DNA of 64,000 bases from Ornithinimicrobium cryptoxanthini (GTDB lineage: Bacteria; Actinomycetota; Actinomycetes; Actinomycetales; Dermatophilaceae). This document shows, one piece after another, positions 1 to 64,000 of this stretch (position 1 is its first letter; every line of letters begins with the position of its first letter). Below the pieces are notes generated by a model. It did not search any database. It was not told the DNA's origin and worked only from the letters and a program-made list of their open reading frames with translations. A program made the translations under genes and the position numbers. The stretch is taken from contig NZ_CP099490.1 in the NCBI RefSeq assembly GCF_023923205.1, positions 2,356,001-2,420,000 of the forward strand, read 5' to 3'.

Positions 1-1573
1 CGTCGTGATAGCGGAAGCCGATGGCTGAGCCATAGCGCCGGTCGGCCCGCAGCGCCTGGCGCAGCTTCGTCAGGCGGGCGTCGGTCTCCTCGGCACCCAG
101 CTGGGCAGCCCACTGGAACGGCGTGTGGGCCTTGGGCACGAAGCCCCCGATCGACACGGTGCAGCGGATGTCCTTGTGCCCACTGACCTGTCGGCCGGTG
201 TCGATCACCTTCTTGGCCAGGTCAGCGATCTGCAGCACGTCCTCGTCGGTCTCGGTCGGCAGACCACACATGAAGTAGAGCTTGACCTGACGCCACCCCG
301 CGCAATACGCCGCCGCCACGGTCCTGATCAGGTCCTCCTCGCTGACCATCTTGTTGATCACCTTGCGCAGCCGCTCGCTGCCCCCCTCCGGCGCGAAGGT
401 CAGACCGGAGCGCCGACCGTTGCGGGTGAGCTCGTTGGCCAGCTCGATGTTGAAGGCGTCCACCCGCGTCGAGGGCAGGGACAGCGAGGTGTTGGTGCCC
501 TCATAGCGGTCGGCCAGTCCCTTGGCGACGTCAGCGATCTCACTGTGGTCGGCCGAGGACAGGGAGAGCAGCCCGACCTCCTCGTAGCCGGTGGCGTCCA
601 GGCCCTGGGCCACCATCGCGCCGATCCCCTCGATGGAGCGCTCGCGCACCGGACGGGTGATCATGCCTGCCTGACAGAACCGGCAGCCGCGGGTGCACCC
701 GCGGAAGATCTCGACGCTCATCCGCTCGTGCACCGACTCGGTGACCGGCACCAGCGGCGTCTTCGGATAGGGCCACGCGTCGAGGTCCATCACCGTGTGC
801 TTGCTGACCCGCCACGGCACCCCCGCCTGGTTCGGCACCACCCGCTGGATGCGGGCGTCCGGCAGATAGTCCACGTCATAGAAGGCCGGCACATAGACAC
901 CGCCGGTGCGCGCCAGGCGCAGCAGCAGCTCATGCCGCCCACCCGGTCTGCCCTCGCTCTTCCAGCCGCCGATGAGCTGTGTCGCGGCCAGCACCGCCTC
1001 CTCACCGTCACCGACGATGGCAGCGTCCACGAAGTCGGCGATCGGCTCGGGGTTGAAGGCGGCGTGCCCGCCCGCGATCACGATCGGGTGCTCGTCCGTG
1101 CGGTCCACCGCATGCAGCGGAAGACCCGCCAGGTCAAGCGCCGTCAGCATGTTGGTGTAGCCGAGCTCGGTCGAGAAGGAAAGCCCGAACACATCGAAGT
1201 CACCCACAGCCCGGTGCCCGTCGACGGTGAACTGCGGCACACCCTCGGCGCGCATCAGCCCCTCCAGGTCCGGCCAGACGGAGTAGGTCCGCTCCGCCAG
1301 CGCGAACGGCTGCTCGTTGAGGACCTCATAGAGGATCATGACGCCCTGGTTGGGCAGCCCGATCTCATAGGCGTCGGGATACATCAGCGCCCAGCGCACC
1401 GTGAGCTCCGCACCCTCCGGCCCGAACCCGGCCACGTGCCAGTCCTTGACCTGCGAGTTCAGCTCACCCCCGACATACTGCACCGGCTTGCTGACCTGCT
1501 CGAGCAGCGGCTCCAGCGCAGGGAAGATGCTGTCGCCAGGCGTGCGCGGGCGGGATTCGTCCGTGGCAGTCAT
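1..1573 (-). CDS. B12-binding-domain radical SAM protein (TIGR03960-like), 3' end outside window
   Basis: Starts at the ATG at 1573 and runs off the left edge in frame, giving about 524 residues of a family usually somewhat above 600. The N-terminal half looks like a cobalamin-binding (B12-type) Rossmann region ending in an AGGHAAFNPEP stretch. A radical SAM cluster motif CTRGCRFC (CxxxCxxC) follows near residue 290, and EGGSERLRKVINKM lies further on. These are features of the TIGR03960 family, which in other bacteria is often followed by a DUF2344 protein that would lie left of the window. The substrate of the family is not established. It is the last visible gene of a minus-strand run downstream of the acyl-CoA ligase, with an 82-bp gap. 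Family assignment is firm; the function is not known. Confidence 0.88.
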   Translation of the reverse strand, partial: MTATDESRPRTPGDSIFPALEPLLEQVSKPVQYVGGELNSQVKDWHVAGFGPEGAELTVRWALMYPDAYEIGLPNQGVMILYEVLNEQPFALAERTYSVWPDLEGLMRAEGVPQFTVDGHRAVGDFDVFGLSFSTELGYTNMLTALDLAGLPLHAVDRTDEHPIVIAGGHAAFNPEPIADFVDAAIVGDGEEAVLAATQLIGGWKSEGRPGGRHELLLRLARTGGVYVPAFYDVDYLPDARIQRVVPNQAGVPWRVSKHTVMDLDAWPYPKTPLVPVTESVHERMSVEIFRGCTRGCRFCQAGMITRPVRERSIEGIGAMVAQGLDATGYEEVGLLSLSSADHSEIADVAKGLADRYEGTNTSLSLPSTRVDAFNIELANELTRNGRRSGLTFAPEGGSERLRKVINKMVSEEDLIRTVAAAYCAGWRQVKLYFMCGLPTETDEDVLQIADLAKKVIDTGRQVSGHKDIRCTVSIGGFVPKAHTPFQWAAQLGAEETDARLTKLRQALRADRRYGSAIGFRYHD

Positions 1574-1655
1574 GACAGCAAGGGTATGCCGAGCGGCCCG
1601 CGGTGAGGCGGGCCGCTCGGCATCTCCGTGGCGGCGGTGTGAGCGCGTGTCCAGG

Positions 1656-3500
<1,845 letters not shown>

Positions 3501-3596
3501 AACTCGTCCTTCGTTGGGCGGGTGTGTGAGCCTGATCCTCTCAGGTCGATGGCCGATTCGGTAGGCCGACCCCCACAACCGCTGCCCAAATGTTAC

Positions 3597-4694
3597 CTAC
3601 GGGTAGGTGCGCCGGGGTTGCTGACAGGCTGCGACCAGTCCGACCGCCAACCAGCAGGCGAACATCGAGGACCCGCCATAGGACAAGAAGGGCAGCGGCA
3701 GGCCGGTGACCGGCGTCAGCCCGAGGTTCATGCCGACGTTCTCGACGGTCTGGAAGAGCAACCAGCCGGCCACCCCGACGGCGACCAGCCGGGCAAACGG
3801 GTCCTCGGTGCGGACCGCCACCCACAGTGCCCGGATCACGACAAACAGGAGCAGTCCGAGGATGCCGAGGCTGCCGACCAGGCCCAGCTCCTCCCCCGCG
3901 ATGGAGAAGACGAAGTCGGTGTGCTGGAAGGGGATGAACCCGCCCTGGGTCTGTGGTCCCTGGCCGAGGCCGGCTCCGTCCCAGCCACCGGAGCCGATCG
4001 CCAGACGGGCCTGCCGGGTCTGGTAGCCGATGCCCTGCGGGTCCCGGGACGGGTCGGCGAAGGCGAGCAGCCGGTCCAGCTGGTAGCCATCCAGCAGCGG
4101 CACCCTGATCGCGGCCACGATCGCCCCCACCGCCCCGGCGACCGCGAGCACCGTCCAGCGCAGCGCCGCTCCCGACGCGGCCACGACACCGACCGCCATG
4201 GCGCCCAGGACCAGCGCGGTCCCCAGGTCCGGCTGCAGCAGGATCAACCCGATGGGCAGACCCGCCAGCAGCCACGCGGTCAGCACGTCACGCCAACCGG
4301 GTGTGCGGCTCGGGCTGCGCGACTCGGCAAGGATCATCGCCAGGCCGATGCACAGCGCGATCTTGGACAGCTCGGCCGGCTGCAGGGAGAACCCGCCGGG
4401 CAGGTGGATCCAGGAGCGGGAGCCGTTGACGGTGACCCCGAGCGGGCTGAGCACGACCAGCAGCCCCAGGATGCCGGCCAGATAGAGCCAGGGAGCGGCG
4501 GCTCTGATCCAGCGGACGTCGACCCGCAGCAGGAGCACCGCCATCGTGATCCCGATGCCAGTGTTGATCAGGTGCCGCACGACCAGGGCCGAGCCCACGT
4601 CCTGGTGGGTGCCGGACCAGATGAGCAGGGCGCCGAGCAGACTCAGACCCAGCGCTGCGACATACAGCCCCCAGTCGATGCGCAGCCAGGCCAT
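3597..4694 (-). CDS. rodA: FtsW/RodA/SpoVE-family peptidoglycan glycosyltransferase
   Basis: A 365-residue polytopic membrane protein of the SEDS family. It polymerises lipid II into glycan strands, normally together with a class B penicillin-binding protein. Visible family marks are the NGSRSWIHLPG segment (about 95-105), LQPAELSKIAL, the large extracellular loop with QARLAIGSGGWDGAGLGQG, and the C-terminal TGLPLPFLSYGGSS motif. Length is slightly short for RodA but all conserved segments are present. It starts three bases after the ribF stop, so it is very probably co-transcribed with ribF. No PBP2, mre or dcw gene is nearby, so this is a stand-alone location. RodA rather than FtsW is favoured by the short length and lack of a long N-terminal extension. 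Confidence 0.9.
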   Translation of the reverse strand: MAWLRIDWGLYVAALGLSLLGALLIWSGTHQDVGSALVVRHLINTGIGITMAVLLLRVDVRWIRAAAPWLYLAGILGLLVVLSPLGVTVNGSRSWIHLPGGFSLQPAELSKIALCIGLAMILAESRSPSRTPGWRDVLTAWLLAGLPIGLILLQPDLGTALVLGAMAVGVVAASGAALRWTVLAVAGAVGAIVAAIRVPLLDGYQLDRLLAFADPSRDPQGIGYQTRQARLAIGSGGWDGAGLGQGPQTQGGFIPFQHTDFVFSIAGEELGLVGSLGILGLLLFVVIRALWVAVRTEDPFARLVAVGVAGWLLFQTVENVGMNLGLTPVTGLPLPFLSYGGSSMFACWLAVGLVAACQQPRRTYP

Positions 4695-4697
4695 GGC

Positions 4698-5669
4698 CTA
4701 GCCGAACAGGATGGACCGGCTGGCGTCGACGTCGCGACCGATCTGGGTGAGCAGCTCATCCACCGACTCGAAGCGCACGTTGCCGCGCAGTCGCTCCACG
4801 AAGTCGACGCCCACCTGCTCGTGATAGAGATCCAGGTCCAGCCGGTCCAGGACGTGCGCCTCGACGACCCGCACCGGCACGTCGTCAAAGGTGGGGTTGG
4901 TCCCGACCGAGATAGCGGCCGGCAACCGGCGCTCCGGGTCGCCCACCGGCAGGTCAAAGCGCTCCAGCCAGCCGGCATACACGCCGTCCGTGGGGATCAG
5001 TCCCTCGACCGTGCCGCCCAGGTTTGCGGTCGGGAACCCCATCTCGCGACCGCGACGCTTTCCGTGCACGACCTCACCGGTGACGCGGTGCGGACGACCG
5101 AGTATGTCGGCAGCCAGGTCCACCTGACCCTCACCCAGGAGGGCGCGCACGTGGGTGGAGGACCAGTTGCGGGCCCCCTCGGTGGTCTCGCCGACCGCGG
5201 CCAGCTCCACCACCTCGAAGTCGTCGCTGGCGCCGATCTCGCGCATCGTGTCGATGTTGCCCGAGTTGTGCACGCCAAAGCGGGAGTCGGTGCCGAGCAC
5301 GACCGCCGTGGCACCGAGCGCGTCGACGAACACCTCGCGGACGAACTCGTGAGGCGTCATGGCCGCGAGCTCGTGGGTGAAGGCCAGCACGAGGATCGCG
5401 TCCAGGCCGGTGCCCGCCATGAGGTCGAGGCGGTGCTCCACGCCGGCGATCTGCACGGGGGCCCGCTCGGGGTGCAGGACGGCAAGCGGCGGGGGGTCGA
5501 AGGTGACGGCCACGGCCCGTGCGTCCCGCGCGCGCGCCTCGCGGACGACGGTCCCCAGCAGGGCGCGGTGGCCGCGGTGGACCCCGTCGAAGTTGCCGAG
5601 GGTCACCACGCTGGGTCCGAACCCGGACGGGATCTCCTGCAGGTCGGTCCAGCGCGGCACGGACTCCAC
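4698..5669 (-). CDS. ribF: Bifunctional riboflavin kinase / FMN adenylyltransferase
   Basis: Converts riboflavin to FMN and FMN to FAD. The N-terminal nucleotidyltransferase begins with VVTLGNFDGVHRGH within the first 40 residues. The C-terminal flavokinase domain has VHGKRRGREMGFPTANL around residue 190 and the Thr-Asn pair typical of the family. About 323 residues, normal length. The start is uncertain: a GTG at 5669 lies one base after the truB stop (TAG-A-GTG), but a GTG three codons further in (5660), preceded by GGAG, aligns better with mycobacterial RibF starts. It sits in the rbfA-truB-ribF-rodA series and is probably translationally coupled to truB. Confidence 0.93.
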   Translation of the reverse strand: MESVPRWTDLQEIPSGFGPSVVTLGNFDGVHRGHRALLGTVVREARARDARAVAVTFDPPPLAVLHPERAPVQIAGVEHRLDLMAGTGLDAILVLAFTHELAAMTPHEFVREVFVDALGATAVVLGTDSRFGVHNSGNIDTMREIGASDDFEVVELAAVGETTEGARNWSSTHVRALLGEGQVDLAADILGRPHRVTGEVVHGKRRGREMGFPTANLGGTVEGLIPTDGVYAGWLERFDLPVGDPERRLPAAISVGTNPTFDDVPVRVVEAHVLDRLDLDLYHEQVGVDFVERLRGNVRFESVDELLTQIGRDVDASRSILFG

Positions 5670-5670
5670 T

Positions 5671-6648
5671 CTAGAGGGCGGGGAAGACGACATGACTGCG
5701 CGCCACCTCCCCGGTCTCGTCCAGCATGGCCACCAGCACGCCATCTGGACCGATAGCGGCCACCGGCTCGGTCCGCCCCGCCTGTGCTGCCGGGAGTCGT
5801 TTGCCGTGACCGAGGTCGATGGCCTCCTGGGCGCTCAGGGTGCGGCTGGGGAAGGTGGCCGTGGCAGCCTCGGCCAGCGGCACCAGGTGGGCGGAGACGC
5901 CGTCCTGCTCAAGCTGCTCCAGCGTCGCTGCCGAGGCCAGTTCGAAGCCCCCGACGCGGGTGCGGCGCAGGGCGGTCAGGTGCCCACCCACGCCGAGCTG
6001 CTCCCCGAGGTCGCGAGCCAGGGCACGCACATAGGTGCCGGAGCTGACCTCGACCTCGACGTCCAGGTCGAGCCAGGCGACGACGGGCTCGGTCGGGCTA
6101 GCTGCGTCCGTGTCTGTCTGCGAGTCGCCCGCGCGGATGTCGGACACCTCGAAGCGGTGGACCGTCACCGGCCGTGCGGGCAGCTCGACGTCCTCACCCG
6201 CCCGGACCCGCGCATAGGAGCGCTTGCCGTCGATCTTGATCGCGCTGACCGAGCTGGGCACCTGCTGGATGCTGCCGGTCAGGTCGGCGATCGCAGCCCG
6301 GACCGCCGCCTCGGTCAGCTGCGACGTGTCGTGGCGCGCGGTGACCTCACCCTCGGCGTCGTCGGTCACGGTGCTGACCCCGAGCCGGATGGTCGCGGTG
6401 TAGGCCTTGTCCGCCCCCACCAGGAAGGTGAGCAGCTTGGTGGCCCGGTTGACCCCCAGCACCAGCACCCCGGTCGCCATCGGGTCCAGCGTGCCGGCGT
6501 GCCCCACCCGTCGCGTGGCGCACAGCCGCCGGGACCGTCCCACGACGTCATGGCTGGTCCAGCCCGCAGGTTTGTCCACGACGAGCAGCCCGTCACCGGC
6601 GGGAGGGTGCACCTGCTGGGCCCGGGACTCAGTCCCGGCCGTCGGCAT
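5671..6648 (-). CDS. truB: tRNA pseudouridine(55) synthase TruB
   Basis: Isomerises U55 of the tRNA T-loop to pseudouridine. The protein has the LLVVDKPAGWTSHDVV start of the catalytic domain and RVGHAGTLDPMATGVL, in which the Asp (about residue 55) is the catalytic nucleophile. The later KAYTATIRLG and GTYVRALARDLG segments also fit, with a C-terminal PUA-like region. The ATG at 6648 gives 325 residues and overlaps the last 20 bases of rbfA, which suggests translational coupling; the reading frame extends further upstream without homologous sequence. A short Asp/Thr-rich insert (SQTDTDAASPTEP) before the third catalytic block is lineage-specific. Confidence 0.94.
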   Translation of the reverse strand: MPTAGTESRAQQVHPPAGDGLLVVDKPAGWTSHDVVGRSRRLCATRRVGHAGTLDPMATGVLVLGVNRATKLLTFLVGADKAYTATIRLGVSTVTDDAEGEVTARHDTSQLTEAAVRAAIADLTGSIQQVPSSVSAIKIDGKRSYARVRAGEDVELPARPVTVHRFEVSDIRAGDSQTDTDAASPTEPVVAWLDLDVEVEVSSGTYVRALARDLGEQLGVGGHLTALRRTRVGGFELASAATLEQLEQDGVSAHLVPLAEAATATFPSRTLSAQEAIDLGHGKRLPAAQAGRTEPVAAIGPDGVLVAMLDETGEVARSHVVFPAL

Positions 6649-7135
6649 ACTTCTCGATCTGGTCGCTGTCGTCGGGCTCGTCGTCCTCGTCCAGCTCGTC
6701 GCCGACCGGGTCTGCCTCGCGCGCCTTGCGATAGGGGTCGGCCTCCCCCGCATAGCCGCTCTCAGTCCGGTTGGCGGCCAGTTGCGAGTCGCGCTCGTGC
6801 ACCTGACGGAAGATGTCCTCGAGGTGCGCGGCGTCCTCGGGCAGCGCGTCGGGCACGAACTCCAGCGTCGGCGTCAGCCTGATGCCCAGGCCCTTGCCCA
6901 TGTGCGAGCGGAGCCGGCCGCGATAGGTCTGCAGGACCTCAGCGGCATCCGCGCGCTCCTGGTCCCCGCCCAGCACGGTGTAGAAGACGGTGGCCTGCTG
7001 CAGGTCCCCCGTGACCCGGACGTCGGTGATCGTGACGAACCCCAGCCTGGGGTCCTTGACCAGCGTGTCCAGACCCTGGGCCACCAGGACCTTGATGCGC
7101 TCGGCGACCTTGCGGGCGCGTGCGGGATCTGCCAT
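6629..7135 (-). CDS. rbfA: 30S ribosome-binding factor A
   Basis: A single KH-domain protein that binds immature 30S subunits and helps 16S 5'-end maturation and cold adaptation. The N-terminus reads MADPARARKVAERIKVLVAQ, followed by DPRLGFVTITDVRVTGDL and a YTVLG strand, as in the family. The ATG at 7135 follows GGAGGAGAC, a strong ribosome-binding site, and is preferred to an upstream ATG. At 168 residues it is longer than many homologues because of a charged C-terminal tail (DELDEDDEPDDSD) common in actinobacteria. It lies 162 bp downstream of infB with a hairpin in between, and overlaps truB by 20 bases. Confidence 0.94.
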   Translation of the reverse strand: MADPARARKVAERIKVLVAQGLDTLVKDPRLGFVTITDVRVTGDLQQATVFYTVLGGDQERADAAEVLQTYRGRLRSHMGKGLGIRLTPTLEFVPDALPEDAAHLEDIFRQVHERDSQLAANRTESGYAGEADPYRKAREADPVGDELDEDDEPDDSDQIEKYADGRD

Positions 7136-7249
7136 GTCTCCTCCTCGGTCGGGTTGCAACGAGTCAGTCTAGGTCGCCTCGCGGCCGACCCGCGCACGCA
7201 GTGGCGCCGCCAACCTCTCCCGTGCGTGGAGGTGGGCCCTGGACGCGAC

Positions 7250-7282
7250 AGAGCCCGGGCGCAACAGGTGCACCCGGGCTCT
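7250..7282 (-). terminator. Hairpin between infB and rbfA
   Basis: A perfect 10-bp inverted repeat (AGAGCCCGGG / CCCGGGCTCT) with a 13-nt loop, starting 15 bases after the infB stop. No T-run follows on the minus strand, which is usual for actinobacterial terminators. It may terminate or only attenuate, or stabilise the infB 3' end, because rbfA continues in the same direction. Confidence 0.55.
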
Positions 7283-7297
7283 GCGATCCTCGACCGA

Positions 7298-10198
7298 TCA
7301 GCTGCGCGGGATCTCGCGCATCTCATAGGTGGTGATCAGGTCATCGGTCTGGACGTCGTTGAACGAGCCCAGGTTGATGCCGCACTCGAAGCCCTCGCGG
7401 ACCTCGGTGACGTCGTCCTTGAACCGCCGCAGGCCGGCGATCTCCAGGCCCTCGGTGATGACCACGCCGTTGCGGGTGATCCGAGCCTTGGCGCCGCGGC
7501 GGATCTCGCCGCTGCGGACGAGGGAGCCGGCCACGTTGCCGAACTTGGAGGAGCGGAAGATCTCGCGGATCTCCGCGGTGCCCGTCTCGACCTCCTCGTA
7601 CTCCGGCTTGAGCATGCCCGTGAGCGCGCTCTCGATGTCCTCGATCGCCTGGTAGATCACGCCGTAGTAGCGGATCTCCACGCCCTCGCGCTCGGCGACC
7701 TCGGCGTTCTGTCCCTCGGCCCGGACGTTGTAGCCCAGGATGATCGCATCCGAGGCCGCAGCCAGGTTGATGTTGTTGAGGGTGATCGCACCGACCCCGC
7801 GGTCGATGATCCGCAGGTCGACCTCGTCGCCGACATCGATCTGCAGCAGAGCGTCCTCGAGCGCCTCGACCGAACCGGACACGTCGCCCTTGAGGATCAG
7901 GTTGAGCGTGTCCACCTTGCCGGCAGCCAGAGCCTCGTTGAGGCTCTCCAGGCTGATCCGCTTGCGGGCCTTGGCCAGCGAGGCCTGCCGGTCGGCGCTC
8001 TCGCGCTTCTCGGCGATCTGGCGCGCGGTGCGGTCGTCGGGGGCCACCAGGAAGGTGTCACCCGCCCGTGGCACCGAGGCCAGACCGAGCACCTGCACCG
8101 GACGCGACGGGGTCGCCTCCTGCACGTTGTTGCCGTGCTCGTCGAGCATGGCGCGCACGCGACCGTGGGCCGAGCCCGCCACGATGGCGTCCCCGACCGT
8201 CAGGGTGCCCTGCTGGACCAGCACCGTGGCCACCGGGCCACGACCGCGGTCCAGGTTGGCCTCGATGGCCACACCGCGAGCGTCCTTGTTGGGGTTGGCC
8301 CGCAGGTCCAGGGCCGCGTCCGCGGTCAGCAGGACCGCCTCGAGCAGCGCGTCGATGTTCTGGTTGTTCTTGGCGGACACGTCCACGAACATCGTCTCAC
8401 CGCCATACTCCTCGGCGATCAGGTTGTATTCGGTCAGCTGCTGGCGCACCTTGGCCGGGTTGGCGCCGTCAACATCGATCTTGTTGACCGCCACCACGAT
8501 CGGCACGTCCGCAGCCTGGGCGTGGTTGAGCGCCTCGATCGTCTGCGGCATGACACCGTCGTTGGCCGCGACCACCAGGATCGCGATGTCGGTCACCTTG
8601 GCACCACGGGCACGCATGGCGGTGAACGCCTCGTGACCCGGGGTGTCGATGAAGGTGATCGGACGGTCGTCGCCCTCGTGGTGGGTGTGCACCTGGTAGG
8701 CACCGATGTGCTGGGTGATGCCACCGGTCTCGCTGGCACCGACATCGGCCTGACGGATCGCATCGAGCAGTCGGGTCTTGCCGTGGTCGACGTGACCCAT
8801 GACGGTCACGACCGGGGGACGTGCCTCCAGGTCCTCGTCGGTCTCGGCCTCGGTCTCAGCATCCAGGTCGATGTTGAAGGAGGTGAAGAGCTCGCGCTCC
8901 TCCTCCTCCGGCGAGACGACCCGGATGTCATAGCCCAGCTCGGAGCCCAGCACGCCGAAGGCGTCCTCGTCCAGGGACTGGGTCGCCGTCGCCATCTCAC
9001 CGAGGTGGAACAGCACGGTCACCAGCGATGCCGGGTCGACGTTGATCTTGTCGGCGAAGTCGCTCAGCGAGGCGCCACGGCGCACCGTGATGGTCTGGCC
9101 GTTGCCGCGCGGGATGCTGACGCCACCGATGCTCGGCGCCTGCATCTGCTCGAACTCTGCGCGCTTTGCCCTCTTGGACTTGCGTCCGCGGACCTTGCCG
9201 CCTCCACGACCGAAGGCACCCTGCGTGCCGCCACGCCCACGCGGGCCGCCACCGGGACGACCGCCACCGCCACCGCGGTAGCCACCGGGACCGCCACCGG
9301 GTCCACCGGGGCCGCCACCGGGTCCACCAGCGCCGGGACGACCGCGGCCACCAGGGCCGCCACGGGCCGGGCGCTCACCCGGACGGGGAACAGCCGCACG
9401 GTCGGGCATCATGCCGGGGTTGGGACGCGGACCACCAGGGCGCGGACCGCCAGGACCGGCCTGGCCGCCACGGGTGCCACCGGGGCGGGGCATGCCCTGC
9501 GACGGCGCGAACGGGTTGTTGCCCGGACGCGGTGCACCGCCTCGCTCACCACCGCGCTCGGGACGGTCGGAGCGCTCGGCGCGCGGACGCTCGCGGCCCA
9601 TGCCCTGCTTGGAGGCGAAGGGGTTGTTGCCAGGCCGGGGGCCGGGCTTCACGCCAGGACGGGGAGCGCCCTCACGGGACCCGGAAGCAGCCGGGGCCTC
9701 GGGCGTGCGCGGGCCGGGACGGCCCGAGGGGCTCGACGAGGCGGCGGGACGCGCGGGCTCATCAGAGCCGCTCGCAGCCGTGCTCGTCTCCGGTGCGGTC
9801 GGTGCCTGCGGGGCGGCCGGCGCAGCTGCTTCGGGTGCGGCGGTGCCGCCCGGCTTGGCCGGGCCGGGCTTCACGCCTGGCTTGGCCGGTGTCGGCGCGC
9901 TCGCAGCGGGAGCCTTGGCGCCCTCCTGCGCAGAGGCGGGGGTCGCGTCGACATCAGCAGACGCCAGCTTGGCGGCTGCCTCCTTGGCGGGGGCAGCGTC
10001 CTTGGCGGGCGCAGCCTTCTTGGCGGCAGGCGGCTTGGCCGCTGCCGGGGGGTTCTCACGAATCTTGCGGACCACGGGAGGCTCGATGGTCGACGATGCC
10101 GACCGGACAAACTCTCCTTGTTCCTTCAGGTGGGCGAGCAGCTCTTTGCTCTCAACCCCGAGCTCTTTCGCGAGCTCATAAACCCGGACCTTAGCCAC
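7298..10198 (-). CDS. infB: Translation initiation factor IF-2
   Basis: A GTPase that brings fMet-tRNA to the 30S subunit and promotes subunit joining. The start is GTG at 10198 with GGAGAACT upstream. The N-terminal IF2_N helix ([18 protein letters not shown]) is followed by a very long low-complexity linker. This is Ala/Pro/Lys-rich to about residue 200, then contains repeated RPGNNPF blocks and a Gly/Arg-rich stretch around 250-340. The G domain begins near residue 466 with GHVDHGKT, then DTPGHEAF and NKID, and domains II-IV follow to the C-terminus. Total 966 residues, typical for actinobacterial IF-2, whose linker is unusually long. It follows ylxR after a 232-bp gap. Confidence 0.97.
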
Positions 10199-10388
10199 AG
10201 TTCTCCTTCGTTGGGCGTCTCGGTCCGAGCCTGTTCAGGGCGCACGACCGGGACTAGTGCTGGTGGGTGCTCATTGCTGAGTACTCATCGGGTGCTCATC
10301 AGCGTCAAACCCGCTTCCGGTTCCTCGATGACAGGGCCGCTCGGCCCCGCCTGATCTGGCGGTCGGACCTGGTGGTCCGTCCGTCCGG

Positions 10389-10411
10389 TGTCCGACCCAC
10401 GGTGGGTCGGA
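10389..10411. other. Perfect hairpin in the ylxR-infB intergenic region
   Basis: GTCCGACCCA and TGGGTCGGAC pair perfectly around a CGG loop. It lies 191 bases before the infB start and 20 bases after the ylxR stop. No T-run is seen on either strand. It could be a partial terminator, an RNA-processing site or a leader element for infB; the 232-bp space around it contains no ORF or other motif that I recognise. Confidence 0.45.
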
Positions 10412-10430
10412 CGGTCCCGTTGTGCTGGGG

Positions 10431-10745
10431 TCAGTCGGACTGACCCAGCAACGCCTCCAGCGCCGTGGTGTCCGGTCGACCAGGCCGACGAAGGGCCCTG
10501 CCGAACGCACTGCGCTGGGTGGCAGCCGTCACGCACTGCGGGGTGAGGTGCACATAGGCTCCTCTCCCCTGCCGGCGGCGCTGTGGGTCCGGGACCAGCA
10601 GCCAGCCCTGTGAGGGGTCGGGGTGGTCGACGGCAGCGACGCGCAACAGTGCGGTCTGCTCCGCGCGGTGCCTACAGCCCACGCAGGTGCGCACCGGGGT
10701 GCGCGGTCCTGACAGGCCGTCAGACGGCGGAACAACCTGCACCAC
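10431..10745 (-). CDS. ylxR: YlxR family (DUF448) RNA-binding protein
   Basis: A 104-residue basic protein of the YlxR/DUF448 family, encoded in many bacteria between nusA and infB as here. The family signature RTCVGCRHRAEQTALLRVA is at residues 18-37 and GRGAYVHLTPQC near 60-75. Structures of homologues suggest RNA binding, and an effect on RNase P or transcription has been reported, but the role is not settled. The GTG at 10745 starts nine bases after the nusA stop, so the two are likely co-transcribed. The C-terminal FGRALRR segment is also typical. Confidence 0.9.
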   Translation of the reverse strand: MVQVVPPSDGLSGPRTPVRTCVGCRHRAEQTALLRVAAVDHPDPSQGWLLVPDPQRRRQGRGAYVHLTPQCVTAATQRSAFGRALRRPGRPDTTALEALLGQSD

Positions 10746-10754
10746 TCTACAGGG

Positions 10755-11765
10755 TCACTCGCCGGGAGCAGTGTCCGCCGGCGCGGTGTCCGGCCGGATG
10801 TCGATCCGCCAGCCCGTGAGCTTGTGCGCGAGCCGGGCGTTCTGACCCTCGCGTCCGATCGCCAGCGAGAGCTGGTAGTCAGGGACGACGACGCGCGCCT
10901 GACGAGCACGGTCGTCGACGATGGTGACCGACTGCACCCGCGACGGGGACAGCGCCGAGGCGACGAACTCGGCCGGGTCGTCGCTGAAGTCGACGATGTC
11001 GATCTTCTCGCCCTGCAGCTCGGTCATGACCGCGCGCACCCGCTGACCCATCGGGCCGATGCAGGCGCCCTTGGCGTTGACGCCGGGGACGGTGGCGCGC
11101 ACCGCGATCTTGGTGCGGTGCCCGGCCTCGCGGGCCAGTGCCTCAATGCGGACGGTCCCGTCGGCAATCTCGGGCACCTCGAGCGCAAACAGGCGACGCA
11201 CCAGGTTGGGGTGGGTCCGCGACAGCGTGATCTGCGGACCGCGCGGACCGCGCTTGACGCCGACCACGAAGGTGCGCAGGCGCTGACCGTGGTCATAGGT
11301 CTCCCCCGGCACCTGCTCGGAGGTGGGCAGCTCCCCCTCGACCGTGCCGAAGTCGACCAGCACGTGGCGCGGGTCGTTGGACTGCTGGATCACCCCGGAG
11401 ACGATGTCGCCCTCGCGGCCACGGAAGTCGCCGAGGATCGCGTCGTCCTCCAGCTCGCGCATCCGCTGCACGATCACCTGGCGGGCGGTCGCGGCCGCGA
11501 CTCGGCCGAAGCCCTCGGGGGTGTCGACGAACTCGGGTCCCGGTTCGCCGCGCAGGCCGGTCTCCTCGTCGATCTCCCCGGACTCACGCGCCCAGACGGT
11601 GACGTGACCGGTCTTGCGGTCCAGCTCGACCCGGGCGTGGGGGTGATGTCCCTCCGCGCGCTCGTAGGCCATGAGCAGGGCCTGCTCAATCGCCTGGACG
11701 ATCGTCTCGAGCGGGATCTCCCGCTCGCGCTCCAGCTGCCGCAGCACGGCGATGTCGATGTCCAT
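10755..11765 (-). CDS. nusA: Transcription termination/antitermination factor NusA
   Basis: Binds RNA polymerase and controls pausing, termination and antitermination. The N-terminal domain starts [16 protein letters not shown]. An S1 domain covers roughly residues 120-190 ([20 protein letters not shown]), and two KH domains follow, with the [15 protein letters not shown] and [21 protein letters not shown] motifs. At 336 residues it is the short actinobacterial type without the C-terminal acidic repeats of E. coli NusA. The start ATG overlaps the rimP TGA by one base (TGATG), so translation is coupled. Confidence 0.96.
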
Positions 11766-12307
11766 CAGTTGTCCTTTCCACCCGGGCGGGTGAACTCCAC
11801 CTGCACCCTGGCAGCTGCGATGCGGTCATAGGGCAGCAGGCCCTCTGGCGTCTGGGTCCCACCGTCAAGACGTATGCCGTCCGGCCCGGCCTCGGTGAGC
11901 CTGCTCTCGGTCTCGGTCTGGGTCGTGGGGTCGCCGGCCTCCCCCTCCGTCGGAGCCAGCCGGACCCGCAGGAGCCGACCGACGTTGCGGCGGAACTGGG
12001 CCGGGGTCGTCAGCGGGTGGTCGACCCCGAGGGAGCTGACCTCCAACGTGTAGGGGGCGGCGCCCATCGCGTCACTGTCATCGAGGGCGCTGCCCACGAC
12101 CCGGCTCGCGTCGGCCACCTCGTCGAGGGTGAGCGGCTCGACAGGAGTGGACAGGTCGTCGGCCAGGAGGTGGGCCACGTCGCGGGCCACGCCGACCCGC
12201 ACGAGCCGCCGCTTGCCCGCCGGGTGGACGGCAACGTCCTCGACGACCACGCCGCTGCCGGCGAGTGCTGCACCCGCCGTCTCGCGAACCTGCTCGGCCT
12301 GTCCCAT
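11765..12307 (-). CDS. rimP: Ribosome maturation factor RimP
   Basis: Needed for 30S assembly. The 180-residue protein has the N-terminal RimP domain ([23 protein letters not shown]) and the family motif [14 protein letters not shown] near residue 95, followed by the smaller C-terminal SH3-like domain. It is the first gene of the rimP-nusA-ylxR-infB run. The 99 bases between it and the divergent lipoprotein gene must hold the promoters for both directions, though I see no confident -35/-10 pair for rimP. Confidence 0.94.
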
Positions 12308-12406
12308 GATCGGGCCTCCCTCTTCTGCTGTCGCGACCTGTCCAGATCGTGCCGGGATCGCCCGGAACGGCCACTCTAGCCGCTCCGGTGTGTCAGGATC
12401 GCGCTC

Positions 12407-13525
12407 ATGGCCGCTGCGATCACTCGTCGATCACTGCTGGCCGTCATGGGGGCGGGGCTGGGAGCCGTCCTGGTCGGTTGTGACTCCGAACCCACGTCCC
12501 CCGAGGCCACCGCCACACCGGGGCCGACGCAGCCCGACGAACCGGCCGCCTCCCCGTCACAGCCTGCCGACACGGAGGTGCTGCTGCTCGCGCTGGCGCG
12601 AGCCCGGGAGCTGGCCGACCGGTGCCGGGCCATCACCGGCGCTGAGGGGGCGGCCCGCGCCATGCAGACCCAGGTGCAGGGCTCCCTCGACGAGCAGGCC
12701 CAGGTGCTGGCCGACGTCCTGCGCGCCGGCAACGTCGCCGTCCCTGAGCCCACGACACCGAGCCCGACCCCCCAGGACGCCGACAGGGCCACCACGACCA
12801 GCACCCCCACGGGCGATGCCGCCACCGCCACCTCCGCCCCGGGTGACGCCAGCACGGGCGACGACGGCACGGGCGACGACGACGCGACCGGTGACGCCGA
12901 GGAGCGCACCAGTGGCCCTTCCCCGGCCGCGCAGGCGGCACAGGCGCTGCAGCAGCTGGGGCGGGCGGCGCTGGACGACGTCAGCCCGGCCGCGCTGAAC
13001 GCACTGGCGGAGGTGAGCAGGGCCAACCTGCCGATGCTGATCGCGCTCACCGCCCAGCGCGGGGCGATGGCGCACCTGTTCGGGCAGGAGCCGAGCTGGC
13101 CCAACCTGACCGGACCGACCGAGGCTGCGGCCAACAACCTGCTGAACGTCTATCGGCCCGCCGTCTATGGGTTCGAGGTGATCGCCGCGCGGTCCCACAA
13201 CGATGAGCGGGCGGCATACCGCACGGTCCTGGGCCCGCTGCGAACCTTTACCCGGCAGCTCACCGAGCTGGCGGGCAAGGCTGCCGCCCCTGCGCCCCTG
13301 GGCTATGGACTGCCGCAGGACGTCGACTCGGCAACAGCACGTGGCACCCTTGCCGGTGAGCTGATGGCGACACTGCCACCGTCGATCATGGCGCAGACCG
13401 CAGCGTTCTCGGGCGACGAGGCTGCCGTCGCGGGGTCGGTGCGGCTGCTGGCCGACGCGGTGCGGCTCGCCCAGCCGTGGAACCCGGTGACCGCCTTCCC
13501 CGGCATGCGGGTCCCGGGTGCCTGA
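12407..13525 (+). CDS. Tat-exported DUF4439 (ferritin-like) lipoprotein
   Basis: A 372-residue exported protein. The N-terminus ITRRSLLAVMGAGLGAVLVGC combines a twin-arginine motif with a lipobox, so it is probably folded before export and then anchored at Cys25. A helical segment (about 47-110) follows. Then comes a long Thr/Asp/Gly/Ser-rich linker (about 112-170), and a C-terminal helical domain with VYRPAVYGFEVIAARSHNDE that matches DUF4439, a ferritin-like fold of unknown function. In other actinobacteria a DUF4439 gene is found beside rimP, as here. Whether it binds metal is not visible from the sequence. It overlaps the downstream phosphotransferase by eight bases. Confidence 0.85.
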   Translation: MAAAITRRSLLAVMGAGLGAVLVGCDSEPTSPEATATPGPTQPDEPAASPSQPADTEVLLLALARARELADRCRAITGAEGAARAMQTQVQGSLDEQAQVLADVLRAGNVAVPEPTTPSPTPQDADRATTTSTPTGDAATATSAPGDASTGDDGTGDDDATGDAEERTSGPSPAAQAAQALQQLGRAALDDVSPAALNALAEVSRANLPMLIALTAQRGAMAHLFGQEPSWPNLTGPTEAAANNLLNVYRPAVYGFEVIAARSHNDERAAYRTVLGPLRTFTRQLTELAGKAAAPAPLGYGLPQDVDSATARGTLAGELMATLPPSIMAQTAAFSGDEAAVAGSVRLLADAVRLAQPWNPVTAFPGMRVPGA

Positions 13526-14501
13526 GCCGGGGCTGCGGTCGACGGAGCCGTTGCCGCGCTCGGTCACCGACCTGGTGCCCCAGGGGCTGATCGACCGGAT
13601 GCACCAGCACGTCCCGGCACCGGGGTTCGGGTCCGGGCCCGACTGGCTGCGCACCCTCCCCGGCCTGGTCACGGAGCTGCTGGACCAGTGGGGCCTGGTC
13701 GTCAGTGGGCCGCCCAGCCACGGGTATGCCGCGCTGGTGCTGCCGGTCGACGGTGCCGACGAGCCTGCGGTGCTCAAGGTCGCCTGGCCGCACCCCGAGG
13801 CCAGGGACGAGCACCGCACGCTGCGCACCTGGGCTGGTCGTGGGGCCGTCCGGCTCATCGCCGCCGACCCGTCCCGCGGTGGCCTGTTGCTCGAGCGGCT
13901 GGATCTGCGCGACCTGAACGGACCTCGTGTGGGCGTGCTGGAGTCGTGCGAGGAGATCGGGCGGCTGGCCGCGCGGCTGAACCGACCCGCCCCGCCGTGG
14001 CTGCGGCTGCGCTGCAGCGAGCACCTGGCAGAGCTGGTGCGCGACATCGATGCGCTGCGCGGCGGGCAGTCGCGCGCCCTGCCGCGTCAGGTGCTGGACC
14101 GGGGGCGGGCTCTGGCTATGGAGCTGGCTGCCGAGCCCGACATCGACGCCCATCTGGTGCACGCGGACCTGCACCAGGAGAACGTGCTGTGGCGACCCGA
14201 CCCGGGCGAGTGGGTGGCGATCGACCCGCAGGCAATGGCCGCCGACCGGGCCTGGGTCGTGGCCCCGGCGCTGTGGAACAGGTGGACGGAGGCCCAGACC
14301 GCCCACGACACGCGCCTGCACCTCAACCTTCGGCTGGAGATGCTCTGCGAGGCGGCCGGCATCGACCCGGACCGCGCCCGGGCGATGACCGAGGTCCGGA
14401 TCCTGCGCAACGCGGTCTGGGACATCCAGGAAGAGCCGGCTGACCTGGCCGAGTCGCTCACCCGGCACATCACGATCAGCAAGGCGATGCAGCCGGCCTG
14501 A
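13518..14501 (+). CDS. Aminoglycoside phosphotransferase family protein (streptomycin 6-kinase-like)
   Basis: A 327-residue kinase-fold protein. VLVPDG-like N-lobe strands (AVLKVAWPHPEARDE) contain the likely ATP-binding Lys. The catalytic loop HADLHQENVL is near residue 215, with the IDPQA motif after it taking the place of the usual DFG region. This matches the APH(6)/hydroxyurea phosphotransferase group (APH_6_hur). Chromosomal members in actinobacteria are common and many have no proven resistance role, so resistance should not be assumed. The GTG start at 13518 lies inside the end of the DUF4439 gene, indicating translational coupling. Confidence 0.85.
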   Translation: MPEPGLRSTEPLPRSVTDLVPQGLIDRMHQHVPAPGFGSGPDWLRTLPGLVTELLDQWGLVVSGPPSHGYAALVLPVDGADEPAVLKVAWPHPEARDEHRTLRTWAGRGAVRLIAADPSRGGLLLERLDLRDLNGPRVGVLESCEEIGRLAARLNRPAPPWLRLRCSEHLAELVRDIDALRGGQSRALPRQVLDRGRALAMELAAEPDIDAHLVHADLHQENVLWRPDPGEWVAIDPQAMAADRAWVVAPALWNRWTEAQTAHDTRLHLNLRLEMLCEAAGIDPDRARAMTEVRILRNAVWDIQEEPADLAESLTRHITISKAMQPA

Positions 14502-14511
14502 CGGCCGCAGG

Positions 14512-15318
14512 TCACATGGTGGAGTAGCGCGCCCGGGCGAAGGAGTAGATGCCATAGGCCGCCAACCCGATCGCCACGAGGAGCAGCAGGATCCACCCGA
14601 ATGGCTGGTCCTGCAGGGTCTTCAGCGCAGCGTCGAGGCCCGTCTCCTGGTCCGGGTCCGCCTGGAGCGCCGCGAGTCCGATCAGTGCACCGACGATGCC
14701 GAGCGCGACGCCCTTTGCGGTGTAGCCCGTGACGCCGAGCACCTCGACCGCACGCGTGACCTCGCCGCCCCCGGTGCCCTTGAGGTCCTCCAGGAACTTG
14801 CGGGCCACCCCCTTGTAGACGTGGTAGGCCCCGACCCCCAGCACGACCAGGCCGACGACACCGACCAGGATCCGTCCGGCCGGCGCCTGCATGAGAGTCG
14901 CGGTCGCCGAGGTGGTGCTCTCGCCGCTGTCCGAGCCCTGACCGGTCACCACCTGGAAGGTGGTCCAGCCCAGCGCCCCATAGACCACCGCCTTGCCGAC
15001 GGCCTTGCCACGGTCGAAGAACTGGTCCTTGGTCGAGCCCCCGTGCGGCACCGCTGCCTCGACAAGGTGCCAGATCGCCAGGGCCGCGAACCCGGCGGCA
15101 CAGACCCACAGCAGCACGCCACCGACCGGGGTGCCGCTGAGCTGCTGCAGTGCACCCGACTGGTCCGCCTCGCCGGACCCGCCCAGTGCGACCTGACCCG
15201 CGATCCAGGCGATCAGCAGATGGATCAGGCCACTGGCGGCATACCCGATCCTGGCCAGCAGCTCGAGGGAGTCACTGCGTCCGGCTCGCGCGGCCAGGTC
15301 CTGCACGTCGTTGCTCAC
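14512..15318 (-). CDS. DUF1206 membrane protein
   Basis: A 268-residue integral membrane protein made of three related units of two transmembrane segments each (first: LLARIGYAASGLIHLLIAWIAGQVALGG). Each unit carries the family pattern of an aromatic-Gly start, a loop, and a Gly-rich second helix, which defines DUF1206. The function of the family is unknown. It converges with the phosphotransferase gene (10 bases between stops). The 130 bases upstream end in the hairpin repeat that flanks the insertion sequence. Confidence 0.88.
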   Translation of the reverse strand: MSNDVQDLAARAGRSDSLELLARIGYAASGLIHLLIAWIAGQVALGGSGEADQSGALQQLSGTPVGGVLLWVCAAGFAALAIWHLVEAAVPHGGSTKDQFFDRGKAVGKAVVYGALGWTTFQVVTGQGSDSGESTTSATATLMQAPAGRILVGVVGLVVLGVGAYHVYKGVARKFLEDLKGTGGGEVTRAVEVLGVTGYTAKGVALGIVGALIGLAALQADPDQETGLDAALKTLQDQPFGWILLLLVAIGLAAYGIYSFARARYSTM

Positions 15319-15408
15319 GTGCTGATTCCATCAGACAGAACCGGGGACGGCCACCTCCAGGGGCGGGCCAGCAGATGACCTCTGGCGCAGTCCGGGACCG
15401 CAACGAGG

Positions 15409-15431
15409 GTGCAACTGCATGGATCCTTCAC
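15409..15431 (+). repeat. Left arm of dispersed hairpin repeat split by IS30
   Basis: This 23-bp arm matches the reverse complement of 17000-17022 at 18 of 23 positions. It also matches the arms of the hairpin at 55259-55342. The insertion sequence lies between the two arms. Confidence 0.75.
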
Positions 15432-15448
15432 ACGAGATGCCGGGCGAA

Positions 15449-16983
15449 TTCAAGGGGTCTGCGCAACGGTGAGTAGTTCGGCGAGTCTAGCGGCGGGAGT
15501 CGCGAAGCCGAGTGTTTTGCGGGGTCGGGTGTTCAGGAGGTCCTGGGCGTCACGGACTTCTTCGTCGGTGACCTTGGCGAAGTCGGTGCCTTTGGGGAAG
15601 AAGTCACGGATCAGGCCGTTGGTGTTCTCGTTGGTGCCGCGTTGCCAGGGTGAGTGCGGGTCACAGAAGTAGACCTGGCAGTCACTGGCCAGTGTGAAAT
15701 CAGCGTGCTCAGCCAGCTCAGATCCTTGGTCCCAGGTGATGGTTCGGCGCAGGTCGCCCGGGAGGTCGGCGACCATCTGGATCAGGGCCTGGGTCACGGT
15801 CGGGGCGTCGTGGCGGTCCGGGAGTCGGTAGATCAGCACGTTGCGGGTGGCCCGCTCGGCCAGGGTGATCAACGCGGTGGCGCCCTTGGCACCGATGACG
15901 AGGTCTCCTTCCCAGTGGCCGGGCACGGCCCGGTCGGCCACCTCGGCAGGTCGGGCGCTGATGTGGTTGTCCTCATCGATCCAGGACCGGCTGCTGGCCT
16001 TGGGCGGCAGCTTGGAGCGGGGCTTGCGGCTCGTGCGGCCGGTGCGGGTGGCCTTGGCCACCTTCACCTCGTGACGCAGGGAGCCTTTGCCCTGGACGTA
16101 CAGCGCTTGGTAGATCGTCTCGTGGGACACCCACATATCTTCCTCGTCCGGGTAGCTGAGACGCAGGTCAGCAGCGACCTGCTCGGGCGACCACCTCTTG
16201 TTCAGCCGCTCGATCACCGCGGCTCGCAACCGCGGGCAGGACAACCGGCGGGCCTGCGGACGGGCCGCCGCGGCAGTGGCAAGGTCCTGCGCGGCCCGAG
16301 CGCGGTAGCCGGCTCGGTCAGCGAACCGGGCCAGCTCCCGACCGATCGTGGAGCGGTGCACGCCCAGCACCCTGGCGATATGGGCGTTGGTCGCGGTGGT
16401 GCCAGCCAGGTGCTGGAGCACCCCGCGCCCGGCCTGGGTCAACCGGCCCCGCTCATCGCGGTAGTCCTCATCCATAGGTACAGCAGGTACCAGGCTCGCG
16501 CGAGCCGCCGCCCGCGACGCGCCGTCCAACCCCCCGATCCCACCGGGTTGCCCGGACCACCCCTGCGCGACGATCCACCGGTACAGGGTCGACTCGTTGA
16601 TGCCGAGCGTGCGGGCGACCGCTGTCAGGCTCTTTCCCTCGGCAAGCATTCCGAACGCTTCGGCGCGACGCTGTGCACTGCTCGGCTGGCCCACCTGACC
16701 GGCCACCCGCACCGGAGCGATCAACTCCTCCCCGGCCGGGGTCAGCAAGCCCCGGGCATCGACATAACCGCCCTCAAGGAAGCCAGCCGGCAACAGCTCC
16801 GGTCGCAAGACGAGCTGGTCGGCGGCCACACCCGTGGCCCGCACCCAACGAAGCACCGACGACCGGTCCCGGGCCAAGACCCTGCCCACCTCCTCCAGAG
16901 CCATCCCAGCAGCCACCAAACCCAGACCATACGAACGCAGCACCATGCCTCCCGGCAGATTGGTGTTGCGCTGACCCCTGAAC
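15449..16983 (-). mobile_element. IS30-family insertion sequence, about 1.53 kb
   Basis: Bounded by imperfect terminal inverted repeats of about 19 bp. Reading inward, the left end is TTCAAGGGGTCTGCGCAAC (15449-15467) and the right end, on the opposite strand, is GTTCAGGGGTCAGCGCAAC (16983-16965). They differ by one indel and one or two substitutions. The stop codon of the single transposase gene lies within the left repeat. The transposase is intact, so the element may still be mobile. I could not define a target duplication with certainty (the family makes 2-3 bp). The exact outer boundary is uncertain by a few bases. Confidence 0.82.
15450..16946 (-). CDS. IS30 family transposase
   Basis: A 498-residue DDE transposase. 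The N-terminal part contains several helix-turn-helix segments (LTAVARTLGINESTLYRW near 110 and HIARVLGVHRSTIGREL near 190). RWSPEQVAADL and WVSHETIYQALY follow, both typical of IS30. The catalytic triad is visible as GHWEGDLVIG (Asp), TWDQGSEL (Asp) and QRGTNENTNGLIRDF (Glu). It is longer than the classical 383-residue IS30 enzyme because of the extra N-terminal helical region. The start ATG at 16946 has GGGAGG immediately upstream; the following GTG is an alternative. No internal disruption is seen. Confidence 0.93.
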   Translation of the reverse strand: MVLRSYGLGLVAAGMALEEVGRVLARDRSSVLRWVRATGVAADQLVLRPELLPAGFLEGGYVDARGLLTPAGEELIAPVRVAGQVGQPSSAQRRAEAFGMLAEGKSLTAVARTLGINESTLYRWIVAQGWSGQPGGIGGLDGASRAAARASLVPAVPMDEDYRDERGRLTQAGRGVLQHLAGTTATNAHIARVLGVHRSTIGRELARFADRAGYRARAAQDLATAAAARPQARRLSCPRLRAAVIERLNKRWSPEQVAADLRLSYPDEEDMWVSHETIYQALYVQGKGSLRHEVKVAKATRTGRTSRKPRSKLPPKASSRSWIDEDNHISARPAEVADRAVPGHWEGDLVIGAKGATALITLAERATRNVLIYRLPDRHDAPTVTQALIQMVADLPGDLRRTITWDQGSELAEHADFTLASDCQVYFCDPHSPWQRGTNENTNGLIRDFFPKGTDFAKVTDEEVRDAQDLLNTRPRKTLGFATPAARLAELLTVAQTP

Positions 16984-16999
16984 CCAAGCCGACCCCAGC

Positions 17000-17022
17000 G
17001 TGAAGGATGCGCTCAGGTGCAC
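17000..17022 (-). repeat. Right arm of dispersed hairpin repeat split by IS30
   Basis: The reverse complement of the left arm at 18 of 23 positions. Read on the minus strand it matches the 55259 arm closely, and the similarity continues into the adjacent GGGTCG. It ends 63 bases before the next gene. Confidence 0.75.
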
Positions 17023-17085
17023 GTCGACGCAGGACGAGGCGCCGTAGGTCTGCACGGCCGGTCGGTGAGGTGAGACGGTGGGGGC

Positions 17086-19077
17086 ATGGCCAACCGTCTC
17101 TCCACCGCGACCTCTCCCTACCTGCGACAGCACGCCGACAACCCGGTGGACTGGCACGAGTGGACCGACGAGGCCTTCAAGCTCGCGCGCTCGAGCACCA
17201 AGCCGGTCTTCCTGTCCGTGGGCTATGCCGCCTGCCACTGGTGCCATGTCATGGCCCATGAGTCGTTTGAGGACGAAGCGGTCGCCGAGGCGCTCAACGC
17301 CGGCTTCGTGCCGATCAAGGTCGACCGCGAGGAGCGACCCGATGTGGACTCGGTCTATATGGACGCCACCGTGGCCATGACCGGGCAGGGTGGGTGGCCG
17401 ATGACGTGTCTGCTCACCCCTGAGGGCGAGCCGTTCTGGTGCGGGACCTATCTGCCCCGGCCCCAGCTCCTGCAGCTGCTGCGCGCGATCACCACCGCCT
17501 GGGCCGAGCAGGAGGACCAGGTCCGGGCCAGTGGCACCGCCGTCGTCGAGGCACTGGCCCGCGCCCAGGACGGGGTGACTCAGGGACAACCGATGAGCGA
17601 GGACCTGCTCGCCGGCGCCGTCGCCACCCTGACGCGCAGCTTCGACCAGGAGCACGGCGGCTTCGGCACCGCCCCGAAGTTCCCCCCGACCATGGTGCTG
17701 GAGTTCCTGGTCCGCCACCACGCCCGCACCGGCAGCTCCTCGGCCTGGACCATGCTGGAGGAAACGGCCATCGCGATGGCGCGCAGCGGCACCTACGACC
17801 AGGTCGGTGGCGGGTTTGCGCGCTATGCCGTGGACCGGGCCTGGGTGGTGCCGCACTTCGAGAAGATGCTCTATGACAACGCGCAGCTGCTGCGTCTCTA
17901 TGCGCACGTCTGGCAGGCAGCCGGCCGCCAGGACGCCGCCCCGCTGCGTGAACTTGCGGAGCGGGTGGTGCGCGGGACGGCCGAGTTCCTGCTCGGCCCA
18001 CTGCACACCCCCGAGGGCGGCTTCGCCTCGTCACTCGACGCCGACACGGAGGGAGTCGAGGGGGCGACCTATGTGTGGACACCCGAGCAGCTGGGTGACG
18101 TGCTCGGTCCGCAGGACGGTGCGCGCGCCGCCGAGCTGCTGGTGGTGACCGAGCAGGGCACCTTTGAGCACGGCACCTCGACGCTGCAGCTGCCGGTCGA
18201 CCCAGAGGACCCCACCTGGTGGCAGGCCGTGCGCGCCCAGCTGCAGCAGGCTCGAGACAGTCGGCCCCAGCCCGACCTTGACGACAAGGTGGTGACTGCC
18301 TGGAACGGTCTGGCGATCGCCGCCCTCGCCGAGGCCGGCTGGCTGCTGGACGAGCCGGCCTGGGTGGACGCGGCTGTCGGTGCGGCGACGCTGGTGACCG
18401 AGGCGCACCTGGTCGACGGGCGGTTGCGGCGCAGCTCCCGCGGCGGGGTCGTGGGTCACGCCGAGGCCGTTGCAGAGGACTTCGGCGACCTGGTTGAGGG
18501 TCTGGTCACCCTCCATGCCGTCACGGCGGACCAGCACTGGCTGACCGTGGCGGGATCACTGCTCGACGACGCGGTCGCACGCTTCAGCGACGGCGACGGG
18601 GTCTTCCACGACACCGCCTCGGACGCCGAGCAGCTGGTGCTGCGTCCTCGCGGCCGCGGGGACAACGCCGAGCCCAGCGGTCAGTCCGCGCTCGCCGGAG
18701 CCCTCCTCGCCTATGGTGCCGCCGCCGGGTCCGCCGACCACCTGCGCCTGGCGAGCGACGCGCTGGCGCCGATGGGCGCGGTCGCGGCCCGGGAGCCGAG
18801 GTTTGCCGGGTGGGCGCTGGCGGTCGGCGAGGCGCTGCAGACCGGTCCGCTGCAGGTGGCCATCAGCGAGGGCGAGGGGCAGAGCGAGCTGGCTGCGACC
18901 GCCCTCGCGCTGACACCGCCGGGGTCCCTCGTGGTGGTCGGGCGCCCCGGAGCCTCGCCGGCCCTGCTGCAGGACCGTGGGCCGGTGGCTGGCCGGGCCG
19001 CGGCCTATGTCTGCCGCGGCACCACCTGCGACCTGCCCGTCTCCACGGTCGAGGCGCTGAGACTGGCACTGGGTTGA
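17086..19077 (+). CDS. Thioredoxin-domain-containing DUF255 protein (YyaL/SSP411-like)
   Basis: A 663-residue cytosolic protein. The N-terminal thioredoxin-like DUF255 domain begins ANRLSTATSPYLRQHADNPVDW and has a CHWC active-site pair (Cys50, Cys53) in GYAACHWCHVMAHESF. The remaining 480 residues form an alpha/alpha-barrel-like region resembling N-acylglucosamine 2-epimerases, with VVTAWNGLAIAALAEAG and SGQSALAGALLAYGAAAG. This is the usual architecture of bacterial YyaL and animal spermatogenesis-associated protein 20, whose biochemical function is not established. A G-rich run lies directly before the ATG. It begins just right of the insertion sequence and hairpin arm, so its promoter may be affected by them. 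Confidence 0.92.
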   Translation: MANRLSTATSPYLRQHADNPVDWHEWTDEAFKLARSSTKPVFLSVGYAACHWCHVMAHESFEDEAVAEALNAGFVPIKVDREERPDVDSVYMDATVAMTGQGGWPMTCLLTPEGEPFWCGTYLPRPQLLQLLRAITTAWAEQEDQVRASGTAVVEALARAQDGVTQGQPMSEDLLAGAVATLTRSFDQEHGGFGTAPKFPPTMVLEFLVRHHARTGSSSAWTMLEETAIAMARSGTYDQVGGGFARYAVDRAWVVPHFEKMLYDNAQLLRLYAHVWQAAGRQDAAPLRELAERVVRGTAEFLLGPLHTPEGGFASSLDADTEGVEGATYVWTPEQLGDVLGPQDGARAAELLVVTEQGTFEHGTSTLQLPVDPEDPTWWQAVRAQLQQARDSRPQPDLDDKVVTAWNGLAIAALAEAGWLLDEPAWVDAAVGAATLVTEAHLVDGRLRRSSRGGVVGHAEAVAEDFGDLVEGLVTLHAVTADQHWLTVAGSLLDDAVARFSDGDGVFHDTASDAEQLVLRPRGRGDNAEPSGQSALAGALLAYGAAAGSADHLRLASDALAPMGAVAAREPRFAGWALAVGEALQTGPLQVAISEGEGQSELAATALALTPPGSLVVVGRPGASPALLQDRGPVAGRAAAYVCRGTTCDLPVSTVEALRLALG

Positions 19078-19151
19078 GACTGGCCCTGCGCTGAGCTCCC
19101 GCAATCCCACCGACGCCGCCGTGTTGGGGCGGCGGCCGGGACCACGCGGCA

Positions 19152-19157
19152 TACAGT
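19152..19157 (+). promoter_or_regulatory. Putative leaderless -10 box for the CapA-like gene
   Basis: TACAGT fits the TANNNT actinobacterial -10 pattern and lies six bases before the ATG, with no ribosome-binding site between. This spacing is typical of leaderless transcripts. No clear -35 was seen. Confidence 0.45.
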
Positions 19158-19163
19158 CGGATC

Positions 19164-20465
19164 ATGTCCTCGCGCACCCGCACCCGCACGCCGACCCGGG
19201 CGCTGGCTGCCCTGGTCGCCCCGCTCCTGCTGCTGACCGCGTGCGGTGGCGACGACGAGCCGGGGACCAGCGCGCCACCGATGGGTGAGCACCCAGGAGC
19301 AACGAGCAGCGAGAGTCCCTCTGATGGTGCCGCCGCGACCGACGGTGCGACCTCGAACCCGGTCCAGGACGGCTTCAACTCCGCGACCGGCGGCACCGAC
19401 AGCAGCGACGACACGGCCACCGAGGCTCCTGGCCCCAAGGAGGTCACGATCGGCGCGGCCGGCGACCTCCTGGCCCACGCGCCGGTGATCGCCAACGCCC
19501 AGGCCAATGCCGGCGGGGAGGGCTATGACTTCGGCCCGATGTTTGCGGACGTCACCGAGCTGCTCAGCGACAACGACCTGACGATCTGCCACATGGAGAC
19601 ACCGTTGTCCCCGGACAACACCAACCTCACGGTCCCGCGGGTGCTCGTCTTCAACACCCCGCACCAGCTGGCGGACGCGGTGGTGGACGCCGGCTACGAC
19701 GGTTGCGACTTCGCCTCCAACCACACCTGGGACCGAGGGCTCACCGGGCTCGCCGACACCCGGCAGGTCATCGAGGATGCTGGCCTGCAGTATGCCGGGC
19801 CCGTCGCCGACGAGGCCGACGCCGGGCACCACGCGACCTACGAGGTCAACGACGTCAACGTCGCGCAGCTGGCCTACACCTACACGATCTACAACTCCGG
19901 TCAGCCGACCACCGACATCCCGCCGGAGGCCCCCTGGCTCGGCGACTACCTCTGGCCGGTTATCGGCGCCGAGGGGATCATCGAGGACGCCGAGGCGGCC
20001 AAGGCAGACGGCGCCGACTTCGTCGTGGTGAGCATGCACTGGGGCAACGAGTACTGGACCGACCCCACCGACCAGCAGCGCGAGATCGCCCAGGAGCTGC
20101 TCGAGTCCGACGCCGTCGACCTGATCCTCGGCACGCACGTCCACGTGATCCAGCCCTGCGAGAAGATCAACGACAAGTACGTCATCTACGGCCTCGGCAA
20201 CTTCCTGTCCAACCAGTCGCCCGACACCACGCGCGGCAACCTGCGCAAGGAGACCCAGGAGGGCATGATCGCCCGCTTCCACCTGGTCAAGGACGAGGAC
20301 GGGCAGGTCACCTCCCAGATGGAGTTCCAGCCCACCCGCGTGCAGATCGACAACCACGTGATCCGCCTGGCGACCCCGGAGCAGAACGCCGAGACCTATC
20401 ACCGGGTCGTGGAGACCATGGACCGGTTGGGCGAGAACGCCTGCGACGCCGAGCCGCTGAGCTGA
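19164..20465 (+). CDS. CapA-family (poly-gamma-glutamate synthesis-like) lipoprotein
   Basis: A 433-residue exported protein with a basic Arg/Thr-rich start and a lipobox LLLTAC (lipidated Cys27). A Ser/Thr/Asp-rich linker precedes the domain. From about residue 95 the PGA_cap metallophosphatase-like domain is visible: VTIGAAGDLLAHAPV, NDLTICHMETPLS, FASNHTWDRG, VVSMHWGNEYW and LGTHVHVIQPCEK, all typical CapA blocks with the metal-binding His/Asp/Asn residues. No capB/capC genes are near, so a true poly-glutamate capsule is unlikely; related lone CapA proteins have unknown substrates. A TACAGT box six bases before the ATG suggests a leaderless mRNA. Confidence 0.9.
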   Translation: MSSRTRTRTPTRALAALVAPLLLLTACGGDDEPGTSAPPMGEHPGATSSESPSDGAAATDGATSNPVQDGFNSATGGTDSSDDTATEAPGPKEVTIGAAGDLLAHAPVIANAQANAGGEGYDFGPMFADVTELLSDNDLTICHMETPLSPDNTNLTVPRVLVFNTPHQLADAVVDAGYDGCDFASNHTWDRGLTGLADTRQVIEDAGLQYAGPVADEADAGHHATYEVNDVNVAQLAYTYTIYNSGQPTTDIPPEAPWLGDYLWPVIGAEGIIEDAEAAKADGADFVVVSMHWGNEYWTDPTDQQREIAQELLESDAVDLILGTHVHVIQPCEKINDKYVIYGLGNFLSNQSPDTTRGNLRKETQEGMIARFHLVKDEDGQVTSQMEFQPTRVQIDNHVIRLATPEQNAETYHRVVETMDRLGENACDAEPLS

Positions 20466-20471
20466 GGCGAC

Positions 20472-21254
20472 TCAGGCGAACTGCGCGAAGGTGTCGTAGC
20501 CGATCTTGAGGATGAACGCCACCAGCAGCACCACGAAGACGACGCGCACGAAGCCGCTCCCGCGGGCCACGGCCGTGCGTGCACCGAGGTAACCGCCGAG
20601 GATGTTGAAGATCCCCAGGAGCAGGCCGACCTTCCACATCACCGCGCCCATCGGGATGAAGACGCACAGCGCTGCCAGGTTGGTGGCCAGGTTGGCGATC
20701 TTGGCTTTGGCGCTCGCCTGCAAGAACCCGTAGCCCAGCAGTCCGACCAGCGCGAAGACCATGAAGGAGCCGGTCCCCGGACCCAGCGCCCCGTCATACA
20801 CCCCGATGGCGAAGCCGATCAGGCCGGCCACCACGTGGTGGGTGCGCCCGCTGAAGCGCAGCTGGGATAGCTGTCCCATGCTCGGCCTGGCCAACGTGTA
20901 GGCGCCCACGCCGACCAGCACCACCAGGATGATCGGGTTGAACAGGTCCTTGGGGATGTTGGCGCCGATGAAGGCTCCCCCGAGCGACCCTAGGAAGGCC
21001 AGCCCCGCCATCGGCAGGGCGGTCCGCAGGTCGGGGCGCACCCGGCGGAAGTAGGTGATGGAGCTCGTGGTCGTGCCGCAGATCGAGCCGAGCTTGTTGG
21101 TCGCCAGGATCTGGACCGGGCTGGCCCCCGGGAAGCCGACCAGCAGCGCGGGCAGCTGGATCAGCCCTCCGCCACCGACCACCGCATCGACCCAGCCAGC
21201 GGTGAAACCTGCCAGCGCCATGAGACCCAGGAGCCAGATCGAGGGGTCATCCAC
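20472..21254 (-). CDS. TauE/SafE family sulfite/organosulfur exporter-like permease
   Basis: A 260-residue polytopic membrane protein with about eight transmembrane segments in two repeats. The first repeat carries GWVDAVVGGGGLIQLPALLV and the second FAIGVYDGALGPGTGSFMVFAL, the paired Gly-rich signatures of the TauE/SafE (YfcA) family. Members are linked to export of sulfite, sulfoacetate or other anions, but specificity cannot be read here. It overlaps the preceding HAD gene by eight bases and forms a proS-HAD-TauE unit. It converges with the CapA-like gene with only six bases between the stop codons. Confidence 0.9.
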   Translation of the reverse strand: MDDPSIWLLGLMALAGFTAGWVDAVVGGGGLIQLPALLVGFPGASPVQILATNKLGSICGTTTSSITYFRRVRPDLRTALPMAGLAFLGSLGGAFIGANIPKDLFNPIILVVLVGVGAYTLARPSMGQLSQLRFSGRTHHVVAGLIGFAIGVYDGALGPGTGSFMVFALVGLLGYGFLQASAKAKIANLATNLAALCVFIPMGAVMWKVGLLLGIFNILGGYLGARTAVARGSGFVRVVFVVLLVAFILKIGYDTFAQFA

Positions 21255-21978
21255 CAGTCACCCCGGCGTTCCAGCCGTGCACGATGCCTGCGACCTCGGC
21301 CAGGGAGTGCGCTACCGCGTCCGGACGCACCTCGACCTCGACCTGTTGCTCCAGCGGAATGTCGCTGTGCGGCACCAGGATCGCGCGCATGCCCGCACGC
21401 TGCGGGCCGTGCACGTCCTCAAAGAGCCGGTCCCCCACATAGACGCAGCGCTCCGGAGCGGTCCCGACGGCGGCCGCGGCCGACAGGAACGCCTCGGGGT
21501 GCGGCTTGGTCCACGGGATCTCACTGCTGTAGACGTCGCCGTCGATCAGGTGCAGGACGCCGTCACGGTCGAACAGGGCCCGGTGATAGTCCCGGCTCCA
21601 GATCGTGTTGGACAGCACCCCGACGCGGATCCCCTGCTCACGCAGGCCCTGCCAGAGCGGCCGGACCTGCGGGTCGGTCAGGGTGAACGGCTCCCAGAAC
21701 CGCTCGTAGGCGCTGCGCGCGCGGTCGTATGCCGGGTGCTCGGCCCCGAGGCCCAGCTCCGTGAGCAGGTCCTCCAGCCGGGCGCTGCGGTGGGTGGTGC
21801 GCGAGTGGTCCCAGGCTGCCGACTCGGCCCGCAGGATCTGCTCGGCGACCTCGGTGATCTCCGCGGCGCTCCCGCCGAGCTCGGTGGCGAACGCGTGCCA
21901 CTGGCCCAGGTGGTCGACCGTGCGCCAGGGCGTCAGCGTCCCGCCCCAGTCAAACAGGACCGCCTGGACCGGGCGCAT
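21247..21978 (-). CDS. HAD superfamily hydrolase-like protein
   Basis: A 243-residue haloacid-dehalogenase-fold protein. Motif I reads LFDWGGTLT: the nucleophile Asp is present but the second Asp of the usual DxDxT is replaced by Gly, as in several non-phosphatase or unassigned HAD groups. VGVLSNTIWSRDYH gives the motif II Ser/Thr-Asn, TKPHPEAF the motif III Lys, and CVYVGDRLFEDVHG the motif IV Asp pair. The substrate is unknown. The ATG overlaps the proS stop by one base (TGATG), so it is translated with proS. Confidence 0.87.
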   Translation of the reverse strand: MRPVQAVLFDWGGTLTPWRTVDHLGQWHAFATELGGSAAEITEVAEQILRAESAAWDHSRTTHRSARLEDLLTELGLGAEHPAYDRARSAYERFWEPFTLTDPQVRPLWQGLREQGIRVGVLSNTIWSRDYHRALFDRDGVLHLIDGDVYSSEIPWTKPHPEAFLSAAAAVGTAPERCVYVGDRLFEDVHGPQRAGMRAILVPHSDIPLEQQVEVEVRPDAVAHSLAEVAGIVHGWNAGVTGG

Positions 21979-23756
21979 CAGCCTGCGGTGCCGGGGCGGA
22001 CCTCCGCCACGATCGCGGCAGCGGCCTCGCCGACCGGGACCTCCCGGCGCTCACCCGTCCGGCGGTCCTTGATCTCGATGGTGCCCTGCTGCAGCCCCTT
22101 GCCGACCACGACGATCGTCGGGACCCCGAGCAGCTCGGCGTCCTTGAACTTCACGCCCGGGGAGACCTTGGGGCGGTCGTCATAGAGCACCGTCAGGCCC
22201 TGTGCCTCGAGCTCCCCGACCAGGGTGTCCGCGGCGTCGAAGACCGACTGGTCCTTGCCGGTGGCGACCAGGTGCACGTCTGCGGGGCTGAGCTCACGCG
22301 GCCAGCAGAGCCCGATCTCGTCCAGCGTGCCCTCGGCGACCGCGGCCACGGCCCGGCTCACGCCGACGCCGTAGGAGCCCATCGTCACCGTCACCAGCTT
22401 GCCGTTGACGTCGAGGACCTGCAGACCCAGCGCCTCGGCATACATGCGGCCCAGCTGGAAGATGTGGCCCATCTCGATGCCGCGGGCCAGGGTCAGGGTG
22501 CCGTTGCCGTCGGGGCTCGGGTCGCCCTCCCGGATCTCGGCGGCGTGGATGACACCGTCGGCGGTGAAGTCGCGCCCGTGCACCAGGTCGAAGACGTGCT
22601 TGCCGGGCTCGTCGGCGCCGGTGATCCAGGCGCTGCCCTCACCGATGCTCGCGTCGAGCAGGTAGCGGATCCCGGAGGAGCGCTCCAGCCCCAGCACACC
22701 CGGGCCGATGTAGCCCTTGGCCAGCGTGGGGTGCGCGGCGAAGTCCTTGTCCTCGAAGGGGCCCGGCTCGGCGGGCGAGACCTGGGCCTCGAGCCGCTTG
22801 GCGTCGACCTCGCGGTCACCGGGCACGCCGATGGCCAGCGGCTCGCGCGTGCCGTCCGGGTGGCTGAGCATGACCAGCACGTTCTTGAGGGTGTCCGCGG
22901 CCGTCCACTCGCGGCCGTCCTCCCGCGGGTGGTTGGCGTTCGCGGAGGCCACGAGGGTCTCGATGGTCGGGGTGTCGGGGGTGTCGCGCACCTGGGCCGC
23001 GGGCACCGCCGAGGCGTCCACCGGCGCCGGCGTGGGCACCTCCACCGCCTCGACGTTGGCGGCATACTCCCCCGTCGTGCTGCGCACGAAGGTGTCCTCG
23101 CCGAAGGGGCTCACGGCCAGGAACTCCTCGCTGGCGGAACCGCCCATGGCACCGGAGTCGGCGTGCACGATGACGTAGTCGAAGCCGAGCCGGTCGAAGA
23201 TCTTGATGTAGGCCTCGCGGTGCCGCTGGTAGGCGGCCGCCAGACCCGCGTCGTCGACGTCGAAGGAGTAGGAGTCCTTCATGATGAACTCACGGCCACG
23301 CAGCAGCCCGGCGCGCGGACGTGACTCGTCGCGGTACTTCGTCTGGATCTGGTAGAGGCTGACCGGCAGGTCCTTATAGGAGGAGAACAGGTCCTTGACG
23401 GTGAGGGTGAACATCTCCTCGTGCGTGGGCCCGAGCAGCATGTCGACACCCTTGCGGTCCTGCAGCCGGAACAGGTTGGGGCCGTACTCCGTCCACCGGT
23501 TAGTTGCCTCGTAGGGCTCGCGCGGCAGCAGCGCCGGGAAGCTCAGCTCCTGAGCGCCGATAGCGTCCATCTCCTCGCGCACGATGGCCTCGACGTTGCG
23601 CAGCACGCGCAGGCCGAGCGGCAGCCAGGAGTAGATGCCCGGGGCCGCGCGACGGATGTAGCCCGCGCGGACCAGCAGCTTGTGGCTCGGCAGCTCAGCG
23701 TCCGCCGGGTCCTCGCGCAGGGTCCGCAGGAACAGGGTCGACATCCGCAGTGCCAC
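21978..23756 (-). CDS. proS: Prolyl-tRNA synthetase
   Basis: A 592-residue class II enzyme charging tRNA-Pro. Motif 2 is seen in [16 protein letters not shown] and [12 protein letters not shown]. There is a long YbaK-type editing insertion (about residues 230-390), as in bacterial-type ProS. Motif 3 is [17 protein letters not shown], followed by an anticodon-binding domain. The start is the GTG at 23756, which has GGAG six bases upstream and gives the conserved [22 protein letters not shown]-terminus; the open frame further upstream does not resemble ProS. Divergent from the esterase gene with an 80-bp space. Confidence 0.95.
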
Positions 23757-23823
23757 GTGGGCTCCTTCGTCTTGGGGGTATGCCGACCGGCCGGCTGGGG
23801 CGGTCGGGCTCACCGACCGAGGA

Positions 23824-23829
23824 TAACCT
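23824..23829 (+). promoter_or_regulatory. Putative leaderless -10 box for the esterase gene
   Basis: TAACCT lies seven bases before a GTG at 23837 with no ribosome-binding site in between. This supports that GTG as the start of a leaderless message. The -35 region is not recognisable. Confidence 0.4.
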
Positions 23830-23836
23830 TTCGCAG

Positions 23837-24775
23837 GTGACCTCCTCAGCCATGCCGGGCCGGCTGCGGCGCTATCCCCGTCGTCGCCGCGTGGTCGGTG
23901 ACCTGCGCTACTGGCGTGACGTGGACCTGCCGGGGCTCCACCGGCGCAGCGACCTCTATGTCTGGCTCCCACCGGACTACGACCGGCAGGACACCCGCTA
24001 TCCCGTCGTCTATCTGCACGACGGCGCCAACCTGTTCGACCACAAGGTCGCCTTCGCCGGAGTCACCTGGTCGGCGGACCGGGCGCTGACCGCACTGCAC
24101 GAGCAGGGTCTTGACGTCATCGCTGTCGGCATCCCGTGCTCGCCGGACCGCCGCATTGAGGAGTACTCCCCCTATCGCCAGGAGGGTGTCGGCGGTGGCG
24201 ACGCGGACCGCTATGTTGCCTTCCTCGCGGACCACCTCAAGCCCTGGGTCGATGAGAGTCTGCGGACCAGGCCGGAGCGCGAGCACACGCTGGTCGCCGG
24301 CTCCTCGATGGGCGGCGTGGTCAGCATGCACGCCTGGGTCGCCCGCCCGGAGGTGTTCGGCGGGGTCGGCGCCTTCTCCACTGCGTTCTGGGTCCCGGGT
24401 GAGCCGCACCTGCGTGACATCGAGACCGCCCTGGCCACCCGGCATACGTCAGCTCGCTTCTATCTCGACGTGGGTGGCCGGGAGGAGCCGGACCACCCGC
24501 GACTGCAGGAGGAGTATGTCGGCGGCACCGAGCGCGTGGTCGCGGCGCTGCGCGCCAGTGGCACGCCGGTGCGCTATGTCTATGACTCCGCCGCCTATCA
24601 CTTCGAGTCGGCCTGGGCAGAGCGTCTCCCCTCCGCGCTGGCCTGGCTGCTGTCGGGGTATGCCGTGACCCGCCCGGACGACCAGGCGGCCGCCGAGCGT
24701 GGGCTCGGCCCGGCGGTCCGTCGGGCGGTGCAGCGCCTGGGGCGCCGGATCGCGCGCGGTCAGACGCCCAGGTAG
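23837..24775 (+). CDS. Putative esterase (alpha/beta hydrolase, esterase D/enterochelin-esterase-like)
   Basis: A 312-residue cytosolic alpha/beta hydrolase. The [16 protein letters not shown] strand-turn is typical of the PF00756 esterase family. The nucleophile elbow is [14 protein letters not shown] (Ser near 157), an acidic residue is expected around [13 protein letters not shown], and the catalytic His is probably in [10 protein letters not shown] near the end. The start is uncertain: the GTG at 23837 is favoured by the promoter spacing, with an ATG five codons later (23852) as alternative. Its 3' end overlaps the convergent livF gene by 16 bases. The substrate is unknown. Confidence 0.85.
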
Positions 24776-25509
24776 GCCTGCACGACGCGGTCGTCCGCGA
24801 GCAGCTCCGCCGCCGGTCCCTGGTGGGCGATCTCGCCGCTGGCCAGGACGTAGCCGTGGTCGGCCGCCCTCAGCGCGCGCCGGGCGTTCTGCTCGATGAG
24901 CACGACGGTCGTGCCCGAGGCGCGGATCTCCTGGATCACCGAGAAGACCTCGTCCACGATCTTGGGGGCCAGTCCCATCGAGGGCTCGTCCAGCAGGATC
25001 AGGCGCGGGCGGGCCACCAGCGCCCGCCCGATCGCCAGCATCTGCTGCTCGCCACCGGAGAGTGCGCCGGCCGGCAGCTCACGACGCTCCGCGAGCACCG
25101 GGAAACGGTCATAGACCTCGCTGATCGCCGCCGAGTCGCCGGTGTGCCACCCGCCGAGCTGGAGGTTCTCATGGATCGTCAGGGTCCCCAGCACCTGCCG
25201 CCCCTCCGGCACCTGGACCAGGCCCTGGGCGACGAGCTTGTGGGCGGGCCAGCGGGTGATGTCCTGGCCCTCAAAAAGGATGGTGCCCGAGCGGGGTCGG
25301 ATGATCCCCGAGACCGCGTTGATGACCGACGACTTCCCGGCGCCGTTGGCTCCGACCAGGGTGATCAGCGAGCCGGGCTGTGCGTCGAAGGAGACGCCCC
25401 GCACCGCCTCGACCCGGCCGTAGGTGACGACGAGATCCTGCACGGACAGCATCGGCTCACCCCGGTCGGGCTGTGTCGTGGTGGGTGCCTGCGCCTGGGG
25501 CTCGCTCAC
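24760..25509 (-). CDS. livF: Branched-chain amino-acid-type ABC transporter ATPase LivF
   Basis: A 249-residue ATP-binding subunit of a HAAT-family importer. Walker A GANGAGKS is near residue 50, the ABC signature LSGGEQQMLAIGRAL near 150, Walker B LILLDEPSMGLAP next, and the C-terminal [10 protein letters not shown] is characteristic of LivF. It overlaps the upstream livMG fusion gene by four bases. It is the last gene of the operon oxidase-livK-livH-livMG-livF. Its stop lies inside the 3' end of the convergent esterase gene. Confidence 0.93.
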   Translation of the reverse strand: MSEPQAQAPTTTQPDRGEPMLSVQDLVVTYGRVEAVRGVSFDAQPGSLITLVGANGAGKSSVINAVSGIIRPRSGTILFEGQDITRWPAHKLVAQGLVQVPEGRQVLGTLTIHENLQLGGWHTGDSAAISEVYDRFPVLAERRELPAGALSGGEQQMLAIGRALVARPRLILLDEPSMGLAPKIVDEVFSVIQEIRASGTTVVLIEQNARRALRAADHGYVLASGEIAHQGPAAELLADDRVVQAYLGV

Positions 25510-27182
25510 GTTGCGTCCTCCGACTCGGAGCTGCCGAGATAGGCCTCGACGACAGCTGGGTTGTTGGCGATCTCCTCCGGGGTGCCGGTCGCGATGACCT
25601 CGCCGAAGTTGAGCACGACGATGCGGCTGCAGGTCTTCATGACCATGCCGACGTTGTGCTCGATCAGCAGGATCGTCAGGCCGTCCTGGGCCAGGGATCC
25701 GATCAGGTCCGAGAGGGCGTCAGCCTCGACGTGGTTCATGCCAGCCGCCGGCTCGTCGAGGATGAGCAGGGAGGGGTCGGAGGCCAGCGCGCGGGCAATC
25801 TCCAGCCGTCGCTGGTCGCCGTAGGACAGCGCGGAGGCCCGGGTGGTCTGCTTGTCCTCGAGCCCGACCCGCTCAAGGCAGCGCAAGGCGTGCAACGCCA
25901 GGCGCTGCTCGTCCTGTCGGGCCGACGGCAGCCACAGCAGCCGTCTGAGGAAGGTGGGGCGCCCGACCAGGTGGCCGCCGACCATGACGTTCTCCAGGGC
26001 AGAAAGCTGGCCGAAGAGCTTGGACTGCTGGAAGGTCCGGCTGACTCCGGCGGCCGCGACCTTGTGCACCGCTGCCGTCCCGGGATGGAGCCCGAGCACC
26101 TCTGCCGTGCCCGACGTCGGCCTGGACAACCCGCTGATCATGTTGACCAGGGTGGTCTTGCCGGCCCCGTTGGGACCGATCAGGCCGAGCACCTCCCCGC
26201 CCGTGATGTGCAGGTCGATGTCCTTGTTGGCGTGCACGCCGCCGTAGTCCTTGCCCAGCCCCACCAGGTTCACCACGGACTCGCCGTGGGCTGGGTGGGC
26301 CCGCCTGGACAGAGCGTTCGCGCCCTGCGCCCCGTCCACCGCGACGCGCTGTGGGCGCCGGGGCAGCAGGCTGGCCAGGCCGCCGGGCAGGAAGAGGATG
26401 ACCAGCAGCATCAGCAGGCCGGCCAGGAACGGGCGGATCCAGCCCGCCTCGATGCCGATGGCGCGCTGCACCTCGGGGATCATCTCCAGGAACACGCTGC
26501 CCAGCAGGGGGCCGATGAAGTTGGTCGAGCCACCGACGACCGCCGTGACCAGGCCGTCAATGGCCTTGGCGAAGCCGAAGTCCTCGGGCGCGATGAGTCG
26601 GACATAGAAGGCCCACAGCACGCCATACAGGCCGGCGATCGCACCAGCTGCGATGAAGGCCGACAGTCGGTGGCGCCCCACGTCGATGCCCATGGCGCGG
26701 GCGGCCAGCTCGTCCTCCCGGATGGCTGCCAGCGCGCGGCCGTAGCCGGACGCGCCCTGCCGCCAGAACCAGTAGGCGACCAGGGCCAGGATCGCCCATG
26801 CCATCCACGGTTCGAGCACCTTGGGCACGGACATGCCCTGGGCGCCCCCCGTCCACTCCATGTTGATGATCAGGATGCGCACGGCCTCCGCGAAGGCCAG
26901 CGTCGCGATGGCGAGGAACACGCCCCGCAGCCGCATCGTCGGCAGACCCAGCACGATCGCCGTCACGGCACCGACCGCCATGCCGATCACGATCGCGATC
27001 AGCAGGGCCGGCAGGTCACCGACGGAGTCCGGGTCCGGAGCCAGGGCCGCGGCGGTGAAGCCGGCGAGGGAGGCGAAGCCGGCCTGACCCAGGCTCAGCT
27101 GCCCCGCCACCAGCACGGCATAGAAGGAGTAGGCAAAGATCGCGCTCAGCGCGATAAAGACGAAGGTCGACTCGGTGAACAT
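25506..27182 (-). CDS. Fused LivM permease - LivG ATPase of a HAAT ABC importer
   Basis: A 558-residue fusion. Residues 1 to about 300 form a LivM-type permease (SLGQAGFASLAGFTAAAL, LRLRGVFLAIATLAFAEA-type segments, NFIGPLLGSVFLEMIPEVQ). A short linker with RRPQRVAVDGAQ leads into a complete LivG ATPase: Walker A GPNGAGKTT near 337, signature LSYGDQRRLEIARAL near 450, Walker B LLILDEPAAGMN, and the C-terminal VVEAYLGSS. Fusion of LivM and LivG occurs in some actinobacteria. The ATG at 27182 is chosen because GAGG lies eight bases upstream and it follows the livH stop by one base. Confidence 0.93.
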   Translation of the reverse strand: MFTESTFVFIALSAIFAYSFYAVLVAGQLSLGQAGFASLAGFTAAALAPDPDSVGDLPALLIAIVIGMAVGAVTAIVLGLPTMRLRGVFLAIATLAFAEAVRILIINMEWTGGAQGMSVPKVLEPWMAWAILALVAYWFWRQGASGYGRALAAIREDELAARAMGIDVGRHRLSAFIAAGAIAGLYGVLWAFYVRLIAPEDFGFAKAIDGLVTAVVGGSTNFIGPLLGSVFLEMIPEVQRAIGIEAGWIRPFLAGLLMLLVILFLPGGLASLLPRRPQRVAVDGAQGANALSRRAHPAHGESVVNLVGLGKDYGGVHANKDIDLHITGGEVLGLIGPNGAGKTTLVNMISGLSRPTSGTAEVLGLHPGTAAVHKVAAAGVSRTFQQSKLFGQLSALENVMVGGHLVGRPTFLRRLLWLPSARQDEQRLALHALRCLERVGLEDKQTTRASALSYGDQRRLEIARALASDPSLLILDEPAAGMNHVEADALSDLIGSLAQDGLTILLIEHNVGMVMKTCSRIVVLNFGEVIATGTPEEIANNPAVVEAYLGSSESEDAT

Positions 27183-27183
27183 C

Positions 27184-28059
27184 TCAGACCTCACGCACCT
27201 TGCGCGCGCCGAACAGTCCCTGGGGGCGGACCAGCAGGATCAGGAAGAGCAGACCGAAAGCGATCACGTCGCGCCAGGACGACCCGACATACTGCACCGC
27301 AAACACCTCGGCCAGGCCGAGCAGCAGGCCGCCGACCAACGCGCCGGGCAGCGAGCCCATGCCGCCGACGATGATGACCGCCAGACCCTTGAGCTCGATG
27401 GCGCTGCCCATGCCGAGCTGGGCGCTGTTGACGTTCATCGCAAACAGCGCACCGGCGACGGCACCGAGGGCGGACGAGATCGCGAAGGTGATCACCGTCA
27501 CCCGGTCCACGTTGATCCCCAGGACGCGCGCCGCGGTCGGGTTCTCCGCGATGGCTCGCATCCCGCGGCCGAGGCGGGAGCGGGCCACCAGGAGGCTGAG
27601 CGCCACCATCAGCACGATCGAGATGACCAGGATGGCCACCTGAAGCAGCGTCATCTGCGCCCCGAACACCTCAAAGGTCGTGCTCGGGAAGGAGTCGACC
27701 GGGAAGCGGCGGGTGTTGGGTCCGTAGCGCCACTGCAGCAGCGCGATGAACATCCCCGCCAGGGCGATCGATGAGATCAACCCCGCGAAGGTGGCATCGG
27801 GTCTGTTCTTCAGTGGTCGGAAGGCGACCCGTTCGATCACCACGCCTAACAACCCGCCGACCACGAAGATGATCGGCAGGGTGAGCCAGATCGACAGGCC
27901 GGCGACCTCCACCAGCTCGATCCCGACGAAGGCGGCCACCGCAAACACCGCGGGGTGGGCCAGGTTCAACCGGTCCAGCACTCCGAAGACCAGCGTGAAG
28001 CCGATCGCGAAGAGCGCATAGATGGAGCCGATGAACAGTCCGTTGAGCAGTTGTTGCAT
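27184..28059 (-). CDS. livH: Branched-chain amino-acid-type ABC transporter permease LivH
   Basis: A 291-residue membrane permease with about eight transmembrane segments, beginning MQQLLNGLFIGSIYALFAIGFTLVFGVLDRLNLAH, the canonical LivH start. The coupling-helix region NPTAARVLGINVDRV and the IIVGGMGSLPGALVGGLLLG segment are typical. It pairs with the LivM half of the downstream fusion to make the translocation pore. GGAGG lies about 11 bases before the ATG. It follows the binding-protein gene by 44 bases. Confidence 0.93.
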   Translation of the reverse strand: MQQLLNGLFIGSIYALFAIGFTLVFGVLDRLNLAHPAVFAVAAFVGIELVEVAGLSIWLTLPIIFVVGGLLGVVIERVAFRPLKNRPDATFAGLISSIALAGMFIALLQWRYGPNTRRFPVDSFPSTTFEVFGAQMTLLQVAILVISIVLMVALSLLVARSRLGRGMRAIAENPTAARVLGINVDRVTVITFAISSALGAVAGALFAMNVNSAQLGMGSAIELKGLAVIIVGGMGSLPGALVGGLLLGLAEVFAVQYVGSSWRDVIAFGLLFLILLVRPQGLFGARKVREV

Positions 28060-28103
28060 GGGTGTCCGCCTCCGTCAGGGGTCAGTAGGTGGAGCGGCGT
28101 GGA

Positions 28104-29285
28104 TCAGGGCAGGACGGTGAACTTGCCGTCCTTGACGACCTGGACGACCGCGTCGTGCTCGGCGTCCCGATCGGCGTTGATGCTGATCGGGCCGAGCACG
28201 GTGGGCAGGTCGGTGATGTTGCCCAGGCCGGCCTTGATCGCCTCGCGGCTGCCGTCGCACCCTTCGCGCACGGCATGGTCGATGATCGTCATCGCGGCAT
28301 AGGCCTGAGCGGCGAACTGGTCGGGCCCGGACCCGAACTTCTCCTCGTAGGAGGAGAGGAAGTCGGCGTTCTCCGGGTTGTCCGAGGCGGAGTTCCAGGC
28401 AGCACCCACCACGACACCCTCTGCCGCGTCACCGGCGTCGGCCATCAGCTGGGGGTTGTTGAAGCCGTTGCCGCCGATGATGGGCATGTCGAGACCCAGC
28501 TCGCGGGCCTGGGTGACGAGCGGGATCGCGGCCTCGATGAGCCCGGAGACGAAGATCGCGTCCGGGTTGGCTGCCTTGGCCTCGGTCAGCAGGGCGCGGA
28601 AGTCGGTGTCGGCCTTGGAGAAGGTCAGCGTGTCAGCCACGGTGATGCCCTCCTCCTCGAGCGAGGAGGCCATGACGTCATAGCCGGACTCGGTGAACGC
28701 GTCGTCGTTGGAATACATGACGATGACGTTCTCCAGCCCGTAGGTCTCCACCGCCTTGGCGACGGTCTGCGGGATGACCTGACCCTCGGTGAGGGAGTCG
28801 CGGAAGATCCAGTCACCCTGCGCGGTGATGCCTGCCGCGGTGTTGGAGATGGCCAGCACCGGCACGCTCTCCTCCTGGGCGATCGGCTGGGCCTGGAAGG
28901 CGGTGTTGGACAGCGTCGGGCCGATGATCAGGCTGGTGCCGTCACCAGCGAAGGTCTCGAAGACGCTGATGGCCTGCTTGGGGTCGGTCTGGTCGTCCTC
29001 GACGGTCAGGGCATAGGTGACCCCGTCCTTCTCGTTGAGGTGCTCCGCCGCCAGCTCGAGACCGTTCTTCTGGGACTCACCGTAGGACGCCGCGGCGCCC
29101 GTGAGCGACACGGCTGCCCCGATGGGGATCTCTGCCTCGATCACGCAGGTGTCGCCCGAGCCCTCACCGGCGAGCGCGCCGCCGCCCTCGCCGTCGGTGT
29201 CACCGCCGTCGTCGGAGCCGCAGGCGGTCAGGGTCAGGGCCAGAGCACCGGCGACAGCGGTCATCTTGAACAGGTTGTTGCGCAT
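28104..29285 (-). CDS. livK: HAAT-family ABC transporter substrate-binding lipoprotein (LivK-like)
   Basis: A 393-residue lipoprotein with signal TAVAGALALTLTAC (lipidated Cys about 22) and a Gly/Asp-rich linker. It has the periplasmic-binding-protein type I fold used for branched-chain amino acids, amides and other small acids: IPIGAAVSLTGAAASYGESQKNG, LIIGPTLSNTAFQAQPIAQ and VIVMYSNDDAFTESGYD segments are visible. A strong GGAGG precedes the ATG. The gene lies 15 bases after the alpha-hydroxy-acid oxidase gene. The ligand may therefore be something other than leucine, for example a hydroxy acid, but that is inference. Confidence 0.9.
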   Translation of the reverse strand: MRNNLFKMTAVAGALALTLTACGSDDGGDTDGEGGGALAGEGSGDTCVIEAEIPIGAAVSLTGAAASYGESQKNGLELAAEHLNEKDGVTYALTVEDDQTDPKQAISVFETFAGDGTSLIIGPTLSNTAFQAQPIAQEESVPVLAISNTAAGITAQGDWIFRDSLTEGQVIPQTVAKAVETYGLENVIVMYSNDDAFTESGYDVMASSLEEEGITVADTLTFSKADTDFRALLTEAKAANPDAIFVSGLIEAAIPLVTQARELGLDMPIIGGNGFNNPQLMADAGDAAEGVVVGAAWNSASDNPENADFLSSYEEKFGSGPDQFAAQAYAAMTIIDHAVREGCDGSREAIKAGLGNITDLPTVLGPISINADRDAEHDAVVQVVKDGKFTVLP

Positions 29286-29300
29286 GTTTTCCTCCAGGGG

Positions 29301-30575
29301 TTAGGCGTGGTGCGAGGTGGGGATAGGTCCTGCTGGGTGCAGGACGGCGTGGTCAGGGGTGAGCTGGTCGATCGAGGTCACGCCGAGCAGGCGCATGGTG
29401 CGCTGGACCTGGTTGATGAGGATGTCGAGGGCACGGGTCACGCCCGCCTCGCCGCCGGCCATCAGACCATAGAGGTAGGCCCGGCCGACCAGCACGGCGT
29501 CGGCTCCGTTGGCGACGGCGGCCACGATGTCGCCGCCGTGCATGACGCCGGTGTCGAGCAGGACGGGGACCCGGCCTCCGACTGCCGCGGCGATCTCGGG
29601 CAGCACCTCGAGCGGGGTGACGGAGCGGTCCAGCTGGCGCCCTCCATGGTTGGAGACGATCAGGCCGTCCACTCCCAGGTCGACGAACTCCCTGGCATCG
29701 TCCACGTGCTGGATGCCCTTGAGCACGATGGCCCCCGGCCAGTTCTCGCGCATCCAGACCAGGTCCGCGGTGTTGAGCGTCGGGTCGAACATCGAGTTGA
29801 CCAGGGACTCGACGGTGCCGCCGGACTCGCGCAGCGACGCGAACTCCAGGGGGTCTGTGGTCAGCAGGTTGAGCCACCAGCGCGGGTGGGTGGCCATGTC
29901 GGCCAGCGTCCGCGGCGTCAGCTGCGGTGGGATCGTCATGCCGTTGCGGACGTCGCGCAGCCGTTGCCCGGCGATCGCGGTGTCGACCGTGAGCACGAGA
30001 GTGGTGTAGCCGGCGGCCCGGGCCCGCTGCATCAGCGCGAGGGAGGCGTTTCGGTCCTGCCAGAGATAGAGCTGGAACCAGCGTTGCAGGTTGGGGACAT
30101 CCGCAGCCAGGTCCTCCACCGAGACGGTGCCCATGGTGGACAGGGTGTAGGGCACGCCAGCGGCCGCGGCGGCCCGACCGACCGCGCGCTCGCCCTCGTG
30201 GTGCATCATCCGGGTGAAGCCGGTGGGCGCCAGGACCAGCGGGACCGGGCTGGTCACGTCCAGGACGCTGACCGAGGTCTCGATGCGAGAGACGTCGCGC
30301 AGCACCCGGGGCCGGAACTCGACCCGCCCGAAGGCGGCACGGGCCCGGGCCAGGCTGACCTCGCTCTCGGCCGCGCCGTCCACATAGTCGAAGGCCGAGC
30401 GCGGGGTGCGCCGACGTGCGAGGTCCCTCAGGTCGTAGATGGTGTTGGCGCGCTGCAGCGCCCGGTGGGTCCGCTGCCAGGTGGGGCGTTCGACGCGCAC
30501 GAGGGGTCGCAGCTCGGCAGCTCGTGGCAGTCGTCGCTGCACCCGCGCCATGCTGACCCACGCTCTCTCACTCAT
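29301..30575 (-). CDS. FMN-dependent alpha-hydroxy-acid oxidase/dehydrogenase (LldD-like)
   Basis: A 424-residue TIM-barrel flavoprotein of the lactate/glycolate/mandelate family, oxidising an L-2-hydroxy acid to the 2-oxo acid. Family marks are FDYVDGAAESEVSL near the start, LVLAPTGFTRMMHHEGERAVGRAA, QLYLWQDRN, VLKGIQHVDDARE (catalytic-region Lys) and SNHGGRQLDRS with the active-site His and Arg near residue 307. No membrane helix is present. It is first in an operon with a HAAT importer. The start overlaps a 14-bp palindrome and has no evident ribosome-binding site; an internal ATG at 30551 is possible. Exact substrate not determinable. Confidence 0.9.
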   Translation of the reverse strand: MSERAWVSMARVQRRLPRAAELRPLVRVERPTWQRTHRALQRANTIYDLRDLARRRTPRSAFDYVDGAAESEVSLARARAAFGRVEFRPRVLRDVSRIETSVSVLDVTSPVPLVLAPTGFTRMMHHEGERAVGRAAAAAGVPYTLSTMGTVSVEDLAADVPNLQRWFQLYLWQDRNASLALMQRARAAGYTTLVLTVDTAIAGQRLRDVRNGMTIPPQLTPRTLADMATHPRWWLNLLTTDPLEFASLRESGGTVESLVNSMFDPTLNTADLVWMRENWPGAIVLKGIQHVDDAREFVDLGVDGLIVSNHGGRQLDRSVTPLEVLPEIAAAVGGRVPVLLDTGVMHGGDIVAAVANGADAVLVGRAYLYGLMAGGEAGVTRALDILINQVQRTMRLLGVTSIDQLTPDHAVLHPAGPIPTSHHA

Positions 30576-30586
30576 GCATATGCATG
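30573..30586. promoter_or_regulatory. 14-bp perfect palindrome over the oxidase start codon
   Basis: CATGCATATGCATG is a perfect palindrome that includes the oxidase ATG. On the minus strand an upstream ATG also opens a five-codon frame (M-H-A-Y-A-stop) whose stop overlaps the oxidase ATG. Either a repressor site or a small leader ORF is possible; neither is shown. Confidence 0.3.
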
Positions 30587-30689
30587 CATCCCGACGAATA
30601 GTTCCTCAGCGAGTCTAGATCCCGCGCCGGTGGGCGGGGGCATCACACGACCTGCTGTGACCAAATCGTCACCGCCGCCGTCCCGGGCC

Positions 30690-31532
30690 TCACAGGAGCA
30701 CGGTGGCGAAGGTGCCGGTCTGCACGAACCCGACGTGTCGATAGGTCGCCAGCGCGGGTCCGTTGAAGTCGTTGACATAGAGCGTCACCGTCGGTGCCAG
30801 GTGGTCCAGGATGTGCTCGACCACGGCCGCCATCGCCGGGACCGCCACTCCTCTGCCCCGCCAGCGCGGGTGCACCCAGACACCCTGGACCTGGGCGACC
30901 CCGAGCGCGACGCTGCCGATGTCGGCCTTGAACACGACCTCACCGTCCTCGATGCGCACCAGCGAGCGGCCGGCGCGCACGAGCGCCCCCACGGAGAGCC
31001 GATAGGCCCGGTCGGAGCCCCGGTAGGGCGGATAACCGATCTCCTCAGTGAACATGGCCGCCGCGGCGGGGACCACGAGGTCGGTCTCCTCGACCGTTGC
31101 GGGACGCACGTGCGGGTCGGCGCCGACGCCCAGCAACGAGGGCGACAGATCCATCGTCAGGACCGGCTGGTTGCGACGCACCTCACGGGCGGGACCCCAC
31201 TGCGGGGCCAGGGTCTCCCACAGGGGCAGCACCTGGTCGACGGGCCCAAAGAGTGAGGACGCCCAGGCACGCCGCTTGGTCACCTTGGCCGCCAGGGGCT
31301 CGATCATGTCCTCGTCGAGCTCGACGGGGACCACGTTTGCTGACGTCCAGCACAGGCCGATGCGCCCGTCCCGCTCATAGCCCAGGACCGAGTTCCGGCC
31401 ACCCGCCATGCCGCCCTCGAGGATGCGGGCGGCCACGAACACGTTGGTGATGGGGTCGCGACCACACAGCTCAAGTGCCCGGGGCGCATCAGAGAGTCCC
31501 AGGCCACGCACCGGGGCCGGGAGGCGCAGCAT
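30690..31532 (-). CDS. DUF4081 domain-containing GNAT family N-acetyltransferase
   Basis: A 280-residue two-domain protein. The N-terminal half (PRALELCGRDPITNVFVAARILEGG) matches DUF4081. The C-terminal half is a GNAT fold with VQGVWVHPRWRGRGVAVPAMAAVV as the acetyl-CoA pyrophosphate loop (Arg-x-x-Gly-x-Gly/Ala) and VTLYVNDFNGPALATYRHVGFVQTG as the last strands. In mycobacteria a gene of this family follows ispG; here it is about 6 kb away. The acceptor is unknown. The ATG at 31532 is chosen on N-terminal similarity, although the frame is open further upstream. The end of the protein is hydrophobic (FATVLL). Confidence 0.85.
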   Translation of the reverse strand: MLRLPAPVRGLGLSDAPRALELCGRDPITNVFVAARILEGGMAGGRNSVLGYERDGRIGLCWTSANVVPVELDEDMIEPLAAKVTKRRAWASSLFGPVDQVLPLWETLAPQWGPAREVRRNQPVLTMDLSPSLLGVGADPHVRPATVEETDLVVPAAAAMFTEEIGYPPYRGSDRAYRLSVGALVRAGRSLVRIEDGEVVFKADIGSVALGVAQVQGVWVHPRWRGRGVAVPAMAAVVEHILDHLAPTVTLYVNDFNGPALATYRHVGFVQTGTFATVLL

Positions 31533-31671
31533 GGCCTCAGCGTAACCATTCTCCTCCGCGGCGTGCTGCTCCCGCGCAGAGGACGCCGCGCGGCCGCCCT
31601 CAGGACACGGTTGCGCGGAGCCACCATGGGCGCGAGGATCAAACCCAACATCCGCAACGGAGGAGAAGCCG

Positions 31672-33426
31672 ATGCAGCCACGCCCCCTGACCACGCAGAC
31701 TCGACAGGACGCCCTGCGGACGCTCGCCGAGAGCAGTGCCGGTGGCGCGGTCATCGATGTGCTGGTCATCGGCGGTGGTGTCACGGGGGCCGGGACCGCG
31801 CTGGATGCCGTGACTCGCGGACTGTCCACCGTCGTGGTCGAGGCACAGGACTGGGCGTCGGGGACCTCGTCCCGCTCCACCAAGCTCGTCCACGGGGGCC
31901 TGCGCTATCTGCAGATGCTCGACTTCAAGCTGGTGCACGAGGCGCTGACCGAGCGCGGCCTCCTGCTCAGCAAGATCGCGCCCCACCTGGTCAAGCCGAT
32001 GGCCTTCCTCATCCCCCTGGAGCACCGCATCTGGCAGCGCGCCTACTACGGCGCCGGCGTCTCGCTCTATGACCTGCTCGCCAACCTGATGCCGGGCCGG
32101 CGCACCCTGCCGATCCACCAGCACACCACGCGCAAGGGTCTGCAGCAGCAGTTCCCGGACCTCAAGCACGACACCGCGATCGGTGCGGTCAAATACTGGG
32201 ACGCCACCGTCGATGACGCCCGCCTGGTGTCCACCCTGATCCGCACCGCGGTGACCTACGGCGCGCACGCCGCCACCCGCACCCAGGTCGTCAAGCTGAC
32301 CAAGGACGACACCGGGAGGGTCAACGGCGCGATCCTGCGCGATCTGGAGACCGGCGAGGAGCTCACGGCGCGCGCCCGCCACGTCATCAACGCCACCGGG
32401 GTGTGGACCGAGGACACCGCCGAGCTGGCCGACACCAGCGGCGGCCTGCACGTGCTGGCTTCCAAGGGGATCCACCTCATCATCCCGCGCGAGCGCATCC
32501 AGGGCACCTCCGGCCTGTTCCTGCAGACCGAGAAGTCCGTGCTGTTCTTCATCCCGTGGTCGCGCTACTGGATCCTGGGCACGACGGACACTCCCTGGAC
32601 CCTTGATCCCCAGCACCCGGTGCCGACCAGCCAGGACATCGACTACGTCCTCGAGCACGCCAACGAGGTGCTCACCACCAAGCTCACCCGCGAGGACGTG
32701 ATCGGTTCGTATGCCGGGTTGCGCCCGCTCCTGCAGCCCGGCACCAAGGAGGGCACCGACTCTGCCAAGGTGAGCCGTGAGCACACCGTGGCCAGCCCCG
32801 TGCCCGGCCTGACCATTGTTGCCGGAGGCAAGCTCACGACATACCGGGTCATGGCCAAGGACGCCGTCGACTTCGCCCTCGGCGGCGAGTCGGAGCAAAC
32901 CCCCAGCATCACCCACGAGATCCCGCTCGTCGGTGCCGAGGGTGAGAAGGCAGTGCGCCGCCAGGCGGCCCACTGGCGCACGGAGTTCGGCTGGTCCGAG
33001 CAGATGGTCGACCACCTGCTGCACCGTTATGGCTCTCTGCTGACCGAGCTGATCGACCTGATCCGGGCGGACCCCTCGCTCGGCCGGCCGCTCGAGGCCG
33101 CCCCGGCCTACCTGCGCGCCGAGATCTCCTACGCCGCCAGCCACGAGGGTGCCCTGCACCTGGCCGACATCATGTATCTGCGGACCCGCCTCAACTACGA
33201 GACCGGGGACCGCGGGCTGGCCGCTCTGGACGAGATCGCGGCGCTGGCCGCCGACGTGCTCGGCTGGGACCAGGAGCAGACCGAGCGCGAGATGGCTTCC
33301 TACCGTGCACAGGCGCAGTCGGAGGACCTGGCAGCCAAGCAACCCGACGACGAGTCCGCAGAAGAGGTGCGCGACCGGGCACCCGACCTCACCCCCATGG
33401 TCCCGATCGGGACTCCTGACAAGTAG
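31672..33426 (+). CDS. glpD: Glycerol-3-phosphate dehydrogenase (FAD-dependent)
   Basis: A 584-residue peripheral membrane flavoenzyme that oxidises glycerol-3-phosphate to dihydroxyacetone phosphate and passes electrons to the quinone pool. The FAD-binding GGGVTGAGTALDAVTRGL motif is at about 32-49, followed by SSRSTKLVHGGLRYL, both diagnostic of GlpD. TVDDARLVSTLIRTA and YAGLRPLL also fit, and a C-terminal helical domain ends in an acidic tail. GGAGAA precedes the ATG. First of the glpD-glpF-glpK cluster, which takes up, phosphorylates and oxidises glycerol. No GlpR-type regulator gene is present in the window. Confidence 0.96.
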   Translation: MQPRPLTTQTRQDALRTLAESSAGGAVIDVLVIGGGVTGAGTALDAVTRGLSTVVVEAQDWASGTSSRSTKLVHGGLRYLQMLDFKLVHEALTERGLLLSKIAPHLVKPMAFLIPLEHRIWQRAYYGAGVSLYDLLANLMPGRRTLPIHQHTTRKGLQQQFPDLKHDTAIGAVKYWDATVDDARLVSTLIRTAVTYGAHAATRTQVVKLTKDDTGRVNGAILRDLETGEELTARARHVINATGVWTEDTAELADTSGGLHVLASKGIHLIIPRERIQGTSGLFLQTEKSVLFFIPWSRYWILGTTDTPWTLDPQHPVPTSQDIDYVLEHANEVLTTKLTREDVIGSYAGLRPLLQPGTKEGTDSAKVSREHTVASPVPGLTIVAGGKLTTYRVMAKDAVDFALGGESEQTPSITHEIPLVGAEGEKAVRRQAAHWRTEFGWSEQMVDHLLHRYGSLLTELIDLIRADPSLGRPLEAAPAYLRAEISYAASHEGALHLADIMYLRTRLNYETGDRGLAALDEIAALAADVLGWDQEQTEREMASYRAQAQSEDLAAKQPDDESAEEVRDRAPDLTPMVPIGTPDK

Positions 33427-33516
33427 GCACATCTAGCGTGCGCCCCCTTCCATCCTGAACCCACGTCTGGCACGCTCTCCCTCACAGACTTTCCCTCACA
33501 GAAAAGAGTCCCGCGC

Positions 33517-34242
33517 ATGGGAGCGATCTTCCTCTACGAGATCATGGGCACGGCCATGCTGACGCTGCTGGGTTGTGGTGTGGTCGCCAACGCGATCCTG
33601 CCCAAGACCAAGGGCAACGGCGGCGGCTGGCTGCTGATCAACTTCGGCTGGGGACTGGCGGTCTTCGCCGGTGTCTACGTGGCCTACAAGACCGGGGCCC
33701 ACATCAACCCGGCCGTCACCTTCGGCCTGCTGACCAGCGGTGCTGAGTTCTATGACCCGAACGGCGCGATCCCGGTCAACTTCGGCAACACGATCGCCTA
33801 CATCGTGGCGCAGATGATCGGTGCCTTCATCGGTGCCGTTCTGGCCTGGCTCGGCCACAAGCAGCACTTCGACGAGGACGCCGAGCCGGCGGTCAAGCTG
33901 GCCGTCTTCTCCACCGGTGCGGAGATCCGCAACCCGCTGTGGAACACGGTCACCGAGATCCTGGGCACCTTCGTGCTGGTCTTCGTCATCCTCCAGTTCG
34001 GCAACACACCATCGGGTCTCGGCCCGCTGGCCGTCGCCCTGCTGGTCGTGGGTATCGGCAACAGCCTCGGTGGTCCCACGGGGTATGCGATCAACCCGGC
34101 GCGTGACCTGGGTCCCCGCATCGCGCACGCGGTGCTGCCCATCCGCGGAAAGGGTGACAGCGACTGGGGCTACTCCTGGATCCCCGTCGTCGGCCCGATC
34201 CTCGGCGCCGTGATCGCCGGTCTGCTCCATCTCAGCATCTGA
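33517..34242 (+). CDS. glpF: Glycerol uptake facilitator (aquaglyceroporin)
   Basis: A 241-residue MIP-family channel with six membrane spans and two half-helices. Both NPA boxes are present: HINPAVTFG near residue 68 and YAINPARDLGPRIAH near 190. The Asp after the second NPAR is the mark of glycerol-conducting GlpF channels as opposed to water-only aquaporins. GGCGWxLxxNFGWGLAVFAGV-type packing glycines are seen around 45-60. Lies 90 bp after glpD and 49 bp before glpK, so the three are likely one operon. Confidence 0.95.
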   Translation: MGAIFLYEIMGTAMLTLLGCGVVANAILPKTKGNGGGWLLINFGWGLAVFAGVYVAYKTGAHINPAVTFGLLTSGAEFYDPNGAIPVNFGNTIAYIVAQMIGAFIGAVLAWLGHKQHFDEDAEPAVKLAVFSTGAEIRNPLWNTVTEILGTFVLVFVILQFGNTPSGLGPLAVALLVVGIGNSLGGPTGYAINPARDLGPRIAHAVLPIRGKGDSDWGYSWIPVVGPILGAVIAGLLHLSI

Positions 34243-34291
34243 CCCACAGTGACAAGACCTCGACCACAACGATGTGAAGGAGTCAAGAACG

Positions 34292-35848
34292 ATGGCTGAC
34301 TACGTACTCGCGATCGACCAGGGCACCACGAGCACCCGGGCGATCGTGTTCACCAAGTCCGGAGAGATCCACTCGGTGGGTCAGAAGGAGCACGAGCAGA
34401 TCTTCCCCAAGGCGGGCTGGGTCGAGCACGACCCGGCCGAGATCTGGGACAACACCCGTGAGGTGATCGGTTCGGCTCTAGGCAAGGGCTCGGTCGCCAA
34501 CTCCCAGCTCGCCGCGATCGGCATCACCAACCAGCGGGAGACCGCCGTGGTGTGGGACAAGAACACCGGCGAGGCTGTCTACAACGCGATCGTCTGGCAG
34601 GACACCCGCACCGACAAGATCGTCGCCGAGCTCGGCGGCGACGAGGGCGCAGACAAATACAAGGCGATCTGTGGTCTGCCGCTGGCCACCTACTTCTCCG
34701 GACCCAAGGTCAAGTGGATCCTGGACAACGTCGAGGGTGCCCGCGACAAGGCCGAGGCCGGCGACCTGCTGTTCGGCAACACGGACACCTGGACCCTGTG
34801 GAACCTCACTGGTGGGCCGGAGGGCGGCGTGCACGTCACTGACGTGACCAATGCCTCGCGCACCATGCTGATGGACCTCAAGACCCTGTCCTGGGACGAG
34901 GGCATCGCCTCCGACATGGGCATCCCGCTGTCGATGCTGCCGGAGATCAAGTCCTCCTCCGAGGTCTACGGCGAGAGCGAAAAGCTCGGCGTGCCGATCG
35001 CGGGCATCCTGGGTGACCAGCAGGCGGCCACGTTCGGACAGGCCTGCTTCGAGAAGGGCATGTCCAAGAACACCTACGGCACCGGCAACTTCATGCTGCT
35101 CAACACCGGCACCGAGATCGTGCCGAGCGAGAACGGCCTGCTCACCACGGTCTGCTACAAGATCGGCGAACAGGATGCGGTCTATGCTCTCGAGGGCTCG
35201 ATCGCCGTCACTGGTTCTCTGGTGCAGTGGCTGCGCGACAACCTGGGCCTGATCAAGGAGGCCCCGGAGGTCGAGGAGCTGGCCAAGCAGGTCGACGACA
35301 ACGGCGGCTGCTACATCGTCCCGGCCTTCTCCGGCCTGTTCGCGCCCTACTGGAAGGACGACGCCCGTGGCGCGATCGTCGGTCTGACACGCTATGTCAA
35401 CAAGAACCACATCGCGCGGGCCTCCCTGGAGGCCACCGCGTTCCAGACCCGCGAGGTGCTGGACGCGATGAACGCCGACTCCGGGGTCGACCTGGCCGAG
35501 CTGCGGGTCGACGGCGGCATGATCGCCAACGAGACCCTGATGCAGTTCCAGGCGGACATCCTCGGTGTGGACGTGGTCCGTCCCAAGGTGGCCGAGACCA
35601 CCGCGCTGGGCGCGGCCTATGCGGCTGGCATCGCCGTCGGGTTCTGGGAGGGCGAGCAGGACGTCGTTGACAACTGGGCCGAGGGCGCTCGTTGGAGCCC
35701 GAAGATGGCCGACGCCGAGCGGGACCGTCTCTATCGTCAGTGGAAGAAGGCGGTGACCAAGACCTTCGACTGGGTCGATGAGGACGCCGAGGCGGTCGAG
35801 GAGGCAGCTGCGGAGGAAGCCGCAGAAGACGGCGACGGCGCTCCCTGA
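34292..35848 (+). CDS. glpK: Glycerol kinase
   Basis: A 518-residue ATP-dependent kinase of the FGGY family that traps glycerol as glycerol-3-phosphate. Visible are the N-terminal phosphate loop [17 protein letters not shown], the family block [16 protein letters not shown], the glycerol-contacting [24 protein letters not shown], and [37 protein letters not shown] is the second ATP-region motif. AAGGAG lies nine bases before the ATG at 34292. A Glu/Ala-rich acidic tail of about 20 residues extends the C-terminus. A 14-bp hairpin follows. Confidence 0.97.
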
Positions 35849-35870
35849 CTGCACCGCTGTTCACCCGCAC

Positions 35871-35902
35871 GAGCCCGGTCCCGCACCCGCGGGGCCGGGC
35901 TC
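35871..35902 (+). terminator. Strong hairpin terminator after glpK
   Basis: A 14-bp stem (GAGCCCGGTCCCGC with GCGGGGCCGGGCTC, one G-T wobble) around a four-base loop, starting 22 bases after the glpK stop. No T-run, as usual in high-GC actinobacteria. It probably ends the glp transcript. Confidence 0.7.
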
Positions 35903-35984
35903 CGGCATACCCGCGGGGTCGCGCACGCCTCGCCGGGCGAGACGTGCGGTGGCAGGCTTGGGTGAACAACTGGAGGAGCGTGAC

Positions 35985-36212
35985 ATGACAGGTGCACAGG
36001 ATCCGCAGCAGCGCACCGACGGGGAGCTGACCCAGCACAGTGCCGACGAGGCCCGCGAGGACTGGGACGTGGCGGCAACCAACCCTCAGCCGACCGGTGC
36101 CGGCGCAGGCGAGACACCGGACGCGGCCGCTGCGGGATCGGGCGGCCGTGACGGCAACCTCGGCGAATCTGGCCGGTTGCACGGCGAGCAGGATCCGGAC
36201 CGCGCTGACTAG
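35985..36212 (+). CDS. Small acidic hydrophilic protein of unknown function
   Basis: A 75-residue protein with no membrane segment or signal, rich in Asp, Glu, Gln, Gly and Ala; composition suggests disorder. A very good ribosome-binding site (GGAGGAGCGTGAC before the ATG) and the clear stop support it as a real gene. It lies 82 bases after the glpK terminator and converges with the uridine-kinase-like gene (30 bases between stops). Similar short acidic ORFs are frequent in actinobacteria and I recognise no family. Function unknown. Confidence 0.6.
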   Translation: MTGAQDPQQRTDGELTQHSADEAREDWDVAATNPQPTGAGAGETPDAAAAGSGGRDGNLGESGRLHGEQDPDRAD

Positions 36213-36242
36213 GACAACTGGCTCGGCTGATGCTACGGCGTC

Positions 36243-36950
36243 TCAGGGCAGCTCAAGCCACTGTGGCTCTTCAGGGTCGGGCTCGAGCAGCGCCGGGCGC
36301 TGCAGGTCTGTGTTGTCCAGGATCCAGGTCGGCGGGTGCAGTCGCGCCTGCTGCAGATAGAGCTGCTGCCCACCGACATAGCGGGCATTCGCCTCGTGCG
36401 CCGGATCGTCCGCACCCTCCGGGCGGCCCTCGAACCGGGCATTGCCGCGCGGCACCGAGACGCTGAGCGGCACCAGCACCAGCAGCGTGGCGTCCCACTC
36501 GGCAGCGAGCTCGGGTCGCCTCAGGAAGATGCCGTCCACGAGCAGCAGCGCGTCGTCCGAGGCCGTCACCGGGGCTGGTGAGACCGCGTGGTCAGTGCGC
36601 ACGTCATGCACCGCGGGCACATAGTCCTCGCCCACCCGGAAGGGCCGCAGCACACTGGCGCGGAATGCCTCGTAGTCGTAGGAGTCCTGATAGAAAGTCT
36701 CCGGCCCGGTGCCCCTGGCGTGCCGGCGGGCGCGCGGGTGGTGGAAACCGTCGATCGAGACACTGCGGACCTCACGCCCCGCGACGTGCGGGGCCAGGGC
36801 CACCAGCTCGGCGGCCAACCGGCTCTTGCCTGCACCGTCGACACCGTCGATGCCGATCAGCACCCGCTGCCCCGGATGCACGGACAGCATCATCGACAGC
36901 AGGTCCACCAGGACCAGCTGTCGGACAGGGAGGAACCCGGGGCCGGTCAT
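36243..36950 (-). CDS. Uridine kinase-like P-loop phosphotransferase
   Basis: A 235-residue P-loop protein. Walker A is GIDGVDGAGKS at about residues 33-43. VSIDGFHHPRARRHARG then follows, the Asp-Gly-Phe-His motif of the uridine kinase/phosphoribulokinase fold, with GPETFYQDSYDYEAF as the substrate loop and LLVDGIFLRRPELAAEWD as a Walker B-like strand. The C-terminal ANARYVGGQQLYL segment matches actinobacterial proteins annotated as uridine kinase. No nucleoside transport or salvage gene is adjacent. The ATG at 36950 has no obvious ribosome-binding site. The true substrate is unproven. Confidence 0.82.
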   Translation of the reverse strand: MTGPGFLPVRQLVLVDLLSMMLSVHPGQRVLIGIDGVDGAGKSRLAAELVALAPHVAGREVRSVSIDGFHHPRARRHARGTGPETFYQDSYDYEAFRASVLRPFRVGEDYVPAVHDVRTDHAVSPAPVTASDDALLLVDGIFLRRPELAAEWDATLLVLVPLSVSVPRGNARFEGRPEGADDPAHEANARYVGGQQLYLQQARLHPPTWILDNTDLQRPALLEPDPEEPQWLELP

Positions 36951-36983
36951 GCGGGGCGTATGCCGTCTGCTCGGGTCGGCAGG

Positions 36984-38156
36984 TCAGCCGACGGTGACGG
37001 AGGGGGCGCCCCCGGTGACACCATCGACGGGCTCGCCCATCTCCTCGGCGATCCGCATGGCCTCCTCGATGAGGGTCTCGACGATCTGGCTCTCGGGGAC
37101 GGTCTTGATGACCTTGCCCTTGACGAAGATCTGGCCCTTGCCGTTGCCGGAGGCGACACCGAGGTCAGCCTCGCGGGCCTCCCCCGGACCGTTGACGACG
37201 CAGCCCATGACGGCCACCCGCAGCGGGACCTCGAGGCCCTCCAGCCCCGCGGTGACCTCGTCGGCCAGGGTGTAGACGTCGACCTGGGCCCGGCCGCAGG
37301 ACGGGCAGGAGACGATCTCGAGCTTGCGCGGCCGCAGGTTGAGGCTCTGCAGGATCTGGTTGCCGACCTTGACCTCCTCGACCGGAGGGGCCGACAGGGA
37401 GACCCTGATCGTGTCGCCGATGCCCTGGGACAGCAGCGCGCCGAAGGCGGTGGCTGACTTGATCGTGCCCTGGAAGGCGGGCCCGGCCTCGGTGACACCG
37501 AGGTGCAACGGCCAGTCGCCGCGCTCGGAGAGCAGTTGATAGGCACGCACCATCACGACGGGGTCGTTGTGCTTGACCGAGATCTTGAAGTCGTGGAAGT
37601 CGTGCTCCTCAAAGAGCGAGGCCTCCCAGACCGCAGACTCGACGAGAGCCTCGGGGGTGGCCTTGCCATATTTCTCCATCACCCGCTTGTCCAGCGAACC
37701 CGCGTTGACGCCGATCCGGATCGAGACCCCGGCGTCCTTGGCGGCCCGGGCGATCTCCTTGACCTGGTCGTCGAACTTGCGGATGTTGCCGGGGTTGACG
37801 CGCACCGCCGCACAGCCGGCGTCGATCGCCGCAAAGACATACTTAGGCTGGAAGTGGATGTCGGCAATGACCGGGATCTGGCTCTTCCGCGCGATCGCGG
37901 GCAGGGCCTCGGCGTCGTCCTGGCTGGGGCAGGCCACCCGCACGATGTCGCAGCCGGTGGCGGTCAGCTCGGCGATCTGCTGCAGCGTGGCGTTGATGTC
38001 GGTGGTCGGGGTGGTGGTCATCGACTGCACCGAGATCGGGGCGTCGCCGCCGACCTCGACCTTGCCGACCCGGATCTTGCGCGTCTTGCGCCGCGGGGCC
38101 AGGACCGGCGGCGGTGCGGCGGGCATGCCAAGGGCGATGGGGGTGCCAGCAGTCAT
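36984..38156 (-). CDS. ispG: 4-hydroxy-3-methylbut-2-en-1-yl diphosphate synthase (IspG/GcpE)
   Basis: A 390-residue 4Fe-4S enzyme of the MEP isoprenoid pathway converting methylerythritol cyclodiphosphate to HMBPP. The TIM-barrel part has [19 protein letters not shown] and [19 protein letters not shown]. The cluster cysteines are in [13 protein letters not shown] near residue 282 and [11 protein letters not shown] near 319. The ATG at 38156 is preferred over an upstream in-frame ATG since family N-termini begin close to it. It follows rseP by 19 bases, giving the common actinobacterial order dxr-rseP-ispG, so two MEP enzymes flank a site-2 protease. Confidence 0.96.
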
Positions 38157-38175
38157 GTGTCCAGTATCTCCTTGC

Positions 38176-39501
38176 TCATCCGGCGAGTCGGATGGGGTTG
38201 ACGAGGTCGGCATAGACCAGCAGGAGGGTCATGCCGATCAGGGCGATAGCAACGGTGTAGGCGACCGGCAGCGCCTTGGCGATGTCGACCGGGTGTGGTT
38301 CGGGGCGGCCGCGCACACGGGCCCAGCCCTTCTTGACGCCCTCCCACAGGGCGCCCGCGATGTGGCCACCGTCCAGCGGCAGCAGCGGCACCATGTTGAA
38401 GACGAAGAGGGCGATGTTGAGCGAGGCCAGCAGCGAGAGCAGCATCGCGGCCTTGCCCTCGATCGAGTCGGTCAGTGCCCCGAGCGAGCCGTCGGTCACC
38501 TCGCCGGCGACCCGGCCGACGCCGACCACCGACATCGGGCCCTCGGCGTCACGCTCCTGGTCCCCAAAGGCGGCCTGATAGACGCCGACCAGCTTCTCGG
38601 GCAGCTTTAGGAAGATCCGCGCCGTGTCGACCACCGCACCACCGACGAAGGCCGGGGCCTCGGAGATCGGCTGCGCGACATACTCGATCGAGCCGCTGGC
38701 GCCGAAGTAGCGGCGCGGCTCCATGACCGGCTCGCCCGCGGCGTCCAGCGCGAAGGTGCCGTCCGCGGTGTAGACCGGCCGCTCCCGCTCGACGAGCGTG
38801 GCCGGCAGCTCGAGCATCTGCCCGTCGCGGTTGACCACGAAGGTGGCCTGCTCGGGGCTGTTCTGGATCGCGTATGACGCCTCGCTCCAGCTGGCCACCG
38901 GGACGCCATTGACCTGCTCGATCACGTCGCCCTCCTGCAAACCTGCGAGCAGCGCCGGGGAGGCGGGCTGACCGGCGCAGTCGGTCACCGTGACGTCGGT
39001 CGGCGCGCACTCGGACACCATCGAGATGCGCGCGGTGCCCTGCGGCAGGCCGAGGAGGACCAGGATGCCGGTGAGCAGCACGGTGGCGATCGCCAGGTTC
39101 ATCAGCGGTCCGCCGAACATCACGATGATGCGCTGCCAGACCGGCAGTTTGTAGAACACGCGGTCCTCGTCACCGGGGCCGATCTCCTCCATCGACTCGG
39201 CACGGGCCTGGTCGGCCATCTGGCTCCAGCGACCGGTCGAGGACGCACGCAGGCGGCCCCCGTCCTTCGGGCGTGGGGGGAACATGCCGATCATCCGGAC
39301 ATAGCCGCCGAGTGGGATGGCCTTGACGCCATACTCCGTCTCGCCGCGGCGCCGGGACCAGATCGTGGGGCCGAAGCCGACCATGTACTGGGTGACCTTG
39401 ACGCGGAACTTCTTGGCGGGGACCAGGTGACCGATCTCGTGGAGCGCGATCGACAGCGCCACGCCGAAAGCCATGATGAGCACCCCGAGGAGGTACATCA
39501 T
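38176..39501 (-). CDS. rseP: Site-2 intramembrane metalloprotease (RseP/Rip1 family)
   Basis: A 441-residue membrane protease that cleaves anti-sigma factors and other substrates inside the membrane. The zinc site HEIGH is at residues 21-25 in the first transmembrane helix, with [14 protein letters not shown] nearby. A PDZ domain ([21 protein letters not shown]) lies around 205-245, and the third metal ligand is in [18 protein letters not shown] near 395. A membrane helix closes the protein. The start ATG overlaps the dxr stop (ATGA). It corresponds to mycobacterial Rip1 by context with dxr and ispG. Confidence 0.95.
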
Positions 39502-40760
39502 GGGTGGCTCACTTCCTGTGACGTCTGGCCGATCTGCAGTAATGTTGAACACCTGGCGAGTGCCTGCTGCCTGGCCTGCTGGTCTGCGGCCAACACGTCC
39601 TCAACAGACAGTGCAGCGGAATAGTTCCCCTGCGGGTCAGATTCTACGCCCGCAGCGCCCCCCGACCGCTGCCTGAAGTCGTCCACCACCTGCTGCACGG
39701 TGTCGACGATGTCCAGGAAGCCGATCGTCCCGTCGTGGAAGGCGTCGACGCACACCTCGTTGGCCGCGTTGTAGACGGCCGGCATGATGCCTCCCGCCTC
39801 ACCCACCTGGCGGGCGAGCCGCACGGCCGGGAACGCGTCGTCGTCGAGCGGATGGAACTCCCAGGCGCTGGCGGTGCTCCAGTCGCAGGGCTCGTCGACA
39901 TCGGCCAGCCGATCGGGCCAGGAGAGGCCCAGCGCGATCGGGACCAGCATCCGTGGCGGTCCGGCCTGGGCGATCGTCGAGCCGTCGTGGAACTCGACCA
40001 TCGAGTGGATCTGCTGCTGCGGGTGCACCACGACGTCGATGTCACTGAACGGTATGTCGAAGAGCAGGTGGGCCTCGATCACCTCCAGCCCCTTGTTGAC
40101 CAGGGTCGCGGAGTTGGTGGTCACAACCCGTCCCATCGCGAAGTTGGGGTGCTTCAGGGCCTGCTCGGGGGTCACCTCCCCCAGCTGCGTGCGGGTGCGC
40201 CCCCGGAACGGACCACCGCTGGCGGTGAGCACCAGCCGGCGCACCTCCTGGGCTCTGCCGGCCCGCAGGCACTGGGCGATAGCGCTGTGCTCGGAGTCGA
40301 CCGGCACGATCTGACCGTCGGCCGCCGCGGACGTGACCACCGAGCCACCCACGATGAGCGACTCCTTGTTGGCCAGCGCCAGGGTGCTCCCCGCTGCGAG
40401 CGCCGCCAGGGTCGGACGCAGGCCGATGCTCCCGGTGATGCCGTTGAGCACGATGTCGGCACCGTTGCCCGCCACCTCGCTGGCAGCCTCCGGACCGACG
40501 AGCAGCTCGGGGCGGCGTCCACCGGGGCCGGCCAAGTCCTCCAGCGCGGCACGCACCGCGTCCGCGGCATCCTCGCGGGCGACGGCCACCTGCTCCACGC
40601 CCAACGTGAACGCCTGCCGGGCGAGCTGCTGGGGGTCGGAGCCGGCAGCGCTGATCGCCCGGACCGTGAAGACCTCCGGGTTGGCCAGGATGATCTGCTC
40701 GGCCTGGGTGCCGATCGAACCGGTCGAGCCGAGCAGGGTCAGCGTGCGAGGTGGTGTCAC
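39498..40760 (-). CDS. dxr: 1-deoxy-D-xylulose 5-phosphate reductoisomerase
   Basis: A 420-residue NADPH enzyme catalysing the second MEP pathway step. The NADPH-binding LLGSTGSIGTQAEQII is at residues 8-24. LALANKESLIVGG and VPVDSEHSAIAQCL contain the metal- and substrate-binding acids, and ASGGPFRGR is the flexible loop. The C-terminal AYNAANEVCVDAF is diagnostic. It is preceded by, and overlaps by four bases, the 260-residue gene at 40757-41539, so the ESX-like trio may be co-transcribed with dxr-rseP-ispG. Confidence 0.96.
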   Translation of the reverse strand: MTPPRTLTLLGSTGSIGTQAEQIILANPEVFTVRAISAAGSDPQQLARQAFTLGVEQVAVAREDAADAVRAALEDLAGPGGRRPELLVGPEAASEVAGNGADIVLNGITGSIGLRPTLAALAAGSTLALANKESLIVGGSVVTSAAADGQIVPVDSEHSAIAQCLRAGRAQEVRRLVLTASGGPFRGRTRTQLGEVTPEQALKHPNFAMGRVVTTNSATLVNKGLEVIEAHLLFDIPFSDIDVVVHPQQQIHSMVEFHDGSTIAQAGPPRMLVPIALGLSWPDRLADVDEPCDWSTASAWEFHPLDDDAFPAVRLARQVGEAGGIMPAVYNAANEVCVDAFHDGTIGFLDIVDTVQQVVDDFRQRSGGAAGVESDPQGNYSAALSVEDVLAADQQARQQALARCSTLLQIGQTSQEVSHP

Positions 40761-41539
40761 TCCCCCATTGTCGCCGACTCCTCCGACAGTGCTGCCTCGG
40801 TCTGCTGCAGCAGCTCGGTGATCATCTCGCGCAGCGCAGTCGGGCGATAGGCCTGCGAGTCCTCGCTGACGAAGGTCCCGCCGGGCCCGAGCGCGACCAT
40901 CCGAGAACGCACACCGTCCGGGAGCAGTGCGGCTGCCTCCACCAGGACCGTGGGGTGGCCGAGGTCGGCGAGGAGCTCACTGACCGCTCCCTCTCCGGTG
41001 CCGAGCACGCGCACCGGCCCGGTCCCGGGCTCGGCGTCGGGCGGGACGATGAAGTCGGCCACGGCCCGCTCCCAGTGCTCGCGCTCGATCGTGAGCAGGC
41101 TGTGCATGCCGTGGTCGGTCACGTCCTCCAGCACCGCGATTCCCGGGTGGAGGTGCAGATATCTCGTGGCCACTGAGGGATCGGCAGCACCGCCCGGGTA
41201 GGGGCCGAGCACCCGTTGCAGCGCCAGCACACAGGGCGCGAGCGACCGCAGGCACAGCGTCAGTCCCAGGGGCTCGCTCGCGACCCACGCCGCCGCGTCC
41301 GCCAGCTCCGACGGGTAGGGGCGACTGCCCTCAGGAGGCTCCGGTGTCACCAGCCCGCGGGCCATCAGGGAGCGGGTGGCCACCGACAGCGCCAGGTCGC
41401 GCTGGTCGGTGTCGGCAGGGAGCTCGATGCGGGGCGGCACTACGCCGAGATCACCATGCGTCAGCACGAGCAGCTCCTCCTCCGTCACGGTCAGCGCCGG
41501 TCGCAACGGGATCGCGGCCCGGGACTCCGCTGCGGCCAT
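40757..41539 (-). CDS. EspG-like protein (possible ESX secretion chaperone)
   Basis: A 260-residue soluble protein without signal or membrane segment. It starts with a beta/alpha segment (LTVTEEELLVLTHGDLGVVPPRIEL) and a helical stretch with ATRSLMARGLVTPEP. WERAVADFIVPP follows, and a C-terminal helix contains REMITELLQQTEAAL. The order of these elements resembles EspG-type chaperones of actinobacterial ESX systems, where an 'RGLV' helix follows the first strand pair. This is a weak, pattern-level match. Support comes from context: its start overlaps by one base the stop of a WXG-containing protein, which overlaps a second WXG100-sized protein. Treat the assignment as tentative. Confidence 0.5.
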   Translation of the reverse strand: MAAAESRAAIPLRPALTVTEEELLVLTHGDLGVVPPRIELPADTDQRDLALSVATRSLMARGLVTPEPPEGSRPYPSELADAAAWVASEPLGLTLCLRSLAPCVLALQRVLGPYPGGAADPSVATRYLHLHPGIAVLEDVTDHGMHSLLTIEREHWERAVADFIVPPDAEPGTGPVRVLGTGEGAVSELLADLGHPTVLVEAAALLPDGVRSRMVALGPGGTFVSEDSQAYRPTALREMITELLQQTEAALSEESATMGE

Positions 41540-42804
41540 CAGAAGAGCTTCCGCAGCGCCGGGAGCACGATCGGCACCGTCAGCAGACTCGGCGGCGGGA
41601 CCACCGGCAGCCGCAGACCGGGACCGATCGGCACGTCGGGCAGCCGCAGCGGCACCTCGATGTCCGGCACGAACCGCCTCAGGTCATCGAGGTCGGGCAG
41701 GTCGGGCAGATCCGGCACCAGCCCGTCGCCGATTGGCACCAGCGGGCCAAGCGGCCCCCACGGGAGGCCAGGTCGTGGCCGGAGCATCTCGTGCGCCACC
41801 TTCTTGACCGTCTCCCGGTTCTGCCAGACATACCGACCCACTTTCGCGATCTGCTGGCGGTTGTCATAGATCGCGTTGCCACCCTTGACCAGGTAGTACG
41901 CGCCGACGGTGATGCCACCGGCGCCAGCGACGACAGGGTGGGGCATGATCATGGCCACACTCCCGGGGATCGCGAGTCCCGCGCTGACGCGGACCATGCC
42001 ACCGCGCCACCCGGTGTAGCCGCCGCCATCGACCAGGTCGGGCCACGCGTCGCTGACCACGACGATGGGCACCAGCAATCGCCCCAACGGTCCGGCCAGC
42101 AGAGCGATCGCCGGTGGCTTCATCACGGCCTTGAGCAGCCGGGCGACCTTGATGTCGAGCATCTGCCGCACGAAGGGCGAGACCTCGCGGGCCGCCTTGG
42201 CCGTGGTCAGCAGCAGCCGGGTGGCCACGACCACGAGGCTGCCGCCCCGCCAGACGGGGAGCACCTCGCGGCCAGCGGTGACGAGGTCAGAAAGGTCGTC
42301 CCAGGACTGCCCGACCCACGAGTCCTGGAGGAGGTCCTCGACCACCCGGCGGCCCCGCTCGAGGCCGCCTTCAGCCTCGTCGATCTCGTCCTGCGCCCGT
42401 TGGATCAGGCTCTCCAACACCATGACCCGGTCGCGGACCGCCTCGGCCTCAACCGGCTCGGTGATGGTCGTCAGCAGGTCGATCTGTCGCCTGCGCGCTG
42501 CCTGCGCCTCGTCGCGGGCACGTTGAGCGGCGCGGACGACCGTCTGCGCCTGGGCCCCCTGCTCGGCCAGGGTGTCCAGGGACCGGGCCAAGCCACCCAG
42601 TGGCCCGCACCGGGCCAGCACCGCGCCCTGCACCCGCCCACTCGCAGCCCGTTGGCCGAGCGCAGCGACCCCCTGCCAGCCCCCGGCCGTCGAGACGTCC
42701 GAGCGTGCCAACCGAGCAGCCAGCTCCTCCAGGTCGCGCTGCGCGACCACCAGTGACCGAGCCGCCACCCGCAGGTCGTCCGGACGCACCGCCAGCGCAG
42801 TCAC
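41539..42804 (-). CDS. Coiled-coil/membrane protein with WXG100-like N-terminus
   Basis: A 421-residue protein of unknown function. Residues 1-85 form a helical hairpin with GGWQGVAALGQRA at the turn, a WxG-type motif. Residues about 86-160 are charged and coiled-coil-like. Then come three hydrophobic stretches (about 187-203, 228-252, 268-300), the last Gly-rich with VAGAGGITVGAYYLV. The C-terminal 90 residues are Pro/Leu/Asp-rich with PDLPDLPDLDDL. The layout (WXG head, coil, Gly-rich hydrophobic part) recalls type VII secretion substrates. No nuclease, ADP-ribosyltransferase or other toxin domain is recognisable. Overlaps both neighbours (4 bases and 1 base). Confidence 0.6.
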   Translation of the reverse strand: MTALAVRPDDLRVAARSLVVAQRDLEELAARLARSDVSTAGGWQGVAALGQRAASGRVQGAVLARCGPLGGLARSLDTLAEQGAQAQTVVRAAQRARDEAQAARRRQIDLLTTITEPVEAEAVRDRVMVLESLIQRAQDEIDEAEGGLERGRRVVEDLLQDSWVGQSWDDLSDLVTAGREVLPVWRGGSLVVVATRLLLTTAKAAREVSPFVRQMLDIKVARLLKAVMKPPAIALLAGPLGRLLVPIVVVSDAWPDLVDGGGYTGWRGGMVRVSAGLAIPGSVAMIMPHPVVAGAGGITVGAYYLVKGGNAIYDNRQQIAKVGRYVWQNRETVKKVAHEMLRPRPGLPWGPLGPLVPIGDGLVPDLPDLPDLDDLRRFVPDIEVPLRLPDVPIGPGLRLPVVPPPSLLTVPIVLPALRKLF

Positions 42805-43106
42805 GGCAGCACCCTGGGCGCGAATCGTCCCCGGGTCTGCAGCTCCACCAGGCCATAGGCCAACCCGGCCGCCTCAGTCGCGCGGGACAGGGCAAGGCTC
42901 GCCTCGGCATACCCCTCGAGACCCCTGGCCCAGTGCCTGGCCGCCACGGTGGCGCTCGAGGCGAGCCCCGCCGAACCCCCTGCCCCCGCGGCCACCTGCA
43001 GTCCGCCGGCGATCCGGTCCGCACTCGCCCGCACCTGCTCGGCCACCGACCACAGCGTGCTCGCGGCGGCCTCGATCGCCTGCGCCTCGACCTCGATCCT
43101 GCGCAT
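42801..43106 (-). CDS. WXG100-sized helical protein
   Basis: A 101-residue protein predicted as two long helices (about 5-45 and 55-88) separated by a Gly/Ala/Ser-rich turn (GAGGSAGLAS). This is the size and shape of WXG100/ESAT-6-like proteins, although the Trp-x-Gly itself is absent at the turn. The ATG at 43106 follows GGGAGGGGCG, a strong ribosome-binding site. Its stop overlaps the next gene (ATGA). It is likely the first gene of an operon with the WXG-headed protein and the EspG-like protein and may form a heterodimer with the former. Confidence 0.6.
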   Translation of the reverse strand: MRRIEVEAQAIEAAASTLWSVAEQVRASADRIAGGLQVAAGAGGSAGLASSATVAARHWARGLEGYAEASLALSRATEAAGLAYGLVELQTRGRFAPRVLP

Positions 43107-43256
43107 CGCCCCTCCCTCTCCCTGGAGACCCGTGCCACTCCCCTCGCGGCTCCTCACACGTTAGGAGAATCCGCGACGGCGTGGGCGCGTTGTCCACAGC
43201 CCCTGATGAGACGGCCTCGAGCCGGAATGGGTCGTGCGACGGTCTAGCGACCGCGG

Positions 43257-44534
43257 TCAGCCACACTTCGGCAGCGGCGGAAGCTCCTGCGTCGTTGCCA
43301 GGGCACTCGGACCGGGATAGCCGGAGTTGAGATCCGCTGCGTCGTAGCGGACTTCTAACGCCGACGGATAGACCGTGAACTCGCCGCGTGGCCCATCTTG
43401 AGGAAGCTGCGTGTAACTCATCGACCTCAGGTCGAGGACATAGGTGAACTGGTCCTCATCGGTGCCTAGCCGGAAGGCCAGCAGCTCGTCGCTGAATGTG
43501 ACAGCGTCCAGCCAGGTGACGAGTTGACCATCAGGCGCGACGCCGTCCACCAGATGCATTGACTCACTCGTGTCTGCTCTCCAAAGCCAGAGCGACCACC
43601 TATTGTCTGCCCACGCCATCCCGGCGTCCGAGACGTGCAGTATGTGAGCAAATGAAGAGTCCCGGAACTCAGTCGGCAGCACCACAGGCTCAGAATCCGA
43701 CATTGGCACGACGGTCCACGTCACGACGTCGGACGCCGGAGTCATAGCGGGGAGGACGACCGAACCGCCAACACGTTCGACGGGCGAGAAGGGACCTCGG
43801 TCTATAACCGTGGATTCATCCGTCTCTACGTCATAGACCACGAGCGAACGCGAGAAAGGGTCCTCACTGGTTGGATCGAACTCAACCCAGGCAACTTGCC
43901 CGCCGTGAACTGCAACGTCAGGCAGAGGAGCGACACCAGCAGTGCCATCGGGATAGTCGCCCTCCGGGGAGTTGCCGATGAGCAGCGGCTCGCCGCCCAT
44001 CGTCGTGTCCCACACATAGATCGACCACGGGCTGAGGAACACCTCGTAACTCCAGGTCACGGAGTAGGCCAGGTATCTTCCGTCGTAGTCAGAGTTGAGG
44101 ATCTGAGCCTCAGGTTTGTCGGTGAACTCTTGAACTACTTCGACCTCACCTTCGGGATCAGTCCACTCCAGACGCGGCGCTGCTGTCGAGACGAAACTGG
44201 CAACCGAGCCGTCTTTCGCTGCAAGCGCGAGGTAGGTGGCTGGCTGCTTTGGTCCCGGGACTGGTCCGGGAAGCAGCGCCTCTTGCCAGGACTGGGGCAT
44301 ATCGACCAGGCACGCAGCAGTCGTCGCATCGACTGTTGAGGTTGCGGGAGGTGGAGCGACTGCTGACTGAGTCGGCGCCTCTCCGGGTGTCACGTCTGTC
44401 TCTTGCACAGCGGTTCGAGTGCTGCTGGACTCCGCCGCGGGCTCCAGGCTGGACGGCGGCGACGGTGAGCAACCAGCGGTGGGCACCAAGATGGCAGCGG
44501 CCAATGCCACCACCCTAGATCGCTTACCAGACAT
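43257..44534 (-). CDS. Lipoprotein with beta-propeller-like repeats, unknown function
   Basis: A 425-residue exported lipoprotein: signal RVVALAAAILVPTAGC with lipidated Cys22, a Ser/Thr/Pro/Ala linker to about 75, then about 350 residues rich in beta strands. These carry recurring patterns such as LAYSVTWSYEVFL, VAWVEFD, VVTWTVVPM, MAWADNRWSLWLW and LLAFRLG, which suggest a six- or seven-blade propeller of the kind found in TolB-like proteins. The ATG at 44534 is inside the end of the upstream frameshifted secreted-protein gene (11-base overlap); a GTG at 44546 is an alternative. Codon use looks less GC-biased than in the core genes. Confidence 0.7.
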   Translation of the reverse strand: MSGKRSRVVALAAAILVPTAGCSPSPPSSLEPAAESSSTRTAVQETDVTPGEAPTQSAVAPPPATSTVDATTAACLVDMPQSWQEALLPGPVPGPKQPATYLALAAKDGSVASFVSTAAPRLEWTDPEGEVEVVQEFTDKPEAQILNSDYDGRYLAYSVTWSYEVFLSPWSIYVWDTTMGGEPLLIGNSPEGDYPDGTAGVAPLPDVAVHGGQVAWVEFDPTSEDPFSRSLVVYDVETDESTVIDRGPFSPVERVGGSVVLPAMTPASDVVTWTVVPMSDSEPVVLPTEFRDSSFAHILHVSDAGMAWADNRWSLWLWRADTSESMHLVDGVAPDGQLVTWLDAVTFSDELLAFRLGTDEDQFTYVLDLRSMSYTQLPQDGPRGEFTVYPSALEVRYDAADLNSGYPGPSALATTQELPPLPKCG

Positions 44535-45172
44535 AGCCACGTGCACCCATCACAACCATCATGCTGTTGGACGAGTAGGTGCCGTACTTCGCCACATAAT
44601 TGAAGGAGACGCCGACCCCACCGGACGCGGGGTCCACGTAGTAGGTATTAGAACCGTAGTTGCTGTAGCCACGAAAGGCGACCATTGAAAGATTGTCGAA
44701 TTCGGGTACCCTGGCAGTCGATAACTAGACCCGGCTGTCATGTATAGGTTGCCCGCGAGGCCGTCTGGGCAGTTGTTCAGCACCCCCAAATCGCCACTTG
44801 AGCTCATGGATGCTATGTCCGGGTTGAGCGCGACAGATGCTTGGAAGTTCTCCCGAGCGATGCGAATCTGGCTCTCGTCGCCTGATTCAACCGCTTCCTT
44901 GACGGCCATGAGTGCCTGATAGTCGGCAGTTGCCTGCGCATCTGCCCGTCGAGCTTCCGCTTCTTGCTGGGGGGTGGCAGGGTCACCCAGCATCACAGGG
45001 GAGCGCTCCAGGGAGCCATATTCCACTTCGTGTCTGTCGCCGCAGCGCTGGTCAATGGCGAGGTCAGCAGTGCCACTGCCAAGAATGCGGTGATGGGCCG
45101 TGTGAATGATCGGCCGAACCGCCACGTCCTTTCACACCCGGAGTGGTTCGGTGTCAGATGTCGTGCCACCAT
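44524..45172 (-). pseudogene. Secreted protein gene broken by two frameshifts
   Basis: From an ATG at 45172 with AAGGGGG just upstream, one frame encodes a signal peptide (RPITAFLAVALLTSPLTSAAA) and stops near 44994. A second frame continues with MLGDPATPQQEAEARRADAQ and a helical stretch, then GVLNNCPDGLAGNLYMTAGSS. A third frame gives a coherent C-terminus, EFDNLSMVAFRGYSNYG ... VVMGARGYVW, ending in TAA at 44524. The first shift probably lies at the four-G run 44998-45001, the second between about 44700 and 44723. Whether these are real mutations or sequencing errors cannot be told. The gene overlaps the downstream lipoprotein gene as in the two other pairs nearby. Confidence 0.65.
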
Positions 45173-45295
45173 GATCCCCCTTGTATGACATCACCTTTGA
45201 TGCCGTGTGAGCGGGAGGGTAGTCCGCCTCCGTCAGTCTGTCAACTGTCAGCCGAAGCCGCCAGGACCTGTCTGAAGAGGCAACTCCAAGACCGT

Positions 45296-45301
45296 TAGGG
45301 T
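45296..45301 (+). promoter_or_regulatory. Putative leaderless -10 box for LOG copy 1
   Basis: TAGGGT lies six bases before the ATG at 45308, with no ribosome-binding site. The same arrangement (TAAGGT, seven bases) precedes the LOG remnant at 49992. Confidence 0.4.
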
Positions 45302-45307
45302 CGTGGC

Positions 45308-46483
45308 ATGACCGACCCCGTCGAGCGGGAGCACTCGGAGCACGAGGTGCGCTATCACCGTCCCTTCCGTGCCGCGCTGCCCGGCTTGATCCACGAGGTC
45401 AGGGACCTGGACACCCTCGAGGCGCTCCTCACGACGGGGGCCGCGCTGCGCGGATCACGCCTGAAGGCACTGGACCTGACCCACGTCGAGGAGCAGCTGC
45501 TGGCACGAGAAGACCTCGAGGGGCTGATCGTGCTGGGCGGCGCGGTCCCGCCCGCGCTAGAGCAGCACCTGCGACGCTGTGGGGCGATCATTTTCCCAGC
45601 GGCGCCACATGCCCCCGTGCGGCCCTACCGTGGGTCGCTCTACACCGCGGACGAACTCTACGACGGCCTCGCTGAGCACGGTTATGAGCAGACGACCGAC
45701 GCGAAGGCCTATCGGTGGCTCCAGGATGCCACCGTGCGGCACGACGCCTACGTCACGGTCCTGCGCGCGATCCATGACGACGCCATGTCCGATGCCCTGG
45801 TCGACGTGGTTTCTGAGCGCAAAGTGGTCGGGGTGATGGGCGGGCACGCGCTGGCCCGCGGGTCGGCCGGGTTCCGCGACGCGGCACGCCTGGGGTTCAC
45901 GCTGGCAGAGGCGGGGTATGTCGTGGCCACAGGCGGTGGGCCCGGCGCGATGGAGGCGGCGAACCTGGGGGCCTGGTGCCGCAGTGCCGACCTCCTGGAA
46001 CCAGCCTTGGAGCAGCTGGTCACGGTGCCGCACTTCGATCAGGGCGTCGGCGCCTGGGCCCAGGTGGCCCTCGACGTGGTCCACGCCGCCTACGGCACCG
46101 ACCGGCCGCCGTCACCCCTACGCAGCCTCGGCATCCCGACCTGGCACTACGGTCACGAGCCACCCAACGTCTTCGGTGACCTGATCGCGAAGTTCTTCAG
46201 CAACGCTCTGCGCGAGGATCTGCTCCTGCACCACAGCACCTCCGGACTCGTGGTGCTGCCCGGCGCCGCCGGCACCGTGCAGGAGATCTTCCAGATGGCG
46301 ACCCGCCTCTACTACGAGGTGGACCACCGGGTCCCTCCCCTGGTGCTGGTCGACCGGAGGCACTGGACCGAGCACCTACCGGTCTTCCCCCTGCTGGAGG
46401 CGTTGGGCCGCGACCGAGCGATGGCTGCTCAGCTCCACCTCGTCGACACCGTCGAGGAAGCCGCATCACTGCTGATCGGGTGA
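45308..46483 (+). CDS. LOG-family nucleotide-binding protein, copy 1 (full length)
   Basis: A 391-residue Rossmann-fold protein of the LOG (LONELY GUY)/TIGR00730-related superfamily. GGGPGAMEAANLGA near residue 206 and LPGAAGTVQEIFQMA near 316 are the two LOG motifs with the catalytic Arg/Glu region. VVGVMGGHALARGSAGFRDAA is the first Rossmann strand-loop. The larger size and N-terminal GSRLKALDLTHVEEQLL domain place it with the long bacterial LOG relatives rather than the 180-residue cytokinin-activating enzymes. LOG enzymes release bases from nucleoside monophosphates; activity here is unproven. Copy 2 at 47526 and a remnant at 49992 are duplicates. Confidence 0.87.
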   Translation: MTDPVEREHSEHEVRYHRPFRAALPGLIHEVRDLDTLEALLTTGAALRGSRLKALDLTHVEEQLLAREDLEGLIVLGGAVPPALEQHLRRCGAIIFPAAPHAPVRPYRGSLYTADELYDGLAEHGYEQTTDAKAYRWLQDATVRHDAYVTVLRAIHDDAMSDALVDVVSERKVVGVMGGHALARGSAGFRDAARLGFTLAEAGYVVATGGGPGAMEAANLGAWCRSADLLEPALEQLVTVPHFDQGVGAWAQVALDVVHAAYGTDRPPSPLRSLGIPTWHYGHEPPNVFGDLIAKFFSNALREDLLLHHSTSGLVVLPGAAGTVQEIFQMATRLYYEVDHRVPPLVLVDRRHWTEHLPVFPLLEALGRDRAMAAQLHLVDTVEEAASLLIG

Positions 46484-46572
46484 TCCGGAAGCGCGCAGTC
46501 ACCACTCGATATCTTCGGGTTGTGGCCTCGGACAGGCGGGGTCATCGATGTAGGGCTGACCCTGCTGCGCCG
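46340..46572. repeat. 233-bp duplicated tract, copy A
   Basis: Identical to 48573-48805 except for two substitutions; the first 194 bp are perfectly identical. It spans the 3' end of LOG copy 1 and the 3' end of the convergent lipoprotein gene. The rest of the two LOG genes is clearly more diverged. Confidence 0.9.
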
Positions 46573-47047
46573 GCAGGTAGGCGTCCCACGCCTGGTCTGT
46601 GTGAAACTGGGCGATGTAGGTCTCTCGAGACGGTGGCGGCATGGGGTTGTGGCCATGCTCGACCAGACACTCATACGACTCCACCTGCAGGTCATAGAAC
46701 TTGCTGAGCTCCTCATCGCTCGCTGGTGCCGCCGACGGAAGCGGACCGAACTCCTGGTCGCACTCCTGACTGGCTTGCCGAAATTCGTCGTATTGGGCGC
46801 CATGAGCAGTCTTGACCGATCCATTCGGCATCAACTCGGAGGGAAATCCGGCTTCCGTCAGGCAGTCAGCAGTGAACTCCAGGTACTCGCGTCGATACTC
46901 GGCCTCAGCAGCCCTGTCCACCGGCGCACCCTCTGTCTCGCTATCAGCCGTGCTGCACCCACTGGCCACGAGAGTGCCGAGGAGCACCACAGCAAGACCC
47001 AGCGGCGCACTACGGAGCCGTGCAACTGCCGAAGGTGCCCAGCGCAT
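46499..47047 (-). CDS. Cys-rich lipoprotein, paralogue of the gene at 49284
   Basis: A 182-residue lipoprotein with signal GLAVVLLGTLVASGC (lipidated Cys31). The mature part has four further cysteines in the pattern ADCLTEAGF, SQECDQEFG, YECLVEHG and DPACPRPQ, the same order as in the lipoprotein at 49284-49946, so the two are paralogues. The segment SRETYIAQFHTDQAWDAYLPA is typical of an uncharacterised actinobacterial lipoprotein group. The ATG at 47047 is chosen for its GGAG six bases upstream; other in-frame ATGs lie upstream. It overlaps the preceding secreted-protein gene by 38 bases and converges with LOG copy 1 (15 bases between). Confidence 0.7.
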   Translation of the reverse strand: MRWAPSAVARLRSAPLGLAVVLLGTLVASGCSTADSETEGAPVDRAAEAEYRREYLEFTADCLTEAGFPSELMPNGSVKTAHGAQYDEFRQASQECDQEFGPLPSAAPASDEELSKFYDLQVESYECLVEHGHNPMPPPSRETYIAQFHTDQAWDAYLPAQQGQPYIDDPACPRPQPEDIEW

Positions 47048-47435
47048 CCAAGTCTCCGTATGCAAGGACATACCACCAGCCACCCGCCATCAAGCCAGGG
47101 TCCGTTGCCCCAGCGAAAAAGGTGCCAGTGCTGTACGTCAGGGTGGAGCCAGATCCTGGCGGCGTAACCTTCACTGTGCCTTGACGGGCGCGCCACGTCA
47201 CAGCAGGACGAGTGTCGGCCCCAAACGCACAGTCCGCAGGCCACCTGTAGCCGCCATCGTCTTCTGAGGCAGGGACCACTGCCCCCTGAGTCCCCGTCAT
47301 CTTAAGCGCCGCGCTGGCGACAGAAGGCACGGACCCACTGACAACTTCGCCCGAAGAAGTTACCGCACCAGCCAAAACTAAACTAATGGCTAAGGACAGA
47401 ACCAAGCCAGCTCTGTTTCCAGACCTTCGGCCCAT
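47010..47435 (-). CDS. Small secreted protein with two cysteines
   Basis: A 141-residue protein with a signal peptide (LVLSLAISLVLAGAVTSS) and a probable beta-rich mature part with two cysteines, one in WPADCAFG (69) and one four residues from the end (138), suited to a disulfide. Segments such as AVTWRARQGTVKVTPPGSG and GGWWYVLAYGD look like antiparallel strands. No family recognised. The lipoprotein gene at 46499 starts inside its 3' end, the same secreted-then-lipoprotein order seen at 45172/44534 and 48920/49284. Possible exported effector; no functional evidence. Confidence 0.65.
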   Translation of the reverse strand: MGRRSGNRAGLVLSLAISLVLAGAVTSSGEVVSGSVPSVASAALKMTGTQGAVVPASEDDGGYRWPADCAFGADTRPAVTWRARQGTVKVTPPGSGSTLTYSTGTFFAGATDPGLMAGGWWYVLAYGDLDALGTFGSCTAP

Positions 47436-47525
47436 GTCACCCCCCGTGTCAGACTGCTGGAACCACTCGTTGCAGCAGGATGCCCCTCACCGTCTCACAC
47501 GCCACAGGCGCATGCAATAGCGGAG

Positions 47526-48716
47526 GTGCGGACTGGCGCGCCGTCGAGTGGCCCCGGTCATCAGCACCACCCGGAAGGTCTGAAGAAACGCGAAACCGAG
47601 CGCCACGTCCGTCCAAACGGGTCTGAATCCCCCGATCCTTCTGCACCACGAGTGGCGCTGCTCACGGCGGGCGCCGCACTGGGCGGTTCGCGCCTGAAGG
47701 GACTGGCCCTGACCCAGGTCGAGGAGCAGCTGCTGGCCCGCGATGACCTGGAGGGACTCATCGTGCTGGGCGGCACGGTCTCGCCCGCGCTGGACCGGCA
47801 CCTTCGCCACCGCGGGGCCATCATCTTCCCGGCGGCGCCCGATGCCCCCGTGCGTCCCTACCGCGGGTCGCTCTACACGGCGGACGAACTCTATGACGGC
47901 CTGGCCGAGCACGGTTATGAGCAGACGACCGATGCGCGGGCCTATCGCTGGCTCCAGGACGCCACCGTCCGGCACGACGCCTATGTCACGATCCTACGGG
48001 CGATCCACGACGACGCCATGTCCGATGCCCTGGTCGACACGGTCTCCGAGCGCAAGGTCGTCGGGGTGATGGGCGGGCACGCGCTGGCCCGCGGGTCGGC
48101 CGGGTTCCGCGACGCGGCACGCTTGGGCTTCGGCTTCGCCGAGGCGGGGTATGTCGTGGCCACAGGAGGTGGGCCCGGCGCCATGGAGGCGGCAAACCTC
48201 GGAGCCTGGTGCCGCAGCGCCGACCTGCTGGAACCGGCACTGGAACAGCTGGCCACGGTGCCGCACTTCGACCAGGGGCTCGGCGCGTGGGCGCAGGTGG
48301 CCCTCGACGTGGTTCACGCCGCCCAAGGCACCGACCAAGCGCCGTCACCGCTGCGCAGTCTGGGCATCCCGACCCGGCACTACGGCCACGAGCCGCCCAA
48401 CGTCTTCGGTGACCTCATCGCGAAGTTCTTCAGCAACGCCCTGCGTGAGGACCTGCTGCTACACCACAGCACCTCCGGGGTCGTGGTGCTGCCCGGTGCC
48501 GCCGGGACTGTCCAGGAGATCTTCCAGATGGCGACCCGCCTCTACTACGAGGTGGACTACCGCGTGCCACCGCTGGTGCTGGTCGACCGGAGGCACTGGA
48601 CCGAGCACCTACCGGTCTTCCCCCTGCTGGAGGCGTTGGGCCGCGACCGAGCGATGGCTGCTCAGCTCCACCTCGTCGACACCGTCGAGGAAGCCGCATC
48701 ACTGCTGATCGGGTGA
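47526..48716 (+). CDS. LOG-family protein, copy 2, altered N-terminus
   Basis: About 90% alike in protein to copy 1 from ALLTAGAAL onward, with both LOG motifs (GGGPGAMEAANLGA, PGAAGTVQE) intact. The first 35 or so residues of copy 1 have no counterpart. The frame open from the ATG at 47526 encodes an unrelated Arg/Pro-rich stretch, and a GTG near 47650 may be the real start. The gene may thus be a 5'-truncated duplicate that still encodes the Rossmann core. Its last 144 bases and the sequence after the stop are nearly identical to copy 1. Expression is uncertain because the copy 1 promoter region is not conserved. Confidence 0.65.
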   Translation: MRTGAPSSGPGHQHHPEGLKKRETERHVRPNGSESPDPSAPRVALLTAGAALGGSRLKGLALTQVEEQLLARDDLEGLIVLGGTVSPALDRHLRHRGAIIFPAAPDAPVRPYRGSLYTADELYDGLAEHGYEQTTDARAYRWLQDATVRHDAYVTILRAIHDDAMSDALVDTVSERKVVGVMGGHALARGSAGFRDAARLGFGFAEAGYVVATGGGPGAMEAANLGAWCRSADLLEPALEQLATVPHFDQGLGAWAQVALDVVHAAQGTDQAPSPLRSLGIPTRHYGHEPPNVFGDLIAKFFSNALREDLLLHHSTSGVVVLPGAAGTVQEIFQMATRLYYEVDYRVPPLVLVDRRHWTEHLPVFPLLEALGRDRAMAAQLHLVDTVEEAASLLIG

Positions 48717-48805
48717 TCCGGAAGCGCGCAGTCACCACTCGATATCTTCGGGTTGTGGCCTCGGACCGGCGGGGTCATCGATGTAGGGCTGACCCTCCTG
48801 CGCCG
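48573..48805. repeat. 233-bp duplicated tract, copy B
   Basis: Matches 46340-46572 with two substitutions. The similarity stops abruptly at 48805, inside what was the lipoprotein gene, marking the edge of the duplication. Confidence 0.9.
48732..48805 (-). pseudogene. 3' fragment of the Cys-rich lipoprotein gene
   Basis: Read on the minus strand it encodes the last 24 residues of the 46499 lipoprotein (QEGQPYIDDPAGPRPQPED and the rest), including the stop. A conserved Cys is changed to Gly. There is no upstream part, so it is a by-product of the LOG duplication. Confidence 0.8.
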
Positions 48806-48919
48806 CAGAGGATCTCGCAGACTTTTCACCGCTTGGGCCAGTCAACGCGAGCTCTTGTGTTCTTGAGACCGGGGGGGGGTATTCTACTATTCACCAATCT
48901 CGAACACTTGGGGGTAGAA

Positions 48920-49279
48920 ATGCTTACGTCGCAGCAACGTCGCGCGCCGCTAGGCCGCCTAGGAGGAGGTTTAGCAGCATTAGCGCTTGTGATTGTTTCA
49001 GCAGCACCCGCCTCGGGTGCCAGTTTCGTCCGGTTCGGCGAAGATTGCTACGTGCCGATCAGGATCACTGCGGGAACTATCGGAACATTGAAGTTTGACG
49101 CATGGAAGCACACTGGCAAGCCGTTCGTTCGCGGAACCCACAGTTGGAAGTACTACTCGTGGGTCGATTACCCGAATCCCGACCGCACTGTCAACATGCT
49201 CTGGACGACTGTCTCAGAAATCCAGGCTAATACCAGTCGGGCCTCATGGGTCAGCCGTCCACGCCTCATGTGCGGGTGA
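48920..49279 (+). CDS. Small secreted protein with N- and C-terminal cysteines
   Basis: A 119-residue protein with a clear signal peptide (LAALALVIVSAAPASGA, cleavage near residue 33). The mature part of about 85 residues is rich in Trp, Tyr and basic residues (FDAWKHTGKPFVRGTHSWKYYSW). Cys43 and Cys118, the penultimate residue, could form a disulfide. GGGGG lies five bases before the ATG. The lipoprotein gene at 49284 starts five bases after its stop, forming the third secreted-protein/lipoprotein pair. No known family recognised; a bacteriocin-like role is only a hypothesis. A G10 run at 48871-48880 lies in its upstream region. Confidence 0.65.
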   Translation: MLTSQQRRAPLGRLGGGLAALALVIVSAAPASGASFVRFGEDCYVPIRITAGTIGTLKFDAWKHTGKPFVRGTHSWKYYSWVDYPNPDRTVNMLWTTVSEIQANTSRASWVSRPRLMCG

Positions 49280-49283
49280 GCGG

Positions 49284-49946
49284 GTGAGCGGGCGACACCT
49301 GGGAGCTTCGCTGAGTGCCGTTGAAGTCGCATCCAGCATCTTGCTGAGCGCGTGCTCTGGGAATCCAGACATCGGGCAAACATCACGCACAACACACGGG
49401 AGCCATCCCGGCCCGATTGTCTGGGACGATCATCTCGCTGGTCTTGCCGAGTCGCTCGGGATCGCGGATCCGCCGGAGGTGCCCGTTGTCCGAGAGGTGA
49501 GCCCGTCCGAGTCTCAAGCGGCCGTGGATGGTTGCCTTGCGGAAGAAGGCTGGATGCAGGGCAATGATGGCTGGGTGACTGTGCCTGAGGATCAACTCGA
49601 GGCAAGCAATCTCAGCATCTACATCTGCACTGCTCAGTATCCGATCCGTCCCGAGTTCCTGTCTCCACTCACCGACCGTCAGTTCGCGCGACTGTATGAC
49701 CACTGGATCACCGAGACGTTGCCCTGCGCGCAACGCAACGGCGTGTCGGTGGACTTGGACGCTGTTCCTACGAAGGAGACTTTCCTTCAGGATCCGTATT
49801 CATGGACACTATTCTCACTTTTGATGCCGCAACTCGTGAGCATGGAAGAAGCGGGTGCGATCGCGTCCGTCGACTCCTTCCTGACTGACGTGTGCCCTGG
49901 GCCAGATGAGTGGGAACTGCGGGACTTGGTCCCGCCTGAAGATTGA
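49284..49946 (+). CDS. Cys-rich lipoprotein, paralogue of the gene at 46499
   Basis: About 220 residues from a GTG at 49284. The signal is short and imperfect (an acidic residue inside the hydrophobic part) but ends in a lipobox, ILLSAC (Cys24). Four cysteines follow in VDGCLAEEGW, IYICTAQYP, LPCAQRNG and DVCPGPDE, the same order as in the 46499 lipoprotein. FARLYDHWITETLPC aligns with FYDLQVESYEC there. Start choice rests on the lipobox and on the short distance from the upstream secreted-protein stop; the frame remains open upstream. Function unknown. Confidence 0.6.
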   Translation: MSGRHLGASLSAVEVASSILLSACSGNPDIGQTSRTTHGSHPGPIVWDDHLAGLAESLGIADPPEVPVVREVSPSESQAAVDGCLAEEGWMQGNDGWVTVPEDQLEASNLSIYICTAQYPIRPEFLSPLTDRQFARLYDHWITETLPCAQRNGVSVDLDAVPTKETFLQDPYSWTLFSLLMPQLVSMEEAGAIASVDSFLTDVCPGPDEWELRDLVPPED

Positions 49947-49991
49947 GGCTCTTCGCATCCCACTCGTTGTCGGCGCCTTAAGGTTCGTGAG

Positions 49992-50082
49992 ATGACTGCC
50001 CCCCGTCGAGCGGGAGCGCCCGGAGCAGGACGCGACCGTGCGGCACGGCGGAGCCTATGTCACGATCCTGTTGACCGGGTGA
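49992..50082 (+). pseudogene. Remnant of a third LOG-family gene
   Basis: The upstream box (TAAGGT), the ATG and the first codons resemble the start of LOG copy 1. After a one-base shift the frame reads VERERPEQ, then joins directly to DATVRHGGAYVTIL, which in the full gene lies about 130 residues further on, and soon stops. It is a 5' fragment with a large internal deletion. Confidence 0.65.
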
Positions 50083-50112
50083 CCTGCGCCCTGTGGCGAA
50101 GGCCCACGCAAC

Positions 50113-51279
50113 TCAGACCGTGGCAGCGAGCTGGCCGCAGGCACCGTCGATCTCCGAGCCGCGGGTGTCCCGCACGGTGGTGGGGATCCCGTGGGCCAGG
50201 AGTCGCTCGACGAACTGCTGCTCGACACCGGGGCGGGAGGCGGTCCACTTCGAGCCCGGCGTCGGGTTCAACGGGATCGGGTTGACGTGCACCCAGCCGC
50301 GACCGCGGGCGTTGAGCTTCTCGCCGAGCAGGTCAGCCCGCCAGGCGTGGTCGTTGATGTCCTTGATCAGGGCGTACTCGATGCTGACGCGGCGCCCGGT
50401 CGTCTCGTAGTAGCGGTAGGCGGCGTCGAGGGCCTCGTCGACCTTCCACCGGGTGTTGATCGGCACCAGCTCGTCGCGCAGCTCGTCATCGGGGGCGTGC
50501 AGGGACAGTGCGAGGGTGACTGGGATGCCCTCCCTGCCGAGCTTGTCGATGGCCGGGACCAGGCCGACGGTCGACATGGTGACGCCACGGGCGGACATGC
50601 CGAGCCCCCCGGGCGAAGGGTCGACGAGGCGACGGATCGCGTCGACGGCCTTGCGGTAGTTGGCCAGCGCCTCCCCCATGCCCATGAAGACGACGTTGCT
50701 GACGCGCAGCGCGTCCTCGGTCGAGCCGGCCCCGTCGGTGCCGCCCGCGAGGTCGCCGTGGCGAAGGTAACGGGCGGCCGCCACGACCTGCTCCACAATC
50801 TCGGCCGTCGACAGGTTGCGGGTCAGGCCCGCCTGCCCGGTCGCGCAGAAGGGGCAGTTCATGCCACAGCCCGCCTGGCTGGAGATGCACATGGTCACCC
50901 GGCCCGGATAGCGCATCAGCACCGACTCGACCATCGCGCCGTCGTGCAGCCGGTGGACCTGCTTGACCGTCGCACCGTCATCGGTCGACAGAGTGCGGAT
51001 CGGCGTCAGCAGCTGCGGCAGCAGGGTCCCGACCAGCTCGTCACGCCCCTCTCTGGGCAGATCGGTCATCTGCTCAGGGTCGGTGACCAACCGCTCAAAG
51101 TAGTGGCGCGACACCTGGTCGGCGCGGAACGGCTTGTGGCCCAGCTCGGTCAGCCAGTCGCGGCGACCGGCCATGTCCAGATCAGCCAGATGGGTTGGCG
51201 CCTTGCCCCGTCGTGGCGCGCTGAAGGTCAGCGTCCCAGGGGCGGGGCGGGTGCTGGGGGTCGGCAGTTCGGTGGTCAT
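50113..51279 (-). CDS. rlmN: 23S rRNA (adenine2503-C2)-methyltransferase
   Basis: A 388-residue radical SAM enzyme that methylates A2503 of 23S rRNA (and A37 of some tRNAs). The cluster motif is [14 protein letters not shown] (CxxxCxxC) near residue 137. [16 protein letters not shown] and [18 protein letters not shown] segments follow. The C-terminal [14 protein letters not shown] contains the Cys that resolves the methylated intermediate. GGAGGC precedes the ATG. Its position downstream of cdsA-frr-pyrH is common in actinobacteria; here an MFS transporter gene is inserted between, 13 bases upstream. Confidence 0.96.
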
Positions 51280-51292
51280 CGCCTCCAGTGTC

Positions 51293-52738
51293 TCAGGACC
51301 GCCGCCGGAAACCCACCTGCCCGAGGTCCGCCACCTGTTCGGAGCGCCAGGCCAGTGGGATCAGCAGCAGTGCGAGCATTCCCAGGGCGAGGTAGACCCC
51401 CGCCGCGAACACACCGCGCTCGGTCGCTGCCGAGAGCACCCAGGCGAGCGCTGAGGCGGTCACGGTCGCGAGCAGGGCGGTGCCGACGACCTCGGCCATC
51501 ACCAGTGCCTGGGCCGCGACGTGGGTGCCGATGCCGTCGGGTGCGGTGGGCTCGTCCAGCACCCGGTTGAGCGTGTCGACATAGGCGAGCCCCATCCCGG
51601 CACCGGTCAACGCCCAACCCACCAGGTGCAGTTCCCAGGCGCCTGTCGCGGAGGGCAGGAGTGTCGCCGGCAGGAGGGATGCTGCCGACAGCAGGGACAG
51701 GGCCAGGGCAGCAAAGCCCGCAGCCAGCAGCCCGGCAGCACCCACGACCCGCCGGAGGTATGCCGTGTGGTCCCGTGCCGGCCACCGGCCACAGACCATG
51801 CCGAGGACGGACCACGCGGCACCGCCGAGCCCCAGCAGGAGGGCCAGGTCGCCGGCGGTGCGCCCTATCAGGTCGTGTGCGGTGATCGCCACCACGGCGT
51901 GGCCCCCGAAATAGACGGCACACAGCAGACCCATCAGCAGGATCGTCGCGGGTCTTCCCGGTCGGGCCACGAGCGTGCCGGCGGGCAGGATCCGAGCGGC
52001 CGCTGCCAGCACGAGTGCGCCTCCCGCGATGCCCACGACCGTGCCGGGGACCGAGGTGCCGACCAGTGACAGGAGGGTCACGCCGGTGGCCAGCCCGACT
52101 GCCGGCCCCAGCCCCAACGGATCCCGTCCGTCCTGCTGGGCCCGGTCCAGCTGCCGCAGTCGCACGATCACCACGGCCCGCGCGATGAGGAAGAGCGGCA
52201 GATAGGCGACCAGCGACCACCGCCAGCCGATCGCCGAGGACGCCCACCCGGCATACACCGGCCCGACAAGGGAGGCGACCAGCCAGACCATGGCATAGCC
52301 CGCCAGCACCAGCCGGCGCCAGGCTGCGGGCAGCGCCGTGGCCAGCGCGGAGAGCGAGACCGTCATCAGCGCACCGGCCGCCAGCGCAGCCAGCACCCGG
52401 CCAGACACGAAGAGGGCAAAGGTGGGCGCGAACGCGCTCAGCACTCCCCCGACGACGACCAGCGGCGTGAGCCACGTCAGCATCTGCGAGGCACTCCACC
52501 GGGACAACAGCGCCGCCCCCAGGGGCATGGTCAGGAACATCGCCGCCTGGGTCGCGGCCACCAGCAGGCCATAACCGTCCTGCGCGTGCAGGTCCTGCGC
52601 CATCAGCGGCGTGATGGTGGTGGTCAGATAGGACTGGCAGGCCGCGACCAGCTCGACGAGGAGGAGAGCGGCGGCCAGGACGGCGGCAGAACGAGCCTCC
52701 GTGCGAGGCTCGGCGTGGGCGACAGATCGCGTGGTCAT
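51293..52738 (-). CDS. MFS transporter (drug-efflux-like)
   Basis: A 481-residue membrane protein with 12-14 predicted spans, beginning [30 protein letters not shown]. The first loop has [17 protein letters not shown] and motif-like [21 protein letters not shown]. The pattern fits the drug:H+ antiporter part of the major facilitator superfamily. No regulator gene is adjacent, but an operator-like palindrome covers the promoter. The ATG at 52738 seems to start a leaderless message. rlmN starts 13 bases after its stop, so it may be co-transcribed. Substrate unknown. Confidence 0.85.
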
Positions 52739-52744
52739 TCTATG

Positions 52745-52759
52745 ATGCTAGCACTCTAG
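52745..52759 (-). promoter_or_regulatory. Extended -10 promoter with CTAG-N4-CTAG operator-like palindrome
   Basis: On the minus strand CTAGAGTGCTAGCAT contains an extended -10 (TGCTAGCAT), six bases before the MFS ATG, overlapping the inverted repeat CTAG-AGTG-CTAG (52748-52759). Such a site suggests control by a TetR- or MarR-type repressor encoded elsewhere. Confidence 0.45.
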
Positions 52760-52793
52760 TGAGCCGTCAGACCACCTGTTTGCAGGAGTTCGC

Positions 52794-53669
52794 TCAGGCG
52801 GGGACCAGCACGCTGAGCAGGACCCAGGCCACCGGCGCCGTGATCAGCAGGGAGTCCAGCCGGTCCATGACACCCCCGTGACCGGGCAGCACGTTGCCCA
52901 TGTCCTTGATCCCGAGGTCCCGCTTGATGGTCGACTCAGACAGGTCCCCGACCGTGGCGAAGAACGCGATCGGCACGCCGAGGAGGGCGCCAGCCCACCA
53001 ATCACCGCCCAGGAGCAGCGGCACACTGATCGCACCAGCGACGACAGAGGTCAGCACCGAGCCGGCAAAGCCTTCCCACGACTTCTTCGGGCTGATCGAG
53101 GGGGCCATCGGGTGCTTGCCGAACAGCACCCCCACGGCATACCCACCGATGTCGCTCATCGTGGTGAGCAGGGCGAAGACGATGATCCGCTGGCCACCGT
53201 CGGGTTCGGCCAGCATCAGCGCGGCAAAGCCGGCCAGACCGACATAGGTGACGATGAAGACCCCGCCGGCCACGTCGCGAACCGCACCGGTGGGACCGTC
53301 CAGCGCACGCCATACGAGCACCGTCAGGGCCACCAGGCCATAGCCGAGCAGATAGGCCGAGCTGCCCCCCACATACGCCAGTGGCACCAGGGCGAGGGCG
53401 CCGATGAGGACCGGCACCAGTGGTGCGTTGATGCGTCCGGTCCGGAGGGCGTTGACCAGCTCGAGGGATCCGATCACGGCGACGATGGTGACCAGGGCGA
53501 CGAACGCCGGTCTATAGAGCAGGGCCGTGGCAATGACGAGGGCCCCTAGGGCGACCCCCACTGCGATCGCCGCGGGGAGGTTGCGGCCGGCCCGAGAGGG
53601 TGCCTTGGCGGTCGCCGGATCCGCCGACCGCTGCTGTGCCTTGAAGGCGCGCCGCGACGATGCCTCCAT
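52794..53669 (-). CDS. cdsA: Phosphatidate cytidylyltransferase
   Basis: A 291-residue membrane enzyme making CDP-diacylglycerol for phospholipid synthesis. About eight hydrophobic segments are visible, the cytosolic N-terminus is basic, and the C-terminal signature DLSESTIKRDLGIKDMGN ... GHGGVMDRLDSL is the diagnostic CdsA motif with metal-binding acids. PKKSWEGFAGS is a further conserved block. GGAGGAGGG precedes the ATG. It follows frr by 27 bases in the pyrH-frr-cdsA run. Confidence 0.95.
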   Translation of the reverse strand: MEASSRRAFKAQQRSADPATAKAPSRAGRNLPAAIAVGVALGALVIATALLYRPAFVALVTIVAVIGSLELVNALRTGRINAPLVPVLIGALALVPLAYVGGSSAYLLGYGLVALTVLVWRALDGPTGAVRDVAGGVFIVTYVGLAGFAALMLAEPDGGQRIIVFALLTTMSDIGGYAVGVLFGKHPMAPSISPKKSWEGFAGSVLTSVVAGAISVPLLLGGDWWAGALLGVPIAFFATVGDLSESTIKRDLGIKDMGNVLPGHGGVMDRLDSLLITAPVAWVLLSVLVPA

Positions 53670-53696
53670 CGTCCCTCCTCCAGGGATCAGGGTCCC

Positions 53697-54263
53697 TCAG
53701 ACCTCCAGCAGCTCGGCTTCCTTGAGTTTGAGCACCTCGTCGATCTGGTCCACGAACTTCCTGGTCAGGGCCTCGATCTCCTTCTCGGAGCGGGCACCCT
53801 CGTCCTCACCGATCTCGCCGTCCTTGACGGCCTTGGAGATGGTGTCCATGGTGGCGCGCCGCACGTTGCGCACCGACACCTTGGCGTCCTCACCCTTGGT
53901 GCGCGCCAGCTTGATGTATTCCTTGCGGCGCTCCTCGGTCAGCTGCGGCATGACGATGCGGATCGCGTGACCGTCGTTGCTCGGGTTGAGGCCCAGGTCG
54001 CCCTCGCGCAGCACCTTCTCGATGCCGGACATGGCGCCCTTGTCGAAGGGGGTGATCAGCACGGTGCGGGCGTCCTGGACGGTGAAGGAGGCCAGCTGCT
54101 GCAACGGGGTGGGCGCACCGTAGTAGTCGACCATCAGCTTGTTGAACATCGCCGGGTGGGCGCGGCCGGTGCGGATGGCGGCCATGTCGTCCCGGACGAC
54201 CTCGACGGCCTTGCCCATCTTTTCCTCGGCCTCCAGCTGGGCCAGTTCGATCGTCTCCGACAT
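53697..54263 (-). CDS. frr: Ribosome recycling factor
   Basis: A 188-residue three-helix-bundle protein that, with EF-G, splits post-termination ribosomes. Conserved blocks are KMGKAVEVVRDDMAAIRTGRAHP, VDYYGAPTPLQQLA, NPSNDGHAIRIVMPQLTEERRKEY and the C-terminal DQIDEVLKLKEAELLEV. AAGGAG lies upstream of the ATG. It lies 69 bases after pyrH and is transcribed with it. Confidence 0.97.
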   Translation of the reverse strand: MSETIELAQLEAEEKMGKAVEVVRDDMAAIRTGRAHPAMFNKLMVDYYGAPTPLQQLASFTVQDARTVLITPFDKGAMSGIEKVLREGDLGLNPSNDGHAIRIVMPQLTEERRKEYIKLARTKGEDAKVSVRNVRRATMDTISKAVKDGEIGEDEGARSEKEIEALTRKFVDQIDEVLKLKEAELLEV

Positions 54264-54332
54264 GCCTCGTGCTCCTTGTCGACGGTGCGCACCGATCGCG
54301 GCGCGCAGGCTGTCTGCTCGTGGTCGCTGCTC

Positions 54333-55130
54333 TCAGTGCGCGGTGACCAGTGTTCCGATCTTCTCACCACGCAGCGCGCGGGTGATGCTGTCCTCGCCGC
54401 CCATGCCAAAAACAAGCATGGACAGACCGTTGTCCATGCACAGGCTGAAGGCGGCGGCATCGACGACGCGAAGGTTCTCGGAGAGCGCCTCAGCATAGGT
54501 CAGGGTGTCGATCTTGACGGCGTCCGGGTTGGTCTTGGGGTCTGCGGTGTAGACGCCGTCGACCCCGTGCTTGCTCATCAGCACCGCGTCGCAGTGGATC
54601 TCCAGCGCGCGCTGGGCCGACACGGTGTCGGTGGAGAAGTAGGGCATGCCGGCGCCGGCGCCGAAGATCACCACGCGGCCCTTCTCCAGGTGCCGGATCG
54701 CCCGCCGCGGGATGTAGGGCTCGGCGACCTGCCCCATCGTGATGGCCGTCTGCACGCGGGTGTCGACGCCCTCCTTCTCCAGGAAGTCCTGCAGGGCCAG
54801 GCAGTTCATCACGGTGCCGAGCATGCCCATATAGTCGGCGCGCGCCCGGTCCATGCCCCGCTGCTGCAGCTCGGCCCCCCGGAAGAAGTTGCCGCCGCCC
54901 ATCACGACGGCGATCTGCACACCCTCGGCCGCGGCCCGTGCGATCTGGCGCGCGATGCCGCGCACGACGTCGGGGTCGAGCCCGACGCTGCCGCCACCAA
55001 AGGCCTCACCCGACAGCTTCAGCAGCACCCGGCGTGGCTCGACGCTGCCCTCGGCAACGTTGTCCGGTTCGGGTGCGCTCTGCTGTGTCGGGGATGCGGC
55101 AAAGGTGGTTGTCAGACTGTCGGGCACCAA
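54333..55130 (-). CDS. pyrH: Uridylate kinase (UMP kinase)
   Basis: A 265-residue amino-acid-kinase-fold enzyme converting UMP to [18 protein letters not shown] begins the conserved part near residue 33, followed by [28 protein letters not shown] and [14 protein letters not shown]. The first 32 residues form a non-conserved, probably flexible extension. The GTG start at 55130 follows AGGAG at good distance. The 333-bp space between it and the tsf stop holds the tsf terminator and a hairpin repeat, so pyrH probably has its own promoter there or depends on read-through. Confidence 0.96.
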
Positions 55131-55258
55131 GATCTCCTACCGGTTCCTGCGGCGGTCAGCGGTCGCTCGATCCTGCCACACGCAGGCGTCCGCGGCACAC
55201 CTGGCTGCACGGGGCCCTGCTGAGCGCGCCCCACCGTCCCCTCGCGTCACACGTCCTG

Positions 55259-55342
55259 GTGCAGCTGGACGCATCCTTCACGCCCGGGTCGCGTCACGCG
55301 TGAGGGATCCATGCAGCTGGACGCATCCTTCACGCCCGGGTC
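55259..55342. repeat. Dispersed hairpin repeat with a duplicated arm
   Basis: Arm 1 (55259-55281) pairs with arm 2 (55300-55322, 18 of 23 positions complementary). A 30-bp unit at 55261-55290 is then repeated exactly at 55313-55342. The same arms flank the insertion sequence at 15.4-17.0 kb. The rest of the 333-bp pyrH-tsf gap (55131-55258 and 55343-55405) shows no ORF or motif that I can name. Confidence 0.75.
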
Positions 55343-55405
55343 CGCCGTCAGCCTCTGGTCGCTCGACAGCGAGCACGTGCGGCTCAGCACCGTCAGAGAC
55401 GCCGA

Positions 55406-55436
55406 GAGGCCGGACCCCACAGGGGGACCCGGCCTC
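55406..55436 (-). terminator. tsf terminator hairpin
   Basis: GAGGCCGG and CCGGCCTC form an 8-bp stem continued by an inner CCCC/GGGG pairing around ACA. It begins 27 bases after the tsf stop. No T-run. Likely ends or reduces rpsB-tsf transcription before pyrH. Confidence 0.65.
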
Positions 55437-55463
55437 ACGGCATACGACCTGATGGAGCCTGGC

Positions 55464-56291
55464 TCAGACGCCGACCTTGAAGCGGGCGAAGGAGGTGACC
55501 TCCGCGCCGCCCTCCTTGACGATCTGGGCGACAGACTTCTTGGGGTCCTTGGCGAACGCCTGGTCGAGCAGGACGTTCTCCTTGAAGTAGCCGTTGACGC
55601 GACCCTCGATGATCTTGGGCAGCGCCTGCTCGGGCTTGCCCTCCTCACGAGCGGTCTCCTCGGCGATCCGACGCTCTGCAGCGACGGTCTCCTCGGCGAC
55701 CTCGTCACGGGTCAGCACGGTCGGGCTGAACGCCGCGACGTGCATCGCGACGTCGCGACCCAGCTGGGCGTCGCCGCCCGCGGTGGCCACGAGGACACCG
55801 ATCTGCGCGGGCAGGTCGGGGCTGGTCTTGTGCAGATAGGACGCGACCTGCTCGCCCTCGACGCGGGCGACCCGACGGATCTCGATCTTCTCGCCGATGG
55901 TCGCGTTGGCGTCGTTGAGCACGTCCTGCACGGACTGACCGTCGAGCTCGCTGGCCAGCAGCGTCTCGGCATCGGTCGCGCCGGTGGCGACGGCCTGGGC
56001 CAGCACCTTGTCGGCCAGCTCGCCGAACTTCTCGCCCTTGGCGACGAAGTCCGTCTCGCAGTTGATCTCGACGAGGGTGCCGGTGGTGCCGTCGACGTGC
56101 GCGACGACCATGCCGTTGGAGGCCGAGCGGCCCTCGCGCTTGGTGACGCCCTTCAGGCCCTTGACCCGCAGGATCTCGGTGGCCTTGGCGGTGTCGCCGT
56201 CGGACTCGTCGAGGGCCTTCTTGACGTCCATCATGCCGGCGCCAGTCGCCTCGCGCAGGGCCTTGATGTCAGCGGCGGTGTAGTTCGCCAT
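55464..56291 (-). CDS. tsf: Elongation factor Ts
   Basis: A 275-residue nucleotide-exchange factor for EF-Tu. The N-terminal UBA-like domain is ADIKALREATGAGMMDVKKALDES, followed by EGRSASNGMVVAHVDG, the EF-Tu contact TDF in NCETDFVAKGEKF, and MHVAAFSPTVLTRDEV. AAGGAG lies 12 bases before the ATG at 56291; the open frame upstream is low-complexity and antisense to nothing conserved. Follows rpsB by 61 bases, the universal rpsB-tsf order. Confidence 0.97.
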   Translation of the reverse strand: MANYTAADIKALREATGAGMMDVKKALDESDGDTAKATEILRVKGLKGVTKREGRSASNGMVVAHVDGTTGTLVEINCETDFVAKGEKFGELADKVLAQAVATGATDAETLLASELDGQSVQDVLNDANATIGEKIEIRRVARVEGEQVASYLHKTSPDLPAQIGVLVATAGGDAQLGRDVAMHVAAFSPTVLTRDEVAEETVAAERRIAEETAREEGKPEQALPKIIEGRVNGYFKENVLLDQAFAKDPKKSVAQIVKEGGAEVTSFARFKVGV

Positions 56292-56352
56292 GGATCGGGT
56301 TCGCTCCTTCTTGGTGGAACTTCGTGGATTGCGGTGGCGTATGCCGAGTGGC

Positions 56353-57351
56353 TCAGGCCTGCTCGGCCGGTGCGGCCTCTGCGTCGGCTGCGGGAGCCTC
56401 GGTGGTCTCAGCGGCGGGGGTCTCAGCAGTGGGGGCCTCGGGGGCCTCGGGGGCCTCGGTGGCCTCAACGGCGGGGGCCTCAGCAGCCGGGGCCTCGGTG
56501 ACCTCAGCGGGAGTCTGAGCGGTCTCAGCAGTCGGAGCCTCAGCGGTCTCAGCAGTCGGAGCCTCGGCAGCCGGGGTCTCCTCGGTGCCGGCGAGCAGCT
56601 CGCGCTCCCACTCAGCCATCGGCTCGGCGGCCGCGGCGCCCTCCTCGGAGGAGCCGCCACCAGCGCGGGACATCAGGCCATCGGCGACAGCGTCAGCCAT
56701 CACGCGGGTCAGCAGCGCGACCGAGCGGATCGCGTCATCGTTGCCCGGCACCTTGTAGTCGACCTCGTCCGGGTCGCAGTTGGTGTCCAGGATCGCGATG
56801 ACGGGGACGCCGAGCTTGCGCGCCTCGGTGACCGCCAGGTGCTCCTTCTTGGTGTCGACGACCCACACGGCGGAGGGCACCTTGCCCATGTCGCGGATGC
56901 CACCCAGGGTGCGGTCGAGCTTCTCGTGCTCGCGGCGCATCATCAGGAGCTCCTTCTTGGTGTGCCCGGAACCGGCCACAGCGTCGAAGTCGATCTCCTC
57001 GAGCTCCTTGAGGCGGGTCAGCCGCTTGGAGACAGTCTGGAAGTTGGTGAGCATGCCGCCCAGCCAGCGGTGGTTCACGTAGGGCATGCCCACGCGGGTG
57101 GCCTGGTCGGCGATGGCCTCCTGGGCCTGCTTCTTGGTGCCGACGAACAGGATGGTGCCGCCGTGGGCGACGGTCTGCTTGACGAAGTCGTAGGCCTCGT
57201 TGAGGTAGGTCAGCGACTGCTGCAGGTCAATGATGTAGATGCCATTGCGCTCGGTCATGATGAAGCGCTTCATCTTGGGGTTCCAGCGACGGGTCTGGTG
57301 CCCGAAGTGGACGCCGCTCTCGAGGAGCTGGCGCATAGTGACGACGGCCAT
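56353..57351 (-). CDS. rpsB: Ribosomal protein S2 with long acidic C-terminal tail
   Basis: Residues 1-235 are a normal S2: [61 protein letters not shown] and [29 protein letters not shown]. From about 242 to the end (332) a tail made of repeated Ala/Glu/Pro/Thr units such as EAPTAETA and [16 protein letters not shown] follows. Actinobacterial S2 often has a short acidic tail, but this one is about 90 residues. The ATG at 57351 matches the family start; no strong ribosome-binding site is evident. First gene of the rpsB-tsf operon. Confidence 0.95.
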
Positions 57352-57411
57352 GCCGAGGTCTCGCTTTCTAGTCGGTTGCAGTTGGTCTCCTGGCACGGGC
57401 GACGACCTCCA

Positions 57412-57435
57412 CCCGACCCCAGTGGTGGGGACGGG
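57412..57435 (-). promoter_or_regulatory. Hairpin in the rpsB 5' leader region
   Basis: CCCGACCCCA and TGGGGACGGG form a 10-position stem with one central mismatch and a GTGG loop, 60 bases upstream of the rpsB start. It may be part of an S2 autoregulatory leader, as known for rpsB in other bacteria, but I cannot match a defined motif. Confidence 0.4.
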
Positions 57436-57565
57436 ACCGCGGAGGTGCGACCCGGCATACCTGGCCGTCGACCGGAGGTCGCGGTGGTGTGCCGGTGAGC
57501 TCGTGCGCGAATTCGTCCGGTGCACCCGTCTCCGGGCACACTGCACGTGCCTGCCATCTTACGGC

Positions 57566-57571
57566 TACCGT
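57566..57571 (+). promoter_or_regulatory. Putative leaderless -10 box for the aminotransferase gene
   Basis: TACCGT fits TANNNT and lies seven bases before the ATG at 57579 with no ribosome-binding site. Supports that start over the open upstream frame. Confidence 0.45.
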
Positions 57572-57578
57572 GCTGGTC

Positions 57579-58739
57579 ATGCGAAATCCTCTTGTCACGC
57601 GCATGACCGGCTTCGGCACCACGGTCTTTGCCGAGATGACCCAGCGCGCCCTGCAGTTCGACGCGGTCAACCTCGGCCAGGGCTTCCCGGACACGGACGG
57701 GCCGCAGGAGCTGCTCGACATCGCGCGCGAGTCGATCGCCTCCGGGTTGAACCAGTACTCCCCTGCCATCGGCATGCCGGTGCTGCGCTCGGCGATCGCT
57801 GAGCACCAGGAGCGCTTCTATGGTCTGTCCGTCGACCCGGACAGCGAGGTGCTGGTCACGGTGGGGGCGACCGAGGCGATCGCCGCCTCAATCCTGGCGC
57901 TGGTGGAGCCGGGCGAGGAGGTGGTGACCTTTGAGCCGTTCTATGACTCGTATGCCGCGTCGATCGCCTTGGCAGGTGGCGTGCGCCGCACCGTGCCGCT
58001 GCACTTCCCGGACCTGGCCGTCGACGAGTCCGCGCTTCGGGCGGCCTTCGGTCCGAGGACCCGGGCCGTGCTGCTCAACTCGCCACACAACCCGACCGGC
58101 AAGGTGTTCACCCGGGCCGAGCTGGACCTGGTGGCGCAGTTGGCCCGCGAGCACGACGCGGTGGTGATCTCCGACGAGGTCTATGAGCACCTCACCTTCG
58201 ACGGGCTGACCCACACCCCGATCGCGACGCTCCCGGGGATGGCGGACCGGACGCTGACGATCAGCTCAGGCGGCAAGACGTTCTCGCTGACGGGGTGGAA
58301 GGTCGGGTGGGTGCACGGACCTGCCGATCTGGTGGACGCGGTGCGCGCGGTCAAGCAGTTCCTGACCTTCGTCGGCTCTGGTCCCTTCCAGCCCGCGATC
58401 GCCCACGGCTTGGGCCTGCCGGACTCGTTCTTCGTCGGCTTCGCGGCCGAGATGCAGGGCAAACGCGACATCCTGGTCGAGGCGCTCACGGGTGCCGGGC
58501 TGCCGGTCATGCCGTGCCAGGGGACCTATTTCGTGATCGCGGACGCCGCTGCGCTGGGGGTCGCCGACGCGGTCGAGTTCTGTCGTCGGATGCCGGAGGA
58601 GATTGGCGTGGTCGGGGTGCCGGTCTCGGCCTTCTGCGACGATGTCGAGCCGGTGGCGTCGCTGGTGCGGTTCGCGTTCTGCAAGCAGGAGGACGTGCTG
58701 CGCGAGGGAGCCCGTCGCTTGCAGTCGCTGAGGCACTAG
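57579..58739 (+). CDS. PLP-dependent class I/II aminotransferase
   Basis: A 386-residue fold-type I enzyme. AVNLGQGFPDTDGPQELLD is the substrate-loop start, LVTVGATEAIAASILAL the cofactor phosphate region, and LLNSPHNPTGKVFTRAEL and ISDEVYEHLTF give the conserved Asn and Asp-Tyr. The lysine forming the Schiff base is in SSGGKTFSLTGWKVGW. The C-terminal VRFAFCKQEDVL carries the carboxylate-binding Arg. The closest named groups are methionine/kynurenine aminotransferases (YbdL/KAT-like), or N-succinyldiaminopimelate aminotransferase (DapC) of actinobacteria. No pathway gene adjoins to decide. Confidence 0.9.
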   Translation: MRNPLVTRMTGFGTTVFAEMTQRALQFDAVNLGQGFPDTDGPQELLDIARESIASGLNQYSPAIGMPVLRSAIAEHQERFYGLSVDPDSEVLVTVGATEAIAASILALVEPGEEVVTFEPFYDSYAASIALAGGVRRTVPLHFPDLAVDESALRAAFGPRTRAVLLNSPHNPTGKVFTRAELDLVAQLAREHDAVVISDEVYEHLTFDGLTHTPIATLPGMADRTLTISSGGKTFSLTGWKVGWVHGPADLVDAVRAVKQFLTFVGSGPFQPAIAHGLGLPDSFFVGFAAEMQGKRDILVEALTGAGLPVMPCQGTYFVIADAAALGVADAVEFCRRMPEEIGVVGVPVSAFCDDVEPVASLVRFAFCKQEDVLREGARRLQSLRH

Positions 58740-58791
58740 GGTCGGAGCATCAGCACGTGCAGGGCATCCCACCGCATGAGGAGATCCGCTG

Positions 58792-59301
58792 ATGGTCGTG
58801 AACCGCCTGCGTGCATCCCGCAGACAAGTCTGGGCGACACTGGCTGCCGCACTGCTGTTGGCGCTGCTCGGTGGGTGCGGGGATGGTGACTCGACGACCA
58901 GGCAGCCCACGGCGGAACACTCGCAGCTCACGGCGGAACGCTCGGAGTTCACGGTGGAACGCACGACCAGGGGTGGCCTGTGCGCGGAGGGTCCCTGTCG
59001 ATCAGAGCTCGTGGTCGAGCACGACGGTGTCTGGCACTACCGGGCCAACGACGGAGAGTCCAAGGGCCGGCTCACCGAGGGAGAACTCAGCCAGGTGCGC
59101 GAGGCGCTGATGAGCACCCGGCTGGGGCAGGCCACAGCACCGTCGACCCACTGCGCCGAGGACAGCGACGGCACCTCAATCGGCTATGCCTGGACGGTTG
59201 ACGGGCACCGTCAGGACGTCGACTCGTGCGAGGTGCAGATCAAGACCGATGACCCCCTCGTGCGGGCGCTTGACGAGCTCGCCGAGCGTCTCAAGAGCTG
59301 A
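58792..59301 (+). CDS. Lipoprotein with 7-residue tandem repeats, unknown function
   Basis: A 169-residue lipoprotein with signal LAAALLLALLGGC (lipidated Cys29). Directly after it three 7-residue units (TAEHSQL, TAERSEF, TVERTTR; residues 40-60) act as a short repeat spacer. The globular part begins with GLCAEGPCRSELVVEHDG and contains four cysteines, YRANDGESKGRLTEGEL and IGYAWTVDG. GAGGAG precedes the ATG. It follows the aminotransferase by 52 bases and converges with, and slightly overlaps, the disrupted hydrolase gene. No family recognised. Confidence 0.7.
   Translation: MVVNRLRASRRQVWATLAAALLLALLGGCGDGDSTTRQPTAEHSQLTAERSEFTVERTTRGGLCAEGPCRSELVVEHDGVWHYRANDGESKGRLTEGELSQVREALMSTRLGQATAPSTHCAEDSDGTSIGYAWTVDGHRQDVDSCEVQIKTDDPLVRALDELAERLKS
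58909..58971 (+). repeat. Three tandem 21-bp units inside the lipoprotein gene
   Basis: Each unit runs ACGGCGGAAC-A/G-CTCG-like and encodes one T-x-E-x-x-x-x heptad. The count could vary by slippage between strains. Confidence 0.65.
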
Positions 59302-60122
59302 GTCCGGCGTGCTGCGCAAAGAACCTCGCGAGCACCCGCGCGACTGGGGCGCTGTGGGTCTCGAGGACCGCGTGGCCGGCTCCTAAGACCAACGTGCTGT
59401 TCGCAGTGCGGGAAGAGGCTGGCCACCCAGGCAGCTTGGTCCTCGAACCACGGGTGGCTAGAGCCACCGCCGAGATAGAGCACCGGCGGCTCTCGCGCAG
59501 TCAGCTGAGTCGGATCCAGTCGCCACGACATCAGCGCCGGGATGTCGACCATAAAGAAGGTGGTGGCGTCGCGCTCCACCGCGGCAACGACCTCCGGATC
59601 GCACATGGGCCGTTCCTTCGCCCATCTCGTCCTGCTCCGCAGTGTGCGGGTGAACTCATCGAGTGCCACCGTGACCCCTCGTTCGACGAAGACCGTGCTC
59701 AGCTCGGAGCAGGCCGCCAGGAACTCCGGCCCACTGCTCCCATGCACCGGGGGCGGCTCCAACAGCACGAGAGTGGCCACCATCTCCGGTGCCAGCGCGA
59801 ACAACTCGAGTGCGACGGCGGCGCCATAACTCGCACCGACCACGTGCGCGGGCGGGCACTGAGTCGCCCGGAGAACGGCCAGGCAGTCTGCGGCATCGCG
59901 GGTGACCGAGCCCGGCCCGCTGGCCGGACTGCTCGCCCCGTATCCACGGCGTCGTAGGTCGAGGATTCGGTGACGGTCTGCGAGGACGGGCTCGCGTGCC
60001 AGGTGGGCGACCTCCTCGGGTGCGAGGGCCGTCTGGATGAGGAGCACCGGCTCACCGGTGCCTGAGGCCCTCACCTCCAACCGGCAGCCACCACCGACGC
60101 TCACGAGCTGGGGACGCTGCAC
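59291..60122 (-). pseudogene. Alpha/beta hydrolase gene with a frameshift before the catalytic His
   Basis: From the ATG at 60122 the first 240 residues are a normal alpha/beta hydrolase: GEPVLLIQTALAPEE, LDLRRRGYGASSPASGPGS, and the nucleophile elbow VVGASYGAAVALEL. Near 59398-59405 the frame is lost after FPHCE. A +1 shift restores STLVLGAGHAVLETHSAPV ... FFAQHAGLSS and a stop at 59291, which contains the expected catalytic His (GAGH) and a normal end. Without the shift the protein ends in unrelated Arg/Ser-rich sequence. Real mutation, sequencing error or programmed shift cannot be distinguished here. The end overlaps the convergent lipoprotein gene by 11 bases. Confidence 0.75.
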
Positions 60123-60191
60123 CTCTCCACTGTTCCACCCTGGCCTGCTCTTGTCATCGACCCTGGAGCGGAAGAGTCCCTCAGGGACGGA

Positions 60192-60214
60192 CGCCTCGCT
60201 GGCAGCGTGAGGCG
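60192..60214 (-). terminator. Possible xerC terminator hairpin
   Basis: CGCCTC-GCT pairs with AGC-GTGAGGCG around GGC, with a two-base bulge, directly after the xerC stop. No T-run. Weak but well placed. Confidence 0.4.
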
Positions 60215-60215
60215 C

Positions 60216-61151
60216 TCAGGCTCGAGGGTGTGCCTGCTGGTAGGCCGCACGGAGCCGGTCCACGGAGACGTGGGTGTAGATCTGGGTCGTAGCCATGCTG
60301 GCGTGACCAAGCAGCTCCTGGACCACGCGCAGGTCCGCTCCGCCCTCCAACAGGTGAGTAGCGGCGCTGTGCCGCAGCCCGTGCGGGCCGAGGTCCGCTG
60401 CGTCCGGCAGGTGCGACAGGAGGTCGTGCACGACCGAGCGCACCTGCCTCTGGTCGACGCGCCGGCCGCGACGCCCCAGGAAGAGCGCAGGGCCCGACTC
60501 CGCTGTGACCAGTCGCGGACGACCACCGTCCAGCCAGCCCTGGAGCGCCTCGGCGGCGGGCGCCCCGAAGGGGACCGTGCGCTCCTTGGCTCCCTTGCCG
60601 AGCACCCGCGCCACGTGCTGCGACAGATCCAGGTCGTCGAGATCGAGACCGGCCAGCTCGCCGACCCGCATCCCACTGGCATAGAGCAGCTCGAGGATCG
60701 CGCGGTTGCGGATGTGAACAGGGTCGTCGTCATCGGCGGCCACCGCTGCCAGCTCCATCAGATCGCTCGCCTCGGCCTTCTTCAGGACCCCTGGCAGGGC
60801 GCTGCCCTTGCGTGGTGCCCCGAGACGTAGTGACGGATCTGCGCTGATGCGGCCCGTCTGCTTGGCCCAGCGCAGGAACGTCCGCGCCGCTGCAGAGCGC
60901 CGGGCGATCGTCGAGGGCGCGGCGCCCTCGGTCGACTGCGCGCCCAGCCACGAGCGCAGGTCGGCGAGCGTGATGTCAGCCAGCCCCGCGACGCCGGACT
61001 CCGTCAGAGCGTGGGACATCGCGCCCACATCGCCCAGATAGGCGCGCACGGTGTGCTCGGAGCGGTTGCGTTCGGACTCCAGGTGCCGACGGAAGGCGTG
61101 CAGCACCTCGTCCGGGACGACGTCCCTCGGCTCCTCCAGCGGCTGGTCCAC
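60216..61151 (-). CDS. xerC: Tyrosine recombinase XerC
   Basis: A 311-residue site-specific recombinase that, with XerD, resolves chromosome dimers at dif. The N-terminal SAM-like DNA-binding domain contains [20 protein letters not shown]. The catalytic residues are in [17 protein letters not shown] (Arg), [11 protein letters not shown] (Lys), [21 protein letters not shown] (His, Arg), [16 protein letters not shown] (His and nucleophile Tyr). The GTG at 61151 gives the normal XerC length; the frame stays open upstream but with unrelated sequence. Position next to dprA and an M23 peptidase gene is the usual actinobacterial place for xerC. Confidence 0.93.
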
Positions 61152-61269
61152 ACATCCACGGTGCCACGACCTGTGGCCTGCGGGAGGCAGGACTCGCGGC
61201 ACGCCGCACCGCGGCATCGAGCGCGACTGCCGATGCCGGCCCGGAACGCGGGTGCTGGTGGGCTCCCCG

Positions 61270-61935
61270 CTAGTCCCCGTGCGGGAGCAGCGAGATCTCC
61301 CAGTGCTGCAGGAAGAGCAGCGGGTCCACATAGTCCCGCTTGCCCCACACCGCCCCCAGGTGAAGGCAGGTTCGCAGCAGGCAGTGGCTCCCGAAGCCCC
61401 CGAGCAGGCCCAGCTGATCGCCGACGCGGACCTGCTCACCCTTGCTGATGCGGTCGGTCACCGGCTGATAGGTGCTGCGGATCCCGCTCTCATGGGTGAC
61501 CGAGACGATACCCACACCCGCGATGCTTCCGCTGTAGGTCACCGTGCCGTCCGCCACTGCGAGCACCCGGCTGGTGGTGATGCCCGCGAGATCGATGCCG
61601 CGGTGTCCGCGCAGCCACGCCTGGTCGGGTGGGTCGAAGTGCTTCACCACGCGCGGCTGCCCTGGCAGTGGCCACTGCCAGGAGCCGACCGGTTGGCGCT
61701 CGGCATTCGCCCATGTCCCTGCCTCGAGTTGCGACTCGGCCACTGCGGCGTCGACCTGCGCCAGCCTCGCCAGGTGGAGCGACTCCATCACCGTGGTGAA
61801 CGTGGACACCACATCATGGACCGCATCGTCGCGCTCGGTCTGCGGGTCGCTGACCGCTGCGACCCCGCCGGTCCAGGTGATCACCAGACTCACGAGCATC
61901 GCTAGCAGCATGGACGTGGGTCTGCGACGTGTCAT
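61270..61935 (-). CDS. M23-family metallopeptidase (LytM domain), secreted
   Basis: A 221-residue exported protein: signal or anchor helix [19 protein letters not shown], a helical region, then an M23/LytM domain from about 90. Zinc ligands are seen in [10 protein letters not shown] (His, Asp) and the C-terminal [10 protein letters not shown] (His of the HxH motif; the first His of the pair appears as Cys-Leu-His, so one ligand deviates or lies nearby). It may act on or regulate cell-wall peptidoglycan cleavage. The start ATG overlaps the dprA stop (ATGA). In actinobacteria this gene sits between dprA and rpsB, as here. Confidence 0.85.
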
Positions 61936-63050
61936 GTCAGCCGCCCCCACCCGTCGAGCCGCTGCTCGGCCAGTCCGGCCAGCGACAGCTCGCCGAGCGC
62001 TCCGAGCACCTCGGTGGCCGACAGCCCCGACTGCACGGTGACCTCCTCGACCGTCTTCGACCGATAGGGGGCCAGAACCCCCCAGACCCGCCGGGGCAGC
62101 TCCTCCAGCGAGTCCTCGACCCGCACCGGACCGCGCTTGGCTGGCGCCAGGTCGTCCCCGCCGATGTGCCCCAGCAGGTCCACGACCTCTGCGGCGTCGG
62201 TCACCAGGACCGCCTGCTTCTCACGGATCGCCCAGTGGCAGCCCGCGGACGTCATCGAGGTCACCGGACCGGGCACGGCAGCGATCGGACGGCCGATTTC
62301 CGCGGCGGCGTTGAGGGTGTTCAGCGCTCCCGAGCGCAGCCCCGCCTCGACGACGACCGTCCCGGTTGCGAGTGCGGCGATGATCCGGTTGCGCGCCAAG
62401 AACCTGACTCGGGTCGGAGCCGAGCCCGGTGGCACCTCGCTCACGACGGTGCCGGCGGACAGGATCTGTCGCAGCAGGTCGGCGTGCGCCACGGGATAGG
62501 AACGGTCGACGCCGCATGCCAGCACCGCCACCGTCCTGGCCTCGGTGGCGAGGGCGGCCCGGTGCGCAGCGGCGTCGATCCCGAACGCTGCCCCCGACAC
62601 CACCGTGAACCCGCGGGCCCCGGTGCCGGCCGCGATGTCGGCCGCGACGTGGTTGCCGTAGGCCGTGCTCGCCCGAGCCCCCACGACCGCCACGCTGCGC
62701 TCACACGCACCGGCGAAATCGAGACGCCCCCGCACCCACAGGCACCAGGGCGGGACCTCCAGGTCATCCACCTGCTCCGGCCAACCGGGTTCGCCAGGAA
62801 CCAAAATCTTCGCGCCGAGACGGCCGGAGATCTCCTGGTCCCGCTCAAGGTCGAGCTTCTCCAGCCGGGCCGCGAACCGGTCGACCTGCTGGCCGGTCGC
62901 CAGCCGACCACCTCGTTGAGCGACAGCCAGTCCGTCCTCGAAGCCGAACCGCTCGATCAGCGCCACCGCCACCTTGTCGGTCGGCTCGGCGATCCGCGCC
63001 CACGCCAACCGGGCCATCCGCTCGTCGGTGATGCTCCGCATGATCGTCAT
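61932..63050 (-). CDS. dprA: DNA-processing protein A (DprA)
   Basis: A 372-residue protein that protects incoming single-stranded DNA and loads RecA in natural transformation. The Rossmann core has VAVVGARASTAYGNHVAADIA, VVSGAAFGIDAAAHRAAL and VLACGVDRSYPVAHADL, plus FLARNRIIAALATGTVVVEAGLRSGALNTLNAA, the family hallmark. A C-terminal winged-helix (EEVTVQSGLSATEVLGALGELSLAGL) is present. The ATG at 63050 follows GGAGGT by six bases and overlaps the yifB stop (ATGA). With yifB it forms the widespread yifB-dprA pair; competence itself is not implied. Confidence 0.95.
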   Translation of the reverse strand: MTIMRSITDERMARLAWARIAEPTDKVAVALIERFGFEDGLAVAQRGGRLATGQQVDRFAARLEKLDLERDQEISGRLGAKILVPGEPGWPEQVDDLEVPPWCLWVRGRLDFAGACERSVAVVGARASTAYGNHVAADIAAGTGARGFTVVSGAAFGIDAAAHRAALATEARTVAVLACGVDRSYPVAHADLLRQILSAGTVVSEVPPGSAPTRVRFLARNRIIAALATGTVVVEAGLRSGALNTLNAAAEIGRPIAAVPGPVTSMTSAGCHWAIREKQAVLVTDAAEVVDLLGHIGGDDLAPAKRGPVRVEDSLEELPRRVWGVLAPYRSKTVEEVTVQSGLSATEVLGALGELSLAGLAEQRLDGWGRLT

Positions 63051-64000
63051 GCCGCCACCTCCGAGCTCGAACGCAGGGCGAGGGCCTGACCAAGATGCTC
63101 GCGCCCCGGACGTTCTGCTCCGGCCAGGTCCGCGACGGTCCAGGCCACGCGCAGACAGCGGTCGTGTCCTCGCAGGGTCAGCTCGCCACGGTCCATCGCC
63201 GCCTCCAGCGGCGCGGTGACAGCGCGCGGGAGGCGCCACTCACCTCGCAGCACGCTGCCGGGCACCTCGGCGTTGACCGTCCATGGCGTGCCGGACCACC
63301 GCTCCCGCTGCCGCTCGCGGGCTGACAGCACGCGCTGGGCCACCTCGAGGGTGGGCTCGCCCGGTGGTCCCGACAGCGCCAAGCGGTTGACCGGGAACAG
63401 GCTGACCCGCACATCGATCCGGTCCAGCAGCGGCCCGCTCAGCTTGCCGAAATAGGTCCGCCGCGCCAGCGGTGTGCAGTGGCAGTGTGCCCCCTTGCCG
63501 ATGCCGCGACCGCAGGGGCAGGGGTTGGCTGCGGCCACCAGCTGGAACCGCGCCGGCAGGCGGGTCTGCCGCTCCGCTCGGGCGATGACGACCTCGCCGC
63601 TCTCCAGCGGTTGGCGCAGCCCGTCCAGCACGTCCCGGCGGAACTCCGGCGTCTCGTCCAGGAACAGAACTCCGCGATGGGCCCGAGAGACGGCACCGGG
63701 TCTGACCCGGGCGCTGCCCCCACCGATGACGGCAGCCATCGACGCGCCGTGGTGCGGAGCCACGAAGGGGGCGTGCGACACGAGTGAGTCAGCCGTGTCC
63801 AGGACACCGAGCACCGAGTGCACCGCAGTCACCTCCAGCGCCTCCGACTGCTCGAGCGCCGGCAACAGCCCCGGCAGGCGCTCGGCGAGCATGGTCTTGC
63901 CCGCGCCCGGTGCCCCCACCATCAGCATGTGGTGGCGCCCCGCGGCCGCGACCTCGAGTGCCGCTCGCGCCTCCGGCTGCCCCACCACGTCGGCCATATC
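63047..64000 (-). CDS. YifB family Mg-chelatase-like AAA+ ATPase (ComM), 5' end outside window
   Basis: The 317 visible residues are the C-terminal two thirds; the frame continues past the right edge, so the ATG near 63997 is internal. Walker A is GAPGAGKT, Walker B GVLFLDETPEF, a four-Cys cluster CPCGRGIGKGAHCHC follows, and LSGPLLDRIDV is the sensor/Arg-finger region. The C-terminal Mg_chelatase_C part ends in LRVAWTVADLAGAERPGREHL. The family includes ComM, a helicase promoting branch migration in transformation. Overlaps dprA by four bases. Confidence 0.93.
   Translation of the reverse strand, partial: DMADVVGQPEARAALEVAAAGRHHMLMVGAPGAGKTMLAERLPGLLPALEQSEALEVTAVHSVLGVLDTADSLVSHAPFVAPHHGASMAAVIGGGSARVRPGAVSRAHRGVLFLDETPEFRRDVLDGLRQPLESGEVVIARAERQTRLPARFQLVAAANPCPCGRGIGKGAHCHCTPLARRTYFGKLSGPLLDRIDVRVSLFPVNRLALSGPPGEPTLEVAQRVLSARERQRERWSGTPWTVNAEVPGSVLRGEWRLPRAVTAPLEAAMDRGELTLRGHDRCLRVAWTVADLAGAERPGREHLGQALALRSSSEVAA

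Follow-up and report, generated by a model that had tools for sequence, protein, structure and literature searches.

What are the small exported proteins whose genes, in a 64,000-nucleotide stretch of the Ornithinimicrobium cryptoxanthini genome (hereafter the window), directly precede genes for lipoproteins? A sequence-only reading had proposed three such pairs in one island, with the coupled order and fast divergence expected of exported effector and immunity-lipoprotein or ligand and receptor cassettes. We find that the gene pairs of this actinobacterium are related to a large unnamed family which is rapidly swapped between loci and often attached to an ABC transporter; no description of it was recognised in the open-licence literature. 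The architecture of this family (constituent protein families, gene order, swapping and co-segregation of partner types) is well supported, and an antibacterial function of the secreted protein, which we infer from it, appears about as probable as its contrary.

Gene pairs of the window

The three proposed pairs resolve into two intact pairs and one lipoprotein, from another family, with a decayed partner (Table 1). In pair 2, the two genes overlap by 38 nt and, in pair 3, 4 nt separate the end of p3sec from p3lip, as originally described. The earlier account of the cysteine residues also holds: the mature parts of p2sec and p3sec each contain two, the last located no more than 4 residues from the C terminus, and p2lip and p3lip possess, besides the lipobox cysteine, four cysteine residues in identical order. 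p3lip has a GTG start and a weak signal peptide.

The secreted gene of pair 1 is a broken gene, since its 649 nt are indivisible by three and its parts lie in different frames, with the signal peptide in frame 0, the body (ORF 45125-44559) in frame 2 and the tail in frame 1. Its lipoprotein, p1lip, is absent from the 76 ORFs making up the p2lip/p3lip family and has no match in Pfam or NCBIfam. A paralogue, 34% identical, occurs in the same genome, and a homologue, 31% identical, in one other genome (G010) among 38 searched. The p1sec body has no relative across 37 other genomes; a remnant of the tail is also found upstream of the p1lip homologue in G010, where the secreted gene has likewise decayed and the lipoprotein has been retained. 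p1lip may represent an immunity-type gene left after the decay of its partner.

Table 1. Features of the island, in window coordinates
Feature	Coordinates	Strand	Description
p1lip	43257-44534	-	Intact 425-aa lipoprotein gene, lipobox, single open frame; separate unnamed family
p1sec remnant	45172-44524	-	Exported-protein gene split over three reading frames
LOG1	45308-46483	+	Full-length LOG/lysine-decarboxylase-like gene adjoining rlmN; Pfam Lysine_decarbox
p2lip	47047-46499	-	182 aa; four-Cys lipoprotein, LIP family, clan 1
p2sec	47435-47010	-	141 aa; small exported two-Cys protein, secA family
G010-type post-LOG DNA	47562-47624	+	Directly after the LOG stop codon in G010; displaced beyond pair 2 here
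LOG2	47654-48716	+	Second LOG copy, without the first 37 codons of LOG1
p2lip-like 3'-end remnant	48732-48875	-	Carried behind LOG2
p3sec	48920-49279	+	119 aa; small exported two-Cys protein occupying the secB slot; secB kinship unproven
p3lip	49284-49946	+	220 aa; four-Cys lipoprotein, LIP family, clan 2
LOG3 remnant	49976-50070	+	LOG start region fused to an internal piece

A low-GC insertion beside LOG

The island, low in GC, is inserted beside LOG, a neighbour of rlmN which occurs here three times, as copies or fragments. These LOG repeats, like the p2lip-like remnant and the transporter that elsewhere accompanies many such pairs, were absent from the sequence-only reading. LOG1 is a genus core gene, all 24 genomes of the genus having a match. 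Positions 45421-46576 and 47654-48808 form a DNA repeat of 90.4%, which continues past the LOG stop codon into the end of p2lip as far as 48808; the p2lip-like remnant, a 59% protein match to p2lip residues 137-182, reaches 48875. The open frame of LOG2 extends up to 47526, the added sequence being unrelated. The displaced post-LOG segment matches L179 8717-8780 (87.5% over 64 nt), and the LOG3 remnant combines 49976-50030, matching 45292-45345 at 80%, with 50026-50070, matching 45722-45763 at 82%.

The low GC of the island and its insertion beside a core gene would also be expected if the pairs consisted of phage-derived or surface-exclusion lipoproteins, each with an unrelated small exported gene. 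This origin appears very improbable: no relative of p2lip was found in phage, plasmid or viral collections (the viral scan picking up close relatives only) and, in many relatives, the genes are linked to an ABC operon.

Lipoprotein and secreted-protein families

A single unnamed four-cysteine family, termed LIP, includes both p2lip and p3lip (leave-one-out HMM E=3e-40 and 2.8e-17, respectively), which fall into two different clans of its tree. LIP matches, 120 including fragments, were found in 20 of the 24 genus genomes, with a maximum of 17 per genome. The AF2 model of p2lip has a pLDDT of 92.7; searching the family (A1 profile) against PDB chains returned a single hit, at E=2.4, and the fold search gave no confident match.

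p2sec is a member of an unnamed family of ~85-aa two-cysteine secreted proteins, secA (leave-one-out HMM E=3.6e-13). Its AF2 model (pLDDT 92.4, seven strands) shows a compact beta-sandwich of ~85 aa for the mature part, and we infer that the first and last cysteine residues of the secreted protein are probably joined by a disulfide. p3sec resembles p2sec in appearance, their kinship being unproven. p3sec was also considered as a member of a second group, secB; the strong secB E-values came from models that included p3sec, and kinship is not claimed because leave-one-out did not detect it and subsequent comparisons yielded P=0.04, E=0.61 and P=0.02. Its partner p3lip falls in the clan which holds most secB partners. 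Among candidates from outside the genus, leave-one-out scores against secB were poor (L121, E=0.0023; L118, 0.018; L117, 86), and these three carry the B label in the tree by pattern and visual judgement.

Neither the secreted nor the LIP families have a convincing Pfam, NCBIfam or PADLOC family or a confident PDB match, in agreement with the initial reading, in which no known family was recognised for the secreted partners. A lack of purifying selection on the secreted genes, which would have refuted the initial proposal, was not observed, dN being below dS in the pairs compared: dN is 0.62 and dS 1.63 for p2sec and L042, and dN is 0.11 with saturated synonymous sites for L044 and L050. The comparison covers these pairs, p3sec having no relative.

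Coupling of secreted protein and lipoprotein

An upstream ORF with a signal peptide and two cysteine residues, a pattern defined after examples had been seen, was found before 26 of 81 LIPs, among them those of both pairs in the window and of two near-duplicate loci (L062/L063), versus 1 of 293 control gene starts from the same loci. Outside the genus, it precedes 6 of 13 LIPs, and the proposal of fast-diverging exported-protein and lipoprotein cassettes in coupled order is therefore supported beyond the genus as well. The pairing itself is asymmetric. LIPs are more often without a recognised secreted gene (50/81), even when HMM-only hits raise the count of paired LIPs to 31/81, which counts in part against the initial proposal, but secA genes are nearly always near a LIP: in the 24 genomes, 20 of 21 lie within 400 nt of one and the remaining one lies 1.9 kb away, as judged with a secA model built from LIP neighbours. 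LIP matches (120) outnumber secA genes (21).

The type of secreted protein follows the LIP lineage, with 4 changes versus 8.6 on shuffling (as few in 0-1 of 500 shuffles) and Fisher p=1.9e-4, or 4.7e-4 after removal of the four least certain labels. Such matched types, together with the strong diversity and the predicted location of both products at the surface or outside, would fit kin signalling, in which cells would communicate through the secreted protein and perceive it with the lipoprotein as surface receptor, the allelic types defining compatibility groups. We regard this as improbable, as a lipoprotein without a membrane-spanning partner provides no evident signalling route and neither the large excess of LIPs over secA genes nor the linkage to an ABC transporter is readily accommodated.

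A variable cassette before a constant transporter

In many relatives, the gene order is secreted protein, LIP, peptidoglycan-binding adaptor, ABC ATPase and FtsX permease. The adaptor carries PG_binding_1, the permease is FtsX and the ATPase is nearest to LolD, FtsE and MacB models. Of 22 loci anchored on an adaptor, 14 have a LIP at most 1 kb ahead of it, in one case as a fragment. In three operons (L044, L062 and L077), adaptor, ATPase and permease are 87-96% identical versus 24-33% for the secreted protein and 23-32% for LIP, and the DNA match begins between 17 nt before and 52 nt inside the adaptor domain. The GC content of six operons is 0.52-0.71 in the secreted-LIP part versus 0.70-0.75 in the transporter. 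Collectively, these data give good support to the swapping of the whole small protein and lipoprotein against a constant transporter. Around the window pairs, no transporter is present (positions 36001-56000 examined), and the window is best read as containing two orphan cassettes plus a third that has decayed.

Seven distant loci with LIP and transporter genes (L122-L125, L130-L132) contain no convincing secreted gene; LIP may therefore primarily serve the transporter. This arrangement, the position of LIP before the adaptor and the PG_binding_1 and FtsX domains would all be explained if a MacB-like efflux complex used LIP as its binding subunit outside the cytoplasm, with the secreted protein serving as a soluble catcher of ligands, or as a signal, that delivers a toxic compound, swapping then tracking changing chemical threats. 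A role in sensing or detoxification of this kind is unlikely, although less so than the other two alternatives: orphan pairs, as in the window, would have no pump near them, and the joint change of secreted protein and LIP beside a near-identical transporter is better accounted for by recognition between partners than by that of a ligand alone.

A proposed bacteriocin-like protein with its immunity lipoprotein

The remaining reading, to which we give an even chance, is that of a polymorphic bacteriocin-like protein and a matching immunity lipoprotein, which would act as NisI does together with its ABC transporter. Each intact pair would be an exchangeable cassette, located elsewhere, in many genomes, ahead of the adaptor-ATPase-FtsX permease operon. 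The first gene would encode the Sec-exported protein, a compact beta-sandwich as modelled for p2sec, which most likely acts at the cell envelope to inhibit related bacteria; the second, a four-cysteine lipoprotein anchored on the outer face of the membrane, which most likely binds the secreted protein, protecting the producer, and may pass it to the ABC transporter, if the genes for one are present, by analogy with NisI and NisFEG. Toxicity, binding, immunity and the envelope target are thus predicted roles.

This reading is favoured by the enrichment of the exported two-cysteine pattern before LIPs and the proximity of secA to LIP, by the divergence of both partners beside a near-identical transporter with a sharp DNA boundary, by the tracking of LIP lineage by secreted type and dN below dS, and by the lower GC of the cassette, the decay of secreted genes with the lipoprotein kept and the LIP excess. 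It is further favoured by a Jiangella locus (L234) with three weak secA hits beside a single LIP-transporter operon and by the precedent of a lipoprotein acting with an ABC transporter. Counting against it are the LIPs without a recognised secreted gene, some of them beside transporter genes, the lack of a fold or toxin match, the absence of a transporter beside the window pairs and the position of p3sec, which is not provably kin to the other secreted proteins.

In its broadest form, for which we hold slightly less than an even expectation, the proposal is an unnamed class of polymorphic, Sec-exported, disulfide-stapled ~85-aa beta-sandwich bacteriocins in several actinomycete families, each with its own four-cysteine immunity lipoprotein, exchanged as a low-GC cassette before a constant peptidoglycan-anchored MacB-like transporter, with orphans accumulating at core genes, the LOG-rlmN junction being one example. 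Actinobacteria are known mainly for small-molecule antibiotics; if true, the proposal would add a large store of gene-encoded antibacterial proteins and their corresponding immunity genes, and provide an interpretation for genes of small exported proteins and lipoproteins without a family model. The constant transporter is a search handle for further cassettes, and the sharp cassette boundary allows partner specificity to be examined directly, with own versus foreign lipoprotein.

Comparison with known systems

According to statements in PMC4828448, LanI lipoproteins and LanFEG ABC transporters (NisI/NisFEG) cooperate in lantibiotic self-immunity, LanI proteins having high specificity for their own lantibiotic. 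In many relatives, the gene of the secreted, putatively antibacterial protein likewise has lipoprotein and ABC transporter genes next to it; no transporter was found at positions 36001-56000 of the window. The differences are that 1) in place of a lanthipeptide-sized precursor, the secreted protein consists of a two-cysteine domain of ~85 aa and a Sec signal, 2) LIP gave no confident sequence match among solved structures and 3) an FtsX permease and an adaptor that binds peptidoglycan are additional parts of the transporter.

Lactococcin 972 is described in PMC4055356 as a small exported protein followed by genes possibly encoding an ABC transporter involved in immunity. Two actinobacterial loci (L137, L138) show this order of a small exported protein and then ABC-transporter-type genes; they encode a large membrane protein, which in L137 matches a bacteriocin-associated model, whereas full secreted-LIP operons encode adaptor, ATPase and FtsX permease instead. 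The combination of such a membrane protein with an ABC ATPase is absent from positions 36001-56000 of the window, which contain no transporter. Neither p2sec, p3sec nor any of 20 secA members matches the lactococcin 972 family (PF09683), profile-profile comparison of secA and secB with three lactococcin 972-type proteins indicated no relation (P=0.07 and 0.47), and no LIP or adaptor occurs in the three lactococcin 972 loci examined.

In polymorphic toxin systems, variable parts spread through cassette recombination, as noted in PMC3482391. The exchange of a variable pair against a constant part was likewise found here, in the three operons and in the co-segregating partner types, the toxin and immunity nature of the pair being a prediction. 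Unlike these toxins, p2sec and p3sec have no long carrier with a trafficking domain and consist of a signal peptide and one small domain (modelled for p2sec). The adaptor, the LolD/FtsE/MacB-closest ATPase and the FtsX permease are shared with MacAB/LolCDE-like transporters, from which the present operons differ in that the adaptor has PG_binding_1 and is tied to a variable secreted-protein and lipoprotein pair.

Gene pairs in the window

The sequence-only reading had described three pairs of a secreted-protein gene (sec) and a lipoprotein gene (lip), as effector/immunity or ligand/receptor cassettes. Pairs 2 and 3 (p2, p3) are indeed intact, and the secreted-protein gene of pair 1 (p1) is not, its signal peptide, body and tail lying in three different frames. 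The genome is a single contig of 3,771,308 bases, in which the window corresponds to C1:2356001-2420000. The signal peptide of p3lip (49284-49340) is weak: it has a GTG start, and one acidic residue interrupts its hydrophobic stretch. The protein may start elsewhere or be exported differently.

Paired genes and LOG/lysine-decarboxylase-like gene copies (LOG1-3) of the window
Feature	Position	Strand	State
p1sec	45172-44524		649 nt; split
p1lip	43257-44534	-	intact lipoprotein gene, outside p2lip family
p2sec	47435-47010	-	intact; overlaps p2lip
p2lip	47047-46499	-	intact; 38 nt common with p2sec
p3sec	48920-49279	+	intact; 4 nt before p3lip
p3lip	49284-49946	+	intact; 4 nt after p3sec
LOG1			intact copy
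LOG2			copy without first 37 codons
LOG3			remnant, two short pieces

Protein families

In profile searches, no Pfam or NCBIfam family convincingly covered the secreted proteins or lipoproteins, and a PDB sequence search gave no convincing match, the best being the lectin PLL2 (E=2.3e-5), with no single stretch passing by itself. AlphaFold2 yielded confident models of the p2sec domain (pLDDT 92.4, seven strands) and of p2lip (pLDDT 92.7, four helices and two short strands), for which fold searches returned no distinctive PDB match.

An iterated profile search gathered a four-Cys lipoprotein family, LIP, of 76 ORFs (fragments counted), drawn from the window, four further loci of its genome and 40 fetched loci. 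A model built without both window members recovered p2lip (E=3e-40) and p3lip (E=2.8e-17), and p2sec was recovered (E=3.6e-13) by a model of its two-Cys secreted type, secA, made without it. A second type, secB (10 members), was seen ahead of other LIPs; seven members recovered each other in leave-one-out tests (E=1.8e-11 to 3.8e-5), and for the three from outside the genus the test failed or was marginal (0.0023, 0.018 and 86). Profile comparison related secA to secB across 81 columns (single-target E=7.6e-6, probability 84), and comparisons with LIP, made as controls, found nothing. p3sec resembles secB in size, two-Cys layout and slot; leave-one-out tests and profile comparisons showed no kinship between them.

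Pairing of secreted protein and lipoprotein

A signal-peptide/two-Cys ORF lies immediately upstream of 26 of 81 LIPs; of 293 gene starts taken from these loci as controls, 1 has such an ORF. With HMM-only matches included, 31 of the 81 have a sec ahead. Across 24 genomes of the genus, LIP is in excess, with 120 matches in 20 genomes for 21 secA matches in 12. By coordinates, a same-strand LIP follows within 400 nt in 19 of these 21; of the other two, one is preceded by LIP at 160 nt and the second is 1.9 kb away from it. This means that no remote secA was detected and is not an unbiased rate, since the secA model was derived from LIP neighbours. Among 296 genomes sampled class-wide, secA occurs in at least 3 and LIP in at least 43, lower bounds from the part of the candidates scored. 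LIP genes and fragments also form clusters (several in L075 and L053 of G004, two each in L067 of G018 and L065 of G010), some without any sec, like immunity-gene arrays.

A quick LIP tree (76 rows, from 81 LIPs minus two L063 near-copies and rows below 100 aa) separates two clans with 95% SH-aLRT support, which track the sec type: one clan has 16 A and 1 B rows, the second 3 A and 9 B, and 47 rows are unlabelled. Fisher's test gave p=1.9e-4, or 4.7e-4 minus p3lip and three weak B labels, with the caveat that related rows are not independent; in the tree's own shuffle test, 0 to 1 of 500 shuffles had as few changes of sec type. Of the window's two LIPs, p2lip belongs to the A clan and p3lip to the B clan.

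Transporter operon and cassette exchange

Relatives that carry all five genes have them in the order sec, LIP, adaptor (with a PG_binding_1 domain), ABC ATPase (nearest models LolD, FtsE and MacB) and FtsX permease. Among 36 loci fetched from other genomes of the genus, 11 have the three transporter genes next to LIP (two of the 11 being near-copies), as do 4/4 loci of a genome from another family (G024). In the window's genome, the seven stretches bearing its eight LIPs held no adaptor or permease, and an ATPase match alone in two.

When loci were anchored on the adaptor, LIP lay at most 1 kb upstream in 14 of the 22 among the matches listed (one a fragment), with a recognised sec ahead of it in 9; contig ends were too near to judge in two of the 22. 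These loci are not all independent of each other or of the earlier ones: L219/L220 and L225/L226 are each a pair of near-copies, and at least six (L219, L222, L224, L227, L234, L235) may overlap loci already fetched. The matches listed span Ornithinimicrobium, Serinicoccus, Nostocoides, Jiangella, Oerskovia, Georgenia, Tessaracoccus and Propionibacteriaceae, the LIP detected in the Georgenia and Tessaracoccus loci being placed elsewhere than ahead of the adaptor. L234 (Jiangella aurantiaca) carries three tandem weak secA matches (3001-4002, -), divergent from one LIP-adaptor-ATPase-permease operon. L224 (QEUR01000028.1), which bears the label 'Acidobacteria bacterium', carries an operon of this type and probably corresponds to contig 151 of G005, from the window's genus; this MAG is probably mislabelled.

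Across 8 operons (28 comparisons), median identities are 27.5% for sec, 31.5% for LIP, 62.5% for the adaptor, 67.5% for the permease and 80% for the ATPase. In L044, L062 and L077, transporter proteins are 87-96% identical, sec 24-33% and LIP 23-32%, and L077 carries secB instead of secA. Their DNA is 90.8-92.5% similar across 2.9 kb, in a stretch that begins anywhere from 17 nt ahead of the adaptor domain to 52 nt within it and ends with the permease, and L044 has no DNA match to L062 or L077 beyond this stretch. L062 and L077 are also alike, at 78%, over 675 nt surrounding a second LIP located upstream, and have a 59-nt piece in common. Some comparisons show no swap, as with L044 and L050, whose flanks and one cassette align (sec 75.5%, LIP 69%). 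In six operons, GC is 0.52-0.71 in the sec-LIP part (all values but one at most 0.664) versus 0.70-0.75 in the transporter part.

Proposed function

An exported antibacterial protein with its cognate immunity lipoprotein is the best-supported mechanism, and we consider the chances of the bacteriocin reading to be about even. The lipoprotein and ABC transporter are predicted to act in the manner of NisI with NisFEG (PMC4828448). The Lcn972 cluster, in which two further genes could encode an ABC transporter for immunity (PMC4055356), has a layout similar to that of sec-LIP operons. With these two systems the likeness is one of working mode and of layout, respectively, rather than of established family membership. 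In the sec pairs compared dN is below dS, with synonymous sites close to saturation.

Distant actinomycetes have LIP with transporter genes but without sec, which, together with the LIP excess, fits immunity retained by non-producers. Both observations suit equally well a LIP that acts first of all with the transporter. In G010, a remnant ahead of the p1lip homologue matches the p1sec tail (31 residues, E=2e-9). There and in pair 1 of the window, two cases only, the lipoprotein was kept and its secreted partner decayed, the pattern to be expected of a lipoprotein that gives protection from an outside agent. L142, the locus of a p1lip paralogue in the same genome as the window, showed no clear sec remnant.

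Origin of the island

LOG and rlmN occur in 24/24 genus genomes, where their coordinates put them no more than about 2.5 kb apart, and 16 fetched LOG-rlmN loci gave no match to LIP or sec models. A 64-nt sequence directly after LOG in G010 (87.5%) is parted from LOG1 in the window by pair 2, and the LOG2 repeat includes 78 bases of the p2lip end. GC is 0.575-0.625 in the sec and lipoprotein genes of the island and 0.70 in LOG and rlmN. The simplest reading is that the island was built by repeated recombination via LOG homology. The rlmN match is split in two pieces in G002 (L173), G004 and G021 (L172), perhaps through assembly errors, and is only partial in G009.

Between ispC and the island (40757-43106, -) lie two WXG100-like genes, 41539 (Pfam E=1e-5) and 42801 (E=0.19), both below the curated cut-off, beside an unrecognised gene, 40757; at least one of the three is present in 15/16 fetched genus LOG loci.
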